From assembly GCA_029834535.1 (NCBI GenBank), contig JAQMWT010000071.1:1-64000 (forward strand): a stretch of DNA of 64,000 bases, in the 5' to 3' direction. Positions 1 through 64,000 of the stretch are shown piece after piece. A program made the translations under genes and the position numbers. The DNA comes from Chrysophaeum taylorii. Lineage: Eukaryota > Sar > Pelagophyceae > Pelagomonadales > Pelagomonadaceae. Numbering within the stretch: position 1 is the stretch's first letter; every line of letters starts with the position of its first letter. Under the pieces are notes generated by a model that had not been told where the DNA came from, did no database searches, and saw nothing but the letters and a program-made list of their open reading frames with translations.

Positions 1-334
1 TCTTGCATGAATTTCATCGTCCAGTGGGTAGCGGTGACTCCCTTCCCAACATCTCTGGAAGCCAAGTTGCACAGAGCGGAGTGTACGCAGGGTGGCGACG
101 CGACACACATCGACGACGACCATTCCGCGTAGGGTAATAAGATTCGATGAACCGTAAGGTTGTAACATAGCGACCACACAGTGTGTGCTGCACCACAGGA
201 ATATTCGGAAAGTTCTTGTGGTGGATCTGGTTGGCGGTGTCCGACGCATCGAGTGCTAGCACGACTCGAAACGACGTCCCACACGTTTCGTTGGCTCGTT
301 GGAGACCTAAAGTACTGCCTCCGGCTCCACTGAA
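1..334 (-). mobile_element. element A: cytosine-5 DNA methyltransferase-like module (start only)
   Basis: Minus-strand coding text directly after the protease region holds the S-adenosylmethionine-binding motif I of C5 methyltransferases (FSGAGGSTLG, 305-334), a following acidic motif with the pattern ALDAS...NFPNIP, and the catalytic motif IV type SPPC (87-98). The same three motifs occur in the same order in element B. The Pro-Cys of motif IV carries the nucleophilic cysteine in this enzyme family (known family property). Only the first part lies inside the window. It is a fossil within a broken element. Calling it a methyltransferase is an inference from motif order and from the matching copy. 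Confidence 0.68.
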
Positions 335-2253
335 ACAGCATCACCACCTTGCGATAAGTGATTGGAAGCCATTGAACCTTTCATATCGGCGGCGGATCTC
401 CGCTTCGGTGATCTCGCGGCATTTCTTTTCATCTTTTCTGACCTTCGAGCGAAATCGTCGCTGCCTTCAGGTCGTTTGAGGGTGGTTTTGTCCGTCATAG
501 CGGTCGCGGTCATAGCGTCCTTCTGCACCGTGCTCAGCAGCATCGGCGGGGGAGATTCGTCGCATCGCGTCAAGTGACTAGCGACAGAAACGGTGAAAAA
601 AAGGTTCCCCTTGTCGTATCCTTCTTCACATTCTTTCGTAAGTTCGTTGATCGTAGAGACGTTCAACTCATCTTCGTACCTAACGATATCACCAATCGCA
701 AGGGCTTCGCCTTGAGTGACGATCGTCGGCACTTCTTCCGTGGCAGTAACTGCCACCCGAGCAGCGGACCGGTCGCGCTCTTCGCAAGAAGAACACATTC
801 CTTCGACAACTCCCAACTGCTCGTTCTCAGCAAACGTAGCGACGAAAACCTGTCCTTTTTCCATAGCTTCGACAAAATAACCGGTAGATTGTACGTTCGA
901 CCGGGCTCGATTTGAAGCGTGCGCGCGGCATAAGCGACTACTTCGCGCGTCTTCTCCCGGAGCTGGGGAGAATTTGGTCGTAGCATGTCCCCGCGTAGCC
1001 ATGGCTACCTTACGTTCCGGCGGCGGGCTTCGGAGATCTTTAATCGTGCTCAAACGAGCATAAACTCGAGTCTTGACCAGGTCGAGACTCTGCCGAAAGG
1101 CATCGTGTTGATGATTGTAAATCGGTACGGTTATCGGATTTCGATCGTAAATAGACCGAAAGGTCACGATTGGTGCATCGACTCGTTCATCCTTAACTTT
1201 AATCTTCTTGCGCCCGTAGACGACTTGGGTTCGACAAAAACAGATCCGATCATGGGGAAAATCCACGATGGCTCCTAAAACTCGTATATCGCGCCCTCCC
1301 AACAGGAACAGATAATTCGTATCGGCTACAATAGCAACAATGGGAGCGGCAAAGTCATCGGCGAAAGCGACCCGAAGGGCGATCCAACGATGGATCGTCG
1401 TCGTATTCAACCCTGATCCGTACAGCTTGCGCTTAATCGGAAGTTCGCCTTCATCGAAAATCAACTGATCTTTGGTCAACTTTTTGACCATTTCTCGGCA
1501 AATATAAGAAACATCTGCCATTCCATCGACACCAATGGTCGTCGAGAATTTCGGTCCGTCACGATTCCTGTAGATGTGACAGGCTATAAACGTTAGAGTA
1601 CCCGTATCTAAACAACTGAGGGTAATCAAATCATCTTCGATCGTCTTGCCATCTCGCGGCGTCAACGAAGTGTGAGCACATCGGGCTCTGAATCGCTCGT
1701 CTCCGGGGTTGGGCATCGATACCGCGGCTTGAGCTTTCGTATTATCTGTTGTTGGCGTCTTCGCCATAATGCTCGCGGCAGCCTCTTTATCTGGCGGCTT
1801 TCGCTCTTCCTCCAAGACAATCTCAGAGGGAATCCGTGCTGGTAGGGGATCCTGGTCTTCGTAGTTCACGGAAGCAAAGGACCCCTCCCATAAATCATTC
1901 ATTTCGTCTTTCCAGAATGCATCTGTAAATTCATTCGTCGCCTGCTGATCCTCATCAGCATCGGCGATCGGTTCCGTGTCAGCTGCGGCTTTGAGTCTGC
2001 AGCTGCGCGGTTGTTCTGGTGGCTTCTTCAGCAAGAAATTCCGAGCTTTCGTCCACCAATCCTGCAGGTTCCACGTCTGATCGTCTTCGTCACACTCGAG
2101 AACGCTGCAAATCTTCTTCATAAATCTATCCTTTCTTCCGGCGGCGTATCCGTGTCTCGATCCGTAGTAACCGAAACCGTTTCGGGGGTCCGCAGGAAAG
2201 AATGGCGTCGTCCCCGACGTCAACTCTGTCATAAAATCGTCGTCTGCCAACAC
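307..2253 (-). CDS. element A: protease-like part of gag-pol
   Basis: A 648-residue open frame. The middle part aligns by eye with the protease region of element B: a first strand with a GVDGM-type active-site loop, then a flap-like stretch, then a FLLGGRDIRVLGAIVDF segment that corresponds to the second conserved hydrophobic-Gly motif of retropepsins. The N-terminal third is acidic and low in complexity, the C-terminal part is rich in charged residues. It overlaps the end of the preceding gag-like frame, as gag and pol frames do in many Ty3-type elements. Fossil part of a broken element. Confidence 0.6.
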   Translation of the reverse strand: MLADDDFMTELTSGTTPFFPADPRNGFGYYGSRHGYAAGRKDRFMKKICSVLECDEDDQTWNLQDWWTKARNFLLKKPPEQPRSCRLKAAADTEPIADADEDQQATNEFTDAFWKDEMNDLWEGSFASVNYEDQDPLPARIPSEIVLEEERKPPDKEAAASIMAKTPTTDNTKAQAAVSMPNPGDERFRARCAHTSLTPRDGKTIEDDLITLSCLDTGTLTFIACHIYRNRDGPKFSTTIGVDGMADVSYICREMVKKLTKDQLIFDEGELPIKRKLYGSGLNTTTIHRWIALRVAFADDFAAPIVAIVADTNYLFLLGGRDIRVLGAIVDFPHDRICFCRTQVVYGRKKIKVKDERVDAPIVTFRSIYDRNPITVPIYNHQHDAFRQSLDLVKTRVYARLSTIKDLRSPPPERKVAMATRGHATTKFSPAPGEDARSSRLCRAHASNRARSNVQSTGYFVEAMEKGQVFVATFAENEQLGVVEGMCSSCEERDRSAARVAVTATEEVPTIVTQGEALAIGDIVRYEDELNVSTINELTKECEEGYDKGNLFFTVSVASHLTRCDESPPPMLLSTVQKDAMTATAMTDKTTLKRPEGSDDFARRSEKMKRNAARSPKRRSAADMKGSMASNHLSQGGDAVSVEPEAVL

Positions 2254-3823
2254 TCGCGCTGGTCATCGTCTCGTCAGTCGAATGCGCGCACGAGCTATCA
2301 CTGCAGAAATTCATGTCTGGCTCACAGCCAGTTCGGTCGCCAGCGGTCGTCTCTGGAGGGTCCAAAGATAAGCCGATGGCATCGAGGGCTTCCTCATCAA
2401 AAATAAACGGTGGGTCGTCCATGGACGACTCGTCAAATAACGTTAACGCGGACACTGGTTCACAAAGTGTAGCTTCTTCATCTTCCGAATCTGAATCGCC
2501 TTCCCAGTATCGTGTAGCTTCAAGTTCCTCGCTCGAATCTTCGAGCTCATCGCTCGACATCTGCTCATAAATCTGTGCTAAAGACCGACGATTGGTCAGC
2601 ACGTCGTTGGGTGGCTCGTCCATCGGTGGGCGAGCAAGATCTTCGAATGCGGCCGCGGCAAGGGCGTCGGCTGCGTCGTCGGTGCGGGTGTCCGTGTTCG
2701 GGTACACCGTCACTCCTAATGGTAACTGTTGACCGCAAGGGGTCGTAAATGCGAACGTTGCAGACGACTGTCCCGAGTCTTCTCGGTAACGACCATCGTC
2801 CGAATCTCGATCGCGAGATCTTCGTCGCCGGCGGCGGCGTGAATGTCGGCTGGAGCTCCTGCTATCTTTCCGTCGGCGCTGGCACGAGCTACTACGGCTC
2901 TTGTCGTGGCGTCGGGGGCTCCGGCTATCTCGACGGCCTGTTCGTGTCGAAGACGATCGGCCGCGTCTATCTGTTAAGTGCTGCACGGTACTCATAACCG
3001 TGGTTAGCTGCGTGCTCATATCATTGAGTCTACTCTGAACATCGTGAGCAGTGCTCGAACCGAAGGTGGCATTAGAACTACCGTCGTCACGCGAATGATT
3101 ATCTTTCCTTTGTCGGCTCTCCCATCGTCCTCGCGATATGGGCTTTCTGCCATCTTTGATGTATTTGCACATCGCTACATAATAGTCGTCGGGCTCGCGG
3201 TTGCAAATGACGCGGTTCCCGTGTTCGTCTTTGTCGTGGGTCGCTAAGAAAAACCCACAGTTCTGGCACGTCCTCTCGAACCACTTTTTCGGACTCTCTT
3301 CGAGGCGTAAGGCTTCATATTTCGTCGTCTTATCTTTCGTTCCCGAGACGAGAGCTCGTCCTCCGCGTCCAGGCGGCGGCTTCTGCGGCTTCCCGCTCGA
3401 GGGGTTCATCGAGTTTCGGCTGTTCTTCTCCGCCATGGCTGTTGCGAAGTCGTTTTCGAGCCGCGTAATCAGCGACAACGTAGACGTAAACGTCTTATAC
3501 GTCATCGGGTGTCCGCTGCGCATCGTTCGCACGCGGGATTTCAATTCGCTGGACTCCAGTCCACGTATCAAGTAAGAGATGATCTCCACGTCGCTGAGAT
3601 CTCGGTTGGCCACGGAACAGTATGCCATGGCTTCTTGCTGAAATTTTATGCAATATGTATGCACGTGACGTTCTCCCGAGCGTTTCGGAACGGTCGCTTG
3701 GGTCGTGCATTGTAACTTTCGTAATGATTCCTCTGCCGTCACCGGCAGCGGACAACTCTCTCGGAAATATTTCAAAATCTTGAGGCAATACTTCTCGTTC
3801 AATCGTCGTATCCGTCGTACCAC
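2126..3823 (-). CDS. element A: gag-like part (capsid/nucleocapsid region)
   Basis: A 565-residue open frame. The N-terminal 130 residues have the helical character of a Ty3 gag capsid domain (QEAMAYCSVANRD, then a long LRTMRSGHP helix-turn). A cysteine/histidine cluster around residues 188-218 (CQNCGFF...CNREP...MCKYI) is a possible nucleic-acid-binding knuckle. It is followed by a long Arg-Ser-rich stretch and then an acidic tail. Element B has a comparable gag at 20156-21736, supporting the assignment. Gag proteins coat the RNA and build the particle (family knowledge). Confidence 0.55.
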   Translation of the reverse strand: MVRRIRRLNEKYCLKILKYFRESCPLPVTAEESLRKLQCTTQATVPKRSGERHVHTYCIKFQQEAMAYCSVANRDLSDVEIISYLIRGLESSELKSRVRTMRSGHPMTYKTFTSTLSLITRLENDFATAMAEKNSRNSMNPSSGKPQKPPPGRGGRALVSGTKDKTTKYEALRLEESPKKWFERTCQNCGFFLATHDKDEHGNRVICNREPDDYYVAMCKYIKDGRKPISRGRWESRQRKDNHSRDDGSSNATFGSSTAHDVQSRLNDMSTQLTTVMSTVQHLTDRRGRSSSTRTGRRDSRSPRRHDKSRSSSCQRRRKDSRSSSRHSRRRRRRRSRDRDSDDGRYREDSGQSSATFAFTTPCGQQLPLGVTVYPNTDTRTDDAADALAAAAFEDLARPPMDEPPNDVLTNRRSLAQIYEQMSSDELEDSSEELEATRYWEGDSDSEDEEATLCEPVSALTLFDESSMDDPPFIFDEEALDAIGLSLDPPETTAGDRTGCEPDMNFCSDSSCAHSTDETMTSASVGRRRFYDRVDVGDDAILSCGPPKRFRLLRIETRIRRRKKG

Positions 3824-3899
3824 GGAACCGTACTCCTCATCGTCGATATCCCGACATAAATAGAAAGACGCTGGGTGATCGAGGTCTTTACACAGGTCT

Positions 3900-5410
3900 T
3901 CATATTTCTTTAAGTGTTCTCGAAAATCGGTGCGACCGTGTCGCGTAGGGTCGCGGGAAGCAGATATATCGGAATTTCTCCAAGCTGAAATGGTCTTCGG
4001 CTAATGTACGCATCACCGCACCCGCATCTAAATCGAACTGATCCTGATCGCGTCCATCGAGAACCAGTTTAAAAGTTTCGGTTTTTAATCCAGTGGTTGA
4101 TCGCCGCTCCTTGTTGCGATCGTGTTTAGCTAACGCGCTCGCGAGTCGATCCGTAAAACCCATCAAGAACTCCTGGGTGTCGATCTTTCCGGTTCCGCGC
4201 GTCTCCTCCTTTTCTTCGTCATCATCGTCTTCATAGCGCGGCTTTCTAGCTTTCGCGCGTGATCGTGTAGTCGGCGGCTCTTCCTCAGCTCGGGACTCCG
4301 GGCTGCTCGCTCGCCTTGATCGACTCGGCGTACGTAACTCGTCTCTTTCACGGGTCAACGAGCTTATTTGTTCCTGGAAGGCGTCCGTTCGAGCGTTGGC
4401 CCGGCGCAGTTGCTCTTTCAATTCTTCGTTCTCCTTCCGTTGTAGCCGTTCTTTTCGTTTGTTCTCTTCCCCTATTTGTTTTAAAAGTCGTTCTTGCGCG
4501 CGTTCGTTCTCTTCGCGTAATGCCCGCAAGTGAGCCTCGTAGAACTCATTCATTATCGTTGCATCCGGGGGTTCTGCACGCGTTGACGGAGCTGTCGATC
4601 GTCCTCCCGCCGGTCTCTCCGTGGGCTTGTCGTAGTTGTAGTTTAGCTCTTCTTCCTCGTCAACTTCTGTATCGTGCTCTTCTTCATCGTCATCATTATC
4701 CTCATCATCATTCCGCTCGTTCGTCTCATCCTGACGGCTTGGCGGTTCTTCATATCGTAGCTGCTCGACGGCAGCATCATCGTCTTCCATATCGGCTCTG
4801 GCTCGTTCTAATCGGCCGAGATCAGAGCGGGTCCAAAATGGTTGAGTCGTCGTCGTTCTCGTGCTCCTTCGGCTCCGGAACTTCTAATCGTCCACGACAC
4901 GCGTAATATCGTCGTTGCGTGCGTCTTCCACCGACAAATCTATCCGTACGGTGGGCGGCAGAACTCGTCTCTGCCCGGCAAACAATGCCTTATCCGTGAG
5001 TTGCGATCTCACTCCGCTCGCCTGCGGCAGCGGTACCCGGGTTGCGCGTCGGTTAGCACCAAATCGCGCGTCGTCACCTCCGACGACAAACGTATCCGGC
5101 CGGGGAACTTTCCCACGGCAATGGTCCTTCTGGAATTCCTTGTCGGCGCGCTTGATCAGGGCGCGCACGGCTTGTCCGGACCGTGTAGAGAATGCAAGAT
5201 GCACTAGTTCGTTGCGACCGATATAGTCGCTCGAATCTCGTATTCCTCCACCACCTGTGGCGTAAGGAGAATTTTAGGGGCTACCTGGCGTGCCTTCGAA
5301 TCCTGGCTCGCCGATCGCGTCCGTGCCCTTGGTGGGATCACTGGACGAGGATGGCCGTTCTCCCGCCACGCGACCACAAACAACTCCTGCGCCTGGTCCT
5401 CTCAACTTGA
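3900..5410 (-). CDS. element A: N-terminal gag-like region, coiled coil
   Basis: A 296-residue frame (3900-4790) begins with an acidic Asp/Glu-rich stretch and continues into a Glu/Arg-rich coiled coil (repeated EENxRxxERLLKQ-like heptads, about residues 90-155) and then a charged linker. Upstream, 4884-5204 holds another minus-strand open stretch of similar composition that may be the beginning of the same product. Element B's gag also opens with a disordered part and a short Gln/Arg coiled coil. Function inferred only from position in the element. Confidence 0.45.
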
Positions 5411-6198
5411 GGATCGGCTGTTGCTTTATGATCGCGGATAATCGAAATCAGAAATCAGGGTGACACATGTCACGGAAAAGGAAGATGATGTCAGAGAAAA
5501 CTCTGACATCATCGGAACGGAGTAGGGTGCCCCTGATGAGGGGGGCCCTAGAAGAGGGGTAAGCCTTAGGAGGCGGGAGTTGCCGCCACAGCCCTTCTTC
5601 GGCTAAATGGCTAATTGGGGCCTCGCCGGAGGCAAGCATAGGGGATCATGTGTGCGAGTGAATGGGAGCATGGAAGTGCACTGAGCAGGCAGGTGATGGC
5701 AGACATGCGGGGTTTTAGGATTGCCACATGCGCCAGAGGATTCAAAAATGCAGTGGGAAGAGAACTGAAGAACTATTCCGCCTCAACGTCTGAATGAATC
5801 TGGTAGGTTAGAATTCAGGGAACTGGTTATAGTTCCCCTAGCCTAGGCACACGACAGACGATACGTAGAACTGCACCTGGCTTTAACATGTAAAAAAACT
5901 ACGAGCCTACGGGGCGCGCTAATCAAAGTAGTAATCAAAATCTATGAAGATGAGCGTAAGCACGATCATCCATAGGACGACCGACTGCTAAGAGGGGTTT
6001 TTAAAGGTCGACTGCAAAGAGGCGGGGGGTGCTTCTGGCTTGAAGGTCATTCCAGGGGTTATTTATTGACAAGGGAAGAAGAAGAAGAAGGGTTGTAGGG
6101 ATTTGGTGACGTGAGCAAGGGTTTTTTTTTCGAAGAATGAAGATGTAATAATAACCCTTTATTCGGGGGTAAGAATTCAGTAGAGATCCACCTTCACG
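5411..6198. other. no gene seen; spacer with one strong hairpin
   Basis: No convincing coding sequence on either strand. It contains the perfect hairpin described at 5484-5513 and otherwise unique sequence. If element A has a 5' LTR it should lie here, but no second copy is available in the window to define it. Confidence 0.5.
5484..5513. repeat. perfect 13-bp inverted repeat with 4-nt loop
   Basis: gatgatgtcagag, loop aaaa, then the exact complement. It could form a stable hairpin in DNA or RNA. It lies just upstream of retroelement A (in that element's orientation), so it may belong to its LTR or leader. Element B has a comparable inverted repeat (cgatagtcc and its complement, 19774-19803) just inside its 5' LTR. 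Confidence 0.8.
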
Positions 6199-8768
6199 AT
6201 GATGGATCGACGGGAAAGAAGAAGGCGGCACGACGACGGTCGGAGTTGGCGCGTCGACGAGCCGTCGCCTCGCCGTGGACAGACGGTGGACTGGCGGCGC
6301 CCGTGGCGCAGCGATGATGCCCGTCCACGAGGAGGGGACTGGGAGACAACGACTTGGAGGCAACATGCCTGCTCGTCGTCAAATCGCGAGCGCCACCACC
6401 AAAGGCAAGGCCGGTGGCACGAAGACTACGAGGGGCCAGACGACCGACGGCGTGCCGATCAAGACCGACGCCGCTCGCATTCCCCGATACGACGACGTCG
6501 AATCGGTGATCGCGCGGGCGACGCGTACCATTACCGTCGAGACTTCGCGCGCCAGTATCGATCGCCGCCGAGGCGACGACTGTCTGGCGCGAACGACATC
6601 CGGCGGTGCGACCGCCGATACTTGCGCGGTTCTCAGTCGCCGGCGCGACGATGGGGTGAGACGCAGCGCCGCGTCGACGCGCGCCACGCCGACCGTCGCG
6701 GAACGGCCTCTCGCTCGAACCACACGCGAGCCACCAGTAGTGCCGAGGCACGGCGATGGCAACAAATCGAGTGGGTCAAGCAGATGACGGGCCGCGGTGC
6801 GACTTCCGAGACGATTCTTTCACTCTTCGCGGCGACAATTTCGACGCTCGGAACTTGTCGATTGCCACGCACCGCGTTGCCAAGTTTGGAGGCCGAAACC
6901 GCGACTTGCAACACGATCGCCGCGTGACGGCCCTCGCAGATGCTTGTCGGCGCTGCATTCGAGACTTCGACGCGCAAGCGCTCGCCAACACGGCATGGGC
7001 CTTCGCGACGGTGGGCATCGAGGCGCCCCAGCTTTTCGCGGCGATCGCCGCTGCTTCTACGAGGCTGAACGAATTCAAACCGCAGGAGCTCGCCAACACT
7101 GCGTGGGCTTTCGCGACGGCGGGCATCAAGGCACCTCAGCTCTTCGCGGGAATCGTCGGCGCGGCTACGTCGCGGCTTGGAGAATTCAACGCGCAAAACA
7201 TCGCCAACACGGCATGGGCCTTCGCGACGGTGGGCATCGAGGCACCTCAGCTCTTCGCGGCTATCGCCGACGCGGCTCCTTCGCGGCTGGGCAAGTTCAT
7301 TCCTCGGGCGCTTGCCAACACGGCGTGGGCCTTCGCGACGGCGGGCACCGAGGAACCTCGGCTCTTTGCTGCGATCGCCGGCGCGGCTGTTTCCCGGGTT
7401 GACGGTTTCAATCCGCAGGGCTTAGCCAACACTGCGTGGGCCTTCGCGACGGCGCGCATCGAGGCACCTGAACTCTTCGCGGCGATCGCCAGCGCGGCTG
7501 GTTTGCGACTGGGAGAATTCAAGCCGCAGGCGCTTGCCAACACGGCGTGGGCCTTCGCGACGGCGGGCATCGTGGCACCTCAGCTCTTCGCGGGAATCGT
7601 CGGCGCGGCTACTTCGCGGCTGGGAGAGTTCAACGCGCAAAACATCGCCAACACGGCATGGGCCTTTGCGACGGCGGGCATCGAGGCGCCCGGGCTTTTC
7701 GCGGCGATCGCCGGCGCAGTTACTTCGCGGCTGGGCGAGTTCGACCCGCAGGACCTTGCGAACACGGCGTGGGCCTTCGCGACGGCGGGCATCGAGACAC
7801 CTCAGCTCTTCGCGGCGATCGCCGCCGCGGCTCCTTCGCGGCTGGGAGAATTCAATGCGCAGGACCTCGCCAACACGGCGTGGGCCTTCGCGACGGCGGG
7901 CATCGAGGCACCTCAGCTCTTCGCGGCGATCGCCGCCGCGGCTCCTTCGCTGCTCGACGAATTCAATGCGCAGGACCTCGCCAACACGGCGTGGTCCTTC
8001 GCGACGGCGGGTATCGAGGCACCTCAGCTCTTCGCGGCGATCGCCGCCGCGGCTCCTTCGCGGCTCGACGAATTCAATCCTCGGGCGCTCGCCAACACGG
8101 CGTGGGCCTTCGCGACGGCGGGTATCGAGGCACCTCAGCTCTTCGCGGCGATCGCCGCCGCGGCTCCTTCGCGGCTCGACGAATTCAATCCTCGGGCGCT
8201 CGCCAACACGGCGTGGGCCTTCGCATGCGTCGACTGGAGAAAGGACCCCGAGTTTTTCGCCGAGCTCGCTCGCAGAGCTGTCGGAGATCTTCATGCCCTC
8301 GATGATCGTGGCCTGTCGCAGCTCCACCTTGCTTCGCTCCACTTTCACCTCGAGTGGCCCGACTGCCGGAACTTTCCTCTGACAAACCACCGGCAGATGC
8401 TCCTGGCGGCGCATCAATGCCAGGACCCATCACCGTCCCAACTCCAGCGCGACGTCGCGACCGCTTTAGACCGCGTTGGCTGGACGCCGCACGTCTTCGA
8501 GCACTCGACCGAAGAGGGGTTGTCGCTCGACATGGCTCAACCCGACACCAAACTTGCGGTCGAAGTCGATGGGCCGTACCACTTTCTCAAGACAACGAGG
8601 AGGGTCGAGAACGGCTCTACGCGCTTCAAGTCCCGACTGCTGAAGCGGTTTGGATGGAACGTTATTCACACCCCTTTTTTCGAGTGGCAAGCTCTCCACG
8701 GCGAGCGAGACCAGGACTCTTACCTCCGGGCTAAGCTGTTGCAGATGTTCGGAGATTTCGGTGCGTAA
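6199..8768 (+). CDS. RAP-domain protein with 12 ANTAWAFA (octotricopeptide-like) repeats
   Basis: Host gene, probably an organellar RNA-binding protein, as is known for RAP/OPR/FAST-type proteins. From 6756 the frame runs 670 residues: an N-terminal helical part, twelve tandem repeats of 36-37 residues with the core LANTAWAFATAGIEAPQLF (about residues 74-490), a linker, and a C-terminal RAP domain (LAVEVDGPYHF... to FFEWQAL, about residues 602-650). A second frame starting at 6199 supplies an Arg/Asp/Ser-rich low-complexity N-terminus and the segment EARRWQQIEWVKQMTG...ETILSLFA, which is what normally precedes the repeats in such proteins. It would join the 6756 frame through a shift of frame near 6825-6845. 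So either the sequence has a small indel there, or a short intron is missed, or the gene is freshly damaged. Stop at 8766-8768. No plastid or mitochondrial targeting peptide is obvious. Confidence 0.82.
6975..8225 (+). repeat. tandem 111-bp coding repeat, 12 units
   Basis: Eleven full units and one partial unit within the RAP gene; the first is one codon shorter. Units 10 and 11 are almost identical at the DNA level, so the array was expanded recently. Units 2-3 and 6-7 share the same variant residues (AGIVGAATSRLGEFNA then QNIANTAWAFA), which suggests duplication of a four-unit block. Confidence 0.9.
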
Positions 8769-9473
8769 CAAAAAACCAAGCATATATGGGTTTTACGTTG
8801 ACCCTGTCGCGGAGCTTAGAAAGATGACTCTTACAATTAGCTTCCTCTCGAGAGACGAACCCGCTGCGATTGACCAGCACGTTTTCTCGTGCGGTATCTC
8901 CACTTTACGACGCACGAAAAATTTTGTTCTTGTTGTGTGTGTGCCACACACGCACTCTTGCGCTCCCTTCGAGTGCGTCCCGTCCTCCCGTGTTCGTCAG
9001 AATATCTAAGGTGTCCAGGTTGGCATCGACCGTGCGACCAAAATTTTGGTTTTGAGGTTTGGTCACGAAATATATTATTTGCCTACACAAAAACCACATG
9101 ACTTCCCCCCCCCCCGGTGTCGCTCGTGTAATTTGGGGGAGAAAGATGTTCAGTACTATTGTTCATCTTCTCGACAAATAATATCTCTCAATGGGATGTC
9201 TCACTTTCGAACGCGAGGCCCCCCGCCAATCTAAGCTGCTTTAATCAGCGCGCGACGCTGGGACCTTTTCCTGTCGCGGCGGGATGTCAGGGGGGAAACC
9301 AGGCGGCTCAAAGAAAAAATCATTGGATGAGCGGCGCAAAAAGACTCAGGAAGCACCAAACAAACCATAAATGAAACACTGGCAATTTAAAGTAGTTCAT
9401 TGTTCTATCATCTTGCCAATACTCAGGACAACTCACTCCAAACTTAAGCACTCGACTTTTTTTTTGGAATCAC
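8769..9473. other. spacer between the inverted RAP copies; LINE-B tail scrap
   Basis: No gene supported. A short piece near 9218-9262 (cccgccaatctaagctgctt) matches the 3' tail of LINE-B in plus orientation. There is a C-homopolymer near 9107. Confidence 0.5.
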
Positions 9474-10740
9474 CTATTTACGCCGCCGTTCCGAAGAAGA
9501 GCACTTGAAGCAAGCAGCCTTGCCCGGAGGAGGAAAGTGTCCTGTTCTCGCTCGCCGCGGAGAGGTTGCCACTCCAAAAAAAAAGGAATGAATGGCAACG
9601 TCAGAGCCAAGCCGCTTCAGCAGTCGGGATTTGAAGCGCGTAGAGCCGTTTCCTACTGTCGTTCCCCTGAGGTAGTGGGACGGCCCGTCAACTTCGACCG
9701 CACGCTTGGTGGTGTCGGGTTGCGCCATGTCGAGCGACAACCCCTCTTCGGTCGCGTGCTGGAAGACGTGCGGCGTCCAGCCAACTCGGTCTAAAGCGGT
9801 AGCAACGTCGCGCTGGAGTTGGGACGGTGATGGGTCCTGGCATTGATGCGCCGCCAGGAGCCTCTGGTTTGAGAGCGGGAAGCTCCGGCCAGGCCACTCG
9901 AGACTAGACTTCAACAAGACTTCGCTGCGACGAGGAGCGGTCATCGAGATCTGTCGCAGCGTTAAAGGCAAGCTCTGAGAAAAAAAATCCGAGGTTCCTT
10001 CTTCCACATTCGACGCAGGCAAATGCCCACGCCGTGTTGGCGAGGTTCTGCGGCCTGAACTCGCGCCGGCGATCGGCGCGAAGAATTGAGTCGACGAGGT
10101 TCGCGAAGGCCAACGCCGCGTCTGCCAGCTCCTTGAACTCGCAAATGCAGCGCTGACAAGCGTCTGCGAGGGCCATCACGCGGCGATCGCGTCGCGCGTC
10201 GCGGTTTCAGCCTCCAAACTTTGCAAAGCTGTCAGTCGACGAGCTCCGAGCGAAAGTGTCGTCTCGGGAGTCGCACCGTCATCGCACTTGATTTGGTGCC
10301 ATCGCGGTGGCACTCGTGGCTCGCGTCTTTGCCGCGACGGTCGGCGCTGCGAGCGACGCCGCGAAGCTGCTTATTGTCTGCTTGTCGCGCCAGCGACCGA
10401 AAGCGATTCGAGTCCTGACCGTCGCGCGACAAGTCCTCGCGCCACAACTTGTCGTCGTCTGCGCCCCGTCAGGGATTCGACGTCCTATCGGGGGCGGCGA
10501 TCTTGATCGGCTATCTATGTGGTCTCGCCCCTGGTGGTCTGGTCTTCTTTTTATCTTCGGCGCTCGTAGTCGTCGCGTCGCCTCCGAGTTCATGTCGTCT
10601 CCCAGTCCCTTCCTCCAGGACGCGTATCATCGCTGCGCCAGTCCACCATCTTCTGTCGACGGCGATGGCTCCTCGGCGCGCCAACCGCCATCGTCGTCTT
10701 CGCGGCGTCTTCTCTTCGCGTACTCGACGACGGCGTGGGA
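9474..10740 (-). pseudogene. inverted, decayed copy of the RAP/ANTAWAFA gene
   Basis: Minus-strand text matches the gene at 6199-8768 along its length: the Arg-rich 5' part (near 10740-10300), the MALADACQRCICEF segment (near 10170), a single remaining repeat (LANTAWAFACVE, near 10040), the SPSQLQRDVATALDRVGWTPHVF linker and the RAP domain (AVEVDGPSHYL, near 9700). The array of twelve repeats has collapsed to about one. The frame is interrupted several times: the reading frame changes between about 10590, 10447, 10179 and 10022, and the RAP end shifts after GSDVAIHSFFF. Homology includes non-coding-looking 5' sequence, so this is a DNA-level inverted duplication, not a retrocopy. Confidence 0.85.
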
Positions 10741-10795
10741 CCTCTAACCTCACTCGCGATTATAAACTAAAACCCTCACCTGGCCCTCACCGAAG

Positions 10796-10905
10796 GGTTT
10801 TAGGAGTAAACTCAAGGGTTTGCGAACGTGCGCTCATCAAAACACACACCTTAGATTGGCGGGGGTCAGAGCGTCGAGCTGAAATGAGAGTGGGGTGTAA
10901 GTAAG
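10796..10905 (-). repeat. LINE-B 3' tail, solo copy
   Basis: gggttttaggagtaaactc ... agattggcgggggt ... gagcgtcgagctgaaatgag is the reverse complement of the sequence that follows the LINE-B ORF at 15415-15740. No LINE coding sequence is attached, so it is a very short 5'-truncated copy or a tail-sharing SINE. Confidence 0.75.
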
Positions 10906-13589
10906 GACGGTAAGGCTGCTGATGCCAAGGTTAGGCTGATTAATGTGTTCGCGACACACCTGTTATGTTAATCTCAAGTTTATGAAGGGGAAAATCTCTC
11001 CGCAGTGCAGCGCGCCAACAAGGTGGGCAACCCGACCCGCTAACGGGCCGAAACAACGGCCCATGGTCTCGTCTTGAAGCCCTGAAGAGCTGGGGTCGGT
11101 CGTCCGATTTGACCGGTCCGAAGTTGGTCACTTTCAGGTGTTGAAGGGGATGTCTTCCGGTTTCTGAAGGACAGTCTCCACGCACCCCCACGGACCCCCC
11201 CGACACCGGAACTTCTGTGGAGCTCTGCCATGCTTCCGGGTGGACATCCTGGACGCCCAAACAACTTAGTTTAGATATGACGTGTTTGAGTGCTATATGG
11301 CTCTCACAGGCTTGAAGTAGTAGTGTTCGGAGATTGGACGAGGGAAAGCGGCACCCGATGAGCGACCGAGGCGAGACTGGAGCCGGCAACGTCCTTGTCC
11401 GCGGCCTTGAGTGTGAATACGTTTATATCGTGCTTCCTCTCGGCGTATGCCTGACCGAGTTCCCACCCACCTCCTCGGCGTAGAGCTTGTTGCAATCGTC
11501 CATGATCTTCTCAAGGCCCCGATTTCCCCGGCAGCCAGGACGGCCGCCTACTCCGCGCTCACCTTCTTGATCCACCCTCGAGCGGCAACTCCGGCGGCGG
11601 CGCGTGCGCCTTGATCATCTCCTCGGCCCCAGCATCCTTCAGCCTCTTGACCCGCTTTTTCTTTGCGACGGCTGTGTAGCTGACGTCCAATTGCACGCCG
11701 CCTTTTTTTTTTTGCTTTTTTCGCCTTTCTAAAATCGCTCTCCATTCCTCCACCACGCGCTATGTATTACTCGGATGGCGCCATAAAGGAAACGAGTAGA
11801 GACTTGATGGGTAATAAAAGCTCTGTCTCCGGCGCCTCAACCACCATGGCAACCATTAGCGCGCCTTGGACATTTTTTCCTGCACTATCCTGAAGCCTTC
11901 AAAAAATTGAGAATAATAACAGGTATGTTCGAAACTAAACGGATCGCAAAAACGGGAAGTTGTTCAATGTGCCGTGAATGGATAAGAACAAGGTAGGGAA
12001 AGGGCGAGGTGAAGAGGGAAGAGACGAGGTGGTGACGGGTGAGGTGAGAGAGTGTGGTGAGGAGCGCCACGATGCAGTAGCCACTGTCTTTGACGACTGA
12101 GAGGTCCTTGAGGATCACCTCGGATTGCAGCTTGACCGTCGCGGTGGTCGTTGCGGTGGTCAAGTGGATCGATCTTGTTTGGGCGGTCGGCAAACTTGAG
12201 GAAGTCGGCGCGCAAATCGGCACGCTGCAGCTGTTGCGTTTCGGAGAGGGATGACCAGACGTTGTCCCCGGCAAGCGAAACGAGCTGGCCGGCGATGGCT
12301 TCGTGCTTCTTCTTCACGGGGGTTATCCTGTGGCGCGTCATCGTCGTACTCGAAGCTGTTTGATCAAGATGGCCTTCTTTCTTTCTTTCTTTCCCTACAG
12401 TCGACGTCAAGGTTGGCCAGTGGCACACGCACAATCCGGTCGAAAAAAAAATGGTAGAATTTGGTGCCGCAGTCGGAACAAAGCGATCGGCGCACACGAG
12501 CCGTCGCCCTCGGCTAAGTTTTGGACGCGTGGAAAGACAGACCGTGCGCACCATTATTGTCGCCGAACTTCTAGCTGTCCAAGTTGACGAAGGTCCTCGG
12601 ATGGATGGAGGCGACGGCCCAATTCGTCTCGCGCTGCAGCGCTCTCGTACGAGCAGCGCTTGGAATAAGAAGAGGCGTCACCGGCTCTGAATGGAAGAAG
12701 AGGGTACCTCGTAGCACGTTGCGCCATAAATCTACTACGGCAGCCGAGACTCTGGGCGATCGCCAGAGATGGCGACGCTCAGCGGCGCGTTGTCGATGCT
12801 TTGACGGAATTCTGTCGGCCTGCTCCTTCACCGCCTTGTCGAGATCTGGTTCGACGAGGGGGCGGTCCGTGCCAGCCGCGTTCGAATAGTCGTCGTTGTT
12901 GTCGATGACTTCTTCGGGGGGCTCTCACCTCCGAGATGTCGACTACCGCGTCGCAGTCACCGCCATCGAGCGAGGTAAGACGGTGCCGACGTCGGGGGAG
13001 GGCACCTATCTGTTCCACATCAACGGCAATGTTTTTTCTCCTAATGCCTGAGAATCTGGCGCGACCAGTCAACCACAGATCTCAACTTCTGGCCGGTCTT
13101 CTGGTGCAGGACAGATAGTGCGGGCGATTCGAATTTCGACAACCAAGGCAGCCAGCTTCCGCCCGCCGCAGTGCGTTCCGCAGAGTTCTCTCGTACGTGT
13201 GTCGCGTCCAGCTCCTCGGCCAACTGGAACAACAGCCGAAGAACATCGTCGTCGTACTCCTTGCTTGAACTTCTACGCCCGGTTATATTCTCCAAGGCTT
13301 GGCCTTTACGACACTCGCTTGCTCGTAGGCGCCCTAAACGCCTCCTGCCATCGTTTGAATGAAGGATGGAAAAACCCGCAAGGGCTCGCCACACCCTCGG
13401 TCGCCCTGCGCGAAACTTACCGCACGCTCTCGGGCGAAGGCTGGTGTGGGCCCCGACCAGTGCCGCAATGAATTCCTCTCCGTTTTCGCACAGCCCTTCC
13501 CGAGCAACGTCACGGCTCGCTCTGCGATGGACAAATTCGACAGCCTAGGCTCAGGCTTGAGACCTTGGAGGACTTCCTGACTGGTAACT
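10906..13589 (-). other. possible multi-exon host gene(s), not recognised
   Basis: Several minus-strand stretches have protein-like composition: 11559-11756 (Lys-rich, DVSYTAVAKKKRVKRLKDAG), 11964-12554, 12571-12831 and 13041-13394 (VLRLLFQLAEELDATHVRENSAERT, then a hydrophobic WLPWLSKFESPALSVL part). One stretch (12779-13072) ends at a GAG|GTGAGA donor-like site near 12927. Given the short host introns seen elsewhere, these could be exons of one or two genes, but I could not phase them into one product and recognise no domain. A CTTT microsatellite lies near 12380. Confidence 0.25.
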
Positions 13590-13604
13590 AACCCGACTAG
13601 GGTC

Positions 13605-15384
13605 GTGAGCGAGGGCGTCACGATTGGCGGCATTCGGTTGGCAGGCACCCCGTCAAGAGGTGAGCGAGAAAATCGACAAATGTGCAATAAAATTGAGACT
13701 ATGCTACGTACACGTCACACTCGCGCCATGCCACCCATGCTGTCATGTACTACAGTGCTACATCTCTTGCTGACCACGTTACCCGGCCGACTCGCGTGCA
13801 GCCCTCACCCGTTTCGACGCCGCCGCGGCCCTCGATTCCTACTACCCTGCCGGCGATATTGTGGCTGCGGACCCCTTTGCGACACGCCGCCTGCGTTTAC
13901 CCAGTCGGTTGCGTGGCCTTGGATTTCGCTTGCGTGCCGAGATGCGGCTTTCATCACTGGGACCTTCTGTGCGGTCCTCCCCCGCATGCTCAGCCGCTCT
14001 CCGGCCATGGGCGGCACAGTGCGCGGCTTCTGCGAGCCGCTCGCGCCCTTGCTGGGGCGTAACTCTTTCGACGACGCAGCCAACACGAGCTCGCGCTTCG
14101 CGACCCTTGCGGCGTCCCAACCAACGTCCTTGCTGGCCCGCGCTTTTCTTTTCTTTTCTTTCTTTTCTTTCTGTGGCGCTTGGAGCCGTTTGCAGGCGGA
14201 CGCCGGGAGGCCTGACGAGGGCCCATTGGCCGCGCCAGTACAATGCGCGGGCATTGACACATCGGCCGTAGCCCTGTACGGGAAGGTGCAGCGAGTCGTG
14301 ACGAGACAACGCGAGGCTCTTCGCGCCGAGCGCCTTGAGGCGGACCTTCGTCGTGCTCTCCCTGCGCGTGACGTCCGCAAGGTGGTGTCCTTCCTATGCG
14401 CCGACGACAAACTCTCCACCACCGCCTGGGTGGCTTCATGGCCCTCGCGATATCTCGCATTCTCGAACAAGAGGACTTCCCGCCGGAAGTCGCCGCGGCA
14501 ACTTCCTCCTCGGGCTGCCGTCGCCGGCCTGCGTACCGCTGTCCTGGTGTGGCATTCTTGGCGACAGACACCCAGCAGGTTCTCGACACGTACGGCAACG
14601 TCTTGCTCGCGGACAATCGCTTGGTCAACCGCAACGGAGCTCGGTCCTGCATGGGCTTGTTTTGGAATTGCGTCCCAAGCTTTTCCGGCGTGTGCTTTCC
14701 GTTCTTTCCAGTCCACGTCGAGGCTCGTTCCTGACTTTTCAATCGCAGAGCCACCGGGAACGCCTACTCCGAGCGGTCTCCGCCTCGACGAGGTCAAAAC
14801 GATCGTCTTCTGCCCGTCGCGGTATCCGACCACTCTCGTCGATCGCCGCCGCGAATTTTGGCACCCCGAGCCCGGTCGACAAGCAACGGGCCAACGACAT
14901 TCAACGCGAATACGTCGCGCATGCTGCGTATGCTGACAGGAATTTCTGCGGGGTCGACCCGGCAGCCTCGCGGGGCCCGTTCCGGGACCACGTCACGGAG
15001 TTCGGGTCCGAGCTGGGGTTTGTAGTTGGTAATTTCGCGGAGGATAGTGACAACCTACATGGTCTCCTCCACCGTGTTGCCCGTCGAATTGGCATCAAAA
15101 TCTGCCTCGAGGAGGGTGCTCCTTCCCTTCCCTCGCGGCAGCCACGGCGGCTCAGACAACGCGCCTCTACTCTCTCTCCATCACGGTGCACCTTGAGCGT
15201 GCCCGGCTCCTTCTGGCAGGCATCCAGTATGTCGAAGGCGGTGCAGCCACCGCCCACCTCCTGCAACGACAATACGCACAGGCACACTTCAGGGAGCGCC
15301 AAGGCGCTTACAGAAACGCCAACTTGTTGCCCCTACGTCTGTCTCTCGGCCGCCGGGTCCCTGCACCGGCGCCCGGACGGTTAG
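13605..15384 (+). pseudogene. LINE-B ORF 3' part: RT thumb and restriction-like endonuclease
   Basis: The 13605-14936 frame (443 residues) holds SRSPAMGGTVRGFCEPLAPLLG, then QREALRAERLEADLRRALPARDV, then a restriction-endonuclease-like signature: PD (14730-14735) followed after 18 residues by DEVK (14787-14798) and TIVFCPSRYP. P-D-x(n)-(D/E)-x-K is the core of the PD-(D/E)XK nuclease fold used by R2-type LINEs to cut target DNA (family knowledge). The end of the protein (VDKQRANDIQREYVAHAAYADRN...FRDHVTEFGSELGFVVGNF) continues in the frame of 14335-15384, so a frameshift lies near 14800-14890. A CTTTT microsatellite (about 14147-14170) sits inside the coding part. Confidence 0.72.
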
Positions 15385-15475
15385 GCTAGCTCCGTGCCGT
15401 CCCTATAATCGGCGTAAACCCACTCGTGCTTACACCCACTTACTCCACTCTCCTTTGAGCTCGACGCTCTCACCC

Positions 15476-15567
15476 CCATTTTCCTCTGTGATCCTGGACC
15501 GGCTCCTGCCGGCCCAACCTGTCTCCCATGCCCGGGAGAGGTCCGAAGTTAGTTAGTTAGTTAGTTA
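15476..15567 (+). mobile_element. LINE-A tail insert (TTAG tail) in LINE-B tail
   Basis: A 92-bp insert containing ccggctcctgccgg, tgcccgggagaggtc and the tail gttagttagttagttag. It is flanked by the 10-bp direct repeat gctctcaccc (15466-15475 and 15568-15577), a target-site duplication. It therefore inserted by target-primed reverse transcription after the LINE-B tail was in place. Confidence 0.85.
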
Positions 15568-17024
15568 GCTCTCACCCTCGCCAATCTGAGCTGCTTTGAT
15601 CCGCGCACGTTCGCTAACCTGTAAGTTTACTCTTAACCCGACTGGTAACCTTTGAGCTCGACGCTCTCACCCCCGCCAATCTAAGCTGCTTTGATCAGCG
15701 CACGTTCGCTGACCTTTGAGTTTACTCCTAAAACCACGCACCTGACGTTCGACCTATCGGCATTCGCACCGTCCGCCGCCGTGCCAATGGACGATGCCTT
15801 GTGCGTAGTCTCCACTTCGAGATCTCTGAGGCACTCTACCCGATCAACGTTGTTGTCGGGGTTAAGGGCGACCCCTCGCGCCTCGTCTTTGGCGTCCGCA
15901 CCCACGCGGAGCAGTACCCCGACCAGGTAATCAACAAGCTGGACAAACGCAACGCCTTCAACGAGCTCAAATGTCGGACCGTCGTGGACAAACTCGCACA
16001 CCATGCCAAAGCTAAGCTGCGCGCCTTTGGCCACTTCATGTTCAAGCAATTATACGGCCGGCATCCTGGATGGCACTTCATGGCCCCACCGGCCTCGCTC
16101 GCGCCCCCTTCGACTCTCAAGAAGGCGGCCAGCAAGGCGACCCCACCAACCCACCAGCGTATTGCCTGGTAACGCATGACGCCCCACAGGCCCTTGACTC
16201 CCGCTTACGCTCGTGTGGCGGCTACGCACGATTTGGCATGGACGACGGCGTCATCTCAGGTTCCTCTCATGAGGTTGTCGACGCTCTCCTGCAATACGCC
16301 CGCGACATCCAAGCTAGCGGCGAGGAGCTCCGCCTCGACATGTGCGTAGCGTTCTGTCCGGCACTTGGCACGGGCTTTCTTGATCACCCCGAACGCCACG
16401 TCCAAGTTGCGCCTGACGGCACGCGTACTCTTGCTGGTACCCCCGTTGTCGCCGACGGCCTCGTAATCTACGGTGTGCCCATCGGCTCCCCCGGCCACGC
16501 CGGAGATGCCTATGTCGAAGCTACCTTGCAACGCGAGGTTGACGCTCAGGTGAGCTACATGAGCCGTATTCGCACCAAGCTCCAGAACGTCTCCCTCCAC
16601 TGCATGTACTCGTTGGGCCGCTACTGCATCGCCCCGCGCATGGACTACATCGCGCAGCACTGCTACCCCGCCAATGCCTCCTCGAGCGCGCTCCGCCGCT
16701 TCGACGATGCCGTCCTCAACTTCGCCGCCACAGCACTAGGCGCGGACCCGCGTCAGGTTTTTGACTCCACCAACATCGTCCTTCAACGCCTCCGCCTTCC
16801 TGCTCGAAATGGGGGTGGCGGCATTCGCTCCAGCGCCGACCTCAGCCCCGCCGCCTTTCTTGGCACGGCGACCCAAGCCCCTCCACACCTCGTCGACCTT
16901 CGCGATCCTACGGATGCCGTCGAGGTCTCTGGCTACCTCCCCCGCCTCGCCTCGGTCCTGGGTGCCACCTCTTTTCGCGCAGGCAACGAGTTGCACCGTT
17001 GGCACCACCTCCGGGAAAATTCCC

Positions 17025-18629
17025 TTGGGGGATCATGGTTTGCGTACCCAGGGATCATAAATATTGGGTACCCCTATAGCACTAAAAGTAGTCTTCAAGT
17101 CGTGACGTCACTCCTGTTGCACACGTGGCATGGTGAGTGATCACGTGGAGCCCGATGGCGCACGCGACACAAAAAAAAAAAACGACTAAAAAAATCAGCT
17201 CTCAACATGGCGAAGCGACCGCTGCGACCACTCAACGAGGTGTTGCTTTGAAGATGCTGAGACTGGGAAAGAGTGCGACGGAACGTCCCGCGTGCTCGGG
17301 ATACCGCGCGAGGCGTGCGACGCTTTCGGCTGGCGCCGTCGCCAAGATATTACTCCATAAAAACAAACGGACCTCTGTTTGGACGGATGTGGCGGTGCTG
17401 GCGGCGGCGGCTGATGTCCACGACGGTATAGCGGGCACGCGCGGTGCTCGGGTGCAAGCCGGGGGCATCGTGCGAGGAGATCCGCGCGGCTTACTGCCGG
17501 TGCGCGCTGCGCGGCCCCATCCCGACGTCCGCGACGGGCGAATGCGGGCGGCGGCGAGCGCCGAGTTCGTCGAGCTCACCCGCCGCGGCGAGGATCCTGC
17601 TGCGCGAGGCGTCGTCGTCGTCAGAGTCTTTCGCTTTCGGAAGAGTGTGCGAACGAACGAACGAAGAAACCCCGTCGGAATGAATGGGTGCCGGCGGTGC
17701 GGCGCGCGACGAGCCCGGAGGAGGTGCTGCTCTCCGCAAGGTGCGGGACGGCCCGCGACGACTCGAGATCGCCAACGACTTTTGTTTCCGGACAAATATT
17801 CGAGATGGAGGAGCGATATCTCGGGACCGACCCGCGTGCTGCCCCTCCTGAAACTCGTGCGCGGCCAGAGCCGGATCGGCGCTGTCGATGAGATACCCGC
17901 GGAGACGGTTCCCTCGCCTTATCGCTCTTCGACCGCGTGGTCGCAACGGCGACGCGGGTGCGACGCGGCGGCGTTGACGAGACGATTTTGCGGCGGCGCG
18001 ACGGTGGTTTTCAATGCCAAGAAGCTCGTGAGTCCGGTAAAGCGCCACGGTGTTTGGGTGGGGGGGTGCGCAAGACCCACTTCGTGCGTTACGCGGCTGG
18101 CCGGACGACCCACCGCCTCCTCCTCGAGAGCGCGAGCCCCGGGGTCACCTCGATGCTGTGGTATGTCGCGCGGCCCGGCCTTCCGCCTTAGGTTTGTTTT
18201 TCACCCCCGGTATCTCGTCGCAAAATGCACGCGGGCATGGTTTCCCTCCGCGGGCTTTTGGCTCCCGTTCTTGCACGACTTCCGGTCCGACCACTACGGC
18301 CGAGCGCGAAGAAGTCTGCTCGGCATCGCGGCCGCGGCCGCAACTAAGCGCGATGCCATTCCAGGCTCGGCTGCCACCCCACCCCACTCCACCCCACCCC
18401 ACACCACCTCTGTGCGCGTGCCCACACACCACACCAAAACCTTCAAGCACCCACACCGCCACCTCTTTGCACGTCCCTCTTTTAAGAGCGGTTTCAAGCG
18501 AGTCAGGGCAGGGTTGCAGCCACGTAGCACCGTTAAACACACTTGATCCCAACATTTGACTTCTTATAGTGCCATAGGGTTTTTTACCCAAAATTTATGA
18601 TCCCTGGGTACGTAAACCATGATCCCAAG
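17025..18629. mobile_element. 1.6-kb DNA element with about 70-bp terminal inverted repeats
   Basis: The left end (17025-17098, ttgggggatcatggtttgcg then tacccagggatcataaat) and the right end (18558-18629, reverse complement cttgggatcatggtttacg then tacccagggatcataaat) are inverted copies with over 85% match by eye, apart from a small indel. LINE-B coding sequence is continuous on the two sides, so this is an insertion. No transposase is visible inside; the cargo includes a J-domain gene fragment. It is best described as a non-autonomous, gene-fragment-carrying (Pack-type) element. I could not settle a target-site duplication, and the superfamily is unknown. Confidence 0.72.
17437..17900 (+). 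pseudogene. DnaJ/J-domain gene fragment inside the inverted-repeat element
   Basis: VLGCKPGASCEEIRAAYCRCAL (the helix I-II signature of a J domain) is read from 17444. HPDVRDGRMRAAASAEFVEL, with the HPD tripeptide that stimulates Hsp70, is read in the frame of the long ORF 17137-18546. The two halves are one base out of frame near 17505, and a stop-like interruption precedes the domain, so the captured fragment is not an intact gene. Downstream text (ESASPGVTSMLWYVARPG, near 18130) looks like more of the same host gene. J-domain proteins are Hsp70 co-chaperones; capture by the element is inferred from its position between the inverted repeats. Confidence 0.6.
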
Positions 18630-19205
18630 AGGGACCCGGTCCCACCACCTCCTCGCATCCGGTTGCCGCCTGGCGCGAGTACTCAAGACTGCGTGGGACG
18701 GACTTCGCGCTGATCTCCGTACCACGCCAACGTTCATATCGTCTCCACGGGCTCGTTCTCGTTGACCCCACCGTCTCGACACCCTTGCTCATACCCCAGC
18801 TCCAGCGTGCTCTAACCTCCCAGCGCGAGACAGCTCGGGCCACTGCACTCCAGCGACTTGCGGCCACCCTCCCCATCACCGATGCTCTTCGAGTAGCGGC
18901 GTCCTCATAGGATCGCCTCTCGACTACGTTCATCAGCTCGTGGCCCAGCTCCTCCACTCAAAGCCCCAACCGCTGCTGGGCCGAGATGTGTGCCCAATAC
19001 TTTGGCTACCCCTCTCTCTATATCTTGTTCGGGCCTCGTCCGTCGGTCAAGAGCACGCGTGGCAAATGGATGACTCTCTCGACCTGGATTCGTCGTGCCT
19101 TGCGTCGCGAAATCGATCTCATAGGTTGATACACCAAGTGCTGCTTGATGTTTATGATGAGCCGAGGACTTTCGATAGGGGGCCCTTTCTTTTCGAAGGG
19201 GCCAA

Positions 19206-19406
19206 TCGGGCCGTTGATTTCGTGAAAGCATGCAGGGAGAGCTACAGCCACCAAAGACAACACAACAAACGAAACACATCGGCAGAAGAATTTTTCGTAT
19301 CCGTGACTATCAGGACGATCATGGTCGCCCACGTCGCGTACGCGCTGTTTCTGGTGTCTCCAACAAAGACCAATTTGGCAGACTTCTTCTTGAAGCTCCT
19401 GTCCAC
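19206..19406 (-). mobile_element. possible Ty1/copia scrap
   Basis: Minus-strand KKSAKLVFVGDTRNSAYATW resembles the conserved segment after the integrase in copia elements (the KxxxFVGY...N-x-AY type). It is cut off sharply by the left LTR of element B at 19407. Short and broken; the assignment is tentative. Confidence 0.3.
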
Positions 19407-19752
19407 TGAGGCAGTTACGCCCACTTGCCTGCCTGCCACCTGACTTACCCTGATTGTTGCCCTGGGTATTGACCTTGCATTTATGGGGGGGGGGGGGTGT
19501 CATCTCGACACCCTCACCTGCGCTTCCACTGAAGAACCCAATGTACTACCGGGCATTTGTATCGCTTTCTTGCTGTCTTCTTGATATTACCCTCATTTGA
19601 TTGTCCGATTTTCGCGATGGCGTGAGGTATTACGCTGAGATCGGGCGTGTGGTGGTGGTTTCACCCGCGGTTCGGCGGGTTGGGAGGAAGGGTTGTTGAG
19701 GCCCCCGGTCCGGCGCCAGGAGGGGCGGGTATCTGAGAGAAAAACCACTACA
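19407..19752 (+). repeat. element B 5' LTR
   Basis: 346 bp, begins TGAGGCAGTTACGCCC and ends AAAACCACTACA (TG...CA). It matches 29670-30002 along its whole length. A G-homopolymer near 19486 accounts for part of the length difference. Confidence 0.88.
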
Positions 19753-19753
19753 G

Positions 19754-19766
19754 TGGTCTCAGAAAC
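19754..19766 (+). promoter_or_regulatory. element B primer-binding-site candidate
   Basis: tggtctcagaaac starts 2 nt after the LTR end. TGG complements the CCA end of a tRNA, and tggtNtcaga resembles the complement of methionine tRNA 3' ends used by many Ty3 elements. Not tested against a tRNA set. Confidence 0.5.
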
Positions 19767-20155
19767 GGCGGGAATCGATAGTCCAACAACTCCCGGACTA
19801 TCGATCGATCTCCTGTTTTTCGGCGGCGAGTCGGTTCGTAACGGTCGAGTGAGTGCGAAGCCGACGCATTTGTGGGTGAAGATCCAGAGGATCACGGGTA
19901 CCGCCGCGGGGTTCATTTTACGTGATTCGGATCGAACGGGGAGCGGAGTCACGACGACGACTCATTTTGCATACTTTTGCGTATCGTAGGGCATTGTTAC
20001 AAGACCTAACTAGCTCGCGCGAGGCAGACCACCTCCCTGACGGCGAGCGAGCGACTACACCGGGAAGACCGTCCATAGTCTTCACGCGCAAGGCTACTAC
20101 TTCCATAAGACCAGCGCACCGGTACAGCGTGCAGTAGTCAGACGGCTGCCGACAA

Positions 20156-21736
20156 TTGTCGTCTGACGAAAAGAATACAACAAGTGAGTTGAGAACGTCC
20201 GGAACAAACCCATTATCCGGGCAAATCGCGATCATGGTAGAGAGGCCAATGACAGAACGATCGCAGTGGTTTCGGGACGCACAGGGGCGTCTGCAACGAT
20301 TCAGTGCAGGGACTCCATTTGCGTCTATTGGAAGAACACCGTTCAGTACGCCCTTTCGACGGCCGGAAGCCGAGGAAAGTGGCATCGGAAGAGAGGCAAG
20401 ATCATATGATAGCCTCGACAGCCCCCCAAGCGTGGTCATCCTTCCGGATCCACGCGGCGGCGAAGGGGGAGCTACGGTTGCGTCAGACGCAACTTCAAGA
20501 CCGGGTGAGCCGGCGTTCCCGTACGCACGACCCTACGAACGTGCGATGAATACTACGGAGTCATGTCGAGCGGAACCCGGACCGTTTACGGCGATGCGTG
20601 GACCAGAGGAGAGTGCACCTCCTAGGCCACCATCCGCGAATACGAGAGTTCCGCCAGATTTTCGCGGGGATGTCGACCCCGAGGAGGTTCTGCAGACCAT
20701 CAACGAACGATTCGAGATGTACCAGTCGCAGATGGAGCAAATCATACGTGAACTTGAGAACACCCGCCGCGACGCCCAACAACAACGCTCAGAAGTGGAG
20801 CGACAGCGGATCGACAACGATCGACTTCAGCGAATGATGGAGGAATCCATGCGGGCTCATGCTCGAGAGGCACGGCCAACCTCTCCGAATGCTACGCGTG
20901 TTACGCCCGACGACGATGATGACGCTGTATCGGCACTGACCGACGATCAGCTACCGCGAAGTCGACCGGAGCCTACCCCGCACCATCATACTGTCCCCGG
21001 TTCGGCGCGTCCTCGTGACGAAGGAGAGATACTTCGTGTCAAGAAGGGAGCTGCTGGTATGACACGTCGTATCACATGTTCGAATCTCACGGGGCAAATT
21101 ACCAAGGACCGTGATGAGGTGGACGCGTGGTGGATGCAATTGCGGCGTATGATGGAAGGCAAGATTGATAAACCTTCAATAGCGATGAATGTGATAGGAG
21201 GCGAGTATCAACTCGCCCCTATGGAAGCTTATCGCAAGTGGGAAGTTGAACGGCCGCAGATGTGGAAACAATACAAGGATGGGACCATCACAATGAAAGA
21301 GTTGCGCCAGCATGATGAGGACTGTTTGGATGCTATGCAAGAGGCGACGAAGCTTCCTTGTCCACCTCGGGCTACGGTTGAGGAGCTTGAACGTGAATGG
21401 TTCAATTTACGGCAAGGGAATTTGTCATTGAATAAGTATATCACGCGATGGGTGCAGAAATTCGGCCAGTGGAGAGCAATGTCAGGTCGCGATACTGATC
21501 CGGCTGCGTTCCGTTCGCACTTTATTGCTGGTCTCAATTCTGAGCGCTTGCGGACGAGCGTCGAACTTGCTCAGGCCTCACCGCATATGAAAGCATCTAC
21601 CCTCACCCTCAACGATGTCATTCAATTGACCATCCAAATTTCCACGATTCTGGAAGCCAACCATACTGCCAACATCGAAGATGCGATTAAGAAGGAGAAA
21701 GGAAAGGAGCACGCACCACGGATGAGGAGAGAGTAG
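20156..21736 (+). CDS. element B: gag
   Basis: A 526-residue open frame. A disordered N-terminus is followed by a Gln/Arg-rich coiled coil (about residues 180-235: EMYQSQMEQIIRELENTRRD) and an acidic patch. The C-terminal 200 residues carry the Ty3 gag capsid pattern (LEREWFNLRQGNLSLNKYIT...WRAMSGRDTD...HFIAGLNSERLRTSV). LxREWxxLRQG...Y...F is the retrotransposon gag signature. No zinc knuckle is seen before the stop; a CLSCGRHGSFYHDNGVC cluster opens the next frame and may serve as one. Confidence 0.8.
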   Translation: MSSDEKNTTSELRTSGTNPLSGQIAIMVERPMTERSQWFRDAQGRLQRFSAGTPFASIGRTPFSTPFRRPEAEESGIGREARSYDSLDSPPSVVILPDPRGGEGGATVASDATSRPGEPAFPYARPYERAMNTTESCRAEPGPFTAMRGPEESAPPRPPSANTRVPPDFRGDVDPEEVLQTINERFEMYQSQMEQIIRELENTRRDAQQQRSEVERQRIDNDRLQRMMEESMRAHAREARPTSPNATRVTPDDDDDAVSALTDDQLPRSRPEPTPHHHTVPGSARPRDEGEILRVKKGAAGMTRRITCSNLTGQITKDRDEVDAWWMQLRRMMEGKIDKPSIAMNVIGGEYQLAPMEAYRKWEVERPQMWKQYKDGTITMKELRQHDEDCLDAMQEATKLPCPPRATVEELEREWFNLRQGNLSLNKYITRWVQKFGQWRAMSGRDTDPAAFRSHFIAGLNSERLRTSVELAQASPHMKASTLTLNDVIQLTIQISTILEANHTANIEDAIKKEKGKEHAPRMRRE

Positions 21737-21754
21737 CAGCAGCAGAGGCAGCAG

Positions 21755-23929
21755 TTGCAGCCAGTCCAACGGGTTGGTTATGTTACTGACTCGGGAGTTG
21801 GAACCTGGCTACCACCGGGGATAGATAACCATACGCGTCAAGCAATTACGACGTGCCTCAGTTGCGGCCGGCATGGTAGTTTTTACCACGACAACGGTGT
21901 ATGTCGTGTGCCGGACAATCCCTCGAGGAAGAGGCGTGCTGCTCAGACGTTGACGGCTGCGGGTTTTCCAGCAACGCCAGAGGGACAGGAGCAATACCGA
22001 CGGACGCTTTTAGCTGCAGCAGGACAAGCTTCAGTGACTCAGCTGGCGCCGCGCGTTGTGCAACAGCCGCAGGTGGTCTACACAGCAGCACAGGTGCCAG
22101 GTGCAGGTCAACAGCAGCTGGTTGCAGGCACTCAGCAGCGTTTGGTTGCAGGCTCTCAACAACAGGTGGTCCGAAGGCAGCCCGCAGTGCAGCGGACCGC
22201 TCAGACCTCGGTGCGCCTGGAGGATCTGACTACGGCTCTCAACACGATGAACTTGATTCGTCAGGCACAGCAGACGACTCCGCCGGGCAGAGGGCGACAG
22301 TCTCAGAGAGCGAACCCTAGCCAGCACAATGATGGTGTCGCCGCTCAGTGGCTTGAAGTGCTTGGCGAAGATCAGGATGACACTAAGCGAGCGGACTACT
22401 GCACTGTGCAGTATTCTGAGCTCATGGAGGGAAACGTGTATGACGATGACGAGGTTGGGGGCGATGATGATAGCTTCTCTGCAGAAGGCTATTCCCCTGG
22501 TGACCCCATGGAACCTCCTTCCTTTTTGGTCATCACTGAAGATGCATGGGTGGAGGAGCAGGAGCAAAGTACCGAAGTGACTGGAGTTGCATCTAGAGTT
22601 CTTTCGGAAGACGAAGATAATCGTGACGAATTGGGGTATACGATTGTTCGTGTGGGACAAGATACCTTGGTTGCCATGGATATAGTGCCACCGAGGGACG
22701 ACTGTGCCGAGCGTTATGTTGCTCACCCTTCTATCTCTACGGATTTCGAGAATTTTTGCCCTCAGACTGCGTTGAATATCACTCAGGATCCCGACCATCG
22801 TGAAAATAAAGCCGTAAGGTACGATGGCACGAGATCCGCCTCTTTGACGTATGTGCCTGCGGCCATCTCTTCGCAAGATGGGTCGAAATATTCCATCATC
22901 GCTGCCGGTTTGGATGGCATGGGTGATTCCCCCTACATCGATCACCGCTTGTATCGCAAACTTGATCGTGACGGCAAAATCATCTATCGTCAGCCACTCC
23001 CTACTATTCGTACTCTAAATGGATCAGGAGGTTCAGGGGCTGCTATTCGAGAATGGGTCATTCTCCGGATCTCCTTGGTGCCGACGACATCCATGCCGCT
23101 CATGTTCTTCGTTGGTCAAACGAATGGGCAGTTACTATTAGGAGCACAAGAATTACGACTCTTGGGTACGATTTTGGATTATGCGACAGAGAGAGCTATT
23201 TTTCGGCGTTCTGAAGTGACCATTGGAGTTCTCGAGAATCGGACTTCCGCCTCGCCACAAGACCAGCATGGAATTGTCCTTTACAATGATGCATTCGATG
23301 CGACTCCGCAGGTAGTGCAGATGTTCCCGACAGCTAAGCTTGCTGTGCAATACGGAAATGTCCAAACTTGGACGCCAGTTGGTAAACCGTGGAGTTATGA
23401 CAGTCTATTGCGTTCTATTCGTATCAGAGCGAATCACCATCACATTCCTCCCGGTCATCAGACTGCTGGAAAAGCTGAAGACCAACTCGAATGCCCTGCA
23501 GACGAGGAAGATATCATCCCTCATTTCGCGTACGTGACGAGTACTCGATTTCTTCTTCCAAACCAACCGTACTTCTTGGAGATGGAGTGCGATGTGCCGC
23601 TGGAAAAGAGTCACGTATTCCGACCTTATCGGTCACTCCTCAAAGATCTCCGCCTTGTACCTGGTTCCTATTCATCGTATTGTGCTGATGAGCCCAACGA
23701 AGTTCATGTGGCTGTGGAGCACATTGGTGACGAACCCATTGGTATCGACCCCGAAGTCCCGGTGGTCGAAGGCGAGATCATGCCGCATGAAGGATGTGTC
23801 AACATGCAGCTAGAAGCCACTGATGACGTGTGTCATGCCACTCTTACGGCTGCTGTTGACGACGATGAAGTCGAGGAGGATGTCTTGAGTGACAGACCCC
23901 TCCTCAGCCACCTCCAGATGAAGAAGTGA
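21755..23929 (+). CDS. element B: nucleocapsid-like and protease part of pol
   Basis: A 724-residue open frame overlapping the end region of gag. It opens with a Cys/His knuckle-like cluster (CLSCGRHGSFYHDNGVC), continues through a Gln-rich linker (about residues 105-190) and an acidic stretch, and then a retropepsin-like domain (about residues 365-490: IIAAGLDGMGDSPYIDHRLYRKL, later GQLLLGAQELRLLGTILDY). The same domain with the same spacing occurs in element A. It would mature the particle proteins (family knowledge). Confidence 0.7.
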   Translation: MQPVQRVGYVTDSGVGTWLPPGIDNHTRQAITTCLSCGRHGSFYHDNGVCRVPDNPSRKRRAAQTLTAAGFPATPEGQEQYRRTLLAAAGQASVTQLAPRVVQQPQVVYTAAQVPGAGQQQLVAGTQQRLVAGSQQQVVRRQPAVQRTAQTSVRLEDLTTALNTMNLIRQAQQTTPPGRGRQSQRANPSQHNDGVAAQWLEVLGEDQDDTKRADYCTVQYSELMEGNVYDDDEVGGDDDSFSAEGYSPGDPMEPPSFLVITEDAWVEEQEQSTEVTGVASRVLSEDEDNRDELGYTIVRVGQDTLVAMDIVPPRDDCAERYVAHPSISTDFENFCPQTALNITQDPDHRENKAVRYDGTRSASLTYVPAAISSQDGSKYSIIAAGLDGMGDSPYIDHRLYRKLDRDGKIIYRQPLPTIRTLNGSGGSGAAIREWVILRISLVPTTSMPLMFFVGQTNGQLLLGAQELRLLGTILDYATERAIFRRSEVTIGVLENRTSASPQDQHGIVLYNDAFDATPQVVQMFPTAKLAVQYGNVQTWTPVGKPWSYDSLLRSIRIRANHHHIPPGHQTAGKAEDQLECPADEEDIIPHFAYVTSTRFLLPNQPYFLEMECDVPLEKSHVFRPYRSLLKDLRLVPGSYSSYCADEPNEVHVAVEHIGDEPIGIDPEVPVVEGEIMPHEGCVNMQLEATDDVCHATLTAAVDDDEVEEDVLSDRPLLSHLQMKK

Positions 23930-23942
23930 AAAAACACCAGAA

Positions 23943-25165
23943 ATGGAGATGGAGGCGACTGTTAAGGAGCTGCTATCTAAGCACGCCTCCTTGGTTTGGA
24001 TACCCATCACCTACACCTTTGTCGTCGTCTACTTTGCTGGCGCTGGAGGATCAACGTTGGGTATCCGGCGATGCAATGAGCTATATGGCAGTTCATTTCG
24101 CATTGTCCTGGCTTTGGATGCTTGTCCTCAAGCCCGAGCCACCTTTGAACTCAATTTTCCGAAGATTCCCTATGTTTTGCATGAGTTGGGGAAATCTCAT
24201 CGTCGTACATACGACTTGGTGTTGTCGTATTTACACTCAGATTTTTAAAGCACTCTTATTTTCACGCCAGTCCGCCGTGTATCTATGGATCGACTGCCAA
24301 TTTGCACTACAGGGACGCACGCAAGGGCGCTACTATTACTTCTTGGGTCCTGCGTCATTTCCGCAACGCACCTTATGTGATTGGACGATGGACGCTCGAG
24401 CAGGAACCATCAGTGATCCCTTTTGTGCATCACCAATTTTATGTGCCGCGTATTGTTGATTTCTATAGTATCACGCCAGAGCTGCTGTGCTCGCGCACGC
24501 GCCTACTTGCTTGCAATGTTCGCTTGGACCTGCCGTTATTATCGCGTGTACCACCGAATTTACGGGACCGTTTTGGCCCAGCGTTGGGATTTACAGGTGG
24601 TCACCCGCTCATTATAGTGAACAGTTTCTCATCTACGCGCCCGGCTATCGGCCCTGCCTTCACGGTGACGCGCAATAAGCTCCGCTTAGGACCTCATTTC
24701 TCGAACACCCGTCCACTCACATTACAGATGCACCAGGAAATTATGACCGTTCCTGCTACGTGGCAATGGGGTGCGACAGTTTCCGAGACAGTAGCTATGA
24801 AGATGCTTGGCAGTATGGTGCCACCCGCGACTATGACGCGGATTGCGCTAGCAGTGCACAATTCGTTTGAACCTTCACTTCGAAATTTGGGTAAGTTGCG
24901 GAATATTGCGACGACTACGCTAGCCCAACCTGATCACCGTATTCTACGGTTTTCACCTTTTGCTGTAGAGTCGCGCATTCCAACGCTCGACCCTGCCACT
25001 CGAAGTGTATCATGGATTGCGCCCGATGAACTCTATTCTCCTGCGAGTCCTGCACCATCAGCTGCCCACCACCCCGCCACCGCCTTCAGTTACATCGCCT
25101 GGGACGGCTTCATCTTTTGCAGGGGGCACCGTCGCCACTGCTGTTATGCAGAGCAACCAAGTTGA
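23943..25165 (+). mobile_element. element B: cytosine-5 DNA methyltransferase-like module
   Basis: Coding text between protease and RT carries the ordered motifs of C5 DNA methyltransferases. Motif I is FAGAGGSTLG (24033-24062). It is followed by ALDACPQARATFELNFP (the acidic SAM-contacting strand and the NFP turn), a motif IV-type SPPC (24269-24280), and a late block near 24720-24850 with LTLQMHQEIMTVPATWQW (motif IX-like) and GSMVPPATMTRIALAV (motif X-like; compare GNAVPP in classic enzymes). The target-recognition part between them has no recognisable sequence, as is usual. The product would transfer methyl groups to cytosine C5 in DNA. The module is broken, with a small number of breaks. 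Motif I, the NFP region and SPPC recur in element A. Confidence 0.72.
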
Positions 25166-25167
25166 TA

Positions 25168-27541
25168 ACCAGCCCTCCGCAACTGCTGAAGAAGAAGGCA
25201 CCGCGAAAGAGCGACCAGCGTATTTCAATACGTACGACGTTCCGTGGGCGGACGCGCCTCACGACGAACATGGTCAACCTTCACCGGTGATGCCTCCTCA
25301 TTTAGCGGATCAGGAGAGCATGCAGGTCATCCCTCCGACCGTCGAGCAGGTCGAAGAGGTGATGACTGAATTGGGTATTACAGAGCATCCTGCTTTAGAT
25401 GATGACGAGAAGCTGATGATGAAGCATTTAATCTCGTATTCGTGGGCATTTTTCGATGATGTGATGAGACCTGTTGATTCACCTGAAGTGACGCTCCGGT
25501 TCAAAGAAGAGAACCCGACTCCCGTCAAACTCTCGCCATATCGGTTGTCGAAAGAAAAGATTGAATGTTTGCGGATGCAGATTGAAGCGTGGACCCGAGA
25601 CGGAGTTATTCGTCCCGCGAATTCTCCATGGGGGTTCCCTATTTTGATGTTGCCTAAGAAAGGTGCTGAGCCTGGCACTTCCAATGCTTACAGCGCAGCT
25701 GTCGACCTACGGCGCCTCAATGCATTGCTCAAGGATGATAGCTGGCCGAGTGTGAGCATGGCTGACGCGTTGATGTTTCTCATTGACAAGTTTTGTCGTT
25801 CTAACTTAACTAACTTCAGACCTCTCCCGAGCATGGGAGCCAGGCCGGACAGGCAGGAGCCGATCCGGAATCACGGAGGAAAATCACGCAGTTGGGGCTG
25901 AGGCGAGAGACGAGGACTCGTTGATGACGGACCGCCACTGCGCGCGGTCTTGTGCGAAGTCGTGCAAAAGCGTCGCAGGCCGCAAACGTGTTGGTCCACG
26001 AACAATCGACCTGTCCGTCGCGTTCTGCCCAACCGAGCGAACCCCATCCCAGCTCGGACTTTCCGGGTGCTAACCGGCCAGCCCGGGAGGCGAGCAGGCA
26101 CCGTCTCACTCCGGGACGGCCGGGGCCGCCGCAGGGAGCAAGCGTGCTAGGCGCCGTCCTCCATCGCAACCAACGGTTAGCGATCGCAGGGTTAGGGGTA
26201 TGTCGTTCCAGTTTGGATATTCGTTGGGGCTATCACAATTTACGATTGTCGCTGGATGCACAAGATGTGGTCACCTTCACTAGTCCTCTGGGAGCGTACA
26301 GATACATGCGTCTACCTTTGGGAGTCAAACCAGCCGGAAGTTTGTTTTGCAAGCAGTTGAACACTGACTTGTCGCAATGGCTATATCGTGACCTCGTGGC
26401 ATATATCGACGATATTCTCGCCGGTCACGCAGATACAAAGAATCACTTGCAGTGCCTTGTGCAAGTTATTCCCCATCTCGCCTTGAAGGGGTACAGCGCC
26501 AAGATCAAGAAGATTCATTTTATGCAAGAAGTCATTGAGTTTTTGGGTCATTTATCTACCCCGAACGGACTTCTTCCATCACCAAGATCTTTAGAAGCCA
26601 TCAGACACATGCCAATTCCTGGCACTTTGTCGGATGCTGACCCTAAGAAGCAAGTGCGATCTTTCCTTGGAATGGGGAGCTTTTGCCGGCGTTATGTAAG
26701 GAATTTTGCGAAAGTTGCAGAGCCATTAAGACAACTGACGTTGCCGGACGTGAAATTCAAGTGGACGAAAGAGTGTCAGGAAGCTTGGGATGCCATCATC
26801 GAGGCTATTGTCACGTCGAAGGGCGTCTACCATCCTGATTACTCGTTGCCTTTTTACATTCGAACTGATGCTTCCGCGCATGGGTTGGGTGCTTACCTAT
26901 TTCAAAAAGTACCAGTCGTTGACGACGATGGAAGAGAAAGAATCGAAGAGAGAGTTATCGAGTACTGGAGTCGAACCGTGCCTAAGTCGATGAGGAAGTA
27001 TGATCCTCGGCGCTTGGAACTCCTCGCAGTACTCTCTGCTCTCGAAAATTTCCGATTTTATATCGAAGGTCATCATACGAAGTTAGAGACGGATCATCGT
27101 AATTTAACGTTTCTGCGGGATTCGAATCATACGTCTGGACAGTTAGCACGATGGGCCATGCGGCTAGCTGCGTTCGACCGGGAGCTCGGATACAAGCCTG
27201 AAAGCTCCCCTGGCATGCGTATTCCGGATTGTCTGTCGCGCAACCCTATCGACAAATTGATCGAGAAAGATGAAGACGGGGAACCGATCAATGAAGCTTT
27301 TTTGATTTTCCAAGAAATCCCCACCGATGTCCCTGGCACCGCTTGCTTCACCTTCTCTTCGGTGACGATGCCTATGCTGACGGACAGCGGACCCACCGCA
27401 GCTATGGTAGCAGTTAGTACGCGACAGAACGTACAACCGCCTCAATTCTCGTACGAATCTGAGCCAGTTGACTCCGTCGAACGTCTCCCTTTTGCGGATC
27501 AAGCGGAGGATGAGATCACTCTCGATGAGTTGATGAGATAG
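25168..27541 (+). CDS. element B: reverse transcriptase and RNase H
   Basis: The region is open on both sides of a LINE-A insert at 25802-26200. Before it lie the RT fingers (KLSPYRLSKEKIECL, GVIRPANSPWGFPILMLPKKG). After it come LDIRWGYHNLRLS, LGAYRYMRLPLGVKPAG and the catalytic YIDDIL (near 26402), then the connection FLGMGSFCRRYVRNFA. The Ty3-type RNase H follows (IRTDASAHGLGAYLFQ, RRLELLAVLSALENFRFYIEG, TDHRNLTFL). These are the standard Ty3/gypsy motifs in standard order. Confidence 0.88.
25802..26200 (-). mobile_element. LINE-A 5'-truncated insert in element B reverse transcriptase
   Basis: The reverse complement ends with the TTAG-type tail (ctaacttaactaactt at its left end) and is bounded by the 8-bp direct repeat tgtcgttc (25794-25801 and 26201-26208). 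On the minus strand it holds the C-terminal LINE motif HDFAQDRAQWRSVI followed by the 3' UTR. About 399 bp, about 90-95% like the insert at 28535-28936. Confidence 0.9.
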
Positions 27542-27651
27542 CGAAAGAACAAGCTGAAGATGAAACATGCAAGCGCATCAGACGAAAGCTCGATTCGGAA
27601 CAGAAAGATCAAGACGAGCAGTCATCCGTACCATATGAAATTGATGACAAC

Positions 27652-28554
27652 GTGTTGTATAAGGTCGATGATTCAGCTTCTCAACGTCTTATTGTAGTCC
27701 CTCTGTCTATGCAGAAACGTGTGATCGCCATGCATCACCGAGGCTTGTTCGGAGGCCATGTAGGACGAGATTCCACAGCGAATCAAATCTTAGAACGGTA
27801 TTGGTGGCCAAACGTCTCATCATCCGTTAATGAGTTCGTCAATGCCTGCATTATTTGCCAGAAGATTCGATCCACCATGCCTAAGCGCCATGGCTTGCTC
27901 TGTCAACCGAATCGCGTCGGAGACTGCTATGTCCTAGGTATGGATTTGATTGGACCTCTACGAGGCGCTGACCTGTACACGTACATACTCGCAATGTACG
28001 ATGCAGCATCACATTTCTTGAAATTAGCTCTGATCAACACGAAGCAGGATTATTCGATTTTGAACGCGTTTGTGGACAAGATTTTACTTGAGGGATGTCT
28101 CCCGCGGTGCATAGTCACGGATAATGGAAATGAGTTCGCGAACAGGTTATTTCGCACGTTTGTTCGTCAATTCAACGCACGTTATCGTACTACCCTTCCG
28201 TATCACCCTCAGAGTAATCATACTGAGCGTGTCAATCGATTCATCAAAGCCTTCTTGCGAGCTGCGATCGATGAACAGCGTCAACCAGATTGGTCGAATT
28301 TCCTCCCATATGTGTCATTCATGTACAATAGGATGTACATTCCGGGAACGAAGATTTCACCTTTCATGATGCGTACTGGCAAGCAACCCCTGTTACCACC
28401 CGATTACAATCTTTTGAGTGAACAGCGTGATCTACCGCAATCACGTCATCAGATTTTGGTGGACTTTAAGAACAAGTTTGAATTTTATAGTCGACTCGTT
28501 ACACGAGCTCATCAGAAAGCACAGAAGAGTCAAAAACTCATTTTAACTAACTAA
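27652..28554 (+). CDS. element B: integrase catalytic part
   Basis: HHCC zinc-binding domain (MHHRGLFGGHVGRDST ... CIICQ), then a DDE catalytic core: GMDLIGP (first D), IVTDNGNEF (second D) and HTERVNRFIKAFL (E). These are the diagnostic retroviral-type integrase residues. The frame ends at the LINE-A insert. Confidence 0.88.
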   Translation: MLYKVDDSASQRLIVVPLSMQKRVIAMHHRGLFGGHVGRDSTANQILERYWWPNVSSSVNEFVNACIICQKIRSTMPKRHGLLCQPNRVGDCYVLGMDLIGPLRGADLYTYILAMYDAASHFLKLALINTKQDYSILNAFVDKILLEGCLPRCIVTDNGNEFANRLFRTFVRQFNARYRTTLPYHPQSNHTERVNRFIKAFLRAAIDEQRQPDWSNFLPYVSFMYNRMYIPGTKISPFMMRTGKQPLLPPDYNLLSEQRDLPQSRHQILVDFKNKFEFYSRLVTRAHQKAQKSQKLILTN

Positions 28555-28936
28555 CTAACTTCAGACCTCTCCCGAGCATGGGAGCCAGGCCGGACCGGCA
28601 CGAGCCGGTCCGGTATCACGGAGAAAATTCACGCAGTTGGGGCAGAGGCGAGGGACGAGGACTTGTTGATGGCGGACCGCCACTGCGCGCGGTCTTGTGC
28701 GAGGTCGTGCAAGAGCGTCGCAGGCCGCGGACGTGTTGGTCCACGAACAATCGACCTGTCCGTCGCGTTCTGCCCAACCGAGCGAACCCCATCCCGGCGC
28801 GGACTTTCCGGGTGCTAACCGGCCAGCCCGGGAGGCGAGCAGGCACCGTCTCACTCCGGGACGGCAGGGGCCGCCGCAGGGAGCAAGCGTGTTAGGCGCC
28901 GTCCTCCATCGCAACCATACGGTTAGCGATCGCAGG
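28535..28936 (-). mobile_element. LINE-A 5'-truncated insert in element B integrase
   Basis: Same sequence type and orientation as 25802-26200: ctaactaactaact at the left end, cccgagcatgggagccaggc, and on the minus strand HDLAQDRAQWRSAI. The boundaries are approximate; gtcaa occurs on both flanks but the duplication is not clean. Integrase text is continuous on the two sides. Confidence 0.85.
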
Positions 28937-29374
28937 GTCAACTATGATGCCCACCAAGTTGACATCCAGTTTCCCCCGGGTGATTATGTTCTGCGTTTCG
29001 TGCCTAAAACACGCCACAAGCTACGGCCCATTTGGCGCGGACCTTACATGGTTACTAGAAAGATCTCTCCCGTCGTTTATGAAATTCGAGACGTTAACGA
29101 CGATGATGCTGAGTCGGTTGTAGTATCTGTACAACAACAGATTGTGCCTTTGAAAGTGCCAACCATCGACACTTCTTCAGCCCCTCTACATTTACCCTCG
29201 GACCGCGACCGGTTCAAACATGGCAAGTTCGTGATTTTTTTCAGGGTGAAAGGACGATCCAACGCGTGGAAGAAGCGTATCTATGATGTTGCCGAAGTCT
29301 ACGAAGAATATGACCACGACAATGATACAGTTGCGCTTCACTATTATACCGATTTGGGACCACGCGATCGATGA
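28937..29374 (+). CDS. element B: integrase C-terminal domain and possible chromatin-binding tail
   Basis: VNYDAHQVDIQFPPGDYVLRFVP ... KLRPIWRGPYMVTRKISPVVYEI is the GPY/F-type C-terminal domain of Ty3/gypsy integrases. It is followed by a basic/aromatic block (WKKRIYDVAEVYEEYDHD ... VALHYYTDLG) that could be a chromodomain- or SH3-like fold. That last point is a guess from composition. Confidence 0.7.
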   Translation, partial: VNYDAHQVDIQFPPGDYVLRFVPKTRHKLRPIWRGPYMVTRKISPVVYEIRDVNDDDAESVVVSVQQQIVPLKVPTIDTSSAPLHLPSDRDRFKHGKFVIFFRVKGRSNAWKKRIYDVAEVYEEYDHDNDTVALHYYTDLGPRDR

Positions 29375-29669
29375 TCCTCGCGTCTTTGACCCTACTAAGC
29401 CTCTTGCTGAGCGGCGCTTAAGACCAGAATACAAAGATCCTGACGGAGGTAGCTTCACACGCCTACGACCAAACATGGAGGGCTGTGAACCCTGTGCGAC
29501 TGATTTTCGCCCGGATGAAATCGATGTCCTCGTCACTAACTTCGATCTCCACAGCAACAAAGTTCCTGCTGATGTAGCTGAACGAGCTTATCGTACCATT
29601 CGTGAGCGTGACCTTCGTCTTACCCTTGAAGTCGAGGACGACTTCAACTCAAGTAGGGGGCTCCTCTCC
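29283..29669 (+). CDS. element B: extra C-terminal region of unknown role
   Basis: Open text between integrase and 3' LTR: DDPRVFDPTKPLAERRLRPEYKD ... PNMEGCEPCATDFRPDEIDVLV ... ERAYRTIRERDLRLTLEVEDDF. It has protein-like composition with conserved-looking Asp/Pro turns but no domain I recognise. Position after integrase is where Ty3-like elements can carry env-like or accessory genes; no membrane segment is seen, so env is unlikely. Confidence 0.45.
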
Positions 29670-30002
29670 TGTGGCAGTAACGCCCATTTGCCCCCGCTTG
29701 CCTGCCTGCCACCTGACTTACCCTGATTGTTGCCCTGACTACTGACCTTGCATTTATGGGGGTGTCATCTCGACACCCTCACCTGCGCTTCCACTGAAAA
29801 ACCCAATGTACTACCGGGCATTTGTATTGCTTTCTTGCTGTCTTCTTGATATTACCCTCTTTTGATTGTCCGATTTTCGTGATGGCGTGAGGTATTACGC
29901 TGAGATCGGGCGTGTGGTGGTTTCACCCGCGGTTCGGGTTGGAAGGGTTGTTGAGGCCCCCGGCCCGGCCAGGAGGGGCGGGTATCTGAGAAAACCACTA
30001 CA
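29670..30002 (+). repeat. element B 3' LTR
   Basis: 333 bp, TGTGGCAGTAACGCCC to AAAACCACTACA, matching the 5' LTR. It is followed by ccac, as found before the 5' LTR. Confidence 0.88.
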
Positions 30003-30289
30003 CCACCGTGGACTTCCCACGACCTGCAGGATTTCTGGTGAACGTGGAATATTATAACGAGCGAAAGGACATCACCACACACAAAGACGAAGGCACGTAC
30101 TTAGCTACTTCGTGTGACGACTTACCTCAGTTCTTCGACACTCCACCGAACCTGCTCATCACCGACATGTATGACTCTCGAGCTCTCCGTCACTACATGG
30201 TCAGCGAATGAAACACTGCGACGTACCCCTGCACGAGTGAGCCATATGTGCAGAATCACTCGAGGGGGTGTTCCGTGCACCCGAACCTT
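30003..30289 (+). other. unassigned ORF of 67 residues after the LTR
   Basis: 30008-30211 reads FLVNVEYYNERKDITTHKDE ... DDLPQFFDTPPNLLITDMYD. The composition is protein-like and resembles the style of element B's C-terminal region, so it may be a remnant of an older element into which B inserted. Not recognised. Confidence 0.3.
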
Positions 30290-30375
30290 TAGTTCTCACC
30301 CCCACCAATCTAATAAGCTGCTTTCTTTGATCAGCGCACACGCCGCCCTTTAACCTTTGAGTTTACTCCTAAACC
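30290..30375 (+). repeat. LINE-B 3' tail, solo copy
   Basis: gttctcacccccaccaatct ... agctgctttctttgatcagc ... gagtttactcctaaaccc. This is the terminal part of the LINE-B tail without coding sequence. It is followed by telomere-like cccttag/ccctaaccc pieces (30376-30410). Confidence 0.75.
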
Positions 30376-30599
30376 CTTAGTTGGTGACCCTAACCCTTTA
30401 TTAGTGATCCTAGTAGACCCTTCTTTTCTGCAGTGTTATTACTTGAGCAGTTCGAATTACGAACACACCGCGTCCACCACGCGGCGGCGCACGCTCCCTC
30501 TAGGTCAATTCAGTCAATCACTCTCTCTCTCTCTCTGGAGTGACTGGTTTTTGTAACTTCAACCGCTTTTCGGAGACGCCTAGTTCCCAAAGTCAAGAC

Positions 30600-31830
30600 G
30601 AGAATGGTGCCACTCTGAAGGCTAGATGTGTCGCAAAAAAGGCTCCTTAGCCCGCCCGAGTCGGACTGGACTCTTACAGTGTGTACTCACCGACAACGAT
30701 GCTGGCTACTGGTAATCGCTACACACAATCGGCTGCTGTACACAACTGTGATGTGCCACAAGCATTCATACGAAACCCCATCAACAGGACCTACATGGGT
30801 GGATCTCCCTAACGGCGTAAAAGTAAATCCTGAAATTATAGCAAAAAAGTTTCGACAAATCAACCCGAAAGGGGAAATAATTGCCTTCAGATTGATCATC
30901 AGGCCGCTTTATATACTCCAATCGTCCCCTCTTCGCCAAGCACTTGATCAAGTTCCTGACAGACATTGGCTTCACCCGCAGCAGCAGCAGCAGCAGGAAT
31001 GATGATGCCACACTATTCACGAGTCATGAGGCTGTTACCAACAAGTGGTGTGCAATCACAGCATTCGTTGATGATCTGCTGATAGCAGGCTAACTAACTA
31101 ACTAACTTCGGACCTCTCCCGGGCATGGGAGCCAGGCTGGGCCGGTAGTAGCCGGTCCAGGATCACAGAGCAAAAAATCACACAGTTGGGGTAAAAGCTT
31201 GGGATGAAAGTGCATGGATGGCGGACCGCCACTGCGCGCGGTCTTGTGCGAGGTCGTGCCACGAGTTGAAGGGGATGTCGCATTTCCGGAGTGCCTTGGC
31301 GAGCGACCTCCCGTACGTCATCTGCGGAGCCCCCGGTGGGCGCTTGGAGCGGACCCAAGACGAGAGCATCTTGCGAGGGAGTCGGGAGAAGGGCATGCGG
31401 GCGACGTGACCGGCCCAGCGGAGCTGGCGGCGCGTGACGTAGACGTCGATGGACTCGAGGCCGAGGCGCCGCCGCAGGATCTCCGTTGAGATGTGGTGGG
31501 ACCATTATTCAGCTTATTCAAAAAGTGAAAGACGCGTTCTTCAAGGCATGTTGTGAAAGCGTTAAGTAGTGGGCGGAAAATGCCAAATCAATTTTTGGTC
31601 TCAATTGCACCTATGACACGGGGTGTTCATTCACAATAAGCGCTGGATCTAAAGTCAGAGAGCTTCTCTCTCTAAATCTTGGAGAACTCTCAACTAAACC
31701 CGTCCCGCCCCATTCGGATTTCAAAGACCTGCAAAAGAAGAATCACATTCCACACCTATACAAGCAAAGAGTACTCATTCCAGTCGATGTGTGACTCACA
31801 TATATACTTTGAGTATCATAGTCAGGCCGT
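30600..31830 (+). mobile_element. Ty1/copia reverse-transcriptase fragment, split by LINE-A
   Basis: LKARCVAKK, YSPTTMLATGNRYTQ and HNCDVPQAFI (near 30630-30770), TWVDLPNGVKVN, and AFVDDLLIAG (near 31060-31090) are the ordered copia RT motifs; VDDLL is the catalytic aspartate pair. After the LINE-A insert (31091-31499), text such as IIQLIQKVKDAFFKA and FGLNCTYDTGCSFTISAGSK continues the copia RT toward RNase H. Fossil with several breaks. Confidence 0.72.
31091..31499 (-). mobile_element. LINE-A 3' end with C-terminal ORF part
   Basis: The left end is ctaactaactaactaacttc (the tail). The minus strand encodes the typical C-terminus of clade RTE/Jockey-like LINEs: RRLGLESIDVYVTRRQLRW, AGHVARMPFSRLPRKM, GAPQMTYGRSLAKAL and HDLAQDRAQWRSAI. 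This is the most informative copy for naming the family. It interrupts the copia RT. Confidence 0.85.
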
Positions 31831-33717
31831 TTGGTTAGAAGTGACACACAAACCCAGACCATATGGACTGGTCGTTGGGGCGGGTCCCAATCGTAGATTT
31901 TCGGCGCGCAGCTCTTGTCGTCTTCTCTTGCGGGTCAAAATCGTTGATTTTCGGCAAGTCTCTTGCCGGGATTTCCGGTCTCGGCGATCCATTTTTTCTT
32001 GTCGCAGCGTTCGACGTATCGTCCTTCTGCTCATCGTCTGTTGCCGGCGACTCAATCCAATTGCGGTTCGGCCAACACTTCCTTCCTTCAGCACTTCGAA
32101 AACATAAGCGTCGGGGGTCCATGACGTGCGTTCGACTCTCGTTCTCCATGCCGCGTCTCGCGGCCGTCTTCAAAGTTTCGTTTTTGGGTACCCCGAAATT
32201 CGTTTAGTGGAGCAGCGTACTCGATCGGTCATGCCACCCTCTACCACGATGATGATCTCGTCCGCTTCGATGAGCTACATGTCGCTCGGCTATAAACTGA
32301 CGAAAGATGCTGCTCTTACGAAAACGTCCGACTCGTCAGTCGTTTGTGAAGTGTCGCTCCCTCGACTCTCTGCTACGGCTCCGCGTGAGGTTGCCGCAAG
32401 TCTCTCGGCCACTCTTGATGTTCTTCCGCAATGGCTGCGTAGTCCCCCACAACGTACGGCGGCAAGAGAGCAAGGAGGGGTACCGCATATATACGCAAGA
32501 GATCCGAGCGGGGCACTCGCCTTCTTACTTTTGCCTCGCACACACCACCAACATATCGCTGCTTGAGCCGGAATGATTGTTTTGTGGTTAATAAGATCGC
32601 ATGACAGCAGTTGGTAGGCGTTGAAGATTTTAAGGGTAAGGAGAGAGGAGCAGGAGCGTTACAACAAAAGCGAGCGTGGGAGCGCTTGAAGAAACCCGGG
32701 CAGCTGTGCCCTCGCCGCCGCCCTCAGCTATGTCGCCGACGAGAGGTCGACCAGCCCCACCCAGGCCGCCACACTGACGTCGTCCCACATATGTCCGTCC
32801 AGCGGTGTGACATTCGGACGGGGCCCGTGATCTCTTCGCCCGCCCCGTGGCTTGGCGATGACGCTGCCTTTCAGGGATAAAAGCGACAACAAACACGCTT
32901 CACGGGCGGCGGCGGCGGCTGCGGCTTATTGAGGTGACAGACAGAGCGGGGTTTCTCTAGGTCCCGCATACCTGTCTACGCCCGTCAGGCACATCCCTCC
33001 TACCCCACAAACCACACACGTCCTTCATGCGCCCCCCCCCCGCTTACAACAGTCGACGACCTTTATTAAAAAAAAGTCCGGACTTAGAAGTTTAGAATTT
33101 ATACAATTGAGGTCAAGCGACTTCTGATTGTGGAACCCGCTCTGCGAGAAATAAACACCCTACTAGATCCGAAAACGCCGTTGTGGGTGGCGTCGATATG
33201 CTTGAAGAAGTGGCCAAACTGGCTGGGCGACCTCGTAGCCACACCCATGGTAAGCGGCGCTGCGGCGCGCGAATTTGTATGTGTCGCGTGGGCGGCGGTG
33301 TTTGGAGGCTGTCTGGGGATGTCACATTCGCGATCCTTTTTATCGGGTCGCGCACCTTTTTGGGCTGGCCACCCTAAGTGCACCTCCAGCTCGATCCCCG
33401 AGGACTTGGACAGGGCCTTGATGCACTTGGGAAGAAGCAGCCGGCGCAGCATTTATCGCGTCGAGGGTTCGGGGACTCCGTATATTATTGCTGTAAGATC
33501 CCGAGGCGAGCATAAGCCACTAACCCGAAACACCCCGATGATTTCAAGTCGATCAAGGTGCGCCTCGCGACATTAGATGCGTTGATCTCATATAATACAT
33601 CGCAGCTCGGGCGTTCTGCCTTCCTTCGTGAGCAACCCCACGTTCTTTCTGGATGACATCATCGAATGCGGTTGCCCACGTCGGGATGAGCGCGTCTCTC
33701 TTCCACATTCATGTCGA
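31831..33717. other. no firm gene; several unrecognised open stretches
   Basis: Candidates without a recognised domain: 32307-32576 (+), LDSLLRLRVRLPQVSRPLLMFF and YRIYTQEIRAGHSPSYFCLAHT; and 33099-33452 (-), KCIKALSKSSGIELEVHLGW and SQFGHFFKHIDATHNGVFGS. The second has a better-than-random composition and may be an exon of a host gene. C- and GGC-rich simple runs lie near 32910 and 33030. Confidence 0.3.
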
Positions 33718-33840
33718 GGGTTTTAGGAGTAAACTCAAAGGTTAGCGGGGGTTGTGATCAAAGCAGCTTATTAGATTGGCGGGGGTGAGAGCGTCGAGCT
33801 GAAATGAGATCTTAACGAGGACGGCAAGCCGTTAGCGGCG
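33718..33840 (-). repeat. LINE-B 3' tail, solo copy
   Basis: gggttttaggagtaaactc ... gatcaaagcagctta ... agattggcgggggtgagagc ... ggacggcaagccgttagc. It extends a little further toward the ORF than the other solo tails (the ggacggcaag block also precedes the tail in copy 3). Confidence 0.78.
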
Positions 33841-34697
33841 AGGATTTAGGTGGTTGCGCGGGTTAAAAAAAGTTGTGCGACGACGATGCCTAAGGACGGT
33901 CTTTTTGCGTGGCGTGTTGTTTAGCGGCGATTTGAAGGTGGTGCGGCGGCTGGTCGGATGTCGTGAACCAGATGACGACGGGGCTGCTCGCCTCTTATTT
34001 GGGCCGCCGTAGGCTGTGAGTTCGAGGCTGCATTTGATCAGTGCCGACGTTCTTCTTCTTCTTCTTCTTCGAAGGCGGCCTCGACGATATGGTAGGTAGC
34101 TCGAAAAAACAACGGTACCCCTCCGATTCTGATGGTGCTGACTTTACTATTATTATAGTGCTCGCGTCGACCACGCCGACAATAATGATGGGAGGTCGCG
34201 CTCGGTTGTTCTTACGGAGCGTCGCGGTTCGACTTGGGGGTGCTGTGAGTCGCCAAGGCCATCTTGATATCTGTGGTCCTCGACCGCGGAGGATCTCGAC
34301 AAAGCGGCCGACAGCGGGCTTTGTATGTCCGAAGCATCGGCAAATCTTCTTATCCGAAGCGTCGGCCAACGCACGACGGGTTCTTCACGAGTCGGTGTTT
34401 GCTCGAGTCGATCCGGGCCACCCACGCTGGAGCGTACGGCGTCATCGCAGTATATTTTGGAGGCGGGCGTCGAGACCTTTTGTTGGTTTCCGCTGACACC
34501 CGCCGCCGCCGCCTGATTTACGACGGCGAGACGGTCATCGACGCTGGTATTAATTGGTGAAAAGTAAAAAAAAGTTCGTTTCAAAGTGTTTTTTTTTTTG
34601 CTAGTCGTAGTAGCTTGAATAATGTGACGTACTACTTACTACTACTACTACGTATATCTAATAAAGTGTGTTGAGAAACGACGGCTACTACTAAGAG
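33841..34697. other. no firm gene; possible ankyrin-like exon and unassigned ORFs
   Basis: A short plus-strand stretch near 33930-33990 (SGDLKVVRRLVGCREPDDDG) looks like one ankyrin repeat. 34264-34560 (+) reads YGVIAVYFGGGRRDLLLVSADT with unknown function. CTA/TAC trinucleotide runs lie at 34640-34660, just before the OSCP1 gene, in what is probably its 5' leader. Confidence 0.3.
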
Positions 34698-35780
34698 ATG
34701 GGAGTTGCGGGGCTGGACTACACGACCCCGTTGTTGATTGTGAACCTCGGGGGCGAGATGGTGTACATATTGGAGCAGCGGTTGGAAGCGCAAAAGGTGT
34801 GCGCCGCCAAGGCGGAGCGCGTGCTGTGCGACGTGGTGCGGACGATGCTCTCGAGGCGGCTGGTGCAGGAGATGTTCAAGGCGCAGGAAATGTACTCGGA
34901 TGAGGCGATACGGCAAATCTTCTACAAACTCGCCCACGCTTCAATCATGAAGCTGAACGAGACGTCGATGGGCAAGCTGTACTCTTTGATGGTGATGGGC
35001 GTGAAGCGCCAGCTGATGTCGTGCAACGCTGCCCGTCGGGTGCTGGACGTGACTTTAGAACACCTTCTTCAACTCCGGGTCATGTGCCCGGGAGTCGCGG
35101 GTTTGATCGAAGAGTGCGCGGAACTGTGCGTGACGCGCTACGGAAGTTTCGGTCGCGGAGATTGGATGATGTGCGAACAACAGCTTATGCGCTTTTTTCA
35201 AGGTACGAAGATACGCGTGAGCATCTTTCTGCAAGCAAACCTTCAGACGAGCGACGGCACGATCGTGGTCAAGGGGACGGGTCCGCTCGCCGAGGGCGTG
35301 GCGGTCCCGGGGACTCTCGAATTGTTTCGTAGTGACGGTTCGACGTTAGTTTCGACGCGATTGCCCCATCCCCTCGCCGATTCGTGCGACGCCGGCGCCG
35401 CCGACAAGGGGGTTGAGGCCGCCCGGGCTTTGGCGGGGAATGCCTACAGGCCCCATAAAATGGTAGCCGAGGCGAAAAGATCGGCGTTCTCGACGGCGAA
35501 GGACGAGCTCGATTTACTCCGGAGTATGCTCGTATCCGAGAAGGAAGACGACGAGGGCGCCCGGCTCGAACTTTTTTTCCTCGATGATGACGAAGACGAC
35601 GCCGGCGTGACGACGACGCTCGACGGGACGGCGCAGCGGAAGTCCGCCCGGGACATTTTCGCCGACCTTTCTTTGTTAGACGACGACGACGAGGAGGACC
35701 CTAGTCAAAAAAATGACGAGGATATTATTGACCTCCTGGGCTTCCTGGACGACAGCCCGAACAAAAATGAATTTAAGTGA
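34698..35780 (+). CDS. OSCP1: OSCP1-family protein (organic solute carrier partner 1 / NOR1)
   Basis: Single uninterrupted 360-residue frame. The N-terminal 200 residues follow the OSCP1 pattern: TTPLLIVNLGGEMVYILEQRL (residues 7-27), VVRTMLSRRLVQEMF, IRQIFYKLAHASIMKLN, SMGKLYSLMVMGVKRQL, and FFQGTKIRVSIFLQ near residue 175. The C-terminal part is acidic with a DLLGFLDD end, like the family's LLAMMDEL end. OSCP1 proteins are known from animals and protists with cilia and have been linked to transporter trafficking and cilia; the biochemical role is not settled. The start at 34698 fits the alignment to the family's first residues. Length is slightly under the usual 380. Confidence 0.9.
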   Translation: MGVAGLDYTTPLLIVNLGGEMVYILEQRLEAQKVCAAKAERVLCDVVRTMLSRRLVQEMFKAQEMYSDEAIRQIFYKLAHASIMKLNETSMGKLYSLMVMGVKRQLMSCNAARRVLDVTLEHLLQLRVMCPGVAGLIEECAELCVTRYGSFGRGDWMMCEQQLMRFFQGTKIRVSIFLQANLQTSDGTIVVKGTGPLAEGVAVPGTLELFRSDGSTLVSTRLPHPLADSCDAGAADKGVEAARALAGNAYRPHKMVAEAKRSAFSTAKDELDLLRSMLVSEKEDDEGARLELFFLDDDEDDAGVTTTLDGTAQRKSARDIFADLSLLDDDDEEDPSQKNDEDIIDLLGFLDDSPNKNEFK

Positions 35781-36389
35781 CGCCCGCCGCATCTATCGTT
35801 TCTTGTCCGTTGATCAGTGGAGTCGCTGAAAAGTCAGACGCGGGTCGAGTACTAATTTTAAATTGGAGTTGAGAGCGGTCGTGCAGCGCGAGGTAGGTAG
35901 TCCGTCCATGTGCGTAGTAGTGGCCAAAAGAGTACGCGCAGTCTGGAGAGCTCATGTGCTGGAGCTTGGTGATCCTCAATCTCGCGTTGCAAGCTAGGCA
36001 TCCCCGGCGGGGGATGGCACACCGTAGAAAGAAAGCGAGGCCGTTGGCGACACCGGGAATAGCGTCGTCGACAACCCCGAAGAACCTGAGAAGGACGGCG
36101 AAAGTCCAACACACCGATGCCCTCGCAGGAGCTGTCGAGATGAGCGAGGCGGGGCTGGAGCTGTGCAATTGGGGGCTGATTTTGTAACGACGAGCTGATG
36201 ATGACACTCTCGCACTTTTTTCAACGTCAGCAGCAATCACGTAATTGAGAAAGTCGGGTTATTATTAGTTCGCTATACACGTCAGCAAAAACAGTGCGCG
36301 AGGGTACGGTGTTTGGTAATCAAGCACACACCGCCGGAGGTGCCTGCCTGCTGTGTGCTCGACCCCGCGTGGCAGGTGCGACAAATCCA
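35781..36389. other. no firm gene
   Basis: A minus-strand open stretch (35773-36240) contains a hydrophobic part (VCWTFAVLLRFFGVVDDAI) and SYAFGHYYAHGRT-like text, and plus-strand frames are also open. I cannot choose between them. Confidence 0.25.
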
Positions 36390-39350
36390 CGGGGGGTTCG
36401 GAGTAAACGCAAAGGTTAGCGAACGCAGCTTATAGATTTGCGGGGGTGAGAGCGTCGAGAGCTGAAATGAGAGTGGGGTGGGTGGGCGTAAGGGGGGCGG
36501 CAAGGCGCTAGCCTAACCGTCCGGGCGCCGGTGCAGGGACTCGGCGGCCGAGAGACAGACGTAGGGGCACCAAGCTGGCGTTTCTGTAAGCGTCTTGGCG
36601 CTCCCTGAAGTGCGCCTGTGCGTAATGCCGTTGCCGGAGATGGCCGCACCGGCTTCGACATACTGGAGGCCTGCTAGAAGGAGACGAGCACGCTCACGAT
36701 GCACCGTGATGGAGAGACGCCGGTAGAGGCGCGTTGTCTGAGCCCTGCCGCGAGGGAAGGGAAGGGAAGGGAAGGGAAGGGAGCTTGGCCGCGAACTTGA
36801 CGGGCGCGGCCAAGATCCGCCGCGCGACGGACGCGATGCAGGACGTGCCAGTCGCGCGCGCTGACATGGCAGGGAAGGGAAGGGAAGGGAAGGGAAGGAG
36901 CACCCTCCTTGGAAGCCGGTGTTGATGCCAATTTGACATCAAGGCGGTGGAGAGTTTGTCGTCGGCGCAAAGGAAGGACACCTCGCGGACGTCACGAGTA
37001 GGGAGAGCTCGAAGGTCCGCCTCAAGGCGCTCGGCGCGAAGAGCCTCGCGTTGTCTCGTCACGGCCCGCTGTACCTTCCCGTTCGGGGCTCCGGCCGATG
37101 CGTCAATGCCCGCGCATTGTACTACTGGAGCGGCCAATGGGCCCTCGTCAGGCCTCCCGGCGTCCGCCTGCAAACGGCTCCAGGCGCTACAGAAAGGAAA
37201 GGAAAGGAAAGGAAAGGAAAGGAAAGGAAAGGAAAAGGAAAGAAAGGAAAAGAAAGGAAAGAAATAAAATAAAAGAAAATAAAAGAAAAGCGCGGGCCAG
37301 CAAGGACGTTTGTTGGGACGCCGCAAGGGTCGCGAAGCGCGAGCTCATGTTGGCTGCGTCGTCAAAAGAGCTACGCCCCAGCAAGGGCGCGAGCGGCTCG
37401 CAGAAACCGCGCACTGTGCCGCCCATGGCCGGAGAGCGGCTGAGCATGCGGGGGAGGACCGCACAGGCTTTCCCAGTGTTGAAAGCCGCATCTCGGCACG
37501 CAAGCGCAATCCAAGGCCACGCAACCGACTGGGTAAACGCAGGCGGCGTGTCGCAAAGGGGTCCGCAGCCACAATAACGCAGGCAGAGCCCAGCGCCGTG
37601 TAGTGGGAGTCAAGGGCCGCGGCGTCGAAACGGGTGAGGGCTGCACGCGAGTCGGCCGGGTAGGCGTGCTGGGTAACGTGGTCAGCAAGAGAAGTAGCAC
37701 AGTAGTACATGACAGCGTGGGCGGCATTGGCGCGAGTGTGACGTGAGTGTTCGTTGAATAGTTTCAATAATCTTATTGCACATTTTGTCGATTTTCTCGC
37801 TCACCTCTTGACGGGGTGCCAACCGCAATGCCGCCAATCGTGATGGCCTCACTCACGACCCTAATGCCTGTCGCGGAGAGTTCGAAACGAACAGCCGCCC
37901 TCTGTGCGCCATTCCACTCGATCCTGGACGGAGGGGTCGTTCAAGACGCGAAGACCATGGGCAGTGGAGGTAGGACTTGTCAAGGCGCACCGTTGCGCAC
38001 CTTGATCTCCTCACCATACGCCAGAGCTGCCAGCACGGCTTCGCGTGGGGGGGGGGAATGACATGACGCCGTCATCGAAGAAAAAAAAGCGGGCACAACC
38101 CCCGTGCGAGCTGAGACGGTCGTCTGATGCCTTCTGCTCGGGGAAGGCAGCCACCGCGCACGCAGCCGGGAAGGTGGGCATGCCCCCCGGCGTCTCCGCC
38201 GTTCTCTGAATGGAAGGAGGCAAAGTTGCCGCCGTCAAGAACTCAACGGGGGAAAAAAACGGGCGTCAACTCGGCCTCTGCAAGGCGCCCGAGCGACGCA
38301 AGGTTGCCCCCTGCTGCGTATCATCGCTGTATCGCAGTTGCGCGTTCGATGCGGTTGTCCCCGCTGCACCGCCTCCACTACACCAGCCCGCTGGGGGCGG
38401 AGGGATCCGGCCGCTTGCGGAGAGGAGCCGCGGCCGGCGTCGGTGTTGCGATCGAAGTCAGTGCAGATCTCTCGGTGAGGCTGTCATAGTCGACGAGACG
38501 GAGGTCCTTGAGGGTGGCAGCAAGGAGATCTGTCTCGATGTGCTCACCGGGTGCAGCGAGGAAGCGGACCGACGCGGTGGTTGAGACAAGACGCAGATCG
38601 GCCTGCGCGACGAGGGAGGGACCCGTAAGGTGCAAAACCGCGCGTGTCTTCTTTGCCGTCATAGCAGCCACCGACGGCGTTGATCTGGCGAACCGCGTAG
38701 TAGCTAGCCCCAGAGCTTGGGGACACCAGAATGTCGTTGGCCCGTGCGCACGATGCGGATGCGGGCGTTCTCCGAGGCGCTGACGTAGCGCTCCGGGACG
38801 ACGTACTCCGTGGTGAGGCCGGCGCAGGCGGCAGCGTCGCGGATGGCGAGGTTGTCGAGCTCACCACCGAGATCAGCGCGGAGGATATCGTGGCCACGGG
38901 CGCGAATGGAGGAGGCCGCGAAAACAGGGACCTCGGCGGCGGCGGCGTCACCTTTCTTGGCGACGAGGGAGGCAGCCACCGCGGGAGGTTAGCGGAGCGC
39001 AAACGGTACCTGTGGGCGGGCCGTTCCAAAGAAACGCATGCCAAACCGCCAAGTCTCGCGGGTGCAGGGCCAGCGTCAATTATCCCGCAGGAGCGGCATC
39101 GAGTCAAGCGTCGCCCTGGTGATGTCGACCAGGCGGTGACGTCCGGTTTGGGGCAAACGGACTGGGGCGGCTGCGCGACGGCGTTGACGCACAACCTCAT
39201 TACCTTCCGGCTCAATTGATCGAGTTTCTGGTGGAAAAGTCGCGGCTTGACGTATGGAGACGACGACGAGACTCCCTCGCGGAACGCTTTGCGGCTGCTC
39301 TCACCGTTCGGACCGAGCTGCGCAGCTGGTTGGCGCAGCTCTGTCGACAA
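36390..39350 (-). mobile_element. LINE-B copy 3, nearly 3 kb
   Basis: Read on the minus strand: ADLGGELDNLAIRDAAACAG ... (38979-38704), DLLAATLKDLRLVDYDSLTE (about 38530-38470), RT motif C as GGCARFFFFDDGVMS (about 38100-38060), then ITIGGIAVGTP (about 37840), the RFDAAALDSHY block, AWSRLQADAGRPDEGPL, a C-terminal stub ending at the ERARLLLAGLQYVEAG segment, and the 3' tail (36512-36390). The endonuclease part with PD...EVK is deleted between the stub and the thumb. Multiple frameshifts; dead copy. Long GGAAA and GGGAA microsatellites have grown inside the ORF. Confidence 0.8.
36755..37292. repeat. pentanucleotide microsatellites inside LINE-B copy 3
   Basis: gggaa runs at about 36755-36782 and 36868-36897, and an aaagg run of about 100 bp at about 37192-37290. 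Copy 1 has a short CTTTT run at the equivalent site (14147-14170) and cttcccttccct near 15120. Confidence 0.85.
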
Positions 39351-40418
39351 GCGCCGCGTTCCATTCCGAGGCCATGATTTCCTATAATACTAATTAGCAT
39401 CACAAATGCTTCAGATTTACCGAGCCAAGAAAACAATGCGACCTCGACCTCCCCCGTCGTACAGAACCAGTAGTGGCCCAAAAGACTCGTAACCTGCTCA
39501 AGAAACACCGAAACCGGGACTGCGCTTTCCTTGCGTTTCTAATAGATTTTCGAAGGTACGCATCATATCTCGCGCGCAAAACATGCAGCTCCTAAGTTGG
39601 CGAAGAAAGGCGACAGTCATCATTCCTCGCACAAAGTCCGTGACGCTCTGGCCCCAGTCCGAGACATCGCTGACGCGCTCAAATTGAACCACTTCACTCT
39701 CAAACTGGGGTGGTTGAATCTGCAATTGCACTCTGACATCTGAAGTGCTGAACTAATGAGTGGGCGAAAGGGACTGCAGGATGGCGCTGGCGGTGGGCAA
39801 CGTCCCCCCCCGGCTGCAGGCGGTGGTCATGGCGGGCGAATTTGTTGTCGTCGAGAGGGCCGTCCCGAAGCAGGCGTACGTGCTGCGCATCCTCCAAGCC
39901 CGCACGTTCGACTCTGTTCGGAAGGAGGACGCGCGACCTGGATTGCGAGACTTTCGTGCGAGCACTGTGGTGGTGCACGATCGTCATCCTGGTGTAGCTG
40001 TACGGCAAGGCGTCGATTCGTTCGCTCGCTCTGCGCGCACGAGGACGGCGAAGCGCTGGCGCCGGCGCGAACGCCGCCCGAGTGTTGGATGCAGGCTCGC
40101 TTTCTGTTACTTGTGCCTGCGTGGCTTCAGTAAAAGCTTCAACCACCAGTTGGCGTGTTGGCCCGTTCGAAACGGCAAGTCAAACCGCTTGCGCACTGAA
40201 GTAAATCGCTCTGCCCTTAACCCTCACCCGTGTGCTGCCATCCATTCGAAAATCACTTCAACGAGAGCGTTCAAGACCCATTTTGCGGCAACGAATTCAA
40301 CAATACTTTGAGAATGTATGCGACGTCATGCGCGAACGCGAACGACCGGTGTGCGAAGCCATATCTACACACTCACAGATTACATAACCAAGCGTTCGTC
40401 GAAATCAACGGTCGCGCC
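39351..40418. other. unassigned; one possible exon
   Basis: 39498-39731 on the minus strand reads LQIQPPQFESEVVQFERVSD, DWGQSVTDFVRGMMTVAFLR and CARDMMRTFENLLETQ, a protein-like stretch not recognised. 39760-40311 on the plus strand starts MGERDCRMALAVGNVPPRLQ and could be coding, but the minus strand is equally open. Confidence 0.3.
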
Positions 40419-42620
40419 ATGCCGGCAGCCGCGGCCGGGGCCAAGCGCGCGAGCGTCCACTACCACTTCTTCACCGACACGACACGTTCCGCGCCGCGAA
40501 CACATCCCGATCCTCGGTCTCCGCCTCGAGCTCCTCCCGCGGTCGCGCCGCCGCGAGGCCGTCGAGCTTCTGGCCGAGGTGAGAGCGCCGTCGATTCATC
40601 GTACTACCGTCACTCGCACGCAGGCGTTCTGGGGCAACCGGCGACACTTCCGCATGGTTTTGAGGCGACTCAAGCCCTTCGAGGAGTGCCAGGTCCGTCG
40701 GGCAGTTGTTGTTGTTGCCTTCGTGCTCGCGCGCGCGCGAAGGCGGCTCGGCAGTGCCGATTCTTCTTGTGTGCCGAGGGCCCCGTGGTCCACTGTCGCG
40801 CGCGCCGTTGCTGGTCGTGCCTCCTGTCGCGCTCTTCGCCGCGCGCTGCGTGGTAGTCCTTTGTTGTTGGCGTCGTGGTTGTCGTCCAACGTTTTGCCGC
40901 GGAATGTCTTAATGAGATCTGTGGCCCCGTCTGTCGATCGGTGTCGCGCGCCCGCTCCGCGCGTGCCGTGTCATAGTCATATTGCTCTCTGTGTCGCCGC
41001 AGCCGCACGTCTCCCTTCTGCTGTTTTCACCTCGAGCCACAACCACTCGTACCTCGGGCGATCGCGCTCGTCGACGACACCCTCGGGCTGATTGCGATCG
41101 CCGTGGTCGAGGCCATGCACTCAACCCAGCCCCACGGCGACTACAAGATCCTGGACGTCCACGCATTCGTCGTGCGCGCGGACTTGAGGAAGCGGCCTCA
41201 AGCTCGGCGAGAATAATTTCGGCGTCGAATTCTCGTTTTTTTTTCAAATTATACGTCCAACTATCACCTGTCTACACGCTTACTTCGACCAACACGCTAC
41301 CGCTACACAGGCACGCGTTTCATCGCCGCGCTGCTTGAGCTCGCGGCGTTCCATTCGTTTCACAGCATGATCTTCACCGCGACGCTCGGCGAGCGAGGCA
41401 GCGTGCCGTTTTGGATCGCCAACAAAGCCGCGCACTTTAGCGACAAAAAGTTTGTCTCGATCGTCCTCCAGAACTCGTACACCTTCGCCGCCGGGTCTCG
41501 ATATGCCGCGTCCTCGAACCGCCTCCGCTTCTGTTCGCCCACGGACCTTCGCCTTTGTAGGAACCAATCGCCGATCTTCGCCGCCGACGACTCGACGCCG
41601 CCGATGGGCTACTCTGTCAGAAACACGCTGCGAGCCAAAAACTTGACCGAGCTCTGCGCGTGCCTCCTCCGCATCTTCCGCGCCTCGACAATTCCGGAGA
41701 TTTGTGCGTATCCAGTACCGCCCAACTCACTCATTCATTACCAGGCGCTTTGCGCGACAAGTTTCCGATCCACTATTTCAAGGCCGAGACGCGCATCGAG
41801 GACGTGATGAATTCGGTCGTCGAGGCCCGCGTCGACTCGCGAGGACGCACGCGCGCCGCCGCCGCCAAGCAACGTGCCAGCGAAGGCGTCAGCCAAACCG
41901 ACCCGTGGCGACCCGTCTCGCGCGAACCCGGTCCGAACGCCGAAGTCCGACCCGAACGCCCCCACGGCGTCTTCGTCTACGTCGTCGACGGCCGACGCGC
42001 GCGCCTGCTCACCGAGGTATGCTCACACTCGTCGCCGTGTAAAACTTTCTCTCCGCAGCTTCAAATGCGTGAGAACTCGTCGATCTTCTGCGACTTTTTG
42101 TTTGACCAAGTTTCTCTTGTGCATAGTCGCGCGGCTCCAAGAGATGGGCTTTGTCGTCGAGAAAACCATCACCGGCGACGTGTGCTACGTCGGACCCGAT
42201 GGCATCGCCTATCCGTCTGTTGTCGAAGCCGCCGCCGCCGTGGGCGCACCGCAAACCGTCGCCGGACTCTTCATCGTGCTCGCCCACTACACTTTGGTGC
42301 CGCGCGCGAACGAGCTCGAGCTGTTACCACTTGCTCGCGAACAACAGCAGATCCGGTCGACCATCACGAGCGCGATCGTTCGTGCCTCCGCCGGCCAGAC
42401 CAACACGACGAGTCTTTCCTGTCTCACCGATTCCCAGCGTCGACCTTGTCGTTTCGAGATTCTGCACACCGTCCCAACGTAGGCATCATCTGCGGTAAGC
42501 CGCCCGAGGGCGGGAAAGGCGAGTTCTTCGCGTGCTCGGCATACCTCATCGATACTTATTCCAACGACGGCCGCCGCGGATTGTGCTCGAACGGCGCCCA
42601 CATCTTCCTGCCTTGACTAC
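40419..42620 (+). CDS. intron-rich host gene segment, function unknown
   Basis: Coding blocks joined by very short GT-AG introns. One block ends IPILGLRLELLPRSRRREAV-ELLAE at 40578; a 45-nt intron (40579-40623) leads in phase to AFWGNRRHFRMVLRRLKPFE. Further on, SYRNTLRAKNL-like text ends IFRASTIPEI at 41703; a 41-nt intron (41704-41744) leads in phase to CALRDKFPIHYFKAETRIED, ending LLTE at 42016; a 42-nt intron (42017-42058) follows. A later block reads LQEMGFVVEKTITGDVCYVG PDG (about 42130-42200). Other good blocks are ALVDDTLGLIAIAVVEAM (about 41065-41120) and WIANKAAHFSDKKFVSIVL (about 41413-41470). The N-terminus at 40419 is a guess, and not all joins could be phased. No family recognised. 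It may be continuous with the SANT gene that follows. Confidence 0.45.
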
Positions 42621-42623
42621 TAC

Positions 42624-45600
42624 ATGCGGTTCAATTTGATTCCGGGGGTGCGACCGGTCGGCGCCATGTTCTGCTCGGTACTTTGCCAAGTCCGCGGCGT
42701 TGCTTTGAAGCTTCGGATCGTCCACCACCCCGACGACCCCGACATTTTGTTCGTGCCCCAGATCGAGTTTCCCGGCGCGCTCCCAGCGGCGATGCTTCTT
42801 TCGACCCAAATCACGCGTCCGATGCGTCTCGCCGACCGCCGAGACCTCCGAAGTCGTCTGCAATCGCTCGGTGTGTCGTGCGACGGTATCGACGCGCTCG
42901 AGACGCCGTGGTCCGACTATGAGTCGAAACGCCACGCTTCACATCTCCTCGACGCCGCGAGCTTGACGTGGTCCGCGGTTTCGAACGAACACGCCGACCG
43001 CATCCCCGCCGGTCTCCCGCCGCTCCCGCCACCCTCGCTCTTGCCGCCGCCGCCCGCTTTCGAAGAGCATCTCGAAATGTTCGACAACGACGAACCCACG
43101 CCGCTGCCCCAAGAGGCCGACGTTCCTCCCGTTGATGGTACTGTCGTCGTCGCCGCCATGTCGGATGATGAGAAGGAGACTGTCACCGAGCAGCAGCAAC
43201 ATACTCGTGACGTCGCCGCGCAGAACCGCCAGGAGTCGAACGCCGGTGAACCAGTTGCGCTGGACACTCACTCCGAGTGCATCGGACGAGAGATGGACCA
43301 GTTCCTTCCAGATGTTGCAAACACTCGTCAACAACCTTCGCGACACGGGCCGGCCACGTTGGACCAAGATGTAGGAAATGCCGCCGCAGAGTCGCTCGAC
43401 GAGCTACGTACTTCCGACCAGCGCGCAGCGTACCCCGCATTGGCTGAGCGACATCACGGCATCGAGTCCGTCGACGACGTCCACGCAGCTCGCGCTCGCG
43501 AAGATCGACGAATCGCAAACGAGCCACCGATGGGCTACGAACATCCTCGCGCGGGGATAGCTGATGTCGAAGACTTTTCTGACGACGTGAATTTTAAGCA
43601 CGATGAAGACGACGATGAGGAAGACGACGACGACGAAGGCAAAGACTCTGACGTCGAGAGAGACGAGGACGGCCAAAAGGTGACGACGATCGCGACGACG
43701 AAGAGTATGTCGACGAGATGGGAGAGGAGAAGGAATATGGTGTGAGGAGAAACGTCCTGGTGCATCGTATTTGTGCAACTCCTGCTCCTCGTCGCGCCTG
43801 GACACCCGACGAGCACGAGCGGTTTGTCGCTGCCGTCAAGAAATACGACGCAAAGAACTGGAAATTGGTCGCGCGCGAAGTCGGCAATCGGACCTTTCTG
43901 CAATGCAAAAACCACTACTACCGCACCTACGAGGCCGAATACGTCGCGCAGCGCGAGGCAGACCTCGAGGCACGACGAGAGGCTTTGCAGAAGGAGATCG
44001 CGAAGTGCGACGCGTGGAATCACGTATACGATCTCGAAGGAGGGACGTGGGAACTTCCGTCCACTGTCGATCCCGACGTGCCGATTCACCAACTCAGTCT
44101 CGAGGACCACGAGGCCTCGCTCGATGCCTATTTTGCCTTCGACGCGGAAGAGCTGACGCGCGACCAGTCGGAGGAGGAGACGATGGTGGACTACGTACGA
44201 GATCGTATCATTGGACGTCGGCGAGAGTTCGACATGTACGAGACTTACTTTGGAGCCCAGCAAGGTTTCGAGGACGCCGTCGTCGAAGCAGTGCTCGCGA
44301 TGCACCGCCTCCGCCGCCCCGACGGCTCGTACGCGCGTCTGCCCGCCGAAGCTTTTGATTTCGACGACGACTTCGAACCAACGCGTGGTGGTCAAGAGGA
44401 GGAGGACCACTCGTCGACACCCTCTCCGGAGCCCGTCGACAAGGTCATCCGCATCAACCAAACTACTGGCGAGGTCCTCACGTCCACCGAAATCCGCGAA
44501 CGTATTGCCGTGCGCGAACAACACGAGCGCGAGTTATCATCATCATCATCGAAGGTCACCGACGAGCAGCAATCGTTCCCCGAGACTCTCGAAGACCTCG
44601 TACCGAACCAGCTCGTCGTCTGGCGCCGGCGGATCGACACCGAACACCTCCGGAAGAAGCCAAAGAGAAGGATTCATTCCCCAGGAAATCGCGTCAAGGT
44701 CTGGCCAAAGAGTCCACCTCCATTCTTGCACTCGAGGTTTTCTTTCGTGAAACCACCAACAGGCAGCGTGGGCTCGCGCTCAGACGCTCACGCTTGCGGC
44801 GGCGCGGCAGCAGCTCGAACAGTGGAGCATCGAGCCCGAAGTGGCGCGCGTCCTCGAGCTCACGGCACCCGGTGAGTCTTGGTTGCTCTCAGTATTCGTG
44901 GTGTTCAACTCGCAGATGAATGATCTCGTGTATCACAGGCGCAACCGCAACGCTCGAGGATGTCGGACACCATGGCCGCGTCGCTAGTCTCTCACTCGAC
45001 TTACTGATTCGTGTCGCGCTGCGCAGATGTTGCCTCACGTCGCGCGCGTCACTTATCTTGTCAACAACTCGCACAGCGTCTTACATCAGTAGTTTCCAAG
45101 ATTTTTACCCCAATTCGACCGTCTTCCAACCACGCAGGTGCTGTGGCTCGACGACTCCACGACTTCTACTCCATAAGGAGCCTCAAGCCCCGGATGTGCC
45201 ACAACGGCATCGCGTGGGACCGCAAGGTCCAGAAGAAGTGGACCATACCGGGACTGTTTCGCGAAAGGCGCGTGGTGGAGCGCGGGCGATCGTCGAGGTG
45301 TTGATCTACGTCGAGAAGATTGTCCTTGACAACAACAACCCGCGTCTTGAAATGAATCTCGAGATGATGATTCTTTTTCGCGTTGGTGGTCGTTGTTGTT
45401 GCCAGATTCTGTGTCGCTCTATTGCTTCTTTGGCCCAAACATTTTCGACATCCAAACCTTTTCGACATCCACGTAGCTTCGGTCGCACGGTTTCATCCCG
45501 AACGATCCGAGGAGCGTGCTCGAGGCCCTGCAGATCCTCGTCGCGATCCTCGAGGTTTGCAAAACGAGAGGTGGCGTTAAAGGTGGTGTACCCATTCGCC

Positions 45601-46694
45601 TCACGGATCGGTTCGACGACCGCACGCCCAAGGAGCTTGGGCTACACCGCAGCAACATGGCAACCTTCAAATATGGCCGGCCTACGGCTTCGGAATCAAT
45701 TCCCGCGTCAACGACATTCTCAAGGTGTTTGTTCCGATTTTATCAAATAGACTTGGCCCGCGCCGGCGTCGCGTCTTCCATCGCAACGATCAATATTTGA
45801 CACAGATCCTCTCGTTATCAGATCATCTTCGCTTGCCGCTTGCTCGGGGTGCTGATCCCGTGCGTTGTAGTGTCTTTCGAAATCTGTGTCGTCGTCGCAT
45901 GAAATTTCCCACGCGCACATTTGCATAGATATATCTCAACGCCGCGAGCCCGTTCGAAAATACCGCCATCGAGGTCGACCGCGCGCGACTGACTCTTGTG
46001 ATTCACATTCTTTCGGAGTCAGTCTTCATCGACAATCAACATGCGATTGATTCCTTATTTTTCCGCAGGCAAAATCGTCGCTATGAACTTTATATCTCGA
46101 GTTCAAACAACGTCGTGCGCACGTTATTCTTCCTTCCTCGAGGAGCGGTAGAAACATCCATCGACGTTGTCCTGTTTAAATATCATCATCAACTCGCGGC
46201 CTCATTCTCCCACCATCGCGCAGGAAGCACAAGAAACCGCTCTTGGAGAAGAACGGCGCGGGCGAACTCTCCGACGCGACGGGAGGAAGAGGAGCGGCAT
46301 CAATTGGCGCGCCAAGCTCTCCAAAAAGAAGAAATCTAAAGCCAAAACCGCCGCGAAGAAGCCCACCGTCACCTCGAAGAAGCCCTCGTGCGTATGCGTC
46401 TCGCGATGATAAAACAAAACGTCACATCTGTTGCAGGGCATAAAAACGAGCGCTCGAAGGCGCGACCCCGAGAGGTGTCGCAACAACGCCGGCCGCGACA
46501 TCGACCGCCGCGATTGGTCCTGTTGCTTCTGGTGCTGCTGGTGGTTCTTCTTCTTCTTCGGGACGCACGAGCAAGATTTCGAAGGAAGCGAAGGACGAGC
46601 TCTGGGCGTGGTTTGCGAGCACCATCCACGCGTGGCCATCGCCGCCTACAGAAAGAAGAAGAAAGAAGATGCGGTCGAGGTCGCAGAAATGTTA
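42624..46694 (+). CDS. SANT/Myb-domain nuclear protein, multi-exon
   Basis: A long acidic, Pro-rich frame (42624-43690) leads to a SANT/Myb domain at about 43793-43945 (RRAWTPDEHERFVAAVKKYD, NWKLVAREVGNRTFLQCKNHYY), with the expected Trp, hydrophobic spacing and recognition helix. A charged helical region follows (YVAQREADLEARREALQKE). SANT/Myb domains bind DNA or histone tails in transcription and chromatin complexes. The frame shifts by one near 43690 in an Asp/Glu-rich repeat, either a sequence indel or a tiny intron. Downstream, an exon ending ELTAPG (44763-44870) joins in phase across a 67-nt intron (44871-44937) to ATATLEDVGHHGR. Later exon-like blocks are WPAYGFGINSRVNDILK (about 45675-45725), NAASPFENTAIEVDRARLTL (about 45935-46000) and the Ser-rich end EAKDELWAWFASTIHAW with stop near 46694. 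Exon structure is incomplete. Confidence 0.6.
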
Positions 46695-46855
46695 AAAGTT
46701 TTTTTTTTCGGGATGGTGATGCTTACCACCCACCCCCGAGTTTTTCGAAGAAGAGGTGTCCTACCTACCTACCTACCTACTACGAAGTTGAGGTTCCCCG
46801 CAAAGGAAGGGAAGGGAAGGGAAGGGAAGTGTGATCTGGTCCTCCTGCGTACGTC

Positions 46856-49114
46856 ATGTTGTTTTTGTTGTGCGGCGTGACGTCGGGGTTTTTGGCGGCG
46901 CCGCCGCCGCCGGCGGCGGCGCGGCTTCCGCTCCGGTCGGTGGCCGAGCCCGTCCTGACGTCGACCGAAACAACGAAAAGTACAGAGGTGATGCGGCCGC
47001 GGCTGATTTCGGATGTTGCGGCGATAGAGAGCGTGTTGGAGCGCGATTTTAATGGAAGAAAGGTCGCTGGCGTTTCGGATGCGGATCTGGAGGAGGGGTA
47101 CTACATGATGCAGCTGTGCCGGCAGTTCGAGAACGCGTGCGCACAAGCGTATATGCAGGGATCGATTCGCGGGTTTATGCATTTGGATAACGGCCAGGAG
47201 ACGATTCCGGCGTTGATCCACGACTCTATTCGCCAAGACGACCTGAAGTACTCTTATTACCGCGAGCACACGCACGCGCTCGCGTCCGGCGTTCCGGCAG
47301 GGAAGATTATGGCTGAGTTGTTCGCGAAGGTCGACGGGACTTGCAAGGGAACGGGGGGTTCGATGCACGTCTTCGACAAAGAGTTCAACTTCCAAGGCGG
47401 CTGGGCTCTGGTTGCCGAACAACTTCCGTACGCCGCCGGGGCTGCGAGGTCGATCCTCCTCGATTCTTTTCTCGGCCAGGAGAGCGACAGGATTGCGGTC
47501 GTTTTCGTGGGCGAAGGCGGCGCACAAAACGGAAGGATGGCCGAGACGTTGAACGCGGCCGCGAAAGAGAATCTTCCGCTCCTTTTCATCGTTATAGACA
47601 ACGGGCGCGCCATCAACACGTTTACCCCCGACGTTGCGCAGAATTCGGAGGTCTGGGAACAGGGGAGGCATTACGGCGTTCCGGGCGTTAAAGTTGACGG
47701 CCAGGACCTGAAGGAAGTTCTTTCGGTCGGAAGGAGCGTCGTGGATTACGTACGAACCACCGGCCCCGCGATTCTGCAGGTCCATACGTTTCGGTTTCAG
47801 GGTCATTCGCCCGCCGATCCCGAGCACGAGCGGGGGAGAAAAGAGGAAAAAAGGTGGGCTCGAGCAGAGTGCGATCCGATTTCGATTTTCGAATCCAAAT
47901 ACGACGACGAGCAACTCGCGGAAATAAAAGAAAAAGCGAAATCAAAAGTAAAAGAAGCCGTCGCTTTTGCAAAAGCATCGACCCCGCCGCCCCGCGACCT
48001 CGCGAAACAACTGGAGTACCCGGACCCCCCCGACACGGACTACAATTTGAAGAAAACAGAAGAAAATAATTTTGAATTGACGAAAAAAATCGTCGTTTCG
48101 CCAGAGGCTTTGGAAGCGTGCGAAGCGAGAATCGCGGATCTTCGGAGCAGGGAGTTGACGGTTGGGGACGCCCTGAACCTCGCGATTCTGGAGGAGATGC
48201 TCCGCGACCCCAAAACCACCATCCACGCCGAAGATCTCCAAGCGGGGAGCAGCTACGATATCCCGAAACTAACGCAACAAACGTTTGGACGATTGAGAGC
48301 GGCGGACGAGATCATCGACGAAGGACATTTTATCGGCAAAGCGCTCGGCGAAGGGATGAACGGCTACCGGCCAATCGTGGAATTGATGAACGCGAATTTC
48401 GGAATTTACGGAATGGCCGAAATATCTTCTTGCGGCAATACTTACGCCACGACGGGCGGCGAGTTTAAAATGCCGGTCACGATTCTGGGGGCGGGCGGCA
48501 CCGCGCCAAACCAAGCCCTCGGAGCCGAACACTCCCAACCCTTTCACGCGTACGTCATGGGCATTCCGGGGTTGAAAATCTGCACGGCCTCCTCCGCCGA
48601 CAAAGCGTACGGCTTGGCCAAGTCGATGATTCGCGACGACGGACCGTGTATCCTCTTCACGCCCGTCAAGTTGATGAAGGACCAAAAAACTCGCGTTGAC
48701 TTGGATAAATGCATGCCCTTAAATAAAGCGCAGTTCGTCCATTCCTCTCCTAAACCGAAAGTGACGATTTTAACTTACCTCCACGGAGTCCGCGAAGCCG
48801 CGACCGCGCTCCCCGAATTGGGCGAAGTCGACATCATCGAGCTCACGACCCTAAAACCCCTCGACATGGACACGATCGCCTCTTCTTTGGAAAAGTCACA
48901 CAAACTCATTATCCTCGACGAGTCCACTCAATCCGGCGGCGTCGGCGCCACCGTCTCCGCCCGCGTCTCCGAAGACCTCTACGATCTCCTCGATGCCCCC
49001 GTCCTCCGCCTCTGCATGGACGACGCCCCCGTCCCCTACGCCGCCTCCATGGAGCAGGCCGTCGTCAAGCGGGCCCAGGACCTCATCCTCGCCGTCTCCA
49101 AACTCTCATCCTAA
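46856..49114 (+). CDS. plastid-targeted pyruvate dehydrogenase E1, alpha-beta fusion
   Basis: Single 752-residue intron-free frame. Pyruvate dehydrogenase E1 decarboxylates pyruvate with thiamine diphosphate and passes the acetyl group to E2 lipoate, feeding plastid fatty-acid synthesis. Residues 1-20 are a signal peptide ending GVTSG|FLAAP, the Phe-plus-transit pattern of secondary red plastids. Residues 45-400 are E1 alpha: YYREHTHALASGVP, GTGGSMHVF, the diphosphate-binding VGEGGAQNGR...IDNG motif and FRFQGHSPADPEHERGR. Residues 425-752 are E1 beta: LTVGDALNLAILEEM, GEGMNGYRPIVELM, GAEHSQPFHAY, VTILTY and DDAPVPYAASME. A linker of about 30 residues joins them. Normally the subunits are separate genes forming an alpha2-beta2 tetramer. 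No stop or splice site is visible in the linker. The metal-site motif reads GEG/DNG instead of the commoner GDG/NN, a mild departure. Branched-chain dehydrogenase E1 is less likely given plastid-type motifs. Confidence 0.9.
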   Translation: MLFLLCGVTSGFLAAPPPPAAARLPLRSVAEPVLTSTETTKSTEVMRPRLISDVAAIESVLERDFNGRKVAGVSDADLEEGYYMMQLCRQFENACAQAYMQGSIRGFMHLDNGQETIPALIHDSIRQDDLKYSYYREHTHALASGVPAGKIMAELFAKVDGTCKGTGGSMHVFDKEFNFQGGWALVAEQLPYAAGAARSILLDSFLGQESDRIAVVFVGEGGAQNGRMAETLNAAAKENLPLLFIVIDNGRAINTFTPDVAQNSEVWEQGRHYGVPGVKVDGQDLKEVLSVGRSVVDYVRTTGPAILQVHTFRFQGHSPADPEHERGRKEEKRWARAECDPISIFESKYDDEQLAEIKEKAKSKVKEAVAFAKASTPPPRDLAKQLEYPDPPDTDYNLKKTEENNFELTKKIVVSPEALEACEARIADLRSRELTVGDALNLAILEEMLRDPKTTIHAEDLQAGSSYDIPKLTQQTFGRLRAADEIIDEGHFIGKALGEGMNGYRPIVELMNANFGIYGMAEISSCGNTYATTGGEFKMPVTILGAGGTAPNQALGAEHSQPFHAYVMGIPGLKICTASSADKAYGLAKSMIRDDGPCILFTPVKLMKDQKTRVDLDKCMPLNKAQFVHSSPKPKVTILTYLHGVREAATALPELGEVDIIELTTLKPLDMDTIASSLEKSHKLIILDESTQSGGVGATVSARVSEDLYDLLDAPVLRLCMDDAPVPYAASMEQAVVKRAQDLILAVSKLSS

Positions 49115-49731
49115 AAAAAAAACACAAAAAAATCTTTCCTCTGCTGTATTATTATTATCCTGCTGCGGGAAGTCACGTTCGTCATAAAAATTCGTCTTTT
49201 GGCTTGGCGGCGCCGCCCCATTGTCTTCTTCTCTCTTAAAAACCCCCCTTTTTTCGTCGCCGCTCGATCATAGAGCGGCGCGCGCCGATTTCTTCGTTTT
49301 CAACCGCAGCCCGTTTTTACTTTTAGCCGCCTCCTTTGACTGGACCTCGCTTGTCGCGTCGAGTGAGCTCGATCTCCGATGGATTGCTGAACCTTCGCGG
49401 TCGTGCTGCTTCGCCTATATACCTGGCGCTCCTTCCGTCGAGTCGCTCGCTCCTCCCGACGTGCGTGACCTCGCACGTCCGCGCGGCATCGAGAGTCTCT
49501 GGTTCTCGTACGCGCGCCCTTCTTGCGCCGCCGCCGCTGCCATGGCTGTCTCGAGATGCAAACGATCTAGCGATGACGACAACTTTGAGCACACGAACTA
49601 ATAATTTCCCGAAGGGACTGTCGGCTCGTCTCGCTTGCACCACACGATGTCAGAAAACACTGCTGAGATTGTCTTTCGATCGAATAGTATCCCGTGCGAA
49701 CTCTCGACAGCACCGCTTTTGACATTCCACC
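49115..49731. other. no firm gene; short ORF of unclear status
   Basis: 49221-49601 (+) reads FDWTSLVASSELDLRWIAEP and SLAPPDVRDLARPRGIESLW. The antisense frame is open too. It may be an exon cut off by the LTR that starts at 49732. Confidence 0.3.
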
Positions 49732-49876
49732 TAGAGAACAGTAATCACAACTGTGTTACCCTCCCTTCCTTCAGCAGGGCGTGAGAACGGTGGTCGTCTG
49801 TCCTCTAATCTGTCTCTTAATAATCGAGGACAGCCGGTGTGTCATCGGTTTTCCTAACTACTAATCGACAGATGTT

Positions 49877-49907
<31 letters not shown>

Positions 49908-50579
49908 TTGTTTGTCCCTCGATTTAGGGTAAGGATCAGGTAGGCGCGAGAGTAAGGATCAGGTAGGCGCGAGAGCCAGACAGTGATCCTCCAAGCCGTC
50001 TACGGCGACCTCGCAGACTATTTCCACGACCCGCGGCGGCTCTTTTAGCCAGCGCGCCATTCTCACGCCCCGTCGAAACGATGTTGTCGATGCTGACAAC
50101 GCGCGCATGACCGCGGCCTTTTTTTCCCGGAGACGAGGCGTCGGAGTTCTTTTCGGCCGACTAGGTTGGGTCGGAAGCCGACGCCTCGCTCTTTACAGTC
50201 GAGTTTTGAACTCCCTGACAACCAACGGCATGCTGACTTTGATCGCGAGCTTAAAGTCTTCGCAACCTCGACCCGTCGCACGGCCACTGCAACGGTACCA
50301 GATACATGATCGATCGTGTCGTTTTCACTGAGGCTCCTCCAGCCTGTATCCCTTAAGGCCCGCCGACGCCAAACGATCACCAAGAGCCAGGGCCAGACGC
50401 CCCGCGAGGTCGGCATCCTCTTGGCGAAGCCCGTCTTCTGCCACGTCCAGCTCTACGTGGCTCTCTGTCGATCGGCAACCCCGAGGATATCCTCTTCTGA
50501 GTCGACGACTCCACCCTACCCCACACGTGCTGCGCAATACTGATAAGCCCCCTCCCAGCGTCTACACGCGCACTATAGG

Positions 50580-50920
50580 TAAACTTACTGGGACCAGGTG
50601 AACTTACTGGGGTTTGAGATTGGGACTAGGTGAACTTAGTGACCAGGTGAACTTACTGAGACCAAGTGAACTTACAGGGGTGTTAAGAGTGAACGCAAAG
50701 GCGAGCGGCGTGTACGGATCAAAGCAGCTTAGATTGGCGGAGGTGAGAGCGACGAGCTCGAAGGAGAGTGGGGTGAGTGGATGTGAGCACGAGTGGGCTT
50801 ACACCGAACTTACTGGGGTTAGAGATTGGGACTAGGTGAACTTACTGGGGCCAGGTGAACTTACTGGGGTAAGAGATTGGGACCAGGTGAACTTACTGGC
50901 GAACTTACTGGCCTGCACTT
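50580..50920 (+). repeat. minisatellite, gaacttactgg core
   Basis: About ten degenerate units of ggaccaggtgaacttactgg with agattgggacta spacers, on both sides of a LINE-B tail. Minisatellites near Helitron 3' ends are known; the link here is inferred. Confidence 0.85.
50688..50805 (-). repeat. LINE-B 3' tail, solo copy, within the minisatellite
   Basis: gtgttaagagtgaacgcaaa ... gatcaaagcagcttagattg ... gagtgggcttacaccg. Minisatellite units resume on both sides, so the tail inserted into the array. Confidence 0.78.
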
Positions 50921-51018
50921 GTTTTTCTCTTAAATCAAAGGTGGCAAAGTTAAGTGAACTAACCCTAGAAAAGGGGGTACTAACCCTAGTTCAGATTTTC
51001 TATCTCTACCACCTCCCA

Positions 51019-53136
51019 GGAGGAATCGTGGGTTTCTGAGAGCGTCCGACGGAATTTTCTCGATGGGCGCCAGTTCCCGGCGAGCACACATAAAACCGGA
51101 CCGGCAAGTCCCCCGACGACATGCTCCAGGGGGTTTATTCTATTCGAACGCGCAGCATGCACACTTGCCATCAACAACAAGTCGTTTTTTTTTTACCGAC
51201 AGGCTTCTTCGGCCGTTGGGCTTTCGGCAAAAAATTAAGTCTGCCCGGTCGGATGGGTGCGAAACCGCCTCTGGGCGCGTTTCGACGGCCTCCGTGGCCT
51301 CTCTGTCTCTGCGGCGGAGATCGGGTGACGCTGCTGCTGCTTTTCATTCGTGAGGCTTTCTGCGCGTTCGGAGGTTCCTGTTCCGGCACCTTCGCACTAA
51401 GCCATTACTTACCCTTCCTCCTAACAGGTCTGTCTTCCTTCGGCACATCAGTACTTCTCGTGGTGAGTGTGAGCGAGGTCTACCTGCGGGTGTCGCTTCG
51501 TGTGTACGCCCTTCACGAACGTGGTGTACGTGACCACCACATCGGTTCGGTGTTTTACTTACGTACGGCAGCAAACGGATCGTCGCCAGTACCACACTTG
51601 AACAAAGCAGTTTGTCATTGAGTTCGACACCGCCGCCGTCGTTACGACGTCACTTTGCTTCGGCTGCACTGTCACTCTTCTTCTACTACATCCAGTTGCT
51701 CACGAGTTTCTTTCTTTCGGTGTTTGCCGCTTTTGAGAAATAATTGGCGTCGGCATGTTTACCGCCGATTGACGCAAGATCATCAACAACCTCATCTCGA
51801 GTGATTGGGATCAATTTGCACAGAAGTACCTCGTGTGCATTTTCAGCTATCCCTCGATCCACTCCTCGTTGTGCTTCTCGATTTTCATCATCAAAGCTCG
51901 CGCATTTCACCCATACTCTGCTTTCGCGCGCGTCGTACGCGGCAGCCGGCCGCGGCGATACCCAAAACAAACTATTGGTCCGTGCCAATCCAGACGATGA
52001 TTGTTTCGACTCGGTCGAATGCAACGCTTGTCAAAACTTCGGGAATTATGTTGCCCTTATCAACCGAACAAAAATCCTCGGAATCCGGAATTCCATCATC
52101 CAAGTACGCCGCCGTCGGGTATACGAGTGCACGTCGCTTCATCTGCCGCTCCTACCGTCTCTCGCGAACAGCAGCAACCTCAATCTTTTATGTTTGTTCC
52201 TTATCGAGAACCATCGCATTGGGACTATTCTTCCAACACTGCTTGCACCGATCCCATCTCGACCGACCCAAAATCATCCTAATCGACGGGTCTTCGAATC
52301 TGAAAGTCCTACGTTTTGAGCACTATACTTGATTCAACTTCGCCGGCAACCCTAATTGTGCTTCAAACTTACCCGCTTGAAACAACTACCTAGGTTTGTT
52401 GATTACTGCTTGCGCGGATCAGAGATATGTGCCACGCCTACTTCGCCAACTCTCTTTCCGGGTTCCAGAAGAGTTGCACCACAATGTTTACGTGACGCTC
52501 TGGAGCTCTTCGCACCTTTTCTCACACTCCTTCAGCATGAGGGTTTTCTCTCCGAATTTTATTATACGACTTTCCCCCGTGGTATGCCTCCCCCTTCCTC
52601 ACTTTATTTTCCGCACCTATTTATTTCAAGACTATGAAGAAAAACTAGGTCTGAAGGTTTTTTCTAACAAGGAGAAGTCCGTCCTCCAGGTGCGTACCGT
52701 TGGGTACGGGGTCTTCTGCTTCATGAGCAGAAGAAGAAGCTTCGTTCCTCGTTGTTCGTTAGTGTGAAAGCTTCCACGGGATAAAAAATGTCCCTGAGAA
52801 GTTGGGAAATCCCTGCATTGTAGGATGTAACAAGCGGAAGGGTCTGTGCACGCCGAAGACCGCACGCTACGGTCTCAACCATGTACCCGGAGAGGGTCAA
52901 ATAAATCTCTCCTGGTTATGTTATGTTATGTGCCCCCCAGACGCATAGTGTGTGTGTTAGTATAATTGTGTTGTGCGTCTAAAAAAGTGAGCAGCTCGCA
53001 CCGTGATTATTACGATACGAAAATTGTGTTTGGCGTTGGTCTACTGTATATATTTGTTATGTGACGGTACGTGCCCACCAGTTGATTTGGTGGCTCGTGA
53101 TCGAGTTGGGTCGGTCATTACTCACAACATACGCTT
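51019..53136. other. no firm gene; several unrecognised open stretches
   Basis: 51121-51621 (+), 51744-52332 (both plus-strand frames and the minus strand open) and 52356-52767 (+) have protein-like parts such as CFDSVECNACQNFGNYVALI, PKIILIDGSSNLKVLRF and SEICATPTSPTLFPG, but no domain is recognised. Near 52640-52930 the sequence is LTR-like in feel (short promoter/terminator-like runs, ttatgttatgttatg), without a partner copy in the window. Confidence 0.3.
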
Positions 53137-55712
53137 TTGCATAATGCAATAAAACTAATCTTTTCCATCGCATGCTGCGGAAACATGCGAGGGATTTTTT
53201 TTCTTCCCTACATTCCCCAACCAAGGACTGTCTGCCAGGGAAATAATATATTCGCTATCAGTCTCATGTTACCATGCTTAATTGGCACGTTGATTTGTTT
53301 GGTCCTGTTAATAAATCCACGCTGTAACTATAGCGTATTGTACATATCGCACACATTAGAACCCTTCTTTCCTATGTGTCGTCGTCTTTTGTTTATCATC
53401 CCCCTCACCAAGTTCACAACTATGTCTAAGTCCAAGCCCGTCTCTACGACGTTAAGTATTCAGCTGGATTATTGCTTCGTAGGCACACGACGTTTGCTTT
53501 CGCGGACGCGTTGTTCCTCTACGATTCACCACAAGAAATGCTCCAGATTATAACACTAACCTCGATGAAGAGGTCGAGGCTATCTTCACTCGCTTGGAAA
53601 GCTCAACAAGTTCATGGTTCTTCATCTACCAGATGAAGATGCACTGCCCGAGCATCTTAAGATTTGGTACTGTAATAGCACTCATCATTTAACCGTAGAT
53701 GAGCGCAACGAACTCTATATTTCCAATAATCCTTTAATATTGTTCTTCCCGGATTAAATGCGGACGCGAGCAGCCCTAAACCGTTTAGATACCCAACTCC
53801 CTAATCAATTGTGCATGATTCGTCTCTAACCAATATAACTTTTTCTCATGTCTTTCTAATGCCGATTGGCAGAAGTATGCGGAGACTTACGAGCAAGTTT
53901 CCTCTACGCGTTCTTTAATCTAGCAATCGGCTCGTAAGCCAGCGCTATTGCCATTAGGGCACAACTTAATAAGATCTTCTATGCTCTAAGCGCACATCCT
54001 AATAAAATTAGAGCGATCTATCCTTTTATTATTATTATTATGAAACTGTGTTATGTACGGACGCGTCTGAACTTTTTAAGTCTCAATTTTTTAATCGTAT
54101 ATGTTCGCGTGTTTGTTGAACAACTGCTTGCCTTTCAAACTCAAGCTAATCAATTGAACAAGGAGGAAGCTAAGAAGATCCAATTTAGTGATTCTATCAT
54201 CACACTTTTAATGATACAAACTTTACGCCAACCCTTCCAAGATCATGGACGTTACTCTCAGTCTCTTATGGAGTGGTGTTAATTACATGAAATCCGCTCA
54301 AGTAGCGACTCCACTCGGGACCACCCCGCCTTGTTAAAACTGGTGGATCCATCCGACGTGCGCCCTTTGCTTGAGTTCCTGTTATAGATTTATAATGAAA
54401 CGAAATTCACGACTAATCGTCGTTTGGATAAAAACCAGCTTCTTGGATTCCCTATGTCCCTGGAACTACTTCATCGAGACCCCCAAAAAGGTGTTACGAA
54501 TGGATACCATTCAGGAGTGTCTCACGACAGTTTGAACAGCACATATTCATTGCTAGCTACAGTTGCAGCCAAACTCTGGCTTCAATGCTCGTAAGGTGCG
54601 CAACGCCAAGGATAAAGCCTCGACAATCTCGCCTGGGGGTACGTCTTACTATCGTCCTCCCTCGAATTATAAAACCGGCACCAGCTTCGACCGGCCTGTA
54701 GACATTCACACAGATTATACAAACCGTGGAGCACGTTCTCAATATGTCTCTCTAATGGACAGAGAGCTAATTATCAGGTCGAGCGACTTCGCCATCTATT
54801 CGCCAAACTACAGGACGCGATCCTTCCCCCGATGTTAAGAATGTACAGGAAGAGATGAAAACTCTTCTCAGTACTTTATGGACTACTCAGGCTTCTTCTA
54901 CTCGAACCCTTGAGCCTGATGAAGTAACACAAGTTTCAACTTTATTTATGTGTCGTGTCGAGTCCATGTCTTAATGTCACATGTCTTCTCGATTCTGATA
55001 CATCAACCCATGTCTCCGAAGAAAAGGATGAAGTAATTACACCTGCTCCTACAGCGTCCCCCAGTGATGCGGAGGAGCAGCGCGGGAAGAGACGTTTCAT
55101 ACATTTTCTTTCTATTAAAGACGAAGAAATCGTCAACATCCCGCAAACCATTGTTGCAACATACAAATGCTAAAGCTCAAAGTGCTATTATTGTCCGCCG
55201 TCAGACTATGGAAGCTCCTCCTCCTCGAGCTGATGAGCCGCAGAATAATAACACTCAACGCGGTGGAAGAGCAAGATGATGGCACTGAACCTCCTAGGTT
55301 ACTTCCAAAGCTCATAAATACCTTGGTTTTGTTACACCCTCCGAGCAAACGACGCAGCAGACGTTTCTTGCGCTATAAGCTTTCGGTCAAAGTTCCACTC
55401 ATGCATGCTATTCCACTATTCTCGAGTTGTATAATGAGTATAACCTGCCTGCTTATGAGAACACCTGGATACGCTGATACTTGCGCTTCTCAACACGTCA
55501 TAAATTTCAGACGTTTATTACGCTGATCCCGTGCATGTCGTTACATTGCTCTGGAATCTCTGTCTCCCGCAATCCAGACAGCCACGGACACTCAAAGTAT
55601 TACTCACGCCAAGATTATAAGGACAGTCATCCCAGCTCTACCGAAGTATCCTGACGTTGGCTATGTTAAACTCGATGTCGCCTTGTTTCTTCCTAAACGA
55701 AACCAACACTAC
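53137..55712 (+). other. AT-rich degenerate stretch, probably an old retroelement
   Basis: Clearly more AT-rich than the rest of the window and full of stops, with short plus-strand runs of protein-like text (LDEEVEAIFTRLESSTSS near 53575, DSDTSTHVSEEKDEVITPAP near 54995, APPPRADEPQNNN near 55215). The style is that of a gag polyprotein, but no RT or integrase motif is seen, so the family is unknown. If it is a retroelement, it is much older than A or B. Confidence 0.3.
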
Positions 55713-57411
55713 GACTCGCGCGGAAAAGAAAATGGAAATTTCCCCTGGAAACGGAAGTTTTATAGAGATTTCTAGAAATTTCCAAGGGCCTCTCAGAGGC
55801 TGGAAAAGCGCGCCAAATCACGAATATTCAGTATGTAGTGCGCGCGCAAGGCCTCCTCCACGCTCTCCCACTGTGAGACTACCGCTAATTGAGAGCGCCG
55901 GCGTGCACCACGTTCGTGTTGGTGTCATTGGCCACGCGCTCGAGCGGGATGGGCGGGAGGTCCCCCCCCGCGGTGTCGTTCACAAGGCGCTGAGTGAACC
56001 TTACAGGGGGTCAACCTTTCTGAGACAAAGGGTCGAAAGTGTTGGCGTTCTTTAGTGAAGAAGAGCCGGTGCTGGACGCCCCTTTACACCTCGTCGAAGT
56101 TATTTGACGGTCGCGGCGAACGTCAAGACAAAGCTGACGCTCAAGGCGGAGGACCCATTGTGGTCTAGAGTTGCAAAGCGCGAACATCACATCGGGGAGG
56201 GACTATCTGCCGGGTGAGAGCCACGATGACGACAATGGCCGCAAGGACGACGAAGATCTTGATTTTGAAGACGACGACGATGACGGGAGAGAAGAAGAGC
56301 AAGATGATGGCACTACGGTCTACTTCGATGAGTTCGAAGTTCCGACGAAAAGATCCCGCTCTACGTTCTACTTTGCTGCTTGGACAAACCTCGACGACGA
56401 CGACCTCTGAGAGCCATCATGGTGGTTCGGGAGGGTTGTGTCAAATATTCATGCCGCGGGCCCGGGTCTACAACTTCTTCGACGTTTAGTGGGACAGCAA
56501 CGCGCCTCGTCGGCTTAAACTCGAAAACAACGTGGACGACAGTCGAACTCCGACTGTTAACGCTAAGGTTGCTGGTGCTAGAAGAAGACACTCTCCTCTG
56601 CCTCTGCTGCCTCTTCCCGCCGACCGCTTATCCTAGACGGTGCCGACGTCGACGAGACTCCTCGCCAGCGCCGACGACAGCCTTTTCGACGACGACGACC
56701 GAGGTTCGCAGCTCTCAAAGCCTCAAGCGTTGCGACTGGAACGCTGCTAGCGTTGCAATCAAAGTTAAACAAAACACTCAAGCAAGCCACCGAGCGCCCC
56801 CCATGCTCGCGTTCGCACTCCCCCCCCCCTCTTATTAGCAGTTACCTTTTAAGACATTCCTAAAACCACTGAACCCCTTGCGTGCTCACACCACCGCACT
56901 CCCCGCGATGGTGGCGGTCGCAGACACCTAACAGTGGACACCCAACCACGTGTCTCTATTGAGCGTTATAGCCAATTTGGGGTCAGTCAGTCCGCCAGGT
57001 GGCCGAAAATCTCCTCGCCAGTTTCCGGATACTTCCATCATGGAAATGATGGAAAAATATGGATAATTCCGGAGAAATCCAAAACGGCTCTTCACATTTT
57101 CCGGAAATACGATAGTCATAACCGACACAATGACCCTGATCTGCATATCATAAGCATGACGCAATGGGGTGAAGACAAATATGACTCGCGTATTTCCGGC
57201 AACACGAACGTGGTGCACGCCGGCGCTCTCAATTAGCGGTAGTCTCACAGTGGGAGAGCGTGGAGGAGGCCTTGCGCGCGCACTACATACTGAATGAATA
57301 TTCGTGATTTGACGCGCTTTTCCAGCCTCTGAGAGGCCCTTGGGAATTTCTAGAAATCTCTATAAAACTTCGATTTCCAGGGGAAATTCCAATTTCTTTT
57401 CCGCGCAAGTC
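55713..57411. mobile_element. 1.7-kb element with about 208-bp terminal inverted repeats
   Basis: 55713-55920 (gactcgcgcggaaaagaaa ... cgtgcaccacgttcgtgtt) and 57201-57411 are inverted copies with about 95% match by eye. No transposase is visible. The inside holds an acidic ORF and, toward the right end, palindromic ttccgg/ttccggaaat-rich sequence near 57020-57115. It is a foldback or long-TIR non-autonomous DNA element; the superfamily is open. Confidence 0.78.
56171..56410 (+). CDS. acidic 79-residue ORF inside the long-TIR element
   Basis: Frame with DYLPGESHDDDNGRKDDEDL and GTTVYFDEFEVPTKRSRS. An alternative reading has an upstream exon YLTVAANVKTKLTLKAEDPL ... HHIGEGLSAG ending at a GGGTGAG donor-like site (56210-56216). 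It may be a captured piece of a host nuclear protein. Function unknown. Confidence 0.35.
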   Translation: MQSANITSGRDYLPGESHDDDNGRKDDEDLDFEDDDDDGREEEQDDGTTVYFDEFEVPTKRSRSTFYFAAWTNLDDDDL

Positions 57412-58923
57412 ATACATACATACATACATACCCTGGGATCGGCGGCCCGTCTTCGGAGGCCTCATACATACGAACCGTGCAGGAGCGCGCGCGTGAAGTT
57501 GTACTCTCCCGAGGCCATCACAGCCTGCAAGAAGAGCGACGCATGTATCGCGATCAGCAGCTTGATTCATATCGATTACGCCACCTTCGTCGAGCGCCAG
57601 CAGCCGTGTGGTGGTGGCCAGACTCATATTGAACTTGTAACCCGTTTATGTTTTTCCGTTTAGTTTTGAACATACTACTGAAAAACTGACCTGGGGACAA
57701 CGCCTTCTCTTCGAGAGGGCTAGTTTTTCAACCAAAGGCTGGTAATTAACGCGATTTAACTTTGGCGGACTACAACAGGGAAAAACCTCGGTCGGGGGCT
57801 CCCTCCCGATCGGAGGTCCAAGCCCCAGCACCTTGGACGATTTTTATGTCGAAACCAGATTTCATGATGATATGGTCTTCACAGCAGCAGCTAGAAATCG
57901 CACATGCGCCCCCCGGGTGGCTGGGAGCTCCGTTCGACGCCTCGTTCGACCCTCGCGCAGGCTGGGCCTGGGGCTGCGAGCGGCGGGGCGGTAAATCCCC
58001 CCTGGACTATCGTGGGGGTATCCTCGAATAAGCTTGGCTGCGTTGGCCCTCACCAAAGAATAATGTCCTAGCACCGTTGTGTACCCCTCTCCAAAAATAC
58101 TTATTAAGCTACAATGCGCCAATTTTAAGAGTGCCGATTCGAAAGTCGTCGTCGTCGAGGTCAACGTGGAAGGCGTCAACTTGATAAGATGTGGCTGTAC
58201 TCAGCTTTGGCGGCGAGCACAACAAACGGCTGCTTGACCAGCCGGCGAAGTTTCTCGATTGCGACATCTTTCTTCGAAAGCGCGAACATCATGCTCTCGA
58301 CGCACCGCCCTCGGGGTGTCCGGCTTCTCCGCAGCTTACACTCAACATAAAGCGTGCGCCCGGAAAGCGATGAGATTGTCGAAATTCAACCCGCGCAATC
58401 GCACTCCTTCTCACAGCTCTTAGACTGACGCACGGCGCCATCTCCACCCTCGTCCGTGAACAGCAACAGCCGCCTTGAGTTTTCAGATCCTTCGTGGTAA
58501 TATAATAGTGGCCGTTGAGAAGTTGTCAAGAACTCTCTCTCTCTTAAAGCGTCGGTTTTTTTTTCCATCATCGAAATACAGCAGCAGCTCGAGGGAGCTC
58601 GGCCATGTGCACAAAGGCCCACGTAGTACGGGACACTACGGCGTCGGAAACTGCGGCGGCCTCTAATTTATAAGGTGTGTTGCCGAAACTCCGGAGCATC
58701 TGTTGGAGTGTCCAAGGTGCGACCGGCGACGACACTTAGAGCGAGCTATCTCTCTCCCGAGAGCATGAACAACCCCCCGCCGCCATACGGATGTGGAGAC
58801 ACATTACCTTTGTGGGTTGTGGACCAGCGGGTGTGTCGGGGGGACCGCCCGCGACACTACACTTTCTAGACTCACTTTTATTTTACCTCAGCCGCAAGCG
58901 GTCGCTATTTTATCCGGCGAAGA
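57412..58923. other. mostly unassigned; possible LINE scrap at 58660-58775
   Basis: A catacatacatacata run at 57411-57431 adjoins the long-TIR element. Unrecognised open stretches are 57480-57610 (RVKLYSPEAITACKKSDACI), 57762-58031 and 58191-58373 (LSFGGEHNKRLLDQPAKFLD). Around 58672-58775 the plus strand reads CVAETPEHLLECPRCDRRRH, the Cys/His pattern found at the C-termini of many LINE ORFs, so a small LINE relic is likely there. Confidence 0.35.
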
Positions 58924-59227
58924 TCAAGCGGAGTCTTCCTTTTCGGGTGATTTGCAGACCACCTGCGAAGGTGTTGGCGGCGTACGAGTTGACGTACCCT
59001 TTTTACGTCCGCATCGTTGCAGGCGACCGAGACGAGCGCGGCGCCGACGGCGGCGGTTAACGCGAGTCCGACGATGAGCCTGCAGACAAATAACAAAACA
59101 TCTCGCGCGCGCCTCACGTCACAACTTTAATTCGCGACTTGTTCACGTCGTCGTTGTCGCTTTTCGTTGCGTTCTCCGCAGCGCGCTGCGCCATGGCCGC
59201 TGCGCCCACCATTATCAGACCGATCAT
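58924..59227 (-). CDS. small membrane protein, 73 residues, three exons
   Basis: Exons 59118-59227, 59007-59079 and 58924-58962 on the minus strand, with introns of 38 nt (59080-59117) and 44 nt (58963-59006). Donors are GTGAGG and GTAAAA, acceptors CTGCAG and TCGCAG. The reading frame is kept across both joins (phase 2 then phase 0) and ends at TGA. The protein starts MIGLIMVGAAAMAQRAAENA, has a charged middle (ATKSDNDDVNKSRIK), one clear transmembrane helix (LIVGLALTAAVGAALVSVAC) and a hydrophilic end (KSPEKEDSA). A donor-like gtaagt lies just upstream of the ATG (59228-59237), so an upstream exon or alternative start is possible. Family not recognised; likely an organelle or ER membrane subunit by size alone. 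Confidence 0.6.
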
Positions 59228-60195
59228 GCTTACTTACCCCCGATGCCACAAATTAAGGGAATAGAAGAGTTAAGACTAGGGTTTCGAGATTTTTCGGTGG
59301 GCACGTCAACACGTCAACACCGACCGGAACGGTCTTAAACCTACCCGAGAAACGGGTTCGAAAAGGATTCATGCCCTAATACAGACAAATCTACTAACTC
59401 CTTACCCCTTGTCTGTCGCCTTGGTTGAGAGCGCGATCTCTTCTTTACGTCCCCTTCTCAACACAATCAACCGTCTCTGATTCGTGCTCACGCTCATCAT
59501 CATGGTCTAGGGCGTCCCGTAGGTATGTGGTGGGAATCACATGGTAGTAGTAAACTGATGTGTTTGGCTTGGCGACAGCCGCATCCGAGGGTGGGGGGGC
59601 GCGCGAGAACATCGTTTTGCTGGGCGAGGGGGCCGCCACCCCCCAGCGCTACAGCTTTGTGCCCGGGGGGGGGGGTCTGCGACCTCCCAGCACGAAAGTT
59701 TCGTGGTGGTAGCGGGGTGTCTGACCTGACCACCGCGCACGCACTCTAGAAGTGGCCTCGAATGCCTGCCTTGAGCGCCCAGGTGGTCAGCAGGGCTATA
59801 GAACTACGGACGGCCACGGACTGGGTGCCGGGGACGAGCGCCTCTGCTATAGCCTCGCGGTCTTCGCGGGCATTGAAGGCGTTAAGAGAATCGGACAAGA
59901 GGAGGCGCGGCGGTTGCAGGAAAATAAATAAATCACTGTGGCTTAGCCATACGCGCGACTCCGAGCCGCAGAACTTGTCGTCGGGATATTGTACGCGCCC
60001 TGTCCTCAAGACGACGATGATGACGACAACGAACCGCCCTCCGCGAACATGGCGAGGTCAACGAGCCAGACTCCGTCGACGAGCCCGCCCTCGATGAGGA
60101 GAAGGATGAGAGCCCAGCTCCAGAGGAGAACCGCCGCGACTACCTCAAGGACCTCGGAGACGCCACATTCTACCATGAGGCCGCCAGATTCCTTA
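59228..60195. other. no firm gene; one acidic exon-like stretch
   Basis: Near 60050-60195 the plus strand reads DSVDEPALDEEKDESPAPEE and DYLKDLGDATFYHEAARFLI, protein-like and running into the copia LTR at 60196; it may be a host exon disrupted by the element. G- and C-runs lie near 59590-59680. Nothing else is supported. Confidence 0.3.
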
Positions 60196-60408
60196 TAGAG
60201 AACAGGAATCACAACTGTGTTGCCCTTCCTTCAGCAGAGCGTGAGAACAGTGGTAGTCTGTCCTCGAATCTGTCTCTTAATCGAGGACAGCCGGTGTGAA
60301 TAACACAGCGTTTTTTTTCTTGAATCAAAGGTGGCAAAGTTAAGTGAACTGACCCTAGAACAGGGGGTACTAACCCTAGTTCAGATTTTCTATCTCTACG
60401 CCCTCACA
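60196..60408 (-). repeat. copia 3' LTR
   Basis: 213 bp, matching both halves of the solo LTR at 49732-51018. In element orientation it begins TGTGAGGGCGTAGAGATAG and ends CTGTTCTCTA. It contains a hairpin (tcctcga ... tcgagga). Confidence 0.8.
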
Positions 60409-61261
60409 GATTGAACGTGGGGAGCGAAATCTGGATCAAACTAAGCGGGGAGCGTCTTACCATCGACAAGAATGTAGAGAGTGTTCTGGACAGAGTCGTA
60501 CGGTGGAAGAGCAGCTGAAAGATTGACTTGATGGGATGGTGGGGAGGATGAAGTGGAGTGAACGCCGTAGGCGCTTTTGAACTTGTGAAATACGTTATGC
60601 GCTGAAGGAGCTTCGAAAAATGATCAGCGACCTGGTAGAGGGTAGGACACCAGAGAGGCCTAATGATCGAGTTAGCGTGGTAGTCACGAACGCGAAATTC
60701 CCGTAAGTTGATATGACGAGAAGGAGCACTGACTTTAGGATGATTAGCGACGTGGAGTGCGCTAGCGTTGTCAATAAGTAAGGGGATCGCGTGACCTTGA
60801 TCACACGAGAACAGATAGGGATGGGAGGAGAAAAGCTTGTAGAACCAGTGACATTCATCAGCAGCTGCGCTGGCGGCGATGAGTTCAGCTTCCATGGTGC
60901 TCTTGGCAGTAAGAGTCTGGCGTTTGCTAGACCAAAATACGAGGTTGCCAAAGACGAATATACATACACCAGAATTGGATCGTAAGCGAGGGTCAGAACG
61001 ATCAGCAGAGCTTGAATCAGTAAAATACATAATAGGTGAACGAAGATGATGCAGTTCAGGATAGTGAGCGATCAGATGCTGAATAAAGGGGGTAATACAT
61101 CTTGGGCTGTCGGATGAATAGTCAAGGGAGTCATTCGGAGTGCCCTTTAGATAGCGAAGTAAAACATATAAGTGCAGAAGATGTGTTTGGTCGGGGTTGT
61201 GCATCCCTTTGCAGCATTTGTTGCACAAGGTGGTGATGTCCGGCCGACATGTGATAGACAA
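60404..61261 (-). CDS. copia element: RNase H
   Basis: Text typical of copia RNase H and its lead-in: RPDITTLCNKCCKGMHNPDQ, LRYLKGTPNDSLDY, MYFTDSSSADRSDPRLRSNS, LVFWSSKRQTLTAKSTMEAE, LLIDNASALHVANHP and RHINLREFRVRDY. The order D...SS/AKST-E-AE...DN...HI-RE fits the catalytic pattern. Confidence 0.85.
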   Translation of the reverse strand: MSITCRPDITTLCNKCCKGMHNPDQTHLLHLYVLLRYLKGTPNDSLDYSSDSPRCITPFIQHLIAHYPELHHLRSPIMYFTDSSSADRSDPRLRSNSGVCIFVFGNLVFWSSKRQTLTAKSTMEAELIAASAAADECHWFYKLFSSHPYLFSCDQGHAIPLLIDNASALHVANHPKVSAPSRHINLREFRVRDYHANSIIRPLWCPTLYQVADHFSKLLQRITYFTSSKAPTAFTPLHPPHHPIKSIFQLLFHRTTLSRTLSTFLSMVRRSPLSLIQISLPTFNL

Positions 61262-61276
61262 ATAAATGCTGGTGCC

Positions 61277-62130
61277 TCAGTAGAAAGGGGGGTTTTGGCG
61301 TAATACATCTAAGGTAGTAGCCAAGTCTGAGAGAAGTTTAGTAGAAGGCTTTTGGACGAGGATGTCCGAATAGGGGACGTCTAGGCTATGTAGGTTGAGC
61401 TTATGCTCAGCAAGCATCTTGTTGATCTTCGCTGCTACATTCATAGTGAGATGACCAGCGGAGACATTGTAGTGGACATCGATGCCAAGAAAGGATCGGA
61501 TGTTGTCATGCCATGTACCCTTGCCATATTCGGTCTCCAGAGCGGTGCGAAGAGACGCGATTTTCGCAGTGTTGGTACCAGTGATCAATAGATCATCGAC
61601 TGAAACGGAGCGTAAAACCCGTTGGTTGATAGATCGATCCCAATTGATATAAAGACAAGTATCGACTTGTGAGCGTTCGAACTCATGTTGTCGAAGAAAT
61701 GAGTCGAGCTTAATATTCCACAACAAAGCTGACTGCTTGAGGCCATAGAGAGCCTTGACGAGTCGGAGAGCGAGCTTCGACTCTGGATGGGTCTTCTGTA
61801 TCTGCTGGATAAGATTCGTCGAGACACGTATTCCTCGAGGAAAGTCGATCCATACGGGGCGATCGAGTGCCGATTGAATGAATGCCTGAGGAATATCCGC
61901 GTGCGCGACCGGAAGCTTGTGCTTCACAGCGATGGCGAGCAGTAGCCGGTTGGTAGCGAACATTGCGGTTGGGGAGGATGTGGCATAAAAGTCAATGCCT
62001 ACACGTGCCAAGAAACCTCGGGCGACTAGACGAGCTTTGTAGCGGTCTGGAGTGCCGTCAGCAAAATACTTGATCTTCAGCACGAGCTTCGTCGAGATAG
62101 ACGAACGGTCTGGCGGTAAAGGCTCAAGCT
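61277..62130 (-). CDS. copia element: reverse transcriptase core
   Basis: LVLKIKYFADGTPDRYKARL VARGF, FYATSSPTAMFATNRLLLAI, HADIPQAFIQSALDRPVWID, LVKALYGLKQSALLW, and the catalytic VSVDDLLITG. All are in the usual copia order. The upstream end of the RT lies beyond the insert at 62131-62366. Confidence 0.88.
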
Positions 62131-62366
62131 CGGGCGGGCCGGTTGGCAGCCGGAACGTTCGCAGTGGGACGGGGTATGGCCGGGGGGCGCAGACGGAAGG
62201 TTATCGACGAGTTGGTTGTCAGTCACATCGCGGTCTCCTCGTCGCATGGCGACAAGCTTGATGATCACTCTCCGCCGACCCACCTTTCGGCGCCCCTCGT
62301 CTACAGGCCCGTGATTCCGGACTGGCTCCCATGCTCGGGAGAGGTCTGAAGTTAGTTAGTTAGTTA
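62131..62366 (+). mobile_element. TTAG-tailed insert in copia RT
   Basis: 236 bp ending gagaggtctgaagttagtta-gttag and flanked by the 9-bp direct repeat gctcaagct (62122-62130 and 62367-62375). Its last 60 bp match LINE-A (ggctcccatgctcgggag); the rest differs, so it is either a divergent LINE-A subfamily or a SINE that uses the LINE-A tail. Confidence 0.85.
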
Positions 62367-64000
62367 GCTCAAGCTTGAAGACACCATTGGAGCACAATCC
62401 TTCAATTTCCTTGCGAATCGAAGCGATATGCTTTAACTTATCTTCTTCGCTGAGTCCTTTGAGTTCAACAATCTCTTCAGACTCATAGACAATATCTTCA
62501 GCGGTCACAAGTTGTAACACGACATGATCGATGTGCTGCAAATCATAGTCCATGACTTCTTGTAGAATGTCTTGATTCGGATCACTTTGACTGAGGAAGA
62601 GGTGTCCGAGTTCGCCAGAATCGTGCATGAAGGCATTCCTGTGACGAGAAGCTAGATGGTAGTGTTGATGCATGGAGATGTCCCATAAAAGAGAGGAACC
62701 CATACAACAGAATTCTTGATTCCATTGACGCGCATAGTACTCTGCCGGTGACATTTCGTCATGGCACACATAGTTCTCGAGAACAGAATTATTGTCGTTG
62801 TCAAGGTGGTAAAACCAACACAGATGAGTGGTATGGCTTCCTGGGGAAGTCAACGTACAAGAGTTCCGCGTCGGTTTCTCTCTGCAAATCCAGTGCGGTG
62901 CCGCCCATGATACCATAGTCTTGTGTGGTACTTGCTAGGAGACATCCTTTCGGGACATCATTAGGCAGCTTAGCATCTCTTCTTCAAATGTTGAGAGCAG
63001 AGGCGATGCTGGCGGCGTGGCCCTGGTGCAGAGCGCTGACACTGATGAGGAACATCAATGTGCTGGACATGTTGGCTGTGGCGTGAGCCGTGGATTGCTC
63101 CTGCTGGTGTTTCCAGTTGCGACCATACTCTGAGGCGATAATGCGTCGGGTGAAGAGTTTTCCATCGTCAACACGTTTCACGATGTAGAGTTGATCCTTA
63201 GGGATGCGGAATCCACGTTCGTCTTTTAGATCTGCTTTAAGTTTATCGCTCTGGTTGCGGTGCACGAGAACTGGAGTAATACCTGAATCGTCGAGAACAA
63301 CCTCTAGGCGATGTTTTCGTTTGGGCATCGGAATGCTACCATCCGGCGGAGGTGGCCGGTTGAGGAACGAAAAATCCTGTTCAGGTGTCGCGTCGCTGAC
63401 GGGACTTGAATCAGCAGCGGGAGTTGGATCCAGTTCTTTGTGTTTGTCGTCATCGCTAGGTTTGTCGTCGCGCTCGTCTTCGTGAGTCTCGCGCTCATTT
63501 TGTGATTCCTGTCTCATTTCCGGCATTGGCTGTTCGCTTATAGCTGGTAGTGGGTCCTGTTGTCGTGCCTTTGGTGGGATCTGTGCAGGGTAGGAGGAAC
63601 CGAGTGCATCGATTTCGTCGTATGCTGGGTGCTTGACGGAGTCGCTACCGGCATGTAGGAAACGACGAAAGAGGGGGTGTACTGTCTCGCGGAGATATAC
63701 GATGAAGTCGACTTCTTTTCCTTGGAGATGTGGTTGAATTATTGGATATAACTTGCCTTTCGTCATATCGGTTGGGTCCTTGTATTGATCTTTTAGTTCT
63801 TGGAGTTTTGGCTCGTAGACGTTATCCAGGAAGTGTTTGCCGAACTTGCGGTAGACACCCTTGTAGTAGACGTAACGGCCTTGGAAATCTTGCGTGTTCC
63901 CGGCGGTATAGTGGTTGTCGGGGTCCTTGTCGTATTCGTCGATACAGTGGCTTAGAAGAAGAGCGTCAGCGAGATCGTTAGATCCGCGCAGGACGGATTC
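62367..64000 (-). CDS. copia element: start of RT and integrase-RT linker
   Basis: 62356-62916 carries LCSNGVFKLE and EIVELKGLSEEDKLKHIASI, the classic lead into copia RT, preceded by an acidic linker. 62984-63766 and on to the edge hold charged text (YPIIQPHLQGKEVDFIVYLR, DERGFRIPKDQLYIVKRVDD), probably the variable region after integrase. The integrase core itself is outside the window. Confidence 0.65.

Follow-up and report, generated by a model that had tools for sequence, protein, structure and literature searches.

Organization of the element B locus

The window analysed here is the whole stretch of 64,000 nt, positions 1–64000 of contig C71 in an assembly of 70.8 Mb in 697 contigs. It contains a decayed LTR retrotransposon, element B, at 19407–30002 on the forward strand, with a length of 10.6 kb that includes two later insertions of ~400 bp. 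Its assignment to the Ty3/gypsy superfamily in the first-pass annotation is borne out by reverse transcriptase (RT), RNase H and integrase regions that follow one another in that order between direct LTRs. The 5′ LTR (TGAGGCAG...CACTACA; 19407–19752) and the 3′ LTR (TGTGGCAG...CACTACA; 29670–30002), with ends read by eye, have TG...CA termini and, also by eye, CCAC on the outer side of each. They are 98% identical in a 164-nt core and 90% identical, with gaps, across 333 columns. A candidate primer binding site that starts with TGG, picked by eye, lies directly inside the 5′ LTR (19754–19768).

The coding regions of element B are all on the forward strand. The gag ORF (20138–21736) matches PF03732 below the cut-off (E 0.0047) and stops at a TAG codon; the homologous frame of a close relative elsewhere in the genome, L041, continues past that point. 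The following segment (21737–23929), assigned by eye, would comprise the C-terminal part of gag and a retropepsin-like region containing the triad D-G-M. Retropepsins usually have D-T/S-G at this site, and no Pfam protease match was obtained in the window ORF or in L041. By eye, D-G-M is found in the protease-like regions of the gypsy families (L041, 1610–7045; L043) and D-G-G in that of the copia element L037. Downstream of the protease-like region are the two halves of the methyltransferase (MT) domain described below, and then a linker and the N-terminal part of RT (24969–25801). The C-terminal part of RT and RNase H occupy 26201–27541 (ORF 25928–27541; PF00078, E 1.4e-13; PF17917, E 1.8e-26). 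The integrase H2C2 zinc domain and rve core span 27529–28538 (PF17921, E 1.9e-17; PF00665, E 4.7e-7, with 30.4 bits under the cut-off of 32.6), and the C-terminal part of integrase lies at 28940–29374 (ORF 28670–29374; PF22938, E 2.6e-6).

The two ~400-bp insertions, one within RT (25802–26200) and one within the integrase region (28539–28939), are two copies of one repeat, a diverged relative of which lies near 31174–31259. The repeat starts near CTAACTAACTTCAGACC, its flanks overlap by 8 bp at the first insertion site, and pieces of it match many other loci; it matches no Rfam family at the gathering score. Together with the stop in gag and the location of the MT halves in two frames, these insertions identify element B as a broken copy. 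Aligned with L041 in two pieces, one of 5947 and one of 2338 columns, it is 97% identical.

A methyltransferase domain in the gypsy polyprotein

The first-pass annotation placed a cytosine-5 (C5) MT module between the protease and RT of element B. Our analysis supports this placement, next to the protease-like region, and indicates that the module is a trait of the whole family. The N-terminal half (23922–24245) contains motif I (FAGAGG) and the acidic strand LALDACPQARATFELNFP. The C-terminal half (24239–24913) is in another frame, that of ORF 24185–25165, in which SPPC, EQE, SRTRLL, a motif IX-like segment and GSMVPP are found in the 24185–25162 interval; every motif named in the first-pass annotation is thus present in the DNA. 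The C5 MT motifs follow the order I (FxGxGG), IV (PPC), VI (ENV), VIII (RxR), IX and X (GN.VPP). In the gypsy MT, motif VI reads EQE instead of ENV, a replacement of Asn by Gln.

A search with the Pfam C5 MT model, PF00145, had been proposed as a check. The second half of the window domain taken alone falls below the curated cut-off of 22 bits (18.4 bits, E 0.0016), but relatives in the same genome exceed it. Within their long polyprotein frames, L041 and L042 score 30.7 and 32.0 bits, respectively, and the L041 MT scores 36.1 bits as an isolated domain. All four members of alignment A1 match PF00145 with a best E of 1.3e-9 (a bit score is given for the first member only). A profile built from four MT domains of the second gypsy family, family A, gives 254–259 bits for L041 and L042 and 85 and 156 bits for the N- and C-terminal halves in the window. 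Among 200 shuffled versions of the L041 MT, the same profile reaches at most 3.9 bits. It gives 6.7 bits for a host DNMT2-like protein, and it reports neither the copia MT nor the DNMT5-like domain described below at E ≤ 10.

The arrangement is clearer in the relatives. In L041 (contig C345), a single 1812-residue frame contains late gag, the protease-like region, the MT (residues ~986–1295) and RT (RVT_1, 49.1 bits). This element is itself incomplete as a single frame: gag starts in other frames, and further ORFs downstream encode RNase H and integrase. L042 (contig C225) has the same domain order. Among ten gypsy copies compared, nine have motif I (F-G-GG), ASPPC, EQE and RTRLL or RVRLL. Eight are open throughout and also contain the motif IX-like segment and SMVPP or SVVPP; L044 (contig C187, family A) is open as far as motif VIII and then out of frame, and the tenth copy, L046, is broken and retains parts of the motifs. 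Across the MT, families A and B are 39–42% identical, with F-G-GG, D56, ASPPC, EQE and RxRLL invariant. An AlphaFold model of the window MT piece, made with only two sequences in the input, has a mean pLDDT of 32.9, too low to inform on a class I methyltransferase fold.

A member of family A is also present in the window. Element A (3–4883, reverse strand) has gag-like, protease-like and MT regions in the same order as element B. Its MT (340–3; FSGAGG, ASPPC) is broken across frames and ended by the contig edge. An open relative, L043 (contig C5), carries the domain within a 3063-residue frame, and L044 belongs to the same family.

Copy number and spread

The survey for further copies found at least 130 family-B and at least 127 family-A MT loci after merging, more than 250 gypsy loci together, and the idea of a private insertion in one copy fails on these counts. 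In these genome searches the best 101–150 of 474–1021 candidates were scored, with 123–127 scored in each search that used a gypsy MT as query, so that misses are not absences. The L041 MT, to which the window C-terminal half is 99% identical, gave at least 133 matches as query. The window MT piece also gave at least 133, some of which are two pieces of one locus, and the L043 MT gave at least 127 at 79–100% identity. The family-B total results from merging the full set of 133 rows obtained with L041 and 28 picked from the 133 obtained with the window piece. Contig pairs C10/C297 and C25/C521 look duplicated, so that double counting of a small number of loci is possible, and extracted loci were at most 10 kb, so their ends are incomplete.

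The association with RT was examined at 150 of 151 RT matches (122 family B, 28 family A). An MT match lies no more than 3.5 kb upstream at 101 of the 122 listed family-B places and upstream at 14 of the 28 listed for family A, where the misses include C187, a contig that does have the MT. The longest open frames holding an MT are 2129 residues in family B and 3067 in family A. In several copies (C26, C411, C540 and others) the MT is 99% identical, which indicates that family B spread recently together with its MT.

Selection on the methyltransferase

Between L041 and L042, dN/dS by the Nei–Gojobori method is 0.063 for the MT, 0.077 for RT and 0.187 for the protease–linker stretch, with the limits of RT and linker set by hand. 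Comparisons of the L041 MT with L042, L045 and L050, members of a sister subfamily, give 0.063–0.075. Between two family-A subfamilies the range is 0.044–0.059 (six pairs), and L043/L044 gives 0.062 in another alignment. All these values are rough, because dS is near saturation between subfamilies (pS 0.66–0.73) and beyond it between families. Close copies scatter from 0.08 to 2.9 (seven pairs, pS < 0.12), with 0.87 for L042/L045 (pS 0.018) and 2.9 for L045/L050 (pS 0.004) among the very closest. Against L041, the window MT piece gives 0.32 and the broken L046 gives 0.56. Amino-acid change in the gypsy MT is clearly held back as it is in RT, the signature of purifying selection. Like DNMT-bearing retrotransposons in the sense of PMC5890265, these gypsy elements carry the MT in their own coding frame, in many copies and under purifying selection.

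Copia and host methyltransferases

A genome search with PF00145 found at least 57 places; among the matches listed, 55 correspond to an MT of a Ty1/copia-type family (42 assigned by counted overlap, 13 by overlap checked by eye) and two are host-like. The gypsy MTs are absent from this scored list, which is a limit of that search. After merging, at least 101 copia-type MT loci were counted. In the 1952-residue frame of L037, the MT (residues 349–475; PF00145, 32.1 bits) precedes integrase (17.2 bits, under the cut-off) and RVT_2 (133 bits). Of the 17 other loci in the set of 18 from L023 to L040, 13 have a downstream integrase part and nine an RVT_2 part, both identified as matches to the L037 pol. 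By eye, the copia MT retains PCQ and ENV, and neither motif I nor motif X is clear in it. Its dN/dS is 0.11–0.36 (15 pairs among six stop-free copies).

The copia and gypsy domains occur in the same genome and both follow a protease-like region; the copia MT lies ahead of integrase and RVT_2. Comparison of the two by hhalign gives a probability of 0.1%, and the lack of recognizable kinship beyond PF00145 makes two captures likelier than one. The window holds a copy of the L037 family that lacks the MT part of pol (61340–63951, reverse strand). In this copy gag is joined straight to late pol, as in an MT-less deletion derivative.

The two host-like genes are of different types. The gene at L021, which we take to be DNMT2-like from its motifs, matches PF00145 across the entire domain (69.6 bits); none of the seven surrounding ORFs scanned has a Pfam match. 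The gene at L022 (4268–9997) is DNMT5-like, open for at least 1910 residues, with PF00145 and SNF2 domains. Given this gene, a host C5-methylation system probably exists. Pelagophytes and dictyochophytes are among the groups for which DNMT5a has been reported (PMC9998398), and the DNMT5 of C. neoformans is described as maintaining methylation without starting it (PMC9246332).

Kinship of the gypsy methyltransferase

Protein searches returned no relative of the gypsy MT at E ≤ 0.001, either for L041 residues 1020–1330 (1130 candidates) or for alignment A1 (6458 candidates); candidates were chosen by shared exact 5-residue words and length range, with E calculated for 5.8 billion sequences, a procedure that can miss distant relatives. 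Viral contigs gave no MT relative at E ≤ 0.001 among 27 pattern matches, and a plasmid search for MT relatives gave nothing. Against the PDB, phmmer reported only 8yf3_A for the gypsy MT (E 0.25); the copia MT matched no MTase. A profile search of the PDB with the gypsy MT gave four weak matches, of which the best is 8yf3_A (E 0.012), labelled as a cytosine-specific methyltransferase, and two are DNMT2-type chains. In hhalign comparisons with the two host enzymes, the gypsy MT profile has weak similarities to the DNMT2-like (24%, E 8e-4) and DNMT5-like (0.2%) proteins.

CpG content and transitions

Observed/expected CpG ratios are close to 1 in the family-B elements (L042, 1.03; L041, 1.04; element B, 1.09) and in the L037 frames (1.04). 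The family-A elements have higher values (L044, 1.18; L043, 1.38; element A, 1.47), and those of five host genes range from 1.37 to 1.51. Per site, CpG transitions number 0.034 between the window copy and L041 (other contexts, 0.024–0.048) and 0.059–0.109 in five copia pairs (other contexts, 0.028–0.112). They are up to ~3-fold above those at CpA and less far above those in other contexts, and CpT is often equal. CpG is therefore undepleted in the element stretches measured, which carry no strong sign of heavy, lasting CpG methylation. The lower CpG content of family B and copia elements relative to host genes may be a matter of composition or else a faint mark left by methylation.

A model for the role of the methyltransferase

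What has to be explained is an MT present between the protease-like region and RT in many copies, with conserved catalytic motifs and under purifying selection. We favor, with a probability of roughly 55%, a model in which the clade of gypsy families A and B acquired one C5 MT that is an active DNA methyltransferase. On this sequence-based model, a single domain would have been taken up before the two families split and then kept in Gag-Pol between protease and RT. It would be made and packaged as part of Pol, and could methylate cytosines in newly made element DNA, at insertion sites or in sister copies, before or after integration. Fresh copies would then bear the host's kind of mark, or be restrained by it, and the gain to the element might be disguise as self, protection of its cDNA or self-restraint. 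The occurrence of two LTR superfamilies, each with an MT, in a compact 71-Mb assembly suggests that methylating nucleic acid confers a real advantage on an LTR element. The small genome and the DNMT5-like enzyme make this question answerable by one methylome.

The substrate might instead be RNA, with m5C placed on the element's genomic RNA or on its tRNA primer and not on DNA. The gypsy profile is nearer to the host DNMT2-like than to the DNMT5-like enzyme in the hhalign comparison (24%, E 8e-4, against 0.2%), the DNMT2-like protein is the only one of the two that the family-A profile reports, weakly, and DNMT2-type chains make up two of the four weak PDB profile matches; RNA methylation has also been proposed for the SymbioLINE enzymes (PMC5890265). 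These DNMT2 similarities are all weak, however, the best PDB profile match carries the cytosine-specific label, and the sequence that follows the catalytic Cys in the DNMT2-like protein (SPPCQPHTRQ) is, by eye, not common to the gypsy MT. We consider an RNA substrate possible but unlikely. A similarly low likelihood attaches to a catalytically dead domain that Pol retains for a structural or nucleic-acid-binding role. The change of Asn to Gln in motif VI, the modest PF00145 scores and a spacing ahead of PPC that seems unusual would all fit such a loss of activity. They have to be set against the retention of the PPC Cys, the Glu and the Arg pair in nine of ten copies from families only 39–42% identical, and against a constraint equal to that on RT in the pair tested, L041/L042.

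If the gypsy MT is active on DNA, as we favor, its targets could instead be competitors: other elements, DNA viruses or sister copies would be silenced, and copy-number control or host protection would be what is selected. Two unrelated LTR superfamilies with MTs in one genome are consistent with this idea, and an antiviral role has been proposed for such accessory domains (PMC6338049), but the 99% identical MTs on several contigs indicate recent spread, and we judge silencing of competitors rather improbable. That the resemblance is due to chance, or to a host gene privately inserted in one copy, could have been argued from the sub-threshold score of the second MT half in the window. With more than 250 gypsy loci carrying the domain and shuffled sequences at no more than 3.9 bits against 254–259, this explanation is refuted for practical purposes.

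A broader and quite doubtful extension of the favored model is that de novo cytosine methylation comes mainly from the retrotransposon MTs of the two LTR superfamilies, with host DNMT5 copying the marks at replication. The idea arises because, outside elements, only the DNMT5-like and DNMT2-like genes occur among the PF00145 matches listed. If true, the methylation pattern of this genome would be written by its parasites.

Relation to known elements

The first-pass annotation pointed to retrotransposons with C5 MTs from some charophytes and dinoflagellates, and the precedent is real: in Symbiodinium, LINE and DIRS elements have been described as carrying DNMTs, and in Klebsormidium a gypsy element (de Mendoza et al. 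2018, PMC5890265). The SymbioDIRS-Dnmt3 enzymes are reported to carry out de novo CG methylation in yeast; the Klebsormidium gypsy enzyme was inactive in the yeast test, a result that the authors call inconclusive (PMC5890265). The closest parallel is KnitGypsy-Dnmt3 of Klebsormidium nitens, which like element B encodes a C5 MT in the gypsy Pol frame, is intronless like the gypsy MT here and has its MT under purifying selection (Ka/Ks < 0.2; PMC5890265). According to the same source it groups with Dnmt3 and has DIRS-like repeats, whereas element B has ordinary direct LTRs and an MT as yet unassigned to any DNMT class. A further difference is that here two families together account for more than 250 loci, in a host with DNMT5-like and DNMT2-like genes. 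SymbioDIRS-Dnmt3 and SymbioLINE-Dnmt resemble the present case in their hundreds of DNMT copies and in the use of more than one retroelement class per genome, but their carriers are DIRS and LINE elements, not Ty3 and Ty1 LTR elements (PMC5890265).

A 2025 survey names DNMT3 members carried by LTR Copia elements and by DIRS elements, and also describes orphan DNMTs (PMC12344493). As here, these orphan and retrotransposon DNMTs are lineage-restricted and carried by mobile elements. The survey places the carriers in streptophytes and dinoflagellates (the charophyte element is Gypsy in PMC5890265), and its section on element-borne DNMTs mentions no stramenopile LTR case. DIRS elements with Dam-like N6-adenine methyltransferases likewise have an accessory MT, one structurally unrelated to the C5 enzymes (PMC5890265). 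Gypsy and DIRS elements encoding DAM or DCM are listed for Stramenopiles too, in a text that leaves unstated which kind occurs where (PMC6338049). In the open-licence literature as far as consulted, we found no report of C5 MTs in LTR elements from stramenopiles. Judged from its sequence, element B is likely a separate case from the known enzymes: the host group is apparently new, the MT lineage is as yet unplaced, and two LTR superfamilies in one genome carry such domains. It would represent a further capture of a C5 MT by retrotransposons, in a host apparently outside the dinoflagellates and charophytes.

Other features of the window

The first-pass annotation regarded the host as an apparent stramenopile. 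A 759-residue E1 dehydrogenase-like protein (46835–49111) is consistent with this view, although one protein does not prove it. Its highest-ranked named relatives are from pelagophytes, namely Pelagophyceae sp. CCMP2097 (72% identity, 89% coverage), Aureococcus (70%) and Pelagomonas (68%), closely followed by Guillardia, Tribonema and Diacronema; unnamed proteins rank higher (best 120 of 777). Neither Rfam at its gathering threshold nor a tRNA scan gave a match in the 64-kb window. Inverted pairs of 82–320 nt with 91–95% complementarity, apparently another repeat in two opposed copies, lie at 13847–15574 and 31080–37586. Ten tandem repeat copies with a spacing of 111 bp (6934–8232) are located within an ORF (6741–8768) that contains FAST-kinase-like and RAP domains.
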